The notes under the pieces are model-generated. The model saw nothing but the letters and a program-made list of their open reading frames with translations, was not told the DNA's origin and ran no database searches. Both the position numbers and the translations under genes were made by a program. DNA of 64,000 bases from Polytrichum commune (lineage: Eukaryota > Streptophyta > Polytrichopsida > Polytrichales > Polytrichaceae), in the NCBI GenBank assembly GCA_950295325.1, contig OX485807.1:10257001-10321000 (forward strand), given 5' to 3'. The first letter of the stretch is position 1. Each line of letters opens with the position of its first letter. Below are positions 1 to 64,000 of the stretch, in pieces.

Positions 1-2170
1 AGCGAACCACAGGGGCAAAAGTATCAAGAAAATCGATGTCATCCTTATGTTCAAAACCTCGAGCAACTAATCTTGCTTTATATCGAGGAAGACTGCCGTT
101 GCTTCTTGTCTTCACCTTGTAGACCCAGCGGGAAGAGATTGTTTTCTTGTCAGGAGGAAGTTCGACCAAGGTCCAAATGTTATTGTTGTGTATAGAATCA
201 ATTTCTTCCTGCATGGCAGCTTTCCAGTGAGGGTTAGTATGGACTTGTTGAAAAGTGAGTTGTTCAGGTTGCAGTTCAGGGATAGAGGCAGAATGGTCGA
301 GTTCGACGTGAGCCGCAAAGTCGTAGAGATGTCGAGGGAAGCGTTTGATGCAGTCGGACTGCCAAAGGGGATTGGTTACTAGAATTGGTGAGGAGGGCGG
401 GGAAGCAATTTCCTCGGGGATAGGTGAAGAAGTATCAGCACCGATGAGAGTAGGTGAGGATAATTGCGGTATGTCTGGTAGGGGAATATATGCTTGAGGA
501 CTTGGTGGGTTATCATGTGGGTCAGGAGTAGAATTTTGTGGCTGCAGGTTGAGAAGAGTCTGGGATTCTTCAATCCGAGTTGGTGCAAGTGTATTATCTG
601 TTGGGAGAGTAGATTGAGTTTCCGGTGTCTGTGCCGGAGTGAAAAGATTGTCCTTGTCAATGACAATATCCCTGGAAACAAAAATCTTTCTGGTGGAGGG
701 GCGATAGCACCTGTAAGCTTTAGCTGCTTCATCAAAGCTAAGAAGAATACATTTTTCGGAGCGGGGGTCTAATTTGGTCCTAGAGGGTTTTGGGATGTGA
801 GCAAAAGCACGAGACCCAAAAATTCGAATGTGAGTAATAGATGGTTTCTTACCGGAAAAGAGTTCATTCGGTGTCTTGTCAAGGTGGCGTTTCATTGAGC
901 ATAGGTTAAGTATATCACCAGCAGTTTTTACTGTTTCTCCCCATAGATGTCCAGGGAGGGTTTTGTCCAGCAGGAGACGCCTCGTAATGTCAAGTAGGGA
1001 CATGTTTCGCCTTTTAGCAATGTCATTTCGTTGTGGCGTGTGTGGAGGAGTGAGCTCACTAGCAATTCCTTTTGAGGAGCATAAATCCTGAAAAGCTTTA
1101 GAAGTATATTCACCGTCATTATCCGTTCGAAGAGTATGGATAGTCTACCCTGTCGAGTTTGACATGAGCTGTACGAAATGTCTGAATTTTTCGAGGACTT
1201 GACTCTTCTAAGAGATAAAGTAAATCCACAGTTTTCGAGAGAAGTCGTCCAAGAAGGTGACGAAGTATCTGGCGCCTCCTGTGGAATTGATTTTAAAGGG
1301 GCCACAAACATCTGAATGAACCGATTCCAGGATTCTTGATGCATGATGTGTGGCCTCTTTCGGTATCTTGGTCCTGGCATGTTTGCCAAGCTGACATCCA
1401 CTGCAGGTTTTCGTCAAAAAAATGAAGATAGGGCATGCCTCTGACCGCCTCGGAGGCAATCATTCTTTGCATGCTTCTTACATGGAAGTGTCCGAGCCTC
1501 TTGTGCCAGAGGTCGGCTTGTGAGCGGAGGTGGAGTGAGTTGATTTCTGGCCTTACATCGGTCGAGTCAGCTTGCAACCTGTACAGTCCCTTATGGTTTT
1601 CTCTAATAGCAAAAACTTCAACTCTTAGAGTAACATCATCGATCACGAAGCAACCTTGAGATTTGAACACAAGGGTCTTTCGTTGGTCAGTTAGAGACCC
1701 TACGCTTAGCAAGTTCTTAGTGATTCCAGGCGTATAAAAAACCGATAAAATGTTTTTTTATTTTTCCAGACATGACCTGGATGTCGACATCTCCGACTCT
1801 GGTCACACTATGGTTCTGACCCCCTGCGGATCGGACTTGAGCGCCGCTAGTTGGGCGAATCGAGGAAAAGATAGTTGAATCACCCGACACATGGTGAGTA
1901 GCACCAGAGTCAAGATACCAAGCGGTGTTTTGATGTGGTGTTTCTACCATATTAAGCTCTACCAAGCAGGCATCTACGACTTGGTCTGCCAGAAGATTGT
2001 TTGGGTCCTGTTCGAAACCTTCAGGTGGTTCTTCGAGATTGTTCACCTGTCCGTTGAAATTTCGATGGCGCCGCTCAAGGAGTCTGTGCTCGTAATCTTT
2101 TATCCTATCTAAGATGGATCTAAGATCACACTCCCTCTCAAAATGTCCGTCTATCCCGCAGAAGTTACAC
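1..2170 (-). pseudogene. Copia pol remnant: zinc knuckle, protease, integrase, start of RT
   Basis: On the minus strand, 2169-2128 encodes a CX2CX4HX4C zinc knuckle (CNFCGIDGHFEREC). 2046-1717 holds the protease with WYLDSGATHHV. 1712-1293 holds the integrase zinc-binding half (LWHKRLGHFH), and the paired CSGCQ follows in another frame (1459-1208) together with the first catalytic Asp in HSDVCGPF. The second Asp lies in RTDNDGEYTS near 1130. The third catalytic residue, normally Glu in a GVAERKN-like motif, reads Lys (IAKRRN, codon 1013-1015). Frame changes occur near 1430 and 1200. The proline- and serine-rich linker at about 200-740 leads to RT at the edge. This is a dead copy. Confidence 0.88.
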
Positions 2171-2325
2171 TAACTGCTACGTTGTCTATCTGGTCCTCTA
2201 GATCTGTACCGAGGTTGATACGCCGTTGTGTTGCTTGTACCTTCATGTGTTGTGTCGAAGTGTGAGATCTGGTTCTGCGGTTTCGGTGCTGAGGGTCCTC
2301 CCGAGTCTATCGAGGTAGAGAATCT

Positions 2326-3105
2326 CTATGCCGAAGGTCCTCCCAAGTCGATGTGCCTTCGGTGATGCCTAGGTTTCACCGTGAAATGGTTGTGTCTTGG
2401 AGTAGGTTGCGATCTTCTCGCAGTGGTTCGATCTTGGTGAAGAAAGAAGGCTTCACCATCCTCCTGGTGTTGATTCTCCATTTTTATCGAAGTCTCCTCA
2501 TATATGAACTTCGCCTCTAGTTGCTCATAAGTCGGTAGTTTCTGGGCCGCAATCTGCATTCTTCTGAAAATCTCATATTCCTTGGGCAGATTCTTTAGCG
2601 TGTAGTAGACAATGATGTCTTCAGGAATGTTCACTTCTACTTCTTCCAGGAGATTCGCAATTTCTTTAACCTCCGTGAGATGAGCATCCATGGATATGGA
2701 TTCGGTCTTTCGCAGAGAAAAGAATTTCTCTATGAGCATCACGTGGCAAGGGCCACTATCATATTCATATCTGGTATTTAATCCAGTCCAGCATTCATGT
2801 GGATCACTGTATCTTCGAAGGAGCTTGAGTGCGTAGTTTTTGGCGTTGTTGTTGATGATGCTCATCATTTGTTGTCGGGCCATCTTCTCCTCCTCGCTCA
2901 TGGTCTTGCTGGCCGGTGTAAGGCAGTAGTGGAAGCGTCTATCTTTCTGCAACAAATTCTTCATTCGGTATGCCCATACCCCAAAGTTTCCTCCTCCATC
3001 AAGATGGTAAGATTCAGGCAAGCCGTTGTCTCTAGCCATGGTGGTATGTTGTCGAGCACCACGAGTCTGCAGACTGCTCTCAGTATCCGTCTTGATGGTA
3101 GACAT
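2326..3105 (-). CDS. Copia gag-like polyprotein fragment (UBN2-type)
   Basis: A 259-residue open frame on the minus strand just inside the primer-binding site. It has the usual look of Copia Gag: an early GNFGVWAYRMKNLL stretch, a central helical region with VMLIEKFFSLR and LKNLPKEYE, and a basic tail. The first methionine lies about 70 nt downstream of the primer-binding site. The family forms the virus-like particle shell and binds element RNA. The zinc knuckle expected at its C-terminus is present at 2128-2169 but is separated from this frame by a stop, so the protein is truncated. Whether it is expressed is unknown. Confidence 0.8.
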   Translation of the reverse strand: MSTIKTDTESSLQTRGARQHTTMARDNGLPESYHLDGGGNFGVWAYRMKNLLQKDRRFHYCLTPASKTMSEEEKMARQQMMSIINNNAKNYALKLLRRYSDPHECWTGLNTRYEYDSGPCHVMLIEKFFSLRKTESISMDAHLTEVKEIANLLEEVEVNIPEDIIVYYTLKNLPKEYEIFRRMQIAAQKLPTYEQLEAKFIYEETSIKMENQHQEDGEAFFLHQDRTTARRSQPTPRHNHFTVKPRHHRRHIDLGGPSA

Positions 3106-3172
3106 GAATATTGCTACTAACTTATCTCAATCTGCTTAGGATCTATTGGGACTTGCTAACGCTCTCTATCCT

Positions 3173-3184
3173 GCTCTGATACCA
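3173..3184 (-). other. Primer-binding site for initiator tRNA-Met
   Basis: The minus strand reads TGGTATCAGAGC immediately after the LTR. This is the standard plant Copia site complementary to the 3' end of initiator tRNA-Met. Confidence 0.9.
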
Positions 3185-3352
3185 TGTTGAAACTAAGGTA
3201 GAAATCACTACCTTGGAACTAAACTGTTCGAAGGTGAGATGGAACTCACAGGTATATGTACATGTTGATCTAGACCTAAATACTGGAAGAAACCCTAATG
3301 GTAAATAAAAACTAACTACGGTAACAATCCTTGTGGGCAGATGGTTTCAACA
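3185..3352 (-). repeat. Copia 5' LTR (168 bp)
   Basis: It is bounded by a perfect 9-bp inverted repeat, TGTTGAAAC at 3185 and GTTTCAACA ending at 3352. It directly abuts the primer-binding site, as an LTR should. The outer limit is inferred from the inverted repeat, because the second LTR is outside the window and cannot be compared. Confidence 0.72.
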
Positions 3353-3566
3353 TTCACGGAGCTTCGTTCGCCTCGATTACTCCCAACCTTGTGTGCAAAT
3401 TGTTAGCTGCATCTTGGAGTTGTGATTCTCTTCATTGTTTTGGTGTTGCGATCTGTGCACTAGTGCCGAAGATTGTTCTGGTAGAGTCTGGAAGTTGCGG
3501 CAGAGAGTTTCTTTCGGAATTCACGGAGCTTCGTTTGCCTCAATTACTCCCAACCCTGTGTGCAAA
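3353..3566. repeat. Direct duplication of 47 bp, copies 167 bp apart
   Basis: The sequence at 3353-3399 (starting TTCACGGAGCTTCG) recurs at 3520-3566 with about four mismatches. The first copy starts exactly at the outer end of the LTR. The 167-bp spacing is almost the LTR length (168 bp), so this may mark an older insertion at the same place or a longer LTR than annotated. Confidence 0.7.
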
Positions 3567-6480
3567 AATGTGGGTTCGAAACATCAACCAGCATAACACT
3601 TTTGTAGTCTCAAAAAAGTCAAGGATACATGGAGTTTGCGTTGGGAGGCCCAAAAAACTTACTGTAGATGATAGAAGTTGGACAATGGCAGAACGGTTCA
3701 TTGGGTGCTTTGGGTGTGTATGAGAAACAAACCAATCCATGCGAATCTTCAAAGTGTATATTTAATCTTAATGTGATCTTGCAAATTGAGTTTGGACTAG
3801 CATTCTATTGCATTTATTTATCACAGTTTCTCGAAGGTTAATGATTATGAATTAATCATAAACAAATCATGAAAATTATTTAACGTTCTTACCACATTGA
3901 GTTATCTTTAAATCATTAGCAACAACTTGTTTCTTTATGATACAATGTAAAATTAAGATTTGGAAAGCTTAGTCTTCATATGGTTTAACAAAACCACAAT
4001 ACACTCTAGGAAGTTAAGGGTTGATTGAGGCATAATCATACATAATATGCATAACATGGAGGTATTGTTTTTCTCTAGTGCGTACATATGACAAGGCATT
4101 TAAAATTTTAGAAATAGATGTAGGTTTATAAAAGGGAGTCCTAAAGTTATAGAAAAACTAAGGCTCCAACATTGATTTAGTCACACCAACTTACAAAGTG
4201 TGCACCGAGGTGGACTTGCAAGCATTGCACTTGATTGAATGATGTATGATATAGGGAAATATTATTATGAGCTACATCATATGGATGAAAAATCTTCAAT
4301 AATTTTGTCATTGGAAAATGAAAGTGGTGTGTATAAATTACATAGATTTTTTATGATTTATTCTTTATGTGTGTCGTTGAGGCATTTATCACATTATTAC
4401 ATGAAAATTCAATGTGAGTACATTTTTGTGTTTACAGTGTACCATTAGTACATATACCTTTGTTTTCTTTCTGGTTTTCTCATGTACAAAGGGTTTTGAT
4501 TCATAGTCACCCACATATGTCACTTAGAATCTCAATAAAGAGTGCACCCCCCAGGGCAATGCCAGGATCTAAAACACATTCAACGTTGTGATTTGGGATG
4601 GATTTTCACTCGTGTAACTTTATCATGTAATGTTAAAAGGAAAAATCGGTGATATCAACCTTATTTGTATATTGTCTATATGTAATACCTAGTTCATTTA
4701 AGATTTGTGAACCCATATATCTTGAGATTGCTTCTTCTTTTAGGGATGTGTGAATCTATATATCCATACATTAAGTTTTAAAAAAAACTTCAAAATAATT
4801 AAATTTCTCATGTTCAAATCTCATGATCCTTGAACCCTTAGGTTCATTTTTGGTACCATTGAATATCTCTAGGGGATGATGGATGTAATGAATTTGTCTC
4901 AAGCTAGATGTTCATTTACAGGTTGTTGGCCAAAAAGAATGCAGTGAAGTTTGACATAGTTTTGAATTATAGCGTTGCAACTCCATGGACCCCAAGCCCT
5001 GGGGTGGCATGCTTAGTACCACAAAGTGTCCTTGGCAATGCACTTAGTTCCATGAGTTATTGAATAAATATGAAGAGAAATTGAATACCAAGTAAAATTT
5101 TGAATGAATAATTGTAATAAACGTATAAATGTTTTGTTAAAATTTACACACACAATAGCTATTTTCGGGTCTAAGAACTCAATTCCAACATTAAATTTGA
5201 TAAAGATGTTGATTGGAGGGGTTTATGTTGGCCACCAATGATTGACTCACGTGAATCAACCTTTAAGAAATACATTCGCATGGATTTGTGAAATTCATTT
5301 AAAAAACGTCCCCTTTAAAATATACCCATATAATTTTTATTTTTTTATTTTTTGAAAATCATGGTAATCATACCAAGTAACTAGGTATTTGCCAATACTT
5401 GATGTCCAAACCCTTTTTTTTTGCAAAATGGAGGTAATGGGGGGTCTTTTGTGATGGGAACATGCTCATGTGTTATTTAGGCATCTAGAAATTCAATTCA
5501 AATATTGTTGACTAGTAAAGATGGATGGATGTGCTCGATATCACGTGGCATAATAATCACTATAATAAGTTGCCCATGGTTTGTTTTGTAAATCTTGTTG
5601 AGTTTTCATAAAATGACCCTATAGAAATGTGTTTTGGACCTCTACTAAGCCCATGTTGTGGTAAAGTGCATGAGCTTTGTTTTGTGAGTTTTGGAGCAAC
5701 TTCAAGGGAGAGTTGTTTTTTAGGTGATTAATACAACTAAATATGAATTAAATACCTAGGTGTTTTAGACACAACCTAGTCTAGAAATCAAATTCACAAG
5801 TTCGAAACTGTTGATTGAGAATAGGTAATGTTTGGCATGAACATATAATTAACACAATGTTTTATTCACTATGAAAGATATATTTGCAATATTTGAGTCC
5901 CATTTAATTATTTTGGGGTCTATGATTTCAAGTCCAAGGTTAATTTGGCCAAGTGCAAATACATTGTAATGTGTTTTGCCAACACTGCCATAGGCAAATA
6001 GGAAATATTGATTATTTTGTGTAGATGATTATTAAAAGTCCCAAAAGTCAGTATGGAAAAAAATAATCAATATTCAAAAAGAAATTAGCACTATTATGGC
6101 GGAGAATTTTTAATATTGACATCATGATAGATTGCGATAAAATTTGCCACAAATTAATGAAAGTAGTATGGCATTTTTAAGATAATCTTTGGTGTTAGAT
6201 GTTGCAACTCTTTTGAAAATTGCGTTAGGCATCCAAATGTCACTTAGGGTGGTGGCTTATGGAAGTCTCTATACCTACCCTAAAATCAAATAATGGACCT
6301 TTCTCTACTTTACATTTGGTTGTGTATGGAATGTGTTTTGAGTGCATTTTGTAAAAAAACCTAGTATGTTTTCTTATCAATGGCAAAGTCAAGCATGGTT
6401 TTGAAGCAATATCTTTATAACAATTAGTCAAGAAAATTTGTGGTAGAACATTCGGCATGATTTGCAACCTTGAATGTCAC
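3567..6480. other. AT-rich intergenic DNA, no recognisable gene
   Basis: Only short open frames with no recognisable motif. I see no RNA gene, no clear repeat boundary and no coding remnant that I can name. Confidence 0.6.
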
Positions 6481-7000
6481 CATGGATGAGGTGAAAGCTC
6501 TCGAGGTGGAGATAATGAAGCAACATGTTGGGAGGCCTTCTCAGGTGGTAAATGCAATGTTGTTAACTCCAAGTGTAGAAGGTGCATTTAAAATTAGAGG
6601 GAACAACAAGAAGGTGAAATGAAAACACTACACAAATTGGTATGAACTTTTGTTTGTGGAGTCCTATCAATGTAGCAGCTACACAACATAGAAAACATCT
6701 TGTTATAAATGGAAGTGTTTCAGGACGATTTTTAAGCAACACAAGGTTAATGAAAGGTGTCTGTGAGAGTTGCTCTACATGTTCTATGTATGGATGGTTT
6801 ACACCTACCAGTGCTATAAAGAACATGTACAAATAATATGTTGAGGAAAATTCTTCTTGTTTTCAAAGTTGAACCCAAATTTGTTCCATCATTTTCAAAT
6901 ATCTTGAGGTAGAACAACTCATCATAACAAGTTTAGAAGCACATTGGAAGGATGGTCAACCTTGATATGCATGGACAGTGAAGAATTTGATTGTCACATT

Positions 7001-7019
7001 GAGAGAGAGAGAGAGAGAG
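7001..7019. repeat. (GA)n microsatellite
   Basis: Nineteen bases of uninterrupted GA. Confidence 0.95.
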
Positions 7020-7806
7020 TTGGGCATTTCTTGAGTGAAGCTATGCTTACTTCCAAGCATATTTCTTTCTACAACATCCTCTTGTCAAGAGGCCATTCCA
7101 TTCTTTCATATATCTATATATCTATCCAAACCCGGGAGGGTGGGTGGGATCTTCCCTCCATATAAGTACATTGCACAGTTTAACTTTCACACTTTGGAGC
7201 ATTTTGACAAAACTTGCAATATGTGTAACTTTGGAGCATTCACATCTCTAAAGTTATCAAGTGTAAATCCTTTCCAAACCAACTTGCAATCTAAGTCCAT
7301 CATATGCTAAATCAAGTTCATGACTTCCTAATATCCTCTTGAAATCAATAACAAGGTATCATTGTAAAACATGCTTTCTAACTTGTAGAATGTTTACTTC
7401 CTCTATACACACACTATTTCGTAAAAAGATGGTATACAAAACCTAATACAGCCGTCAAGTTTGTGAAGGGTCTGCCTCACCTGTGCCCATGCAACCAACC
7501 AACAAACAATTGAGGATTAGTTACGTACACGAGGTGAATAACAGCAGAACCCAATTGTTATCTATGTCACACAAATACATGAAGCATAACCATATATTTT
7601 GTATCCAAAAATACTCACTATCTTCAATGAGTATTCTACCTGTTCCTTGGCCATTTGAGAAACCACAGCTTGTAGTAAGGCACATTCACTTCCAACAAGC
7701 CCCCTCCTTGCTTACCCTAACCTCAAAAATTACCTAAGGTAAATTGCTTCCGCGGCTTACTCTTGGAAAGGAAGTACTCAAGTGGGCTTCCTCTTAATAT
7801 GTGGTT

Positions 7807-7860
7807 AGGTAAACAATTAGGACCGTAGATTTTCAGTCTCAGATCTACGGTTGTTTACCT
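7807..7860. repeat. Hairpin-forming inverted repeat
   Basis: AGGTAAACAA (7807-7816) and CCGTAGAT (7823-7830) pair with ATCTACGG (7843-7850) and TTGTTTACCT (7851-7860), with a 6-nt bulge in the left arm and a 12-nt loop. It is probably a small foldback element; no target duplication is obvious. Confidence 0.8.
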
Positions 7861-7950
7861 TTAGTTGGCTATTGCCTAGTACTGAGGTAAAACTTTTTAG
7901 GGTACATATTACTGAGTGGTATCAATTGGTTAAAATTTGGCCTAGAGCAA

Positions 7951-7973
7951 GAGAGAGAGAGAGAGAGAGAGAG
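7951..7973. repeat. (GA)n microsatellite
   Basis: Twenty-three bases of uninterrupted GA. Confidence 0.95.
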
Positions 7974-10862
7974 TCCAAAACTCAATTCACATGATGGCAA
8001 TATTGCAATACAAATTTATCTAGAGTGGGTGAGAAAAATTGTCAAAATGAGTTAATATGAACGTTTTGGAAGGCTACAACATATGCTAACAAGTTTCTTA
8101 GAAACATTTGGGAGTTACAAGGCTTACGAATGGCATAATGGGTTGCATAATAAGGTAATTTGCTACAATGTTCCTCTTGCCTTGATGGTCAACATGGACC
8201 AAACCGGCATTCACCTTGTGCCGATGCATGCACAAAGACATGGGAGAAGCATGATTCAAAAAGTGTTGATGTTGTTGGCACAAAAAGACAAGTTGTTGTG
8301 GCAAAATCATCTTCATCATCAAGTGGCATACTTCTATTTCAAGTGATTTTTAGTAGAGTTACAAAATAGAAGTTTACCTTCATGAAGCATGGACGTAAGT
8401 TATATAATGCAAATTGGCACATTACAAAGTCTAGCACTCATTGGTCAAATCTCTTTACTTGGAAGGATTTTGTGGAGAAGATTCTCCAACCTCATAGATT
8501 GAAGCAAACCAATATACGGGGACTCTAAAACAATATACCACTCATTTGGCTCATTGGTTGTTGGTCAGTCCACGCATCTACATATTTTCTTAGATGAAGG
8601 AGTTTCACCCATATGTAAATCCATTTTTGTACCAACTAATTGTGCCTCCATTTACCAACCAACATTATTCTAAAACAACATTTTTAGTACATGCAAGTTG
8701 GATCCAATTGAATGAACGGAGCATTGGAACACATTACAGTAGGTGTGCCAATTTGTTGTAGACCAAATGATAGTTTCTAAGGAAATTTTGATTTTATTTT
8801 GACTTTTCTCACAAGTCCATATATCATCTATTTTCACACCGAAAAAATCACTATATTATTTCATTTGAATATTCATAGATCCTTTATTATTTTATCGTGT
8901 GGACAAGAACATTCAAAATATGGAAGGGGTATTTTAGTGTGAAAGTGGAGAGTGTCACCCAAAAGGTAAATTTATTTTGCATCTCAGTTCTTCCATCTAT
9001 GCAAAAGAACCAAATTTGAAGTCCATGTAATATTTGAAATTTGAAATGTTTAAGAGTTAATGCAGTTTCCACATATGATTGAAGAACTAAGTGTAAGGCA
9101 CGTGTTAGGATCTCTATTTGGACATTCTTATACAGTACTATTTTCCGCATTTTGGAACCATAATACCAATATCATCATTATATAAATCTCACTACGATGC
9201 TACTAATACAAGACGAACACAAAACACATCAATCGTCTTTTGACGCAAAATAAGGTATCAATACGTTGTGCTATGTTGCAATAACATCCTTTGCATTCTC
9301 AATTGTGCAACATAAATACAAAACATCCAAAGGATTGTAGGATAGGGAAAGACTACAAATACTCTTGCCTTCAACCACAAGGGTAGCATGGATCATGGTG
9401 GGTACAAAATGCCAACAACACGTCATTGACACATAGACTGCATCAGTGCGTAAATACAAGAGAACGCTACATTGGAAGCAAATAAGGGAGGTGAAGAGAT
9501 AGGCAGAGCATAGAGGAGCTAGAGCAAGACATAGAATTCACATTACATGACAATCTTAACATGTGGAAAGGTCGGCTCAAAAACATATAAACCAATGCAC
9601 AAAATCATAAAGCACGTGTGAGTGGCTAAAGTGAAGGGAAGACTAAGGTTTGAGTGACATAAATAAAGGGAGGTTTATTGTCTCCTTTTAAATCGCTCAC
9701 ACCCAAATGGATGACGTTGCCCAACCATGGCTAATTGACAACCAATTGACAACCAATTGTGTCCAGTACATTACTAGACATTGTAAATTATATATGGCAT
9801 GCCCTTGAATTTCTTTAGTTTGTTGTGGATGAAAGAGGACATTATGTATAAATCTTTGGCAATGGCGATTGGCCATGGCCATGAATATAACCTTGTTTTG
9901 GAGCACATGCGAATGAAATAATGTCACAACTTTATTGAATTTTTTTATCAACTTCCAATAGATTTCAAGTCTTGATGTTTGATTTTGAAACTGTCCACAA
10001 TTCCTTTAAAGAAGATGACATATGATTTGTGTTGATGACATATAATATATAATTCCTACTTGCCAAATTCCTCACCTTGGATTGTTGCGGTTGTGGGAGT
10101 GTTGCAAATTGTAAGGGTTTTGGTAACATTGTATTGTGCTTCTAAAATTTGTCATCTTTCAAACAAATTTGGATGCCATTGGGAGGGATTTGCTTGGCAA
10201 TAACCTTGATTTCTAACTTACCGTGAAAACTTGCCTTGACAATCTTTGTTCTTTGGAAGATGATATTTGTATATCAACACTCTTGATTTTCAAAGGTTTT
10301 TTTTGGTTATGTTGCATATAACCGGTGAGTGAGTTTCCACACATTTTCTATAGAAACACATAATGTAGAATATAGTGGAATTTGTAAATCATGTATCATG
10401 CAAAGGCAATCACATATGCCGTATATCATCACACATAAACTTGAACCAAATTTGTTTCATTTACATCTTTACGCATACTTTCAAAATTGTTCATTTGAGC
10501 TCTTAGGGGTTAAAGGCTGAGCAACCAATGACCCATTTGTAACAATACTTAGATGAATAGTGGTGCTATGTGGAACTGGGAATTTTTTGCCATTATTTGA
10601 GGATTTGTTAGTATTTAAATACTAAGACTAAACTGTGTAGATGGGAAGTGCATTTCAAAGACACATGGCCGACAATATGGGCATATGATTAGGGAATGCA
10701 TGATTTTGACCTATGGCAACCTATCCTACACCCTACAAGTTTGGCTACGGAAATCATATCTAGTTTGCTAAAAATACAAAATTAAAATTTAGCCACAAAA
10801 CCCTACCATGTTGAACTAAACCATTTAATATGATACTCACTATTCAACAATGGTGCAAAATT

Positions 10863-10979
10863 CATAACAATGCTACGGGTTGACAATATTCCATGGAATA
10901 TTCTCTGTATTCAATCTTAACATGGGGAATACTGACAATACTATGTAAAGTATTGTCAATCCCACATTACATTGTTATG
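10863..10979. repeat. Short inverted-repeat element (MITE-like)
   Basis: The left end CATAACAATG, followed by GGGTTGACAATA, pairs with a right end whose reverse complement reads CATAACAATG then GGGATTGACAATA. The internal sequence has further self-complementary GACAATACT/AGTATTGTC units. The element is about 117 bp; the flanks show no clear target duplication. Confidence 0.65.
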
Positions 10980-11245
10980 GATCTGAATAATGTTATGTTA
11001 AGGGTGTTAGTGATGTTTTGTCTTCAATTTTCATCCATACTAAATAAGATAATCATGGTGCCTTGAGGTTTTGTATATGCACTTTTTAATTAGTATATCA
11101 CATACATGTTAGGAGCCACCTCACACTTGAGTGAGGATATTATCGCATATGAGCGTACCTCTCATCCATCCACCATAAATACTTGATGTCCTATAGATTT
11201 GTGCTTGATTCATCTCAAATATCTTGGAATGGACTAATAGCATGC

Positions 11246-11393
11246 CCACACTTAGTAGTGTGAGCGACTAGCAAACGGCTCCTACCAACATAGGCCACTT
11301 TTAGTTACAGTTTGGCCAGTGATAGTTGTTGGATGTAACCACTGTTGTTAGGAACCATTCATTGGTAGCCCGCACCAGTAAGTGTGAGAAGGC
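11246..11393. repeat. Foldback repeat, family shared with 36900-37062
   Basis: It has the same layout as the 36900 copy: complementary ends built on CCCACAC...GTGTG, with internal CTCCTACCA and its complement. The central part (AGTTACAG...GGATGTAACC, then TAGGAACCATTCATTGGTAG) matches GGTTACATC and TAGGAATTGTTCATTGGTGG in the other copy. It is more diverged than that copy. Confidence 0.55.
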
Positions 11394-13529
11394 TATAAGT
11401 CATGGTATGTAGAGCTGATTCCGGTCTCAAATCATCCAATCAAGGAATTTATGAGTTGCACACTATTTCATGACTTTACCGTTGGATGAATGTGAGGTAC
11501 CCTCATATACAATTCCCTCTCTCCCCGCACTTCATGTTCCATGGACCAAATATTCTGCATATGAAAGGGAATCGCACCAAGGCAAGCATAAAGTGGTAGT
11601 TTTGCCAATCATATGGTGCGGTATTGAACGACCTTGTTGGTTAGTCACTTTGAGTATGGAAAACGTGCCCGTTTTAAGACGAGGAAACATGACACGTAGT
11701 AGACCTCGTGACAAGTGGCACCCATCAACCCCCTCTACTCCAAAACTTTCAAAAGTGTCCTTGTTTGCATATGGGATCTTGGTTGGCATGCTTTTGGGGT
11801 GGGGCTTCTTTCACTAGACCGTCTAGGGGATTAATAAGTACCTCGTGTGTTTTGTGGGTAAAGGTTATGTGACACCCACCGGGCGGAGGTGAAAACATGA
11901 TATGAACATTGCTTATCCTTCATATTGGTTCCTATCTTAGAGCTTGTTTTTGAGCCTCAAGAAATCATTAGAAATATGGTTACATATCATTAAACTCGGA
12001 TCTTAGTTATTTAATGCAAAAATATTTGGGGGACTTCTGTTGAGGGTTGGGTCTTAACACAAGTGTTTCCATCTAGGTATCCATGTCGTACTTGGGACTT
12101 AGGACTTGGAAACTTGAGTGAGGCGGTAAGTCCCAACTTTCATGCTCTCAACGGTTGAGATTGCATAGATTGACCTCAAGTGGTTTGGGACTTGGAACCC
12201 CCTATGAACCAACCCTTAGTGTTACTTATTATTTGGCAGTCCACGTTGCTAAAATTATTTACAAATAATGTAATATTCTATCAAGTAAGGTTTGTTATGA
12301 CGTTTCATAATGTTCAAACTACTTATTCAAGATTTGCTAGTAGAAATTGAAATTTAGGATAAGGAGTTATAATATTGGGTAACTCCAAGTAGTAAGTGTC
12401 ATTTAACACCATAAATAATGCAATGGAGTTGAATTGATACTTTTTCATAAGGGCCGTGTTTTCATTGCACTCCTTTGGTAGGCGGTGTGAACCAAAATAT
12501 GTGTGAAATAGTATGAAACCTATAATTACTTCTTAAAGTCGATTTGATATTTGAATCAAATTTAAGACTTCGAGTTAGTTTGGTCGAAGTCATATAAGAT
12601 TGATTGGCAACAATCTATTGGGGCTCAACATTTGGTGTTGGATGGATGAGAGGTACGCTCATATGCAATAGATCCATCTCTCCATTTTGCACAAAGTTCA
12701 CAATTGTATATGTATCATGTTGGAATCCAAAATGCTCAAATTTTACTCTACGTAGAATATAAGCAATCATCACTAAATGAATTAGCAGCGGTGGTGATTT
12801 TCACACACCAATGTTTAGGGTTTAGACACATTGGATATTTTTATGTTTTAAAAATGTTCGTGAACATGTTAAATTTCAAGAAAAAGGTTTTGGCACATGT
12901 TTTACTATGAGCTCGAGTTCTAGTAAAATATATATATTATAAGAATACAAGTGCAAAACTTTCACCATTTCATCTTTGTGATAATCTAAATTAAAAACAA
13001 ACCATCCTTTAACAAATTGGTGGATGTTCACTTATCCGTGTAGCTCCCTACAAAAAGTAAGCACACAACCATAAGTTGTTGGTTAAAAAAAACCCCATGT
13101 GTACAAGCTTGTGATAATATCAAAAAATCAGCCAAAACTCAATGGCAAAGAAAGGTAAAAAAAAAATGGTTATAAATTGCATGTATATCATATCTCCATG
13201 CCCTTCAACAAGATTGATTCATTGGTCCCTTGTACCACAACAATATGACATTATCCCAATCAATATTTTGTTTATCAATAAGCATATATGCCAATGCAAT
13301 TTGCACTCAATGCATTGAATGTTTCCAATTTCAAACTAGTTTGTAGATGGCTCTTTATCAAGTTTTGCTAAGAAAAACCTCTCTTGCACTTTGTCGTACT
13401 AGAAGGGATTACTAGCATTGTCTGCCAAACTTTGTTTAACTAATGCACAATTAGTCAATTGGTGAACTATGCACGAGTCATGGTTGCATATTCACAGTAA
13501 GCAAGTCTTGAATGGATACTTTTATATAT

Positions 13530-13836
13530 GCCTCTACTTCTTGCAGGGATATGAAACACACAGTTAGTGCAAGATTCTTAGCAAATAAATTGTGCATGTA
13601 GCTACTTTCCCAAGAAATTTTGAGGTTTCTACGAATATCATAATCATTGTGAAATTGAGGGTTTTGTGAGTTATCAAATGACCATATTGGATCCCCAATC
13701 GTTTAAGTTGATTGTCGTGTCTAGAATACTTAACAAATTTTGAAGATGCCAATAATCTCTTTTCAATGTGTGTCTTTTTGAGGTTTGTTCTTAGATTCAC
13801 ACCCAACCATAAACCACCCAAATATATATGATGCAT
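13530..13836 (-). repeat. Dispersed ~310-bp repeat, reverse copy
   Basis: Read on the minus strand it starts with a TATATTTGGGTGG then GGTTGGGTGTGAATCTAAG stretch and ends with GTGTTTCATATCCC. This is collinear with the plus-strand copies at 29757 and 35340. A partial forward copy (13862-13950) lies 25 bp away, so the pair forms an inverted arrangement. Confidence 0.65.
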
Positions 13837-13861
13837 GTGTTAGATTATATTCTTCTTAATC

Positions 13862-13950
13862 AAACACATATATTTGAGTGGTCTGTGGTTGGGTGAGGAT
13901 ATAAAAACAATCACTATAAAGATACATGTGTAAACAAGAGTGGACTATGT
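13862..13950 (+). repeat. Dispersed repeat, partial forward copy
   Basis: CACATATATTTGAGTGG followed by TGTGGTTGGGTGAGGAT matches the start of the copies at 35340 and 41191. It is truncated after about 90 bp. Confidence 0.6.
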
Positions 13951-15439
13951 CTTCAAACTTAATTAATACTGCACACTGCACACTGAACACAATTGACAAA
14001 ACTTTTGTAGTTAGTTAAGGAATTAACAAACATGCACTTTTGATACCCATAACTAAATGAGGGGAGGTCTAATTTTAAATAGGATATCAAACGATGCTTC
14101 ATAGTTGATTTGCCAATGTAACAAAAGTTGAGTTGTGTACATATAATCGGTAGAATTTGGAGAACACAAAAAGGGGCTTGATCATAAAATTCCATGAATG
14201 GTCATCCTCTATACTTCATGTAGAGACATTTTGATGGTTTGATTGTATAAATTTTATAAACAGGTGGAAAGTTGCAATCTTATGAAGGGTGATTTTTGAC
14301 CCAATTCTATACATTCGGAGATTGAATATTGTAGAGGACCCCCCCCCTTTCATCTTTACATGTGCTAGAATGTAGTTCCCACATGGGATACAAGTGGGTT
14401 GTGGCGAATGTGAGCATGACACATGGCACATTTTGAGGGGATTTTTTTTTGTGTGTGTGTTGGAATAGAGAGCCCTCTACAATAGTAATGTATGGTTGTT
14501 TCATAATTGATTGAGAATCATTCTCTTTCAAATAATAAAATTAAAGAATATTCAATCAAGACCACTTGAGATGTGTTTTTTGGGGGTTCAGCACCAAAGA
14601 TCTAAAATGGGGTGAAAAATACAAAACTTCCAAGTCAAAACCCTTGATATATTTTTAGAAACAATAAATTGTATTTTGTAATGTTTCAAGCGCGGTAGAA
14701 GTCATATATGAATTTGGGGAAAATATACATAAAAATGCTATGCACAAAGATGGTATGGAATTACAAGTGAAAAAGTCTTGCCAGATGCGTGCTTCAAAAA
14801 CACTATAGTGACTTCCAAATACGTCTTGAGCCCACTTTGAGCTCGTTGAGCATTTCAAGGTGGAAAAACCATAATAAGTATCGAAATTTGGCATTGACAT
14901 GACCTCCTTTATATACTATTTTTCAACCCACGCTAACTATAATTCATATGTAGTCTACCAACACAATGCATCCACTTATCAAGATAGGACCTTTTCATTC
15001 TAATGGCACGGAGCTTAGCTACATGGGGTACATGCCCAACATATTCAGCTAGAATTCTTGGTGTCTACGTAAACCCATCCATAGTTTCCAGCGAGACCGT
15101 GGTGGATTATAGAAAAACCCATAAATGATTATTCTAAGACGAATTGACTCCAAACATAGTGTCATAAACTCCGAATTAGTCTAGAGACGTCTCGTTGGAA
15201 TGAATTGCCCCTCAACTTTGTGAGGAGCTTGTTTTACTAGAACCCCTTCATCCACTATGGACAAGTTTACATAAATGCCACAATCCTCATTCTTACTACC
15301 GTAGCGGACACTCTATTCTATCTTTCTAACATAAGAATGTAATTGCCATGTGAGTTTTAAATGGCTTTCAACTAATGTAGGATTGACGCGTGGCATACAC
15401 AAAAGTTGGGGTAGGAATAGATATTATCTTTTGATACTT

Positions 15440-17102
15440 GAAGGGAAAATGGGGTGTTTCGAACCTCCGACGGGCTGACAGATGGCCGCTTCCCGCCCGG
15501 CCTTTCGACTGAGGGGGACCCACCACAAGCCACCTCCTGCCACCGGTCACCGACCCAAGACACATTCCTCACCCGATGATTCCACCGGTGTTTCCCTGTC
15601 ACCATTTCGAAGCCTCGCGCACCACCCGGTGCCACTACATACGACCGGGAGGATCCGGTAATCGACCTTAGAAGTCCCGGGTACCACCTGTTGAAGACGT
15701 GTTAGACCAACCAAACCCCCGGGTACCACTGGGCACTGGCAGTCACCACCTCGCACCTGTGGCCTCCACCCAGTCTCCGCTTTCCATGCTTCGCCCCAAC
15801 GCTTGCTCAATCCCTCCTCCGAATGCGCCTTTCCGCGGCAATCGCCGAATGCTGGTGTAATCTCCAAATAGACGCTTCGGCTACGCTTTCTGCTTCTTTC
15901 GAACCTTGCAGGTAGGTTTTTGGTTGTGGGTTTTGCGGAGCGGTTACGGAAGCTTTCGAGGGTGGACGAGGAAGTTGTTTTTGATTTTGATTGTTTTTTG
16001 ATTGAAGATTGCGCCATCTGCGGTATGTTGTTGCAGATCCAGATGAATTGGTGTAATTTACAATCCACGAGTGCCGAATTTTTTCGGACTTGAGTTGATT
16101 GGAGTTCCTTGGTGTGGTGGATTCTTGGGTTTTGCGGCAACAGGGTTTGAACTTTGTGCTACTGGAAATTCAATTTGCCCTGTTTCGAACAGATTTGGAT
16201 GTGTTGAAGACGTTGGTGTTGTCGTGGCGCGTATTCGGAATTGTTTGGGTGGGAGGGGAGGGGGGGTTTAAGGCGGGTTCCGACGACACAGACTGAAGCT
16301 TTCTGGATCATGTTCTGGAGCTTGGATGTAGATTATTTTGGGATTCTTCGTGCATTTGGTGGAGCCAGTTTGTCAACTATTTTCTGCTCGAGATCACTTA
16401 ATTTTTGCTAATGATTGGAAATATGGGACTAGCGGCTGCCGAAATTCTGAGGAGTGCCGGTGATTTGTGCGCGTTCGAATTTCTCGGACAGTAAATTCTC
16501 TTTTAGGTATGCACTCTTCACGCCATTGTGATGTGAAGCTCCTTCAATCCCATGTGGAATCAAAATAAAATATAAGAATTTACCTGAAACTGGGGTTGAG
16601 AGCTTGTGGTTGGTTGGAATTTGTTCTCAACAGTTTTCTCTTGACAGCTACTCTGATGTTTTTGAATCAACATGAAGACATGTGTTCCATTAGTATAGAA
16701 TTGAGGGTTTTTTCAATGTCAGTTGATAAGTGTTTATTTTGTTTTTCCGAAGGCATGATTGGTTGATGCTTTTGCCATTACTTAAGCTAAGATTCTGGAA
16801 GCCGCGAGTATACACTGTGGATTTAGCCAGATTGTGGGTGGCCTTATGTGGGTATTGGATGCCTTTGAATATTTCAATAGGTAGACGACTTTCTCTGTCT
16901 TAGGGTTCAGTGAATTTTCATAAATTTACTTAGCACAGTTGATGTCCCGTCTTTTGGCTGTGGTGTCTATGCACCAGATTGCAGGTTTAGCAACACAGGG
17001 TGGAGGGTGCAAAACCCTGATTGAATATTCAGGAGTTCCTTTTGAGGCCAAGATGAAAGGATCAGGCAATGTATTCTGGGCTTTTTAGAATTGGTTGGGA
17101 AA
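15440..17102 (+). promoter_or_regulatory. GC-rich promoter and 5' leader region of PIEZO
   Basis: Base composition rises sharply at about 15440 compared with the AT-rich DNA to the left, peaks between 15470 and 15900, and falls off after about 16330. The PIEZO start codon follows at 17103. The 1.6-kb distance and possible splice donors such as the one after 16505 suggest that the 5' UTR contains at least one intron. I cannot place the transcription start. Long open frames on both strands at 15368-16296 have no recognisable protein content and are probably GC-driven. Confidence 0.5.
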
Positions 17103-20100
17103 ATGCAAACCTCAAGTATAGGGGCGTTGGCCCCTTTTGCTTTCTTGTGTGGTGCGTTTCTCTTTTCTTCATAACCCTAAAATTTGGCCACTCACAGCTA
17201 GGCTAACCGTTTATAATATGTGATCTGCATGCATGGTTTGAAAGAAGATGCATAGGGATAGGATACTGCATTTGTTCAAGTACTTAAACTATATTATGGT
17301 AGGTAGCTGGAAAGGTTCATGGGATATATTAGCATGCCAGAAGCCAAGAATCTGGGATGTAGAGTGCCATGTGTATTGAAAACCTTTGTCATCAGACTTT
17401 GATTGTTAATTGTGTTCTTCGCAGCTGCATTTGGAAGCTGGAGCATTGTCTCCCTATGTTTTCTCATTGCCTTCTTCATTCTCCAGTACAAGGTGCAGAG
17501 ACAAGGTGAGAGTTGTTGCACCTCTTTAATGCCCAAATCGTTTTGTGAGGGTATGATATAACACTGGCACTGGATTGGTCTACTAGATGTTATTGTTTTT
17601 AGATTAGCTTCTGACACAACTTCACCTCTTCTTTTTGTAATCTACAAAAGTCCTAGGAATCATGGTCTAATTGCACTCTGTGGATGTGGGCAAGTGTTAT
17701 TATGTCATTGTTCTTGCATGGCATATCAAGGGGAGTCATGATCATGGTGCAATTCCTTGAAATTCAAGCCGTTAATCTTTTTGTGGTTTGATCTCAGAGC
17801 AAGTGCCCAGGTTGCGGTTATGGATTCCTGCTATTGTCTTTGCGGGACTTATAATAATGACAGAAGCAGGTGTAGTAGTCATGTGGATTGTGCTTGGGCG
17901 TGATAGCCATGCATTTGAAAACAATTTGTTCCAGCTAGTGGGTCTGGCAAGGTATAGTCACCACATCAGAATGTGCAGAGCTTTGGCTCTTGTTCCATTC
18001 ACAAGCTCAATCTGTTGTGTAATTCATTTCAGAAATTTGTTATTGAAGTTTGCAGTTTTAGCTTTCTTCACAACTATATTATGATTTTTCTGGTGATCTG
18101 TACTGTGTTACTCACAGCCATCGCAAATGAAAAAATGGTAGCACCAGCCAAGCGATTATTTTGCTTGGCTTTTAGTTTCTTATTGAGATGTATGCTTTCT
18201 TATGTGCTGTGACTGATGAGTCAGTTGATGACACATGTTGGATGGTCAGAACATGCTCTCAATATGCATCTATGCCATTCAATCCAGTTTACATTTGAGA
18301 AGCATACTTGGACATTTGAAATTGTGCTTTACAAGGCCATCTGGTTTGTAAAATTTCAGGCTGGATCCTTGGAATAGCGATGCCGGTGTATTCTTGTCTC
18401 TGCTTCCACAGGTCGCAGCTGCAATGATGGCAACGTCTGCCTTATGCAATGAGAAACATGACTCACCTGGTCGATCACATCACTCTCTCTGGGGTAAGTT
18501 GTTACAGCAAGATTGTTGCACATCAAGACAGAAGTTAATTGCGTAAGTGTCTGTAGCCCAAACATTTACATCTTGAGAAGACCATTTGTGTGATGTCAAC
18601 AATCGTATGAGAAGTCTGCACTAGGTCCCATGATGCTACTTATGTAAGAGAGTAGTGCTGGTTTCCCTATGCCACTCATGTACTTCATTGAACATTCACT
18701 AATTACTATACAGTTTATAGCATCTTTGATGCCACATTTGAGCTTTGACTGTTCTTGGTCTAAAAGTTTGAATTAGGATCTGCCATTACGACTGATTGGT
18801 GTTCTTCATGTTAGTTCTGACATTAGGGGTGGTATACTAAATCTGGCAGATGAGGATGCCCACGAATCCAGAGCCATGGTGCGAAGTTTTGTCCTGCCGC
18901 TGGTGTTGATTCTTGTAGGTGTAGCGAGACCGTCATGGATCGCCCTACCTTATTTTATATACAGCTGCGGAGGTCTCTTCCATTGGGCAATGACTAGCAA
19001 TTTTGTTGGACTATTCTGGTATATATTTATTCATCAACCTACAGAGGTAGACATATTAACAGCTTGGGGGGATTTGAACAAGGGCATCTAATCATAATTG
19101 ATGCCATCTTTTTAAATAATTTGTGCAGTTGCTTGGTGCTTTCACACTATTATACAGGATCTCACTATCCTTTGTGCACGCACCACAAAAATGATCAAAA
19201 CATGTATAAGTGTATGATGTGCAGCATTATAATGTCTACTGTTGGGTTGTACATCAGTCACTAAAATCTAAACTTAACAAGGAGGTCAAAGTGCTGTTTT
19301 CTTATTTGTGCTCTTAAGCACTTTATGCATCTGGTGCTGGGGATGCAGGGGATGGAGACCACTTTTGTTCTACACAGGGTTACACATCTTGGCGCTGTAC
19401 TTGGATCAACTTCCTCTCTCTGTTGTGGAACGCATTAGCGATGCTGCTGACTATGTAGGCTTGTTCAAATCTTCAAGTCAAGATCTAGGATGGCCTGAAG
19501 GCATTCAAACAGTTTCTCTTATTGCATTATTTATTCTGGTAAATTCCCACTCATGATGTGTCCAGTTAAGTTCTGTATCCTGTCGAGCCTAATTGAAGTT
19601 TTGTCATCCACTTGGTACAAACATGTGGTGAGCTGTCTGATTTTGCTCAAGCTGAGATTGTATCCAGTCTTGTGTGGCAATGCATGATGTTTCCTAGTTA
19701 GATTTTGAGATCTGCCTTTTACATTTATATTTCCTCAATTTAAAATGTCGATTTCGTGTCACAGTTATGCTATGCTGTAAATGATATGGAGGAGGAGCAG
19801 AATGACGCTGTGAGTTCAGTTCAGGAAGATGGATTACCAACAGCTTATCGGAATGCCCGGTCCTTCAATGATCAACGTGAAAAGGATGGATCATTGACTG
19901 AAAGCCTGTTGCCTTCTCATCTACCATCTTCACCAAGAGACACAATGTAATGGTTTCTCTAAGGTCCGCTGTTGATTGCATGTATATCATGATTTGCTGA
20001 TTATCTGCAGATTGCAATTTTGCTGGAGTTCAAAGCAATTTTGTGGACTAGCCAGTGCATGATGGACTGCAAAGGCACAGAGCATCGTTTGGCAGGAAGT

Positions 20101-23100
20101 GTTGCTTCCAATCCTATTTGGCATAGATTGACATTGATGTTGTTCTAATCTTCTTCAACCGTCTTTGTAGAGCATCGAGACGATGGGCTTCAAATCAGAG
20201 GCGTGTCATTGCTTTTCAGCGTGCCACCATTAACTTCTTTACTTACGGTTTCCCTGTATGTGACATTTTTTTCAACCATTGCAATTTCACATGCCTTTCA
20301 GAAATTCTTGTTTTGTGAAATGATGTGTTGAGTAAGTTTTGGCATTTGGCATCCATGTTTTGTTGTTTTCTTAGTTGTGTGTGTTTTTTTATACAGTATA
20401 TTTTTGGATAGTCTTTTTGGAGTTGTGAGTAAGGGATTTTATAGATGGGCAATCATATCTGGGTTTTGTAAGATTAAGGGCCAGTTAATAGAAATTTAAA
20501 TTGCATGTAATATGTCAATGTCATTGGAACAGATATGTGTGGTGGCTCTTATTTGCTGGAGCTTTGCGTATGCCAGTTTTTGTGCATTTGGCCTACTTCT
20601 CTATGTGGGCTACATCTTCTTCGCCCTCCCTTCTGTCCTTACTTTGCGCTGCCTCAACCCAGTTTTACTTGGTTTCATCTTGACGTGGGCATTGAGTACC
20701 TATCTCTTCAATGCGGCCTTCTCAATCATGATGGATACGTTTGATATGGTATGTTATGTTACCCTCTCTTGTCCTTCTGAATATGTGTATTGCCTTGCTC
20801 TTTCTCTGTGTTCTATATAGCTGCACTTTCACCTGAATGTTGAACTTTTCTGGCTTCAGGATTTGGACACATGGCACACAATCGGGTTGTGGCATTATTC
20901 CACACCAGGATTATTTATATTTGCACAATTTGTGCTTGGGGTGCTTGTGGCCACCGATATTTTTGTGAGCAACAGCATCGTGAATAATTTGAGTGAAATG
21001 GGGCATTCCAGCAGTGAGGAGGCCAGCGAGTCTTTAGAGCAAAGTGAAGGTGCTTTCTATATCTATTTGTTCCTACATGGTTGCTTTCTCACAGTTTGTG
21101 GTTTGAAATCCCTTTTATCATATTTGGTTTCACTTTTATGTTTGTAATTCGTCCTTGGTTGTTTTTGGCTCTTACAACTCTTTGACTTCTTATCATGCCA
21201 AATTTATTGTTATGGGTATGATGTCTTGTGCCAGACAAAGAAGATATGAAGGTTTTGGCAGTGGCTGTATTTGCATGGTGCGCTCGGGAATGTGCAGACA
21301 TCATATCACTGCTCCTGATATTTACTGTGGGGATGAAGGATGGTCTGCTGCATGCAATTTACAGTAATGACATTCACTTCTGTTGTTTGGCATCCTGATT
21401 TAACTGCATTTGTTTCCAATACTAGAGTTCTGATGTAAATGGTACAATTATATTCATTTATGTGATATTTATGATAGTGTTCCTGTCATTCTGGTTTTGC
21501 TTTCATGTGTTATCGGTTGTTAGTTAGATTCAGAGTCTAAATGGTATTTGAGAAAGAGTCTAAATGGTATTGAGAACTTTTGAGGCCCTAAATCATGATA
21601 TGACAGACAAGTATAATTGGAAAATTCTTTCAAGGGTGGCAATTTTGTTATCTCACTTTGAATTTTCTTAATTGGTTTTAATAATTATTGGCTTGCAGTG
21701 GGCTTCTTCATTGTCCATTTGGTGCGCTCTTCTGTTGGAAGGCGAACTAGACAGCATCTTATCCTGTTATGCGAGCTGCACTTTGCTGTCTTGTACTTAC
21801 TGCAGCTGGACTGGATTTCTGCACTACTTGATGAAAACCAGGCGTTGCTGAAGCCCACACTCTCTTTTTTAGGTGTGATCACTTGTTGTCAAATTTTCCA
21901 TGTTTTGCATGCTACACTGCTTTAGGCAACTACTTGAAGCTAGGATGGTTGAGATTGGCAAATTCTTAACCTGAAACTATGTTGGTACAGGAGTATGGAC
22001 CAAAGCAAAGTTTGAAGACTTTGCTGTCATTGGAGCGCTACTACTCTTCTCAGCTGTGCAAAACCATGGCTTGACTGTACTTAGTTCTCTCTCCAGTACT
22101 GTACAGCAGAGTCCTCATCCACCTCTTGGGTGGGGTATGCTGCAGAGCAATAACAGGCGGGCCATTCTGTTGTCAGTCTATACTAGTCACAATGTTGGAA
22201 ATCTTCAGCAAGAGCACAACTTCCAAGGTGTAATTTTGTAGATCTGTCTGTTGTTCTGTGGACACAGTGTGAATTGAGATTTCATAGTATCCATGTAACC
22301 ATGTGGTTCATGTCTCTTTTGTTTTTCATGTTCTCTTTTCCCAGTCTTTGTGAGTATGCAAGAATAAGTTTTGAAGCCAGGGCATGAAGTTGCATGTTTG
22401 AGTTCTTTCTATTATATGATTGTTTTACCATTATTTTGAATTGCTGTTAGTGTGTGTTGCATTCACCTTTCGGTTAACAGACATTTGTGGCAAGATATGA
22501 GACACTCCTGTTAGTCAGTGACTACTATTAACTTATCTTGTCATTGAACGCACTTAGTAATCAAACTCATTCTGAGACGTGCTATTTGTTTTGCAGTGAA
22601 TTGGATTACCAAGAACCTGACTCATTCCACCGAATGCCTACGATATGTCTACCGCATGTTTGGAACCTATATTGCCTACACCACGGTCCTATTTGTCATT
22701 TATGCCCTAGAGCAGAACATCATCTCATTTGGGTACCTATGCCTCTTATTGTTCTGGGTGATGGGTCGTCAGGTGGTTGGGAAGTCAGAGCGACGATTAT
22801 GGCTGCCCCTGATGGTGTTTGCAGGACTGGTCTTTGTTGTACGCTACATTCTGAGTGCTTTTTCAGGACTACAGCCCTTTGTTGAAGCCTATATTCCTCT
22901 GTTCCAAGGCTTGGGATTTGATCCTGCAGCATCCATGTTTGGAAATCTTTGGGATTGCCTGACGATACTAGTAGTTATGCAACTCTTCCGGTTTGAGCGC
23001 ACACAAACTAATTCCAATCTAGATGATTCTGAACAGGCAGGCGATCATATCAACTTGAATATTGGGTACATTGGTTTTCTTAAGCGGTTTTTGATCCTTC

Positions 23101-26100
23101 ATAGCGGCAAGATATTATCTATAGCTGTGTTCTATGCAGCCATATCTCCTGTAAGCGCATTTGGGTTTTTATACCTTGTAATGCTTGTTGTGACCTGCAA
23201 CATGTCGAAGACTGCCCGTTTGCCAGGTCAAGTGTATGCACAATACACTGCTCTATTGATGATACTGGAGTACCTCTTTCAGATGTGGGGAGAACAAGAG
23301 GAGATGTTTTTGGGTCAAGTGCATGGAGATTTTGCGTACTGGTTGGGACTCCGTATGTATGGAAGTGGCTTTTATGCCACAGAGGTAGGGATGCGAAGTA
23401 AAGCATTAGTTTTGGTGGCATGCACATTGCAGTGTACATCACTTGGATGGCTTGAGCTTCTACCAGCCTCTCTCCGAGTGGATGAACGCTATGAGGAGCC
23501 ATGTTTATTATTTCTTCCATATCCACGCAGGAATCGGAGTTCTTTTCGCTCTAGTGTTGAGCCCTCTATTCAGAATGTGGCCACCCCAAGCTCCCAAGTT
23601 TTCAGAGACAAGAGTTTATTTGAAAGCTCTCCAGGTTTAACGGCTGAGAAGTCTGGCGCCTCTGTGGCTCAATCTAGTGCAAAGAAACTGGCACCTCGAA
23701 CACCATCTCAAGATGACAGTGAATATCCTCCGCGAGCACTCTGGGGTAATGGATATGAGAGCCGCCAGTGGACAAAGAGAGCCATGCTTTTGCAAAAGCA
23801 TGATAGATATGAAGCACAGATACGGACGTTGAACATATTTGCCAAGCATGTTATTGAGCATTTTTGCCAGCTTTATGGACTTGAAATCTGCATGCTGGCT
23901 TTACTGGTGGCAAGTTTTGCACTCCTCAATGTGGTGTCATTGGTCTACATCTGCATTCTTGCACTCTGCATCCTGCTGAACAAGCGAAGTCTGCGGACAG
24001 TGTGGCCCTTCTTTGTTGTTCTATTTGGATGTATTCTGGTGTTTGAATATGCAGTGCTGGGTAAACCACCTCCAGAGTGGATTGTGCCAGATTCAATGCT
24101 TGAGAAGAAGACACTGGTGCGGTGTGCAGATTGTTTACAGAGCTACACTGGGCACTTCTCATATTGCTGGCAGTGTTGGCTTGGTAAAGCTTTCTAGACT
24201 TATTTCTGTTGGTAGTGAAACCAATGAACAGTAGTTTGGCTGTTTAAGTCTTATGTTGCCATTTACATGCTCAACTATCTGATTTTTACTGAATATTGTA
24301 GCCTTTCAATCGATCAGACAGTTTCTTGATTTGCCTACAGATTCTAATTGAGAGTGGTCATAATCATGTATCTGGCTAAAGTGGTTTTGCAAGGTTTCTG
24401 TTATTCATTCGCTGGTGTTTTAGTTTGCTTTCTCTCTCGTGATATCCTTAGGTTGTTCTTTTGTACTTGTTGGAATATGAAGTTTGGGTACTTGGAAGGA
24501 TATTGGGCTGTTGGGAAATGCTTAGTAAGCTTGGTGGGTATTGATGTGCAGGGTTGGCAATTGATGACCGACAAATGTTGGTGGCAAACTTCATGGTGTT
24601 CTTGATTTCATGTTTTCAGTTACGAGCAAACATGTCAGCAGGGGGTTTGGACACTCGGTCATTCCATGCAGCGATAATTCCAGCAAGCGACCGGTTAGCA
24701 TGGAAGGAAATCTCTTATGAAACAACATCACAGTGGACTTGGCTGGACCATCTGCGCTTCTTCTTTTATCATTACCTTCTCCATGCAGTCCTCATATTGG
24801 TCTTCATAACAGGAACCCTGCAGTATGATGTTCTGCATTTGGGTTACCTTGCCTTTGCACTTGTATTTTTTCGGATGTGGGACACTATAATGGTGAAGCG
24901 AAATTCGGTTTTCTGGGTTTTGCGACTATACAATTTTATCCTCATCCTTGCTTCACTAGGATATCAAGCACCATACTTTGGCTATTTGGGTGGTCAAGCT
25001 TGTACACTTCCTCTTGGATTGTATAATATTGTCGGCCTATATAAGTATGACTATGGCTTCCGGATTACAGAACGCTCTGCTCTAGTTGACATCACCATCT
25101 TCTGCCTTGTTGGCCTCCAATCACATATTTTCCGGTCCCGTGAATTTGAGCAAGTGTTGCGATACATTGAGGCTCAACAGGTGGAGGCCCGTGCACATGC
25201 TCAGGTAAAGACCTTCAGTGAAGTTTACCTGATATAGAAGGTTTTGAACTTGTTCCATATCGTCATCATGCTTGGGCTCAGCTAAACAAGGGAACTTGAA
25301 GTCAGGCGACCATAAGCACATAAAACATCTTTGCATCAGTTCTGCCTGATTAGGACCTCTATGGAATGGCATGTCAACATTTCATCTGATGTTATAATTT
25401 CCCTCTTTGTGACATGAGTTCCAGAGTCCAGAATATCATGCTTTCAGTTTTCTATAGGTTGACTCATTGTTCGTAGATTAAGAAAATGAAGTGATATGGT
25501 CTGCAGGAGAACAAGGCAGCATGGAAGAAGGAGCAATTGCAACGGATAAGGGCAGCAGAAGAGCACAAGCAACATCGGCGAAAACAAGTGGAAAAGATGA
25601 AGTTTGATATGCTCCACATGCAATTACATCCTGATGTTCCAGAAGCGAACCCCTCGTCAATTGAGTTGGACGATTGCGGGGGTCCATTGCGCCCATCACC
25701 CTCACCATTTAGACATAAAATGAACACCCCCAGGTCTATTGAACGCATTGCCTCTGAACTAGCTGATGCCAGGAAACCAGATCCTGGGCCAGTGCGAGGA
25801 CTTAGTTTTGATTCACAGTCCCCAACTCACATTGCCCATTCTGATGGAAGCGACGAAGAATATGTTGGCACTAGACGGAGGAAAAATGCACTCAAAGCTC
25901 AGAGTAATGTGGGTACTGACAAGGAGCAGCCAGAAGAAGCTAATCATTCGGGGAAGCTTAGGCATGCAGTGACAGACTCAGCAGTCATCAGCCAAACGGT
26001 GGCAGGAATGGGTATGGGTAGTCCCAAGCTTCCAACTTCAAGGAGCCTGGAATCTGAAAGACTAAATCAACAAACCTGGAATAGTGCAATTCCCGGGTTG

Positions 26101-29100
26101 ATGTCTGGTGTGCAAATCCTAGAAGAAGGTGTTGCCCAGGTACAATCACTTGGGAATAAGGCATTGGCAAACTTGGTTGGGTTGCTCAGTACAGATGATC
26201 AGAATGAAAGTGGGGAAGCATGGTCAGCAGATGATGCATTTAGCAACATGACTGTCAATGAACGGCAGGAAGAACAGCAGGCACCGGCAGCACCTGTAGA
26301 GCGTACCTACCCTTCAGGATGGAGCAATATGTGGACACAACTTTGTATGTTGTGTTACTACAGCTTCTGCCAGATGCGTGGGAACACTGATATTGTGTGT
26401 TATTTCTTCTTTCTTGTTGTTTATGTCTGGAACTTCAGTTTCTTGACACTTATATTCCCTGCTGCACTATTCCTGTATGCATTACTTGTGAATCCAGGCC
26501 CAAGTAAGAATTTTTGGCTAGCCATGCTCATTTACACTGAGCTCAATATCCTACTCCAGTACTGTTACCAGATCCGAGCTACACACTGTGATCCCATCAC
26601 CTCGCCCCCCTCATGGCTTCGTGAACTTGGAATTCCTGGGTCCCTGAGCAAACACTCATTTGTCGTAAACGTCCTGCCACTCTTCCTAGTTTACTTAGCC
26701 ACACTGATGCAAAGTTCCATCAAAGCCCAGGATGGAGAATGGATGTTTGTAAATGAAAGTAACTCATTTGTTTCGAGCCGAAGGTTGCTGGATCCAGAGG
26801 GGCAAGTGCGGGCGCCAAGGAGGTTGTCCCTGCAAGAGAAGCTGTGGAAATCTCTTGACTGGGTGATAGAAATCTTCCGACGGCTTATTCGAGGCACCTT
26901 CAGGTATTGGCAAGCACTGACAAGTGGATCTGAAGCGCCTCCTCACTTTGTACAAGTCTCCATGGAGGTTGATAAATGGCCAGAAGCAGGAATTCAACCT
27001 GAGCGGATTGAGTCTGCATGTAATCGACTACTGGCAGCCATTCGATTTACACAATTTGGTAGTGGAGAGTCCCTGGACAAAGCAATATGCAGTCGGGTTC
27101 GGGTTGAAAGTATTGAGAGCAGTCCTGACAAGACAAACACAGCTTTGGCTGTTTTGGAGGTCATTTATGCAGCTCCGTGTGAGGGATCCTCCTCAAATGC
27201 TCATTATTCTTCTCTTACACCTGCAGCAGATGTGGCAGCTGAGTTCCTGAAAGCAAAAGAACAAGGCTTTGTGGAGTCAACTGGGTTTCCTTACCATATA
27301 TTATCTGTCATACCGGGCGGCAAGCGGGAAGTAGACCTATACGCCTACATTTTTGGGGCAGATCTGCTTGCGTTCCTGTATGTTGCTGTGATTTATCAGT
27401 CCTTTGTGAAGAATAGTTCACAAATCCTTGGTGTCACAGGAGGCATAGACCAGTTCCCCAAAGATTTCATTTTTGTCCTCATGGTATGTTTTCCACTCTC
27501 TTGTAACCTCTTGTTTGAGCATGTTCATAACTTTATTGAAGATAGGTGCAGTAATTATATGGCAAAGCAGGGGTACTGTTGTAAGTGAAGGCCCATGGCA
27601 AGCATCATCTTTCATTTTCACATTATTCACTTTATTCACTTTATTCACTTTACTGGGGTCTTTGTATGTGCAGACACTCTTCTTCATGATTGTTGCAGAT
27701 CGAGTCCTTTATCTTTGCTCCTTCGCAACAGGAAAAATGTTGTCATATTTTTTCAGCCTCATCCTCTACACAGTGTATGCATCAAAAGTGGTTTGGGATT
27801 TTGAGGGACAATTGGAACCTGGGTCTTCTACCAACTTCCTCATTCCTCTAAGGATTTTCTACCTGATTAAGGGGCTGTCATTAGCCCTACAAGCATTACA
27901 GATCAAATATGGCCTACCACATAAGAGTGCCCTCTATGGACAGTTCTTAGCACGACGGGTGAACACTATGAGCTGGTGTGGATTCCGCTTCTACCGTGCC
28001 CTGCCATTTTTGTTTGAGCTACGCTGTGTGCTCGACTGGTCCTGCACTACAACGGCTTTGAATATGTATGACTGGCTGAAGGTACAATCACAATCTTGTA
28101 ATCATCTGACCTGTAAGTGTTTGGCATATTTCACTATTGCATCATGCAGGTTTTTAAACCCGTAAATGCTTATGGAGCCTGATTTGGGCCTCCCAATACA
28201 TATGATATTTTGAAAGTGTACAACGTGAATATAGATTATGATGTGACTTTTTGGTAGATAGCTTGTTGTCTTGCAGGGTTTTTCTTCTTGACACCCACAC
28301 TAAATAACTTGAAAAGAGTTCGATGAAGATTTCATGTCGTCTAGTATAAATAGAAAACACACAATTAGTATGATCATGCTAAGCAACAAGCCTGGAGTGC
28401 AAGTCTTATATTTCTAAATTTCCCTAGTTATACGTCTAGTGGATGTATTCTTTTTGTCTATTGTAGTACAGAAAAGACTTGGCAAGAGAGTGAAGGTATG
28501 GTCTCTTACTTCCAGACAAGGTCAGGGCTTCCTTTTGCTCCATGGAAATTACTTGTTCCATCCAACTGAATTGAAGGTCCCTCCCTGTATTCTCTGTCAG
28601 TACAGTAGTATGAATACTTATATCTACAAACTCATAATCAATTAGGCTTGTATAATTCTTTTGTCACCATGTGCTGCAGCTGGAAGACATTTATGGAAGC
28701 CTATTTCTAGTTCAATGTGACATAAAATTGGTTCGAGCAAGACATCGGTTAGGACAGAAGCAGAGCATGTTTATCAAGTTTTGCAGTGGTGTTCTTCTCT
28801 TCACAGTTCTCATTGCCGTGATTTGGGCACCAATGCTGGTACACATCTTTACAACTCTCGGTACTAACCCAATGGGGGCATATTAGGCTTGCACAGTTGA
28901 CATGCTCAGAAGGTTGAATATGCAAATAAAACTTGAATTGTTCTCAGAGATGGGTGCAATTTTTAGAATTTCATCCTAATCTGGCTCATTGATTCTCCTT
29001 CCACATGTAATGTGTGACTGTTCCCAGAAGTTGAGCAACTTCAGTATATGTATTGTATCTCTCTTCACTAGATTCAAATTGGTATAACTTGGTGTTTGTT

Positions 29101-31332
29101 CTTAATTATGGCTGGATATAACTCAAAAAGTATGAATCTCAGGTGGTTAACATGTATGCTGTATGTACCTTTGTTGTGCAGATATACAGTAATGGCAATC
29201 CGACCAACATGGTGAATCCAATCACTGATGTAAGGGCAGGCGTTGAGGTGAAAACAGGAGGGGGGAAGTTCACTCTTTTTGAAACTGGCCTTTGTCAACC
29301 ATACTCTATTGAGACTTACCCAGCAGACGCTATGGCCTTTCTGACAAGTTATGATACTCACGATGCACAAATTATCTGTTGTGAACCTGATGCAGCTACA
29401 CTATGGCTAATTCCTCCCCGCACTCTACAAAGTTTAATAGACTCTATTGATGATAAAGATTTAGTATTCTTTGCATGGTGGCAATTCAATCGTGAAAGGC
29501 CAAAAGGAAAGGAAGTGGCAACATGGTCTGAGAATGTTCCCAACTTTGATAACGACTTGTTTGGTGTGGGGTCCAAGTTAAGGGCTGTATTGAATGGTAC
29601 TCTTGGGTCCGTGAACATTCCTGGACTTTATCCACGTTACTTTTATGTCCCTGGCTCTGGCGATGCTCGGGAGCTAGTGCCTCAGGTATGCCACTCTTAT
29701 GCCCTGTCACTGGGTCTGATTTGATATAAGGCAAGCAGAACTAATTCGGTTAATTATCTTAAATGGACAACTATATTTAAGTGGTGTCTGGTAAGGTGTA
29801 GATCTAAGAATGGACACCAAAAAGACCTGTGTTTAAAAGAGATTGGACTACGTGCTCAATAAGTAACATAATTGGGGGGTTCTATATGATCGTCTAATAA
29901 GAAAGAGAATCTTCACTTTAACAATGAATGATATCCATATGAGCTCTGAAAAGTATCAGAAAAATGGCTACGGGCACGATACAGATTCGCTAATCATCTT
30001 GCACTAATTGCGTGTTTCATATCCTACAAGAAGTGGGTCCAGAGTAAATAGTGTCTGAATAAGGCCCACATCCTTATCTTCTTACCACCAGGACTGATTT
30101 GCAACAATTTTTTGTATGTGAAGGGTGAGAGGGTCGCAGGTAACTTGACCTTGAATCGTGAAGGAGGTCAAATGTGGTGGTCATTTCTACGTGACAACCC
30201 GTCCAAAACTGATGGATGTGCGATGTCATTGGGTCCCATAGCGTTTACTGTATCCGAAGAAGTTCCTCCAAGTATGTTTCCCTGACCGTCCCTGGTTCGT
30301 CTTTTAAGGTTCAGGCATTAACTGATGCTTTGTGGGAAGGAACCAACATACTATCATAATTGATGATTGATGTACTGTTACTAATGAGGAATTGATGGGA
30401 GTTCTTGTCATAGAGTCCAAATCTAATATTATTTTTGCGCTTCTTTATTTTTCAATACTCGGGAATTTCGATCATTGACTGGGTACGTTGGTGTGGTATG
30501 CAGAGGGTTTGATAGGCGAGACTCTCAGTAAATTTAGTATTTGGAGCTTGTACATTACATTTGTGTTGGCGGTTGGGCGATTTATCCGTTTGCAGTGCTC
30601 TGACATCCGCATGAGGATTCCCTATGAGAATTTTCCAGCTTGTGACAGGTAACACTGTCACCCCTCTTTACACGGTTCTGAAGACTAGACCCTAGAGATT
30701 TTTTTGGAATAAAGGCATAGAGCAAGGGATGACAAAAGTAGGGGCTATGTTTGAGTTCAGTATTTTGGACCTTCCAATAATTGCTAGGATAAAGGTCACA
30801 GACAGCAGAAGAAATTTCATGAGTACATATTTATTGTTGCAAGAAACTTCAAAAAAGCTTCAAGGACAGTTAGACGTAACCAGCACATGTCCACAGAGAA
30901 CAATTCACTGGCAGAGAGACTATGTAACATGTAAATGGCTTTTACTCAAAGCGTGTCATGATGAACCAACTGAATGTTTTGGGAGGATTTAAAAAAATGC
31001 GTCCATAACTGACAAATTCTCTACATGCGTTCAGAATAGTCATCAGTACTTTGCTTCAACTGTATATCTTTGTTGGACAGGATCTACAGGTGTTTAACAT
31101 GATTACTTACAACATCATCTAAAGAAGCATGAACATAGTTATATATGCTACTCTGGAGCCCCAGATTTAAACTCACAAGTTTTGGTGGTGGGCCAGGTTG
31201 GTAGCAATTTGTGAAGACATTTATGCAGCTCGGGCAGAAGGGGAGCTTGAATTAGAGGAAGGCCTCTTTTGGACGCTTGTAAAAATTTACCGCGCACCTT
31301 ATATGTTGATGGAGTATACAAAAGTGGAGTAG
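17103..31332 (+). CDS. PIEZO: PIEZO mechanosensitive ion channel, complete, 22 coding exons
   Basis: This is the plant PIEZO, a very large membrane protein that opens a cation pore when the membrane is stretched. Coding exons: 17103-17151, 17425-17505, 17798-17951, 18360-18493, 18850-19018, 19349-19538, 19765-19946, 20171-20255, 20533-20748, 20860-21049, 21235-21363, 21699-21872, 21991-22227, 22597-24183, 24552-25204, 25507-27483, 27674-28081, 28680-28838, 29182-29685, 30124-30271, 30504-30648, 31197-31332. They total 7707 nt (2568 residues), close to the roughly 2,500 of Arabidopsis PIEZO, with every phase compatible. Residues 1-1410 are repeated membrane segments (the blade). About 1411-1450 is a charged helix (ENKAAWKKEQLQRIRAAEE) equivalent to the beam, followed by a long Ser-rich cytosolic loop. 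PFLFELRCVLDW (2180-2191) is the PIEZO signature PF(X2)E(X6)W. About 2259-2470 is the extracellular cap, starting YSNGNPTNMVNP. The last pore helix is near 2480-2510, and the cytosolic tail (RMRIPYENFPACDR...) ends at TAG. The start was chosen because exon 1 joins to exon 2 to give an N-terminus the same length as the Arabidopsis one. The exon 20 acceptor is AAG rather than CAG and is the least certain junction. No disabling mutation is seen. Confidence 0.95.
27623..27652 (+). repeat. Tandem 10-bp repeat in a PIEZO intron
   Basis: Three copies of TTATTCACTT lie just upstream of the exon 17 acceptor, inside the 190-bp intron 16. They extend the pyrimidine-rich stretch before the splice site. 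Confidence 0.85.
29757..30050 (+). repeat. Dispersed ~300-bp repeat inserted in PIEZO intron 19
   Basis: AAATGGACAACTATATTTAA, then GTAGATCTAAGAATGGACA, then GTGTTTAAAAGAGATTGG, and finally TTTCATATCC are collinear with the copy at 35340. It makes up about two thirds of the 438-bp intron and ends about 70 bp before the next exon. Confidence 0.75.
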
Positions 31333-31900
31333 GCTGGAAGTACCATTGAATTTTGTGGATAATTATCCATTCTTTTCATAGTTAGGTGAATGTACATTTG
31401 CTGATGTAACATTGCCATGTCAACTTGTATGTCATTGACAATTGGCAATAATTTAGTAGTCAACAATGGTTCTGCTGATAACCCAGTACAGAGCTACAAT
31501 GCTTAGGCACTTAGGCGTTCTGATATATGAAATGAAAGGAGTCAACGATTACAATACAGGATTTGAGATTGTTTTGCAAGTGGAGTTTTGCAAAGCTCAG
31601 GAAAGATGTAACATATCAGTGTGCATCCTGAAATGCCACATGGGAAATTGGCGAAGTTGAATGACAACTGGACACAACATATGAGTATTGTGAATTCTAT
31701 GGCTTTATCTACACTACCATGAAATCTTATCAAAAACTTCAAAACTGTTCCCTACAAGGGTCATGCAATCAAATTTGCTGATGTTTGGCTGTGTCAATAT
31801 GCAAATTGTCTGCCCAATGCCCCTGAACTTCAAATGTGTTCATTCACTCTTCTTGTATCACATGTACTACATGATAGAGATACCAAATAAAGTTTTTTTC
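31333..31900 (+). terminator. PIEZO 3' UTR and likely polyadenylation region
   Basis: Follows the TAG stop. An AATAAA lies at 31886-31891, followed by a T-rich tract. This is a plausible, not proven, 3' end. Confidence 0.45.
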
Positions 31901-32589
31901 AAAATAATCACTGATAAATGACCGAGATATCTAAATGTCCATTTAACCTACATTCAATCTATTTTTGGTGTTTGATGCAAAGACTTTCTTACACTCCACA
32001 ATATTATTGTGTACTATCCTGACAACCTATGCATGATCAAGTCATTTGTAGTAGTGCAAAGTCCCATGTATTCTCTATGTATGACTGCCATAAGGCCAAT
32101 GAATCGAATCATGAATAATTAAATTCTACCATAGACCCTTCTTGGAGGATTGCATGTCATTTCCATTACAATTCATACAAGGCAGCTCCGTGCATGTACC
32201 AACCATTATAAAATCTGGCCCCCAATGCAACCCCTCTATTACTTAATATGTCTAATTTTACCTCTTCCGATAACGCATGTCCTACACATGTCATAGCACC
32301 AGTCCACCGTCAGTGAATAAATTATCTCCAATCTATGAACAAATTAAATTTAGAAATCCTTGAAAGAAGGAAGAATGATGGGGAAAGAAATTTGAGTCAA
32401 CTCAGTCAGTATCCTTACTTCTCAACTATCAATTCTCAACTATCAATTGGCTATTCATTGAATTGCTTCAATTCTTTCTTGTGTTTTTACTTGAAATAGC
32501 AATTTCCTAGAATATAGTTCGGTTCATTTCTCGAAGATTTGATTTTGAACCAGTAATTTGGGGGAAATGAACTGGTTGATCTTTAACTA

Positions 32590-32951
32590 CACTAAATATG
32601 ATATTTAGTGTCATACGGTATTTAATGTCACCATGCTAACTTTTTGGATGAGTCTTCTTATGAATAAGTGAACAAAAACTGTCATGGATGGTGAATGAGT
32701 TCATCCATTTGTCAAATCCCCACCTTCTCTTGTGAAGAAATATTGTCATGGATGATTGAAATTTGGATGAAAAATCACTCGGTAAGTGACACTAGTTGCC
32801 ACACTGTAAACCTATAATCCCCCCAAAAAAATTACAAGGAATGACAAACAATGTTGGGTTAACATTTAGTGTTGGTGACACTACACTGCAGTTCACAATT
32901 AGTATTGAGCAAGACAATTACAATTGGTGACACTAAATATCATATTTAGCA
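32590..32951. mobile_element. TA-flanked MITE (CACTAAATAT family)
   Basis: The left end is TA then CACTAAATATGATATTTAG. The right end is the inverted CTAAATATCATATTTAG followed by CA and TA, a 2-bp change from the perfect inverse. It is about 362 bp with no coding content. TA target duplication and short AT-rich TIRs suggest a Tc1/mariner (Stowaway-like) non-autonomous element. Confidence 0.7.
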
Positions 32952-35339
32952 TAGTAGCCGGTTCTTCCCACTCATTAGAGGGAAGGAAGATGTATGCTAG
33001 TTAGGTGTATGGGACACATTCTTGTAGTGATGTATTGCTTCGAGGCTTGAAAGGAGTTTGTGAGGTCAACATTAAACTATCAACATATTAAAGATGGATA
33101 AAGTAGGTACTATGGCTTACTCCACATTCAATTGATCCTGAAATATGATGGTGGCGGCCGGGCCAGTTTTTTTTTGTGTGATTTGTTTTTTGCACTTGGA
33201 TCGCAAGATTATCACATTTATGGCCAATGGAGTAATTATGTACATGTGCACACTATCAATTTTTTGTATGATTACACCACGCTCACTGCATCCTGAAAGT
33301 TGCAAAGGGAATGTGTCTCGGAAGCATGATGATTCACACAGTTCTTTGGACTTTCTTGTTTGGAGCATGTGGTTTTACTATTAGTCTCCACGTTTATGTT
33401 TTGTATCCTAGGGCGTGCTTCTATGAGCCGGTCAAGTCAGCAAAACTAGATGACAAATTTTGATCCCCTCCCCCGCCCTTTCTGTCATGGAAATGTGTTT
33501 ACTGTCTACTTGGATAACAAGAATTTGGTGGCTAACAAAATTCTAGAACGAAGTTGAAGTCTGAAGAGGAGTAGATTATCTCTCTATTCTAGAACCCAAC
33601 ATTTTCACTGTATCATAATAGATTTGGATTTCAAAAACATGTACACGTTGTACTTATACATTCTTATTATTGAAACGTTTCCTTAAAACCCCCATACATT
33701 ATTCTTATTTTCATTCAAAAAAATCCAGATAGATTGTTCAATGTATCCACTCATGCAATATTTTAGAATGGATAAATGAGATGATTGTGTGCACATTCTA
33801 TCTTGCATGTTTGACCACAAGGTAACATTATTCTCTCATATGTGGAAATTTTAAAGTAGAAGCACTTATTGCAAACACTTTGAACACTATGGTCCCTTAC
33901 GTAACCCAGACAAATCATCCAATATTTTATTCGGATTAGCAATTACGGCATGAGCACGACGGCATTGACTTCACATGAATCGGAGCATATTTATTTTTCC
34001 TAGTCAATGACAAGGTTTATAAACCCAGATGCATAAAAGGGAGTTTTTGAAATAAACATTGGGAACTGAATATATTGATAAAGGTTGGTGTCGTATGTCA
34101 AATTCCTTATATTTGTAGTTGATGTAGTAAGCTCAACCTCCAATTGCTATCATTGTTTTTTTCTTGGCAAAATATTAGAAAAGAGGGATTGCTTATTCTT
34201 ATGCACTTGGAAGACTTTGAAGAACATGTTAAACATGTGCCAGAGTCAACGTTGTTGAGATAAAGTTAGCAAATGAATTAACTCATATGTAAGTTAGCAT
34301 GAAATGTTGCAAAACAAAGAGTTAACAAACTACATACAAACTGGTCACTAAATCTATATACTAGAGCAACTTCTCTTGTATATATCATAAATCTTCATTG
34401 CCAATAAAAAAAAAAAGACAACCAATGAGAGAGAGACAACTCTCTAAGGTCATTTGACCATTAGTATTCTAAAAGTGGGAAGGAGTAATAAGAATTCGGA
34501 AAACATCTTGGCTTTATGGGTGGGATGACCATACAATTTTGCTCCAACAAACTCTAAGAGCCGATTATTGAGAGAACATTTTTCAAGTACTATAGGAGTT
34601 TTGCTTATGAAAATTGTTTAATGTTGGCCACATGGACATGCACATGCAAAACCATAAAGCCTATCTCAAGGTTGAATTTGATGGCAACTACAAATCAATA
34701 CAAAAGGATTACGAAATTCCAACCCAATGTCTTATCTTCTAGGGATCAGTTTAGTGTTTAGTATTTCTCATGTGCTTCTAAGGTACGTGGGCCTTAATGA
34801 GGGCGTTTCCGACTCCATGGACAAATTTAACCATCAAATCATATCAAAACTTGTCTCACCCAGTTAACGATTGCAAATCGTGAAGATTGTCATTTCAAAT
34901 TTCAAATTTTGGAGTTGAGATTATCCACTCTTGACTACAAGCCTCACTATATATCACTATCATACGACCACTCAATATAGGTGTCCAGTTAACAATGGGT
35001 TTTTATTAGGATCCGGGTTCTAGAAACTTGGGGTCCGAAACACCTCTTAACAGATTTTACTTTTGCACTCAAGCTTGAAGATTGGTTATTTCTTAAAATA
35101 AGATTTTCCTCAACATGATTGGCAATAGTTGGCAAGAAAGCGATGCCACATTAGTGCCACTGTATATTTCATACCTTGGACCTAGACCCTAGTGTAAACT
35201 CCTTGGATCCAAATTTTTGCTCTGAACGAGTAGGATTACTCAAATAACTCTACAAGTTGTAACAATTATGATAATGTTAACGTTTTTCAAAGTTTATGCG
35301 TTGATATAAGGTAGACATATCTAAATCCAACACACCAAT

Positions 35340-35655
35340 AATATGGACACCTATATTTGAGTGGCATGTGGTTAGGCGTGGATCTAAGACTTAACATAAA
35401 AAAAAACACATGTGTTTAAAAGAGATTGAACTACTTGCTAAAATTATGATGACCATTCTAGACTCAATAGTCAGCATGATTCAAAGGACCTATACGACCA
35501 CTCAATGAGCAGAGGAATCTCCACTTTGATGAATCATAAAAATTCATGTGAAGTCCAAAAAGTCATGAGGCAAATAGCTATGGACATGATTTGAATCTAC
35601 TAATCATCTCACACTAATTATGAATTTCATATCCCATGAGAAGTGAATAACATTA
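35340..35655 (+). repeat. Dispersed ~310-bp repeat, best-preserved copy
   Basis: It begins ATATGGACACCTATATTTGA, continues GTGGTTAGGCGTGGATCTAA and GTGTTTAAAAGAGATTGAAC, and ends near TTTCATATCCCATGAGAAG. It is collinear with the copies at 29757 and 13530 (reverse). No TIRs or open frame; possibly SINE-like. Confidence 0.72.
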
Positions 35656-36372
35656 TTCGGTTATGTGGGTCAGTTCCATGACCTTGAATATGCTAATGAC
35701 ATTATGTGGGCCCTCGAACAAAATGGGAATATCCATTTGCCATTCTTACATTCAAGTTGAACTTGGAAACCTAGATGGAGTTATACTCCAAGAACTACAC
35801 GCAGGAATTACTTTTCATCCCATGAATATTCGCAAGATACACTATTCATCACGACATCATTCCTTGAAATTACTATTCATAGCAGTATTACCGTGGAAAA
35901 TGCCGACACTATTCACAACTGACAGTATTTATTACTTGCACCAGCGTTAAATTCTTCATGTTTTCCAAGTCTCTTCCCATGAAGGTAAGATAGTGGAGGC
36001 CGATGTCAGATGCTAAACATAGGATGGAACCACAACCATGCAGCTGAATAATTTATGTGGCACCTGCACAGAATTCCAACAGTGACCTGTTAACTTAATG
36101 CGATGGCTCCAACGGACGTGATGTGGAGAGCATGGACGTGGACAGTCAGTTTCGTAAGTTAAGACGTCCACTTCCCAGACAAAAACGGGTGACGAGACGA
36201 GACGAGATCTTCTCCGTGCAGACCATAAAAGAATTGCGACTGTCAACGTTGATGGTGTCAGTCAGATGGGCACCAAGCAAGCAAGCAAGCAAGGATGCGA
36301 ATGTCAAATCACGCTTTCTCCCACGCACTATTCCAGCATAAGATAGTCAAATCATCCAATCTATCTGCAAGT

Positions 36373-36504
36373 GAGTCCCACAAAATCTCAGCCTCTCTCT
36401 CTCAATGGTCAGCTTGCTCTATCTCACGTAGTATTCCAAATCTGCAATGCAGTCAATTCCGTCCGATATATCCGGAAGCCGAGTCCCACAAAATCTCAGC
36501 CTCT
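36373..36504 (+). repeat. Perfect 24-bp direct repeat, 108 bp apart
   Basis: GAGTCCCACAAAATCTCAGC followed by CTCT is present at 36373-36396 and again at 36481-36504 without mismatch. It sits in a 700-bp zone (36100-36800) that is less AT-rich than its surroundings and has CT-rich tracts. I cannot identify a gene there, but a UTR or promoter fragment is possible. Confidence 0.8.
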
Positions 36505-36899
36505 TCAACGGTTGCTTTGACTTTCACCCTGACAGACCATTGACACTTCCTTTTGTTTTGTTGTTTCTTTGTTTGTTTCTTTGTTTTTGGGACAAATGAG
36601 ACATTCTGTGTCACTGTCAAGAAACATGTAACATCACCGCGACAAGGAATTGAAAGAGGGGCGATTCACTTCAACCGATGCCACTTCTCAAAAGTGCCAG
36701 CAGTGGAAGGTTTTTGCAAGGAAGCGTTCTTCAAACAGACTCCTCAGTTAGTTTGTTGTACACCACATGTTTTAGAATCGTGTGGATAATCGTCGTTTAA
36801 GATCATTGTAGAAATATATCCACAACGATGTTTGGGTGTTATCTTAGTTCATGAAATCGTAATATGAAAATTTGTTCTTCAATAACTAGATAGGCTTAC

Positions 36900-37062
36900 G
36901 ACTCCCACCCACATTCACCTGTGTAAGCCACCAGTGAACAGTGAGTACCAGCATTGGTTACATCTAGTGGCTCTCACTGGTTAAACCAACTCCAAAAGTG
37001 GCCCTTGCTGGTAGGAATTGTTCATTGGTGGCCAACATCAGTGAGTGTGGGTGGGCTATTAA
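36900..37062. repeat. Foldback MITE (~160 bp)
   Basis: The left end ACTCCCACCCACATTCACC pairs with the right end AGTGAGTGTGGGTGGGC, and pairing continues inward (GCCACCAGTGAACA against TGTTCATTGGTGGC, then TACCAGCA against TGCTGGTA). A diverged relative is at 11246. Confidence 0.75.
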
Positions 37063-40000
37063 TATACATCGAATATTGTCTTATTTACTTTACAATTCAT
37101 TTTTTGTAAGTTTCTTGATTAGATCGTGCCTTATCCTCATACTCTAGTGAAAATATTTTTTACTTGCGTGGTGAATTTAATCATTCTTGCCATGACACTA
37201 GAAAACATTAGGAAACTTGAAACTCCAAAATATCATAGGTTTTTGTAGGTTTTCATGTGACGAAATGAATTCATACAAACTCCAAAATTAATAGAAATTT
37301 GCCAAAATATGCACTTGATGAATCGCCGAATGCAAATACATTGGCATTGTAACCTTACAGAGATATCAAATGATTGGGTGAACAAATAAACAAATGCATA
37401 ATTTGGGACTAATGGGTGTTCCTTCCTATCACAACTAACGTCTATTGAGATCTGGAACCCGGTCCCTTGTAGAGTTGCACATGTCTTGCCCAACTATAGA
37501 GGTGCATAACTATTACAAAATGGGAGTCATTTCAAAGATTTATGTGTGTAACATAAACATTACTTCAAGGTAATGCACGTTGTTTACGGTAATGAATGTC
37601 ACTCACTATTTGGAGCTATAACATTCTAGGAAATTATAGTTAAAATAACATTTCTTATCAAGTAAATTATAGATATTCTATATCATTATCTAAACTGCCC
37701 ATATTACATATTTCTATTTTTATTTTATTTTTTGGTTGGAATCATAAACATATACCATAATATCTTATATATGGCATGAAACTTTTTTTTCCTACAAGCA
37801 GAGTGCCTTTAGCATGTAGAGTACTCATGTAATAAATGATCGTTGAACAAAGTATCACCAGGTAGTATGTGAATTTAGCCTAATTATGCCAAAATAATAA
37901 GTGCAATATCAATCATAGTTATCTTGATGTTGCACTTAACTATAATTGTCATTTGTTCCGGGGGGGATACAACATGCATGGAAGAACATTGAAAACTAGC
38001 AACACATGCCAAGGCCATCAATGCATATGTTATTTGTTGTACGCATTCGCAACATTGGACCACGTTGAAGTCCTCCAGCACTTCCCACCCACATCTGGTA
38101 TTGATAAAATGGGGGAAATGAGCACACTTTCATCTTCTTATTGTCAACTACTATCTACAATGTACTTGAAAAATTAAGTAAAAAATTTGAGCATTGGTGA
38201 ATACATTATGGGTGGTCCATGGTAATAAGTCCTACTCTTGCATGAAATGAATATCTACACCATAATAGTACCTTTTTTATAGAAATGAAATTATATTATA
38301 AACCCCATAGTCGTGGGGTATGTAACTAATGTGACTCTCACATGTTATTGCTCATCGCTCACAATATACTTCTTGTTGCTCATATATTGCCACAAGTTGC
38401 GTATTGCTCATGTCCTAGTTGCCATTCCCATACACCATCTTGTGCCAGATATGCAAGATAGAAAGATAGCATTCAACAAGAAAAAACATTGGAAGCATGT
38501 GGAACTTTTTGATATGTTTGTCAAACCTTCCGCAAGTGTTACAAAATGCATAAACATGTTCACTTCCATCCATGTCACCAATCTGTTTTAATCTCAAAGC
38601 TCACATAATCCACAAAAGTACTCAATTAGTGCCTAATGCAAACGAATGGAATAGAATTGACAAAGTGGTGTTCATGCAAATGCCCTACTCAATCAATGCT
38701 TCACGATCGGCATATCTCCAATACTTTGATCACACAATCCACATGGGTTGGATTAAGCACTCAAAACATGGGTTGTGATCACATGTGAAAGGCGTGGAAA
38801 GTGCTTATTTGTTCTTGAAGTGCCGAAGCACTAAAAAGTCGCACTTGTGGTGGGAGCTAAACCTTACAACCTAACTTAGCGATGCAACTTATATCTTAAC
38901 CCCATGAGCTAACCCTTGTGTAATCTCATGTGAACCTCAATGGGCTTGTACACGGAGGTGAACCTCACAGCCTCAAATGAGTTCTTTGTCCTGAAATGAG
39001 GTGATCTCTACATTGCAACTAGGAACCTCCTACCAACTAATAGCGTGACCTTCGGTGGCTAGTTGCATAAATTTGCAACAAGAAACAAGCAAACAAAACA
39101 AGTGCATCGCCTCCACATGTGTTCAACTTGATGTCCACCTTGCAATTGCAATCCCACTAACCAATCTTTAAGACTTTGTTGGTTGGTCACATGAACTTGC
39201 AATATTGCAAAAATAGAAAAATAAACCAATATTTAGCATGTGCATTTGTTGGATGCCTATTTTGTAGTTGTGACCCCGGTAATTGATCCAAGGAACCATG
39301 TTGTCTCGTCGCATGAACTCACAACACATAATGACCAAAAACAACTAACATTTCGCTTCCACATGTGCTAACCAATTGCTAGAACCAAAAACGAGCAAAA
39401 ACTACTATATACTTTGACTTGGAATGAGTTGATCTCAACCTTGTAGTTGTGATCCCGCTAACACTTTGTGTGAACCTCTCTTATTGATCAATCACACTAG
39501 CAATGTGAATTGAGCACAAACTACAAGCATTTTGCCTTCGACATGATCCCTAAATCAATGTTTTTGTACAAATCCAATTGTCACACCTCAACTTAGTTCA
39601 TGCTCGGAAGAAACCTCGGAATGTAACCCATAGCATACCCTCGAAGATGATCCTTGGTGAAACCATGATGAAATTGATCCTAGTTGCTCCACTTCACTTC
39701 ACTACATCATATCACCAGTTGCTCCCAACTTAACTACAATTAACCTAGTTGCGGTTCTTTAATGATGCAACCCATTTATGAGCTAAGAGCATGTAAGCAA
39801 CTAGGGAACCCACTATTGTGAGCTAGGCCAAGACAAGACCCCCTTCAAAATATAGGAAAGGCCACAAAACTACTTTGGCTACACCCTAACCGACTCAAAA
39901 CTATGTTTATTTGGAGCATATAGTTATCATACCCAACAATCTTTTATGTCATATGTCCACCTCATCGAGAAGAAGTCTATGGGCGATGAAAGCAGCTTCT

Positions 40001-41190
40001 GGTTTCTAGTGAGGCCACGTTGCCTGTGCTTTCTCGACCGTCGGATTTGACCGATGTAACCCTCCTCCCCTGATCTCCTCCGTCCACTGCGTTTTCAAAT
40101 CAAACTAGCCGGTTTCATACCGCTACGGATAAATTAATGGATAACTCTAATATCCAACTTATATTTATGATAGAAGTGTGGCAAAATGAGGTGACCTCTA
40201 CTGCTACATCCAAGTCAAATGGATTAAAATGTCTTGTCATATGATATAATGCCAAGGTCCTTAGTATTGTGAACCAACAATATTAAACATGTAAAGTTGT
40301 ATGATACAAGCTTAAGGTCTTTAGTATTCTCTACACAAGATTCGGTCTTGCAACTTGCCAACACAAAAAGGTTTTCAACACACTAGTAAGTAACATTGTT
40401 TTGGAAGTTGACGTTCTAGGATATTGTAGTGTATATAGGACATTTTACTACCTTGAACCGTTCCCCATGGTGTAGGATTGTTTGGGCCCACGGAGTGATG
40501 GTTTTAGGTGTCATTAGTGGCGCCACCTCATAGCGGCCTCCACTACCTTCATGTAGGGTAGGTAATGAGTACCCACTCTATCTTGGGTTGGTTGAAAGTG
40601 GGTTTAGGGTGGCTTGTCAATGCCTATTCTAGCCATTTTATTCACAAAGCCAAGGAGGTAGGCCCACAAACCACAAAGGGAATCAATTCTAGGCATAAAG
40701 GGGGTCGGGTCCTGGGATGCAAGGGGGTCGGTACCCAGGATGCAAAGGTGACGGTTCTTCAAGCGAACTAGGTGGGATCATGGAGGTGGCCATGTGGCTT
40801 GGTGCACCGTTATTAGTTGGGCTTTGATCTAGCTTGGGTCTAGTACCCAACTATGTTGTGTTGGTTCTAGGAAATGAAGGTGGGGGTTCCTTATCACATG
40901 CATGTGGCCTATGGATTGGTTTAAGGAAGCTAATAGTTTTGACTTTGAATTTTTGTCAAAGATTCAATTGAGGCTAAAAATATTCTTTCTTTCTTTATAC
41001 CTATGTTTAGCCCAAAGGTTGGCATGAATATATATATTTCTCATATCAACCACACAACCGTATGTATGTGCAATAGCTCAAAGTATTTGTTTAAGCACCC
41101 TCTACCTTGCCTTACATGAAATTCGATGCAAGCATTCTTTGACCCCTAACAATCAATAAGGTAAGTGGACCTAATTCAATTATCTATTAT
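37063..41190. other. Intergenic DNA, no recognisable gene
   Basis: Open frames at 37953-38177, 38313-38591 and 38572-38778 carry no motif I recognise. A short imperfect tandem pair (GGGGGTCGG...GGATGCAA) lies at about 40689-40747. Nothing else can be supported. Confidence 0.55.
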
Positions 41191-41330
41191 AAATGGACGC
41201 ATATATTTGAGTGGTGGGTGGTTAGATGCACATATCTAAGAATGAGTATCAAAAAGACATGTATTTGCAACAAACTGTACTATGTGCTCAAAATTTGTTT
41301 ATCGAACTAAATTCAATATTCAACATAAAT
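41191..41330 (+). repeat. Dispersed repeat, partial forward copy
   Basis: AAATGGACGCATATATTTGA, then GTGGTTAGATGCACATATCT, then CAAAAAGACATGTATTTG match the first third of the family. Similarity fades after about 41330. Confidence 0.65.
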
Positions 41331-41826
41331 GGACGATCCTATGTGACCTTCTTATGGTCTATTTGTTGGTGGACTTTGACACTACACATCAATTTGAGAT
41401 TGGCTCTTAAACCTTTTGGGATTGATCACAACTTCTTCATATACACTTGCAGATGTCCATAAATTTCAACCTTGCAAATCTGAGTAGTATAAGACATGTA
41501 GCAAAAAAGTAACCAAATAAGGCCTATCTACCTAAGTAGTATAGACATGCGCTTTTTGGTGCATGTTGGTGTTGCCTCATGCAGAACACTGCAAGAATCA
41601 TTAAGTTTCAAGTTTTTTTTTACTTTCACAGGCCAAAGTTCACACTGAAGTTTATCAACACATTTGGCATGTGATCCAAAGTGCTCTAAGTAAACTGATT
41701 AAATGAGGCCATATGTATTTTGACACAAGTGGCTGCAACTTTTCCAAGTTGATCGCCACTTGGACTACAAGATAAACAAACACGATTCATTCAAAATCCC
41801 ATTATGACCAATCAATGGACGAGCTA

Positions 41827-42168
41827 CACTAAATATTGTATTTGGTGTCACCAGTTCATTTTGTCGTAAACCTAATATTATATGTCATTCCTTCCTTGTA
41901 AGAACATTTGGGCATTATAGATTTACAATGTTGCAGTTATTGTCAATTACTAAGGTATTTCATCCAAATTTCAATTGTCCACGACAATGTTTGATCACAA
42001 AAGTGTTAGATGTAGAATATATCAAACTTTGTTTCAATTATGGCATGGACTTCATCCAAAATTCAATCATCCATGGCATTCCTTGTAGACTTTTTCATCA
42101 CAAGTGTCATTAGAAAAGTCACCACATTGACATAAAATACCATATGACACTAAATACAATATGTAGTG
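41827..42168. mobile_element. TA-flanked MITE (CACTAAATAT family)
   Basis: TA then CACTAAATATTGTATTTGG at the left; GACACTAAATACAATATGTA then GTG and TA at the right, nearly perfect inverted ends. It is 342 bp, non-coding, with internal repeats of CATCCAAATTTCAAT-like sequence. Same family as 32590 and close to 57047. Confidence 0.8.
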
Positions 42169-42639
42169 TAGTGATCTGGTACTAAGTTGAAAAGGAAAAT
42201 TGGCACCTCTATTAGTATTTGTACGATCTATTCATGCAAATTGATGGTTGGAATCCATCAAGGCATGCACATGTGTCAGCCCTAAACCCCCACCCTTATG
42301 CGTCGTAGTCCAGGTGGGAGCTTGTGGCTCACATTAACCTTTCAACGTGGTGAACATTGTAGCACAGTAATAATGCCACTTCCCATTGCGACATCAACAA
42401 GTGATAGTTTATTTCAAGACTAGATATACAAGCATTAACAAATGTTTTTCATAACTACCCTCTTAATCCTCCACTTGAAATAGTTGCAATTTTAATTCCC
42501 CTTCAGCTTCCCTAATACCAATGCCCTAAATGAGGTGAGTTGTAGGTCAAAACCCACACACTTTCCCCCTTTACTAATTCCTTGCAACCCCAATTCCACA
42601 ACTACCTACCCCAGCCCATGCATAAATGTAATTAGTCCC

Positions 42640-43560
42640 CAATGAAACCCCTTCGGCGACCCAAGATCCCAGCAGTTGCTCCCAATTCCGCGTTGTTCAC
42701 ACTCACTTCTCACCCGTCATTGCCCGTCACGGCTCGGGGGCCCCCACCTAAGGTCCAGCAGAGTGTTGGTTCGGACTGCCTTGCCTTCCCGGCCACCTCC
42801 TCCCCTCGTCATATCTAGGGGCCACTCAGCTGACGGCCCAGTGAGCGGCCAGGCTGCTGAGTGCTTCTCCCTCAGCTCAGTAGCGATGTCCTCGAATCAG
42901 CACCGAACTGGTCAAGGTGCCGAGAAGCCTCACCATCCTTGTATCCCTTCATGTTCATTGCGTACTTAGTGGGTGCCTGGGAGACGACATTAGGATTTTA
43001 GAGTAGCCGCCAGCTCGCATCCGCTTGCTCCCTCTTGATTCAGCTGCCTTGGTACTTCTAAATGTTGCCTCGCATTTTAGCGTTCTCGTCCTCTTCCCAC
43101 TGTGGAAATCCACATAATCACTTAGCTTCAACTCGCCTCAGTGCATTTGCTCTGCCCCCTTCAACCTCGAATCTTATCCTTTAGATCTCGACCCCTGGAA
43201 CCCACATTGTGCCAAGAGGCCAGCAATTGGGCCCTGCCTTCAATGTTCAGTCACCTCTTCCCTACATACTCACACCAGCTCGGATTCCATTCCGGGTGCC
43301 GCTCCAGAAGCCTCTTTCGATTTTTCTTCACCAAAAACCCCCGCAGAGTTCCTCCCCGGCGTTCCGCCTTCTTTTCCCGAACCATTATCCCAGAGAGAGA
43401 GCCAGCCAATTGAGCAGAGAGCTCTCTACAGTTCCGGTTTTCACCTCTGATCCTAAAACTTTGGCTTTTGCCCCCTAATCCTATCTTAGTCCAAAGCCTA
43501 GCTTAAAACTAACCCATGCCTAGCCTAATGTGAACAATAAGGGATTGGAGTTTGCGACTC
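42640..43560 (+). other. GC- and pyrimidine-rich island, possible LTR or UTR fragment
   Basis: About 900 bp of markedly higher GC with a strong C/T bias on the plus strand inside AT-rich DNA. Short open frames (42676-42969, 43141-43413) are rich in Pro, Ser and Arg and look composition-driven. A TGTCAGCCC at about 42275 resembles the start of some Ty3-type LTRs, and TGGAGTTTGCGACTCC after 43536 could be a primer-binding site. Neither boundary is proven. Confidence 0.35.
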
Positions 43561-44104
43561 CCCCTCACTCACTAATTTAACCACATTAAATCCTATCGTA
43601 ACCATGAGTTAATCATTAAGCTCAACTTACCCAACCCGACTCACTCCTAACACCTAATCAATCTTAAAAATCCCTTCCACTCAAAGCACACAAAATTCAC
43701 CCTTCAAGAGCAAACTCCAACATCAATTCTATCTAAGTTCTAAACTCCATTGCAATTCTAACATTACGGTTCCACTCTTTTTATCCTTTTGAATAATAAC
43801 ATAAAACATCAAAGTTTAACTTCTAATGGTTTAAAAGGGTTAAGAACACATGTGGGACCCAACTTTGGGCTCACAACATGCAGTTGAGTTGGGACAATGA
43901 ATGATAGAAATGGTGAACCCAAGCCCACAATGCTATGGTTAAGGCTAGTGTATGCTATTAGAAATGTGGTAGACTCATGAGTCATGACACGACAATCTGA
44001 CACAACAATTCAACACAAAATGACCAAAATGATATGATCCTAACACTTCGTGTTGAATCATCGTGTCAAGAAACTATCACATTTCCAGTAGTGTAAGAGA
44101 TAGC

Positions 44105-44440
44105 TCTATATGGGGAATCGATCACCCAAATAGCAATGTGCATCAAATTATCAATCAATATGCAGATGACATGTTTTTACTATGAAGGTGGCAAAGCAAA
44201 GCATCGGCAACTTTTTTAGGATCCTCCACACTTTGGGTTTGCAATCAACTTTGATTATCAATTGGACAAAGAGTGTGGCATATTGGAGAGGCCCAAGCAA
44301 TAAACCAAATTGGCTTAGAAATCACCAATGTGAATGGGGGGAGCTTGGTGGTGACTTGTCCAAACTCCTTGGCACACTTTTTGGTCTGCACCTTGGCCTT
44401 CATAATACATTTATATCTTCTTTATTTGCATGACAATAAA
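44105..44440 (+). pseudogene. L1-type LINE reverse transcriptase fragment
   Basis: GIDHPNSNVHQIINQYADDM is encoded at 44114-44173, with the catalytic YADD box at 44159-44170. A frameshift follows, and the next frame gives FFRILHTLGLQSTLIINWTK then SVAYW, the usual downstream RT segment of plant L1-type LINEs. Only this part of RT remains; no endonuclease, RNase H or poly-A tail is seen. Confidence 0.75.
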
Positions 44441-44569
44441 AAAATTATTTATAGGTAATATATTTATTTCTTTGGAAATTTAATGGAACTTTGACAATGG
44501 CATGTGTGTTTAATTAATCCACAACTAAATCGTACATTTGTGTGTTCTTTTAGGTATCTCAAAGAGAAT

Positions 44570-45240
44570 TTGTGGCCTTCAAAGTGATTGCCCATGAATG
44601 CCCTCCCAACTTATTTGTCCGCATATATGGAGGATGGCAATCCATGGGATCATGCTACTTTGCAATATTGTCCTTGGTTTATTAATTGTCCAATGATTTT
44701 TCATCTGGCAGAGGAGAATACAAAGAGGACTCAAGCATCGGTCTCTCAAAAACATGACGATGCAAGTGTGTTGAAAGATGATAGCTAGTTGCCACCTGTC
44801 CCACCAGATAAAGGGGGAAGACGCAAACATGGTGCAAAGGCTACAGACCAACCAACTCAAGTGGAACCTCCCTCTGCCACTACATTGGAAGTTGTGCCCA
44901 AACATCGCGTTCAGGGAGTTGTTGTTGTTGTTGTTCCAACTCCAACTCTTCGATCCCAACAACATTCACAACAACTAGCCCATGCCAAGGGTAGAGAGAA
45001 TACGGGTGACGTCATCATCGCAAGCATGATTGGCAAATGTGTCAATTGTGGGAATATATATATATATATCAATATCAACAATTATGGATACTAGGGCCAA
45101 CAACCACCCACTATTGGTAGAGGCAATGGAGATTGTTAAATGGTAACATTTCAATTTTTTGTCATTTTCCTATTGTCCTTTGGTTTCACATGTGGTCAAG
45201 TCATATTATTGATTGTTATTTGTTTTTGGAGGTGTTTCAA
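44570..45240 (+). pseudogene. Unidentified coding remnant upstream of the methyltransferase fossil
   Basis: 44578-44788 and 44789-45094 are open in more than one frame with protein-like content: HECPPNLFVRIYGGWQSMG in one frame and DKGGRRKHGAKATDQPTQ in another. The Lys/Arg- and Pro-rich middle looks like a linker. It may be the N-terminal part of the methyltransferase-like protein that follows, but I do not recognise a domain. Confidence 0.35.
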
Positions 45241-45251
45241 GGGGGGGGGGG

Positions 45252-46560
45252 TCTAAGGTTGATCTCATTATTGCATGCCGGAGGGGCTTCTGGTTCCTAA
45301 TGCCTCCACACCTCCCTATGTCATTCCTCCTTGGAATATCCACGAGCATGATAACGTTGAGGCCTTATTTGAACTTTCTAGTGCTTACCTTAACAGTGGT
45401 GGTTGCATGCTCTTGTTCCTTCTAGAGGTCAAGAATGTTTGGGATGGTGTGAGGGCATATGCCAACACCTACTTCACCATTGTGAAGAATTGGTGGGGCA
45501 TCAACGAATTGTTGTTGTGTTTAAGAGTTGATTCCATAAAAAACTATTTTTGTGTGTTTATAGTTCAATGATGTGATTGGTGTTTATGAATTGTGATTAA
45601 TCTATCATTGCAATGGCAAAACCTTTCTAAAGCACATCCACTCATGAAGTCTAATATTTTGTGGTTTTGGTAGGCTCAACATTTTCAGGTTTTGTTGCTG
45701 ATACCCAAAAGCAAGTCCACCAATCAATTTCAATTTCAATAGGTGGAGGTGTAGTTGATGTTGACATAGAAAATCTAGACATCTTCTTTAATCTCACAAA
45801 GTCATCATAACAACTCATGAACATGGTTGTACCTTGGAAAGGAGGACGGGAAAAGGTCATGTATCCGTGCATATTTTAATCGAGGCATTGACTACACTTG
45901 GAGTTGTGGTACTTGACGCATTTGCCTCCACATGTAATAATAATCATATAAACAAAACAACAACATAATTCATCTAAGTTATGTTGTATTTGGAACAAAT
46001 ATTGATTAATTATTGGTTTTGAATGTCAAGCGCATCCATTCATGCATGCAAGCGTAATGGGCGTCACATCATGGCATTTGAGGAAGATTATGCTATCTCC
46101 GATGCAATCATAGCTCCTTTGTGCATCGTTAACACCACATTAACCTTTGCACATGTGGGTTAGAATGTATCCCTTGATGATGATGATGATGATGATGATG
46201 GGCCCATTAGAAAGGTTGCCAAATGCTCTCGCATTAGTAAGTAAATTTGCAATATGTATAGTATGGTCGCAATGCCCTCAAAGATATAATGAAAGTCAAT
46301 TATTATATTTGGCCATCTAATTTCCTATTTCTTGTGCATGCAAGCAAATGATAGCCGAGGCATCACCTCCTTCCACAATGGTTTTGCCTCCATATGCACA
46401 ACAAATTGCACAAGTCATGGTGGTCACAACAACTATGGTCACCCATTGAAGGTCTAGACGTTTGATTCGCAATCCATATGTAAATGATGAGGCAACAAAA
46501 GGCAATGAGGACAATAGCGTGTTTCGTTCTAGTCATAACACAACATATAGCACATTGAAT
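45252..46560 (+). pseudogene. Decayed beta-class amino-methyltransferase-like gene
   Basis: Pieces in order: SKVDLIIA (45252-45275), then after a frame change TPPYVIPPWNIHEHD (about 45305), ELSSAYLNSGGCMLLFL with EVKNVWDGVRAYA, and WWGINELLLC to about 45520. After a gap, ILIEALTTLGVVVLDAFAST (about 45873-45932) and CKRNGRHIMAFEEDYA...IIAPL (46047-46121). In SAM-dependent amino-methyltransferases these match motif IV (strand then PPY/PPW), the GG-x-LLF strand, then motif X/I (LD-x-FA-S) and motif II (GRH...FEED). Motif IV before motif I is the beta-class order. Further frame follows at 46341-46560 (MIAEASPPSTMVLPPYAQQI). Stops, shifts and non-coding gaps show that it is dead. Substrate (N4-cytosine or N6-adenine) cannot be told. 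Confidence 0.6.
46176..46201 (+). repeat. (GAT)n microsatellite, poly-Asp in the fossil frame
   Basis: Uninterrupted GAT/ATG triplets that encode a run of aspartates in the frame continuing from the methyltransferase remnant. Confidence 0.95.
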
Positions 46561-46773
46561 ATGTTCACACTTTTGATTTGTATGTGTGGATTTTGATTTC
46601 CACCTCTATTTCGATAACCCACAAACAGTGGGCATGGTTTTGTGTGAGCAAATGAGTGTGTTGGTTTCATGTATGCCATGCTCACTTTTTTCATTTGTAT
46701 ATAGACTTCATTAGTCTTGGGAACCTCCAATGTGCCGGGTTTAGGGACCCCTAACCCATATCGATATGTTTAC

Positions 46774-46844
46774 CACTCTACAATATCCTATGCCATTTGG
46801 ATAATATGTAGAATATAGTACCATGGGTATAGGATACTAGAGTG
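46774..46844. repeat. 71-bp hairpin
   Basis: CACTCTACAATATCCTATGC at the left pairs with GTATAGGATACTAGAGTG at the right, around a loop of about 30 nt. Probably a tiny MITE relic. Confidence 0.65.
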
Positions 46845-48880
46845 TGTGTTTCTGCATGGTTATACTCCACTATCGCTCACAAGTTACCAGTCATCGCTCA
46901 TCCCTCATTCCTCATATGATACAATTCCCTTATTAATGCCCAAAACTCAAAGACATCCTCCAAAAATTTCCGGTTACACTCGAACAAGAGACCTTTGAGG
47001 CAATTCAACCCCAATTGATCCCCATACGTTATGATTTAACTCTATCACTAGTTAAACCACAACTTGAAGCATATTGGTCGATGATTCATCAGTATCTCCA
47101 GAACTCCCCATGAGTCCTGGATAACACACTTCGGAGTTCACGACATAGCACCTGAGATGATTTTTTTCTATTATAAGTTGAACACCTGATGGCAAGTTGC
47201 ATGGCTGATTGGCCCAGGGCTCCAAGAAGAAGCCACATGATGTGGCTTTGTAGTTGTGGAGATCCTTTCTGACAAGGGGACACTCTTAAGTTGATATAAA
47301 GTGCACCCAAGTTGCAACAACAAGCGACTATGGGTGTAATGAAATCTGAATCCATGGTTGGATGTATTTTCATAACCTCCAGCACCACACCAACAGAGGG
47401 AGAGTGGGGGTGTTATCACATATGGACGTGCTCATCATTCATCCAACATAGTAGCCCTGAAATCGCATGCATTTCGGGTGTTACTACACTAAATATTGTA
47501 CACCCTAAGCTCCGCAACATCAACCTCCGCAATATCACTCGTTCTCTAATATTATGAAACCCTAGGGAACATATGTTCTTGGTTCAGATTTCCCTCCTTA
47601 TTGCCACATTTTTCTCTTGTATATCACGGGTTTTGCCATTAATGCAAACCACCAAAGAAGTCAACCCACACCCTCACATTCCGCCACATGTCAATATGTG
47701 GAGTGTATTCTTATGCCACTCGTTAAATTGTTGGTGCATGGGTCTGCCACATTTTCGGGAAGGTCAAGTTGGAGGTTGACATGTAAAGATGGATTGTGTG
47801 TTATGATACCCTAGATTTCCCATGTGAGGATTTGTTCTAAACCCGTAACCCTAATCATGAACCATGGTCTTCTCCCTCTCACATGTGTTGCACATCTTTC
47901 GGCAATTCAATCCACCAATGTGGGAAGCTCTTTAAGGAGTCGAATACATACAACTGCGTGCATTACTCATTGTGAAGGTCACCGCTTACTAATCTCAAAT
48001 GCAAACCTTATTATTTCTAGATATCCTTAGAAGTTGAGTTGTTTTGAATATGAGATCGAGTATCATGGAATTAATATTGTTGTAGGACACTTCCATCAAT
48101 TGTTGATGAAGATATAGAAGCCCTTAAATCGTTGTGCATTGCACCAATAGGCAATGTTGAATCAAAACATAGACAATGCTTAATTCAATATACAATGGCC
48201 AATGTCAAACATGTTGATTAATGTGGCATCATTTCATGCTTGCAATTTTGAATAATGGGGTATGCGTGATATTGCATCATATAGCATATATTAAGTTGCG
48301 CAATGAATCAATCAGTGAGCATTTGGTGTTTGGGTTTCAAAAAATTATCAATGGCAATCCATAACTTGTAATTGTGTGTGCTCTGATGTTTGGACTTCAA
48401 TTCTATAGTTTGCAATGGATGACTACCACATACCTAGCAATTTCTTACTCCAATTTCATGTATGCACCTATCCAGTTTGAAGCAAGTGAAAATATGTAGT
48501 ATGTGAAGTAAATGCTTGCAATGCCACCACATGCTCTTTATTTTTATTGCTTTTGATCATATCATCATTGCTTGTTGCAGCTCATTACAATTGTATCCAT
48601 CCACTCAATAGTTTGTTGGAATTCTTTAGGTGTGTTTTTCATCCCCAACTTGTTTTTATGATGTTGGCTAATATGTCTCAACAATTCATGGTGTAACTTT
48701 CTAGGTGTGCTTGTTAACAAAAATTGTGGTATGAGGCATATGGAGGATAGTGTTGGAGGTGACAAGGGAGGTTATGAAAAATCCATACCTAAGACCTAGT
48801 CTCTTGGCAACTCCCATGTTGACTATCATCATGGAGAGCTTGATATTTTGATCGAAGTTCATGTGGATGGTGGAGGTGGT
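46845..48880. other. Intergenic DNA, no recognisable gene
   Basis: Open frames on both strands at 47089-47419 and 47573-47814 have no motif I can name. An unpaired TACACTAAATATTGTA at about 47484 is a single end of the CACTAAATAT MITE family. Confidence 0.5.
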
Positions 48881-48889
48881 CGTGGCCAC

Positions 48890-49090
48890 AACAAAGTATA
48901 GAGACCAAGTAAAAGGAAAGGCTTCCCCTAAGGCTAGAGGTCCTAATTGGACATAGATGGAGTGTCTACTTCTCATTGAGGAAAAATGGATTGAATTTGG
49001 GGGAAAGCTTCATCCCAACCATCCTCCAAGTCACAAGAGAAATTTACTTATTGGAAGGATGTTTGGTGCAAGATTGAGAGTAACTTGGAT
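48890..49090 (+). pseudogene. Possible Myb/SANT-like domain remnant of a transposon protein
   Basis: In one frame, KASPKARGPNWT, a stop, then MECLLLIEEKWIEFGGKL. The W-T-x-x-E-x-x-x-LI pattern is the first helix of Myb/SANT-like domains carried by plant transposon proteins. The second and third helices are not clear. Tentative. Confidence 0.3.
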
Positions 49091-50110
49091 GCCATTGTAG
49101 ATTTTAGATCACATGATCAAACCTCGGGGATGGACTTTTCATACCTTGTTGTGTTTGATATCAAATGAAGTTGCGAAAGCTGCGAGATTCGACTATTGCA
49201 CCATTGATATTTTGGTGTGTTCAATCGCCACCATACCACATGCAATGATTTTATCTACTGAAATACCATGTGTTGCATCATTTCCATGTGACCTTGCAAA
49301 TTTGCTTTAGTAATATGCTCCACCGCTCTTGTGTTGGGTGTAATTTGTTCTTCAGAGCAATGTGATATGTTCCACTCCAACATTGAACGTGACATTCTAA
49401 TAGATGCCAAAATAAAAATGAACCCAACTTGAAATAAATTATTGGATTAATAGACTTGATTTGTAATTCATTTAGAATGTTGGAGGAATCACATGGTTGA
49501 GGTTTAGAAGACCAAGAAGATGAAGTCACACCAATGTGCGCAACATATTTCATGAATGGAACTTTGTGTAATGCCAATAATTGTGGTTAAGTGTTTTAAC
49601 CAACCTTGTTGTTATGCAATGTCCGATTAGGTGGACCCTCAATCACTCCAACATATTTGACATATGATAAGAGCATTTCAGGGTGAGTGGTCTAATGTGT
49701 ATGTTACCCTAGCAATAAAGAAAGGTGTTTGTTTGTAAGTTTTCCTTACTGTAGCACTAAAAGTAGTTAATTGCCTAACCATTATAAATACAACATTACA
49801 ATCAACATGCACAAAATGCAAACTAAGTCGAACATCTTGATGATCAACTATGATGGAGGAATGAGCTATATTAGAGTTGCATTGGAAAGCAACAAACGGG
49901 TAAGTTGTCTAAATATTGAACATGTCAATTCTAAGTGTTCTATGGTGAGAATGTACTGCAATCATCCTTTAATAAATGAATAATTCTTGTATGTTTAAAT
50001 CAAACAACATTTGATACTTATAATCATGGACACGCCACTATTGTAGGATGCCCCTTCAAGTTTTTTGGATACATGATATGACGATATATCCAAAGTATGA
50101 GGATTCAAAC

Positions 50111-50330
50111 TTATGTTGATGGAGCTTCACATCCTGAAAGTGCACGTGATATATGCCACAAGTTTTCTATACAAAAGTTTGCAAACTCTTTGCATGAAGT
50201 CCCATAAACAACAGTCCAGTTAGGATTTGAGGAGTTCCCCATCACACACAAATTCATTCCACCATCGGAGGCCACTAAGAGAAACATTGCGGTCAACCAA
50301 AATGGAGAGGTCATGCATTAAGCTAAGCAA
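50111..50330 (-). pseudogene. hAT transposase C-terminal remnant
   Basis: The minus-strand frame ends WTVVYGTSCKEFANFCIENL followed by SGCEAPST. This resembles the hAT dimerisation region of plant elements, where a W-x-x-YG segment leads to an F-A-x-x-x-L stretch and an SGCER-N-WS motif; here the ER is changed. Only this terminal piece is preserved. Confidence 0.5.
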
Positions 50331-50509
50331 AAAAAAAAAATTGGAATCAAGTGATGAAAGTCCTTGAATGTCTTGATATGTACATATGGTTGGCTTCATT
50401 TTCTCTGTCCGAGTCTTGAGCTTGTAGTTTGCCATTGCACATGTATACCTTTGTGGAAAATACTAGCCACCAACATTGTGACACCCATCTTTGATAGGGC
50501 ATAATAGAT

Positions 50510-51520
50510 CATGTGCGGTTTGCATTGCGGGATGAGAAGTTATGGTGTAGGCATACTTCCATGTATGCAGAACAACGCATAAAAATCATGCCTTGTTTTT
50601 GCAAAGTTTGCAAAAGGATTATATATATATATATGGATGGCAGTGGAAACAATTGGCAATCACCTCATGGCAAACGGGAGGCATCACTCTTTTAGAAGGT
50701 GGAGGGGCATGGGTGTGTGTGACGAATCTGATATTGAATGGGATAACCATGTTCACATCAATGTTGGTCTCTTTCCTTGAATTCCAATGGATGAGAATGT
50801 TGCACTACAAAGTGAATGTTGTTCCATTGCCATGTGAGCAACCAATACTTGAACTTGAAGCACATCAACAAAACCTCTCAAACATGGAGGGCAACCTAGA
50901 AGATGCGGCTTTGGTTGACCATGTAATGGAGGTTGTGCAACAAGCGAGAGATCATGGTGGAGAAGTGCAAGCATAACCATACTCAATGGAAGAGCACGAA
51001 ATAATGAATGTCAACATGGATGCAAATGCAGGCACGCTAAGGTTCATGACTCACTTAAAATGTCCAAGGGAGCCTCTAGTCCACAAGGCACAACCCTAAA
51101 TATTGTGAAGGATATGAAACTTACATATGTATTGTTGTCATGCCACCCCTTATTTGCTTGGTCTTCTATCATGAAACTAATAGCAATCATGTTTATAATG
51201 ATTATATGCATAATTCATGGGGTGAGCAACATATTTTTGGATAGCCTTTTGTCCATTATGAATAAATACACTATGCCTTATCCAAATTTGTTGTCTGCCA
51301 AAATATACCACGCAAAGAAGCTTGCAAAGAAGGTCAGCCATAGCTATGAGAGCATACATGTTTGTAAAGAATTATGTATTTTGTTCAAAGGGGAGGCATA
51401 TAAAGATTTGAAAAAATGTCCAAAATGTGTTGCGGATCAATACAAAGCACATGGGAGGTCACAAGTGCCAGTGAGCATCCTCATATATTTTACTTTGATT
51501 CTATGACTAAGTCAAATGGC
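50510..51520 (+). pseudogene. CACTA (En/Spm, TNP2-like) transposase remnant
   Basis: An early piece reads RIKIMPCFCKVCKR (about 50570-50615), like the CPC-x-x-C of the transposase-associated domain. 51060-51506 then reads NLLSAKIYHAKKLAKKVSHS, YESIHVCKELCILFKGEAYK and DLKKCPKCVADQYK, closely following the TNP2 pattern of a Lys-rich helix, YE-x-I-x-x-C-x-x-x-C-x-L, and a C-x-x-C finger, ending VPVSILIYF. Stops break the pieces and the catalytic core is absent. Confidence 0.68.
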
Positions 51521-52615
51521 ACAAGTCACTGCAAATTGTGAAAATGCTCAAATAGGCTCATTTGAAAAAGCAACATATAGCATTGCATTTGGAAACAAAA
51601 CGGAGTCATAAGCACAACCTACAAGATCAATTAGAACAATTGTTTATAACAAAAAAATTGACTACAATACTTGGCTGGAAGCAGGAAGCAAATTTGATCC
51701 ATCGTAGTGGTATGGTGTCAAAAAGAAATAATATTTCTTCAATTTTCCTTATTACAAGATAAGTATTGAATACATTTTCCAATTTCCTTAATGAAGTGCA
51801 TATTCCAGTGAAATATTTCCAAGTTTGTGTTGATCATGGGATGGATGTGGATTAAGGTATGTGGGTTATTTTTGGCTTTTGTTTACATGTTCAATCTCTG
51901 ATGGATTGGATTAACACAATGATATTTGTGGTGCATTGGAAGATTTGCAACAAAAAAACTGCAACAATCCGACTAAATATCAGCCCCCCCCCTTTTTGGA
52001 TTTAATAATGTTTATCAGAAGTGCAAGTTTGTACATCCCCTTGTATTGTTACCTTAGGGGTTGAAGCTTTGTTGCATCCAACATCCAACATCCCTAACAT
52101 GGTAGTGGTTATCACATTGAGTGAGAAGATGTGGAGCTTGCAATTGCATCATTGTTGAGGGGGAATTTTGGCATTAGATGAATATTAAATTAAATTTATG
52201 TGGAATTGCAATGCGTACAAAGCACAAGAATGCCAATTACACAAAAAGCAAGGACTTGGATTTCAAAGAGGTAGCACCTCTATTATATATTGCTTACAAT
52301 TGCCTCCACCATCCCAAAAATGCACTACAAAATCCCAACCTTGTGTGGGTCTTGATCAGGGTTCGTGAGGCATGGATGGAACAATTGGTTGTGGCTCCAC
52401 GAGAATGCATGAGTGGGTGTGACACTTTCGCAAAGGAGAAATATCATAACTATGGTCCTTGCGATTATGAACATTGACGTGGGTGGAAACACATTTGTCC
52501 TCACAACCATCACCAACAATATTATTGGGATTGCAATTTTTTTTTTTATATATACTCTCTTTGCACCATTTTGATTGAAACCCACAAAGTATTCAGCAAA
52601 CATTAGTTCCAAAGG

Positions 52616-52644
52616 ACCACCACCACCACCACCACCACCACCAC
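52616..52644 (+). repeat. (ACC)n microsatellite
   Basis: Uninterrupted ACC triplets. Confidence 0.95.
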
Positions 52645-53324
52645 TTGTCCCTATATGGCTCTTGCTCCCTAAGACCTTAAGGTTTTGTCAAAACCACGAT
52701 TTTGTTTGCAAGCCACAATCTACTACCACGCCCATCCAACCAATGTAAGCAAAAACAACAATGGCAATGCATTTGCACAACCAAACACGCCCAACATCGT
52801 CATGGAAAATCTAGTCATGTATTAAGGTAGGACCCTAAATCCATGGACTTTGATCGTTCATGAAAAAGTTATACAAAGTTCAAATTTTGAATTAAAAAAG
52901 AAAAGTAAAGAAAGAACATGTTTTCTACAAATCTTCTACATGTTTTCATGAAACAATTGATGAAAACAAGATGGTCATTCCTCTCATCGTCCAAAATTAG
53001 AAAGTGAATGTTTCCTCAATGTTGTCCCAACTTGAAAACGTTGATGAACTCTCTTGTTCTCACTTATGATCCAAATACCTTGAAATTTGTTCCAATAGGT
53101 TGGTTTTTGAGTTCGCTATGTGTTCCAAGTCATTTAATTGATGTTCATGAGGAGGAGGTGGTTCAAAAGTGTTGTACGTTACACAAGCCATGGGCTCGAC
53201 TGGCGTTCATGGAGGCTTAATCCCCCCTTGGTTTAAGTTGCGCTTACTAGCATATGGTATAATAGAGTGTGAACTTGCATGCTACAATCAAGGTGAAGCG
53301 TCCCTCATTCATGCTAGCCCATGA

Positions 53325-53326
<2 letters not shown>

Positions 53327-53364
<38 letters not shown>
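53327..53364 (+). repeat. (CT)n microsatellite
   Basis: Nineteen CT units without interruption. Confidence 0.97.
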
Positions 53365-53365
<1 letters not shown>

Positions 53366-53978
53366 AAAGGACATTGGATAAACCTACATTCATATGTACA
53401 ACTAGGTTGCCCTATGCTAATTTATAGACAATCCACGCAACTTTGAATATTTACTATAACAATAACGAAATAAATTAATATTTCTTATTGTGATTGCTAT
53501 ATGGATGGATAAACATTTTTTTGGAATTTTGTGGTATGATATTGGCCCAAGGTAGTTTGCATGGGTATTTAGGGGCAACCTATTTGTGAAGGAAAATCTA
53601 AATTGCACGTATGAGTGTACCCAATAGCTCAATGGGGCTCATAAATAGGTAGTTAAAGTGGATTGAGTTAGAGAGGTGCCCATCCAAGTTACTTCAGAGC
53701 TGCTTTCAGCACTATTTTGTCATAGCTAGTAGCCAACAATTGTCTTTAAAAAATCATATTCCAACTTGCAATCATAGTATAATATTGAGGAACAACAAAA
53801 AACCGGTGCCTAGATCTATGCGATTCACTTCCACTTAAATAAGTTATTTTTGGGCTTTGCATATACTATGGTCCACTACCGTAACTCCTAAACAGGTGTA
53901 TTTGGGGCAGAACACTTGGTTTGGGTTTTTTAAATCACATCACTTAAATTTCAGTTTCTAGGTTTTTGAAAATGTACT

Positions 53979-54136
53979 GGGTTTTTGAATTTCAATCTAC
54001 ATACACTACTATTTGCAATTAGGTTGGCTTCACAAATAGGATTCCTCTTTACCCATGCAATAGGTTTTTGAATTTTAACTTACGTAGATTGCTATGTGCA
54101 ACTAGGTTGCCTCTGCAAATAGGATGCCTCTTTACC
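53979..54136 (+). repeat. Tandem duplication of about 80 bp, interrupted by the MULE
   Basis: Unit 1 begins GGGTTTTTGAATTTCAATCT and unit 2 begins AGGTTTTTGAATTTTAACTT. Both continue through CAATTAGGTTGGCTTC / CAACTAGGTTGCCTCT to CCTCTTTACC. Unit 1 then continues CATGCAA, while in unit 2 that continuation appears only after the foldback element (at 54502). Confidence 0.8.
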
Positions 54137-54492
54137 GCCCCGGGCTAGATCACATGTTCATTTGGCTGGGCCCCGCCCCTCCCACGCCTCCTTCATTGCC
54201 CAGTCTTCCTACCCACACTTGCATGGGAACTCTTCCATGTTGGGAGCCAATGTGACAATACCCGGTCACTTAAGCCATTAAGCTCCTTTGGCATGTGAAG
54301 GAACTCCATCAATTAACTTGGGAATAATGAAAGTGATGTCAACATGAATATTTGTAGTTTTGACCAGGTATTGTCACATTGGTTCCCAACGAGGAAGCGT
54401 TCCCATGCAGGTGCAAGCAAGAAGACCATGCAATGAAGGAGGGGTGGGAGGCGTGGGACCAAGTCGAATGAAGATGTGATCTAGCCCGGGGC
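54137..54492. mobile_element. Long-TIR foldback element, MULE-type, with target duplication
   Basis: Arms of about 130 bp (54137-54270 and about 54355-54492) are inverted copies. Both start GCCCCGGGCTAGATCACAT and run through CGCCTCC, CCTTCATTGC, GCATGGGAAC and CCAATGTGACAATACC. The spacer is only about 85 bp and non-coding. The flanks repeat CTCTTTACC / CTCTTTATC, a 9-bp duplication with one mismatch. A 9-11 bp duplication with long TIRs is the Mutator-like pattern. Confidence 0.82.
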
Positions 54493-56471
54493 CTCTTTAT
54501 CCATGCAAATGCCTTGGGTCAACACCATATTACAAAATATGATTACTTTGTTTATTCATGTGTATAAGCAATCACAATAAAAGGAAATAAATTATTGTAT
54601 TTGGTTATGTTTCAGTTAATATAATGTCAATATATTGTTGTAGTTGTGGGGCAACCTAATTGCACATATCAATATATTTTACTGTGCCACGTTGTTACCT
54701 CGGTAAGTTCGAGCAAGTTCTTTACCACTTTGTTCATCCATAGCTGACAAGTGAATGTTTCGAAGCCTTTTGAATCTCTAGTATTCCCATCAGGTTAATG
54801 TCTAGGGAGATTTTTGGGCTTGTTCGATCAAAATCCTAGTGTTTCCAAGTCCAACCGGTTACATGTTGTGATCTTTCAATTTTCTTTATTAACTTGAGGT
54901 ATATTCTATAGATTCTTCTAAAGTAATTGGTTATTATCTTGATGTCTTGAATTTCAGCTAGTTGTTTGTCAAACTCAGAGCCACATCACACACAAGCCAA
55001 CGACTGTGGTTGTGTAACTGTGAGGGCCCTTGATTCTCATCCAAAGGCCGTACAATTGACATGGTTTGCCATGTAGGAATAATGTAGACTTTTCATCCAT
55101 GATAATCTCTTTGGGCCAATAGGCCTTCACCTTTTATTAGTGTGAAGCGATCTTGGACAGTCTTAACATTTTCGGCCAATAAGAAATCTCAAGGCATGTT
55201 TGCACCAAAGGCATTAAGGCCATGGCTCTTAAATGACCATGGTTCCCTGCTTTTTGGATTGGAGCATAGAGAAGTCCATGGACTGTAGCCCAAAGTCTTT
55301 TGGAGGGCACAAGCCTACTTTCAAGAGCCCTTCTTGAAAAAAAATCCCCTACAATCCCATCAAAGATTGTCCATGTTTGCCATGTGGGATTCCATGTAGA
55401 TTTTTCATCCATTGAAGATGTTATGGGTTGTGGTCCAAAACTACCCTCATGTAAACCTAATATGGGGGGGGGGGGCGTGACACTCTCAACCAATGAGAAT
55501 TCAAACAATTCTCAAGAACCATGACTTCCGTGCAAACATGGCCTTCGAATGCAATGGCCTTATGGGCCTTCAATCTCGTTTGTGAAGTGGCCATCGACCG
55601 GTTCATATGTAACCAACGGTTAAGGGCACTTCACACATGAGACTGTGAGCCCGTGACCACTACACTTCAAGCACATTCATTGGTGGAGAAAGGCGGAGCC
55701 CATCCAAGTTCGCTTCACACTACGCTTGAGGGACCAATAGAGTATAAGAATGCAAGATGGATGTAAAGTCTACATGGATTCCTACATGACATCGAATGAA
55801 TCATGTTTCATGATCACTTGGAGTATTTTCAGAAACCCACTTCTTGGAGATAGGCCTAACACAAAACCGGGAGACCATGGCACTCTGAACGCTCACAACC
55901 GTGGATTTATGCTAATGTATCATGTGTGCAGACCGCACGAATCGAAACTCATTCAACTTGCATGTGCTCGAGGGCCCGATCACATATGACTTCACACTAC
56001 ACTTGAGGGTCGGTGACCACACCACATGATCGTGGAGGTGTGTTGGGACGGCCTTTTGGACACTTTCTTTTGGGCCCTCACAACTCCATGGTCACGGCTC
56101 TTGAGGCTCGTGTGTGAAGTTGGCCCTCCTTGGTTCTCCCGTTCGTTGCATCAGGTGTCCATCGGGACAAATCGACGAATAGAATGGAACTACACGAGAG
56201 CGAGACTGTGGAAGTCGTATCTAAGGCCTGGACAGACTGGCCCCTGTTATCTGAAGAGAATATTGCATCCCTTCTTTAATCGAGTCTCATTTGATATGCC
56301 CAATTTAGCTGTTCCTATAGCCTATTTTGATTTCAAACATGCCTGCTAACTATAAAACTCAGTTTTAGAATTCATGCCGCAACTGAAAATTCAGCCTCGA
56401 AATACAATGAATAAATACCATATGTCTGCTGACAAGCCAAGGATTTGGTAGTATTTGGACACGTATTCTAA
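54493..56471. other. Intergenic DNA with local repeats
   Basis: Two related stretches at about 55060-55105 and 55362-55405 share TTTGCCATGTGGGATT-like and TAGA(C/T)TTTTCATCCAT sequence. CTTCACACTAC(A/G)CTTGAGGG occurs at about 55710 and 55990. No gene recognised; the open frames at 55137-55508 and 56026-56349 lack motifs. Confidence 0.5.
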
Positions 56472-57016
56472 GGGCCGCTTTACACTAGGAGTCAAGGCCA
56501 TCAAAAGTTGGGGCCGTTTCAATCTAAATTTGAGCCCTAATGGCCTCAAGGTCGGCCTCAAGTGGTCATTTTAATAATAATATAACCGGGGCCTCGACTC
56601 CTAGTGTAAAGGCCTCGGGGCCAAAGAGTCAAGGCCGTTGTATAAAGATAGAGAGAGATAGAGAATGACAAGAAGAGAAGAAGCTAAAGAAAGAGTGGAC
56701 CAAGAAGAGCCGTTCAATTTCCAATCCATCCTCCGGTGCCGATCTCTTGTCAAAATAATACTTTAATGAAAAAAAATCATATTTTATTGAAATTTGGAAA
56801 CGGCCCCAAGGCCATGAATTGGCCTTCCATTCTCGGCGGACCCAATTTTTGGAGTTGGGGCCGTGTCATATCTTGTCCCCTAAACATTAAAATAATTTTC
56901 CGACTTTCGGTCTCGACTCCTAGTGTAAAGGCCTTGGGGCCGATTTCCAAATTTCAACCAATGGGGAACAAGGATTTGGCTTCAAAACGGCCTTGACTCC
57001 TAGTGTAAAGCGGCCC
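56472..57016. mobile_element. PIF/Harbinger-type MITE (545 bp)
   Basis: Perfect 28-bp TIRs begin GGGCCGCTTTACACTAGGAG and continue TCAAGGCC. TAA flanks both ends (56469-56471 and 57017-57019), a 3-bp duplication as made by PIF/Harbinger transposases. Subterminal copies of the TIR core, GACTCCTAGTGTAAAGGCC, lie internally at about 56598 and 56916, which is typical of transposase-binding repeats. No open frame of note. Confidence 0.85.
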
Positions 57017-57046
57017 TAAGTTGAAGGAGATCAGTGAAGATCACTA

Positions 57047-57366
57047 CACAAAATATGATATTTAGTGTTTGATTATATTTAGTGTTTTACCACCCTACTC
57101 TGCTCAACACTAATTTTCAATTCTTTGATAATTAGTGTTAGACATAAATGCGGCGCCGTCGCCTTCCGTGTTGCCACCTCTTTCCTGTGAAACAGTCAAT
57201 CGCCTTCCCTATTGCCACCTCTTTCCTACTAAACACTAAATTCATGCATGTAACTTTCACATATTACCATAGATGATATTTAGTGTTTGAGTTTACGTTT
57301 AATGTTACTTATTTTCATAGGGTTAGTGATATTTAGTGTATCTAACACTAAATATCATATTTTGTG
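57047..57366. mobile_element. TA-flanked MITE (320 bp), CACAAAATAT ends
   Basis: The 23-bp TIR CACAAAATATGATATTTAGT then GTT is perfectly inverted at the two ends, each flanked by TA (57045-57046 and 57367-57368). The inner part TGATATTTAGTGT matches the family at 32590 and 41827, while the outermost bases differ, so this is a sister subfamily. Confidence 0.85.
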
Positions 57367-57369
57367 TAC

Positions 57370-60300
57370 TTAGGAGGAAGGTTGGTTTGGTTTTCTGACA
57401 TCTACTGAGGGGCTAATAGTAAAAAAAATCCCGCCTATAGGTTGGTTAGTGATTCATCCCAATCCAAACTCATTACACCATTTATAGTGTTCACAATCAC
57501 GTATACTATTTGTAAAGGATCTGAATTAGATGCCCATAGGTCTCAAAGTGTCATAAACTGTCAATATGATCACTTTTTAAAGCTAAGTGAATGTGTATTG
57601 ACATAGTGATATTTAGCATAGCAGATTGGGATACTTGAAATGATAGTCTTGAGGTTTAGTATACAAGGGGAAGATACCATGGAGCATACCAATGGCAAGT
57701 GTTGTGTGTATACACTTTTAGTATGCAAAAGGGTTATATTCTTAGCATATTAATGCCAAGTGTCGTTTGTGTATATTTTAGTCCACATGTAGACCATTGT
57801 GTAACATAGGCATACACCTCGTAACATTGTTAAACATACTCATGCCAAGATATATTAGTAATCATGCTTGAACGTCGAGTGTCATGAGGTGCCACTGATG
57901 ATGAAGTTGTTGATTGTTAGTGTAACCTAGCATATGCCTCAAAATAGGGTAAGTGACACTATTACGCATATGACATTGAACACCATAAACAATGTAGACT
58001 AATTCATAGTCTTTGACTCCCATTTAGGACTTAATCTAGTTTTAAATAACCATCTCCCGGAACTCCGTGATAGTAACAACGTGTTCACCCTACCTCCCCC
58101 CGGTTTGTCCTCCCCTCATGAAGTGTTGTGAACATTCACCCATAAAAGGCCGGTGGTAAATACACCTAGCTCCTCGAGTCTTATGTTCATGGTTAATTAA
58201 TCCTAGTTGGAGCTTGAAACATGTTAGACTAGTTTCAAGTCTTTGCCAATGTTAATTAAAGCATGAACTTGGGGTCTTTGTAATGATTCCGGTGCGAAGT
58301 GCTTAAATAGTAATCCAGAGGTTAATGTCTTGTTAATTTTCACCTTCGTGCATGGTACACCTTTCACACCTACTATTGTGGCCCATTTGTACACATCATG
58401 ATAAATTTGGTCAATGTAATATATTTTCAGACCTATGCCATTTTAAAACCCACAATATCATTTGCTCAAAACTAGGAAGATGAAACCAATGCATTTTAGA
58501 TTAACTTGAAACACAATGGGTTGAGTATATAATATCAAAATAACAATATTTTACTAATTAAAAAATAAATAAAGAAGCCACCCTAATTTTCAACCCGTGC
58601 ATGAAATATAGTGGCCCACAATATGTTTATACTCATACTAACTTCTAGATGATATCAGGTGTGAAAGGCATATCTAATAATTGTTTCAAAACATGATTAG
58701 AATCATGTTCATAGACCAACTAATATACGACTTTAATACTTGTCGAGAGGATTTGCACGAATTGTCAAACAAGCCTCGTATAATATACCATAACTAGAAA
58801 AGGTCAAACAATGTGTGCATATTGTAGGTAATAAGATGATTCAACACTTTGATGCCAAAATGATGATTTTTGGAGGTGGCACATGTGCTAATGCTCAAAT
58901 TGAGAATTGATTTGTGTCAAACAAGCTTATTATCATATACGACATTATTGGGGAGCGAAGTGAAAAGCCATTAACGGTCTGCGATTTTATTTATTTATTT
59001 ATTTATTTTTACTGCACCCTCGTTTTGAAAGATATGCCATGTTTAGATCATGGAAGAATGTGACTCTTATGCAACAATGCATATCTCAAACTCCTCACAC
59101 CAAACTTTGTGATTGAAGTAATCCTTGAACCACAACCCGTTAGTTAATTTTGGTTTGTCCGTTTAATTGCATGTCAACAACTAAAAGCTAAAGAATTAGC
59201 TCGTGCTTGCAATCAAGGCACACATGGAGATTTTCCCCAATACATACCCCAACAAGTAAGATTGATCATGTGTTCGAATCATGTGGATGACAAAAGTGCA
59301 ATCCCCGACAACGTGTCTGCAACTCCTTTAGAATCAAAGTCACATGCACACACACTAATTGGAAGTGACATTGCTCACAAGAATACGACCCTCCGATGTT
59401 ACATAATATGACACACCCAAAATAATGGAGTCCGTGTAGACATCACACTTATGTACACTCACATGATGTTAGGCTTGGGGGTCGTGGTGTCCGTGAACAA
59501 AAACTCATCCATTGGGCTCTTGAAAAAAAAACAAGTCCCCTTCTACAAGGTGGATGACCGATTCAATCCAACTACACCTTTCACACTTATTATTGTTGTG
59601 GTTCACTATAATTATGACACACTATAGTGAATTCAACTACTGCAAATTTTCTTCACCCACACCATTTATGAAACCAATGTATCTTATTGCACTGTTGTTG
59701 GCTGAAAATACATTGTTGATAATTTATTGATATTTTCCAATATATACTATACATAAATCACTTCGTCGTTTTATAATATGGTATCAATATCTTCTTAATT
59801 TATAGGTCATCCTAATTTTTAATCCACAATGAAAACACAACGAATGTGGCATGGTGTTCTCTACCCACATTAACGTTCGATCCAGAACAATAGATGTGAG
59901 AAAACTAGATAACAAGACTAATTTCAAGGTCTTTGGTATCGTTCCCAGAGTGAAATTACATAGGCTACAAAATAATGCACAACATTGTCACCTTCCTAAT
60001 GGACGGTTTTACACATACACCACGAGTCCATGGCCATGATGTCATTTTCCAATGGACAAGGATTGACTATTCATTTGATTGTTGATCAATCAAGTCCTCG
60101 TCGGTGATGCAAAAAAGTTGTATATAGTACCCTAGTACGTAAAGCAAAGAAGCAATCTCCGACCCTTGATACCATCAACCCTTAATTTAAGCTTTGGCTA
60201 GGTTGACTGATTGTGCGTAACTTATTAGGTCCATAGCCTCAAAATTTATCCCACTTGTAGGGGGAAGCAATGAACGACTTCTTAAGTACACTATGAGTGT

Positions 60301-61080
60301 ACCTACTAGTGTAGGTGGAAAATTAGAGTGGAAACAATTAGCGTGGGCCACACTAATTTTGTAGTGAAGGTGGATCCCAGGGGATGCACTCCATTGTCAA
60401 GTTGAACACCACGTGCGATAAGAACAAAAACTACTGTTTACATGAAGCGTCACCAAAATGGGTCAATATTTTATCCAATATTTTTCATGAGTAGATATAC
60501 ATGATATCTATTACATAATAAAAAATGATAACCAAATTTGATGATTTGTTTTTAAATAAATAAATAAAACATACCATTTCTAACTAGAATGACGCATAAT
60601 TGAACTAAACCAATTACTACAAAATGAAGATGACTAAAAATTTCAAAAAATATATTATCAATGGTTATGTATATGTAGAAAATATCATAATTCTTAAAAT
60701 TATTTATGGCATATATTATAGGGTACCTAACTTTTATCGCACGTGGTTATGAAACGTAAGGGGGTGTGTCGCCCCAAGAGGTGGATATATTGTGGGTTCA
60801 AGGATGGACCTGAGTCTTTCCCTAAGTCTTCATGAACACTCTCAACCAACACATTAAATATTAGATATAAGACAACATAAACATAAAATAAAGTATATAC
60901 CCACACTAATTTTCTAAGGGAGAAATTTGCAGTAACCCACACTAATTTTGTAGGATTTTTTTTTACTATGGTCCACACTAATTTTGTACTTGCAATCTAG
61001 CTTTGGTTGAAAAATAAGTTGGCCCACATTATTTCTCATTAGCGTGGACTCCACAGAAATTACTGTGGCCTACAGTAATA
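57370..61080. other. AT-rich intergenic DNA, no recognisable gene
   Basis: Only short, motif-free open frames. It contains a (TTTA)n tract and several phrases such as CACACTAATTTTGTA repeated at about 60350, 60940 and 60977, but no gene or clear element boundary. Confidence 0.55.
58985..59008 (+). repeat. (TTTA)n microsatellite
   Basis: About six TTTA units. Confidence 0.9.
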
Positions 61081-61129
61081 GCAGTGTTTAGGATTTACTT
61101 ACCATGGAAGTTAAATGGCCTTACCAGCC

Positions 61130-61660
61130 TCCCCTAGCCTTACCTTATGGCCGGGCGTCTCGCCCCGGATCACCCGGCGGATATCACGGGTCTCCAGGCC
61201 CGGTACAGGGTATGGGAACCAATTTCCAAGGGTTCCCAATGCGTTATCAGGCAATGGTCTTGATCTTAATTAGCCGAACGGCGAGCGTCCGGCAGAACCA
61301 CCTGACGGATATCACGAAACATGGGCCCCACAAGTACGTTCCCTAGACGTTCCAGAATGTTCCCGTCATTCTCAACGACGGTTCTGGATCTACCCGGCGG
61401 GGTGCTCGCAAGCTTTAGTTGATGGGTATTAAGGGTCTCGTATTCCTCTGTGACTTTTGCCAAGGCGGATATCCCGGAGATGGGTCCCACCGGAGCAGGA
61501 GAGCGCGTTCCCATGTAGTTATGAGAACGTTGCCGGTCTATGTGACGGATATCACGGATAACGGGTCCCACCACGTGATTTCGAACCCGTTCCCAAAGAT
61601 GTACCCGGGCGTGAGAATTGCGGTAGGTGACCCGGGTAAACGGCGGGCGGGGGTCTGACA
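61130..61660. repeat. GC-rich block with four spaced CGGATATC repeats
   Basis: GGCGGATATCACGGG (61176), GACGGATATCACGAAAC (61304), GGCGGATATCCCGGAGA (61464) and GACGGATATCACGGATA (61544), three of them followed by TGGGCCCCAC / TGGGTCCCAC / CGGGTCCCAC and a GTTCCC or CGTTCCC. The right end, read on the minus strand, is TGTCAGACCCCCGCCCGCCG, which looks like the start of a Ty3-type LTR. It could be a solo or truncated LTR, or part of the promoter of the downstream gene. Confidence 0.6.
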
Positions 61661-62508
61661 CCCGCAGGTTACGGCAGGGCCGGGGGCAATCCCATCAAAC
61701 CCTAGAGCGCGCCCATGCGGGCTGCGTCTTTCTCTCGCCTTCGATCGAATTCGCTTTTGTGTTTTGTTGTTTCTTCTTTGTTGCGGTACCTGGGATATCT
61801 AACTTATGGCTATGGCAACCTCGCTCTCGCGCTAGGGTTTAGCAGAATCTGTTGCAATGTGGTCAGCCGTGCAGTATCCTTGAGGTTTTTGGCTCGGAGA
61901 GAGAGGGAAAGCGCAGGCCCAATGAATGGCGTCAAGTTTAGAGGCCCCGGAAGCTCTAGGGAGGAGGATGGAGAATCGTCTTGAGTAGATGGTAGGTAGC
62001 GAGGGTTTGGATCGCAAAGGAGTTTCGAGTTGTGTTGTGGATGCGGTGAAGTGCTGTGGTGGAGTGGAAAGGGTTTAGTGGCGGGGAGCTGCTGGAGGGG
62101 GGAGTGCGGAGAAATCGGTTTTCGTGAAGTGGATGCAGATTTGAGGAGCGACCAGGTAGTTAATGCGGGGTGAGTGAGGTGTGGATTGCGTGAGTGAAAT
62201 GCGACATGTATGAGTGCGCCGGGTTGCGTGTTGGAGCTGACCGAATGAAGGCATTGCAGTGAGTGTAGAGAGATTCTGGTGAAGTGAAAGTCCTTTGTGA
62301 AGAGGGATTTTGAGTCTGGTTTGTGTGTTGCTTGGGTGCAGATGAGGTACAAGGCAGGAGAATGCGTGTGTTTCAGGAACAATGACGGCTGGTGCAACAG
62401 TTCCATAGGAGGAGAAAGTTAGGGTGTCTGACGTCTGACGAGTAAGGAATTTTTTAACGAGGACTGCAAAAAAGAGGATCTCCACGGGAGCAGGCCTCCT
62501 CCGTGAAG
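61661..62508 (+). promoter_or_regulatory. Promoter and 5' leader of the auxilin-like gene
   Basis: GC-rich, purine-biased sequence leading to the ATG at 62509. It contains several upstream ATGs in short frames. Open frames on the minus strand here are composition artefacts. The transcription start cannot be placed. Confidence 0.5.
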
Positions 62509-63758
62509 ATGGAGGATTTTGCCCACATTCTGCAGAGGGACTACGGACTGAAGCCTGCAGGAAGAATGAACTCCCTGGACAAGAACAAGAGTGGGAGTGG
62601 CGGTGGGAATAATAGTGCTGGAAGGAATAATCAAACAGCTGCGCATGCTGCAGTGATTGCGACGGCGGCGGCGGCAGCAGCAGCAGGAGGTGGCGAGGAC
62701 GCTGCCGAGGCCTATTTCAGGGGAAGGAATGGGACGACACTCAAATCTGCAGCATTGGGGAGCTCGCCGGACGACTTCTACCATGTCAGCCATGCAAAGT
62801 AAGTGTGAACTTTCCTCGAAGAATGCTGATCGTTGCAATGTCTTGTTGATGTACACCCATGGTCTAAATAAAAGTGCTAAACGAAAGTCTTCTCAGTCTT
62901 CAAGTGGATGTGTTTTGGGGTGGAAGTTCATGGACGTTGAAATGGTTTTGTGTAGCATAAGGATCTGGTATTCCTATCTTGATTTGGTCTTATGCTTAGG
63001 GTAATGTTGCATGTAGTCTATACAACTAATGTGATTCAACTCACTATTAGCATTGAATGTCGGGATCCCATCTGGAATCTGTGGGGATGTACAGCAAGTC
63101 CTTGCATTATTTTACACTGATCTTGTCTCAAGTAATCTAGGTTGTGGATGAATCATGACATGCAACTCATAAGTACTGGCATCATCCTGATCTTCGAGAG
63201 CTACGAAGGTTTTGGGTTTTGACTCTGCAATTTGAAGTTAAATTAGTCCTTAGTTCTGAGTTTGGTATGAGATGATACTAGGGTGTTTTATACTTCTGTT
63301 TAAGATATTTAGACATTCGATGCAGAGATTTCTGTAGGTCATTCTCTTTTCTGCAGGGAGTTCTAGATAGAGGATTCTGTCTTGATGTTTAGGATCACAT
63401 CCTGAGCATGCTTACGTAATTGAGCTTGTTGATTGTATCTGGTTATCTCAATGCACTTTTGTGTGTCTCGCTTCATATTCGCACAAGAATCTACGTTCAT
63501 TGTCTTAATCTAACAAGATACAACATGGATTGGTTTGAATTATCAGAAACGGCAGTGCAGGAGGCATGGATGAAGCCTTTGGTGCGCCAAATTCAGGGTC
63601 TAGTTCTAGCTCCAGTTTTGGTGACTTACTGGGAGGGAGCCTGGGTCAGCAAGCAGCCAGATCAAGGACTCGAACAAGCAACAAGTCATTCAGTGAAGAT
63701 TTGGCCCAGGCCAAATTAAAACCAGCGGCTCAGTCTGTCCCAACTACCGAGGAGCTAG
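62509..63758 (+). CDS. Auxilin-like J-domain protein, N-terminal exons (partial)
   Basis: Exon 1 is 62509-62798 and ends in AA before GTAAGTG. Exon 2 is 63556-63758 and ends in G before GTAGGG; later exons lie beyond the window. The join reads AAT GCA GGA GGC ATG, giving HANAGGMDEAFG. The N-terminus EDFAHILQRDYGLKPAGRM follows the pattern of plant auxilin-like proteins, which open with an acidic F-x-x-LL-x-x-DFG-x-KPQGK segment, continue with low-complexity Gly/Ser/Ala and a DD-F-x-x-VF module, and end in a J domain that recruits Hsc70 to uncoat clathrin vesicles. Here the N-terminus is followed by a Gly/Asn/Ser linker, an alanine run (TAAAAAAAGGG), DDFYHVSHAK, then MDEAFGAPNSGSSSSSSFGD and LLGG. 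The ATG at 62509 is the first in frame with this N-terminus. The J domain is not visible, so identity rests on the N-terminal pattern alone. Confidence 0.6.
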
Positions 63759-64000
63759 GTAGGGATTAGCGCACTTGTCAGTGTTTGCTATTTTACACTT
63801 AAGTTGTCCTTATTCCTCATTGTGTGAACGTAGCTCTGCACAACTTTGTTGCCAATTCCACGCTTGGCTGGTTTCTGAAGAAGTACAGTTTCTTGCCCTC
63901 CTGATTTATAAATTAATGACTTCACGTTTATGATTTTGGAATAAACTAGTCCAAATCATCTCAATCGTGGTAAATAAGTAGAGGTGAATAAGTAAAGGAC
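63759..64000 (+). other. Start of intron 2 of the auxilin-like gene
   Basis: Begins GTAGGG and continues T-rich to the window end without an acceptor that resumes the frame. Confidence 0.5.

Follow-up and report, generated by a model that had tools for sequence, protein, structure and literature searches.

A probable pseudogene of a beta-class DNA amino-methyltransferase, decayed and apparently intron-containing, in a plant nuclear genome

The known enzymes with which the locus described here is best compared are the beta-class DNA amino-methyltransferases of family PF01555, e.g., DpnA (5hek), CcrM (6pbd), RsrI (1eg2) and PvuII (1boo). The locus resembles them in its VLDxF motif I and in the stretch with a conserved R and E that comes after it, and more weakly in an upstream DLI strand and a GG strand. 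It differs from them in being dead, in carrying S where FxGxG has its first G, in its presumed introns and N-terminal extension, and in having no clean, in-register xPPY. According to the excerpted published accounts used here (PMC8566409, PMC8885841), N4-cytosine methylation by bacterial-type enzymes has been reported in few eukaryotes, namely a liverwort and bdelloid rotifers. The Marchantia enzymes DN4MT1a/b have in common with our locus that a bacterial-type amino-methyltransferase is encoded in a plant nuclear genome (PMC8566409, PMC8885841); unlike the locus, with which they are compared here by their published description, they are active, and the excerpts report no extra terminal domains for them. 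Bdelloid rotifer N4CMT is likewise a bacterial-type amino-methyltransferase in a eukaryote, but it is active and, as described in the excerpted account (PMC8885841), has an SPPY motif and a chromodomain, neither of which was seen here. Finally, what the DIRS retrotransposons with DAM and the Ty3/gypsy and DIRS retrotransposons with DCM (PMC6338049, in excerpt) share with the locus is the notion of a DNA methyltransferase gene carried by a mobile element; in contrast to these elements, none of the analyses made here links a reverse transcriptase, integrase or LTR to the gene.

We analysed a window of 64 kb of eukaryotic, probably plant, DNA (i.e., the whole stretch of DNA, to which all coordinates refer) and found that the region of approximately 44594-46540 on the + strand is probably what decay has left of a nuclear, intron-containing gene for a beta-class DNA amino-methyltransferase (PF01555), an ordinary pseudogene being the most likely reading of the remnant. 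A dead enzyme of this class had been proposed in the first-pass annotation, and the proposal gained support from matches in PHROGs, Pfam and NCBIfam, from plasmid neighbours found with tblastn and from a profile scan based on PDB enzymes, as well as from a partly circular profile of 17 proteins. The C-terminal part resembles the family and is the better-supported half of the methyltransferase reading. The putative anatomy of the gene, with provisional exon borders, is as follows:

44455-44553, + strand: possible intron 0, GT..AG, GC 0.265 on 44456-44553, suggested from composition and splice dinucleotides alone
44594-45142, + strand: tentative exon A, N-terminal part, starting MNALPTYLSAYMEDGNPWD, a linker with basic GGRRKHGAKA (44813-44842) and CVNCGN (45038-45055)
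45143-45241, + strand: presumed intron 1, GT..AG with the AG at 45240-45241, GC 0.355 on 45143-45249
45242-45545, + strand: tentative exon B, with VDLIIA, a frame change, TPPYVIPPW, LNSGGCMLLFL and WWGINEL (45491-45511); it would be the motif IV half, a weak assignment
45546-45673, + strand: presumed intron 2, GC 0.312, no clear donor
45674-45933, + strand: exon C, with a stop at 45808-45810, GGREKVMYP (45841-45867, at the HPTxKP place), a frame change and LIEALTTLGVVVLDAFAST
45934-46030, + strand: presumed intron 3, 97 nt, GC 0.216, GT..AG, inside the motif I region
46031-46236, + strand: exon D, with ASIHACKRNGRHIMAFEEDYA (46032-46094) as the segment after motif I and an in-frame stop at 46161-46163
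46237-46344, + strand: presumed intron 4, donor GTAAGT at 46237, AG at 46343-46344, GC 0.308 on 46238-46344
46345-46540, + strand: tentative exon E, putative C-terminal tail, with no recognised domain

The tentative exons have a GC content of 0.396-0.443, compared with 0.216-0.355 in the presumed introns that separate them (with near-exact borders), a contrast that is only suggestive, since about a quarter of the local 100-nt windows have a GC content of 0.36 or less. Tentative exon A had no family match in Pfam and its second ORF had none in Pfam or PHROGs, while its GGRRKHGAKA stretch is one that we take, by its appearance, to be AT-hook-like. In-frame stops also interrupt exon A (44786-44788 and 45092-45094), and the reading frame changes inside exons B and C. 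Given these stops and frame changes the gene is dead and, lacking an xPPY tetrad in register with its preceding strand, this copy makes no enzyme.

The earlier proposal had been built on five peptide strings, which we located as follows:

45258-45275, + strand: VDLIIA
45308-45334, + strand: TPPYVIPPW
45389-45421, + strand: LNSGGCMLLFL
45876-45932, + strand: LIEALTTLGVVVLDAFAST, containing the putative SAM-binding motif I
46044-46094, + strand: ACKRNGRHIMAFEEDYA

All five are on the + strand as claimed; they do not, however, share a single frame, and stops separate them. A resemblance to methyltransferases beyond chance is probable only for LIEALTTLGVVVLDAFAST and ACKRNGRHIMAFEEDYA. Within the former, VVLDAFAST (45906-45932) corresponds to motif I (VLDxFxGxG) on the C-terminal side and has lost the glycines of that motif; with a profile of PDB enzymes (see below) it is the best segment of the window, though segments as good occur in at least 5 of every 100 shuffles. 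Upstream, GGREKVMYPC aligns at the HPTxKP place between motifs IV and I, where only the P of HP is retained.

We searched the region against protein family libraries, both as raw frames and after joining the ORF with LIEALTTLGVVVLDAFAST to the next ORF (with ACKRNGRHIMAFEEDYA) across the presumed 97-nt GT..AG intron 45934-46030, a join that was picked by eye. The search against PF01555 that the first-pass annotation had suggested came back without a methyltransferase match when run on the six raw frames of 44500-46600, with just two unrelated, weak Pfam matches (E = 0.12 and 0.19). Similarly, four unjoined ORFs had no PF01555 match in Pfam and none in PHROGs, and an unjoined ORF of 58 aa hit an unrelated EF-hand model below its cut-off (Pfam, E = 0.012). 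Matches to methyltransferase families appeared only for pieces that bridge the presumed intron (Pfam, PHROGs, NCBIfam). Specifically, the joined motif I piece matched phrog_3008 with E = 0.00059 (four of the five PHROGs families listed are named methyltransferase and the fifth has no known function), PF01555 with E = 0.0036 over profile positions 172-216 of 221 (17.7 bits, against a curated cut-off of 26.7), and the NCBIfam models PRK13699.1 (E = 0.0073) and CcrM (E = 0.012), the NCBIfam matches likewise staying below the curated cut-offs (16 of 244 bits). The whole composite of 241 aa matched more weakly than the joined piece (E = 0.046 in Pfam, 0.0062 in PHROGs and 0.13 in NCBIfam).

Using the same composite as a tblastn query (E ≤ 10), we obtained weak matches in seven plasmid records, all annotated as DNA methyltransferase (best E = 0.1), including four Burkholderia plasmids with a nearly identical match. 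Among six phage records, three were annotated as DNA modification methylase and three had no annotation; the ORFs beneath the match in the latter three carry DPPY and VLDxF. Scans of viral contigs with exon B, the motif I piece and alignment A2, and of genome contigs with the composite and the motif I piece, returned pattern matches and no confirmed relatives. A phmmer search of the PDB with the composite gave a single match (E = 1.5), which we took to be due to chance.

To compare the region with chance expectation, we scanned both strands of the full 64-kb window with frame-tolerant profiles and set the scores against those of block-shuffled windows. The fairer profile, which gave weaker numbers, comprised eight PDB enzymes with solved structures that had been picked without regard to the window. 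With this profile the segments of LIEALTTLGVVVLDAFAST and ACKRNGRHIMAFEEDYA were the two best single-frame segments in the 64 kb (22.3 and 18.9 bits; the next scored 17.2), and they are neighbours, about 150 nt apart and in the correct order. At least 5 of 100 shuffled windows had a best segment of 22.3 bits or more, and the chained score of 34.4 was matched by one shuffle in 100 (maximum 36.0). In our judgement, the fact that the two top-scoring places of the whole 64 kb adjoin in the right order is a stronger point than the shuffle counts.

Higher scores came from a profile of 17 beta-class proteins, i.e., 17 of 20 extracted, non-duplicate proteins (L021, L023 and L024 were excluded for having no [DSN]PP[YWF]; L008, L011 and L012 had not been extracted). 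These scores make the case look better than it is, since 9 of the 17 (L001-L005 and L025-L028) had been fetched for their resemblance to the composite, which makes the profile partly circular. Its best segment ends at 46112 and scores 30.0 bits, equalled in none of 100 shuffles (maximum 27.7); the second ends at 45932 (27.1 bits), and the third lies elsewhere (22.4). The corresponding chain scored 72.1, whereas 60 shuffles averaged 44.0 and reached at most 50.7. Further chains just downstream (62.8 and 55.2) were taken as tails of this chain, and the best more distant one scored 50.5. A second profile combined 11 sequences, L012 being represented by a wrong ORF; with it the two segments ranked first (23.1) and third (19.6), the first being equalled in at least 8 of 100 shuffles.

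The N-terminal half is more tentative. By itself, exon B scored -1.4 bits with HMMER; its frame-tolerant score of 15.7 bits was equalled in 5 of 200 shuffles, and when only 45140-45867 was shuffled, with everything from motif I onward left intact, a chain as good arose once in 400 (17-protein profile, partly circular). From these two counts we conclude that the upstream half probably, and not certainly, belongs to the same enzyme. The string PPYVIPPW, previously read as the catalytic motif IV, is present and scores near the catalytic columns, but it is a weak candidate for motif IV. The strand that is read here as VDLIIA passes straight into xPPY in the relatives (17-protein profile, alignment), whereas in the locus a frame change comes after VDLIIA and TPPY starts 32 nt later in another frame. 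Moreover, the scan places both VDLII (12.7 bits) and TPPY (13.9 bits) near the catalytic columns, where the MAFFT alignment places PPW, meaning that PPYVIPPW is one of several competing registers for motif IV.

By analogy with its family, the parent enzyme, while living, would have used motif I to bind S-adenosylmethionine and placed a methyl group on an exocyclic amino group in DNA, that of cytosine (N4) or adenine (N6). Its motif order would have run from motif IV through an HPTxKP-like element to the SAM-binding motif I. The presumed introns, which are still present, argue against a retro-copy made via mRNA; they favour either a host gene that decayed in place or a copy made at the level of DNA. 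The dead copy itself has no function; as a fossil enzyme of bacterial type in a plant genome, it would suggest that the lineage once had, or still has, a working copy, and its sequence may serve as a probe for finding one.

Several other explanations were weighed against that of an ordinary pseudogene. The methyltransferase could be an artefact of chance, i.e., plant DNA from which a reader selected peptides across frames, and this would fit with the raw frames having no match, with the marginal E-values, with the join made by eye and with the chain score of the independent PDB profile being equalled in 1 of 100 shuffles. We nevertheless regard it as improbable, given that three libraries and two tblastn collections agree on one enzyme class and that the two best segments in 64 kb adjoin in order. 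Large DNA viruses can carry beta-class methyltransferases, and the locus could accordingly be what remains of an endogenised one; against this speak the presumed introns, the viral contig scans with pieces of the window, which gave no relative, and the pieces scanned with Pfam, in which no viral family reached its cut-off, making a viral origin very improbable indeed. The parent may have been an N4-cytosine methyltransferase of the DN4MT type or a member of another lineage. An origin as a dead copy from within the bryophyte DN4MT family (the sperm N4-cytosine methyltransferase) would agree with the presence of such a bacterial-type enzyme in a land-plant nuclear genome (PMC8566409, PMC8885841, in excerpt), yet the Marchantia enzyme is described in the excerpted account as having no additional N- or C-terminal domains (PMC8885841), whereas the locus seems to have a long N-terminal extension (tentative exon A); we consider this origin possible and rather unlikely. 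With little confidence, one may also read the locus as a dead member of a plant lineage of its own, separate from DN4MT, made up of intron-containing beta-class amino-methyltransferases with a long N-terminal extension; a mobile element acting at the DNA level may have spread this lineage. If true, such a lineage with spread would amount to a transposon-borne amino-methyltransferase in a land plant; among the literature matches listed, no title was recognisable as this locus or as such a system.

Spread by a transposon had been one of the origins put forward in the first-pass annotation, which placed the gene among LINE, hAT and CACTA remnants. The gene would then be cargo of a mobile element and the locus a dead insertion, an account that we find unlikely and that obtained no support from flanks without a transposon domain in Pfam, from a window with no second copy of the gene and from what is only a weak terminal-repeat candidate. 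The surroundings, which that annotation described as transposon-rich, contained no transposon domain (transposase, integrase or reverse transcriptase) by Pfam at E ≤ 1 in six frames of 40001-44600 and 46500-51600, where decayed frames might conceal one. The search for the hAT remnant consisted of these flank scans. Pfam, run on a single ORF and on one piece joined by hand, gave no confirmation of the LINE and CACTA remnants; QYADDMFLL (44156-44182) looks like a LINE reverse transcriptase motif. A TIR/TSD scan speaks in favour of cargo: it returned two distinct candidate pairs around the gene, whereas 11 other placements yielded no pair. The best pair has 12-nt ends at 44352 and 46417 (one mismatch) and a 6-nt duplication, TGGTGG. 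Since the match stops at 12 nt (by eye) and the left end lies within an ORF (44170-44433) that continues through it, we took this pair, without proof, to be a chance occurrence; its right end, in addition, falls in tentative exon E. Taken with the repeat scans, the TIR/TSD scan around the gene gave nothing firm. A perfect CACTACTGGAAA, which we assume to be a CACTA-like end, is found at 44082-44093 on the - strand and would also suit a cargo gene; however, when up to two mismatches are allowed, 9 occurrences of this string were counted where 6.89 are expected, at least 9 turn up in 26 of 100 shuffles, and the occurrence at 44082 is the only perfect one.

Elsewhere in the window, we observed other repeats and one recognisable gene. 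At 54137-54492, adjoining an 83-nt tandem repeat at 53980-54136, there is a MITE-like inverted repeat whose arms of 132 nt are 83% complementary and separated by 92 nt. Another inverted pair, at 41824-42171, has 27-nt arms (CTACACTAAATATTGTATTTGGTGTCA; 93% complementary, 294 nt apart) and possibly represents a MITE family; the first 17 letters of its arm recur at 47484-47500. Inverted copies of 105 nt, 77% complementary and 9.4 kb apart, lie at 32586-32690 and 42068-42172. The ORFs at the left end of the window (1-3126, - strand) we take, from their motifs, to be a copia-type gag-pol. A gene for a Piezo mechanosensitive channel occupies 25495-29721 on the + strand (Pfam THU_Piezo1, E = 2.1e-19; Piezo_cap, E = 1.1e-17); its upstream part may be the long ORF at 22548-24194, which itself matched nothing in Pfam.
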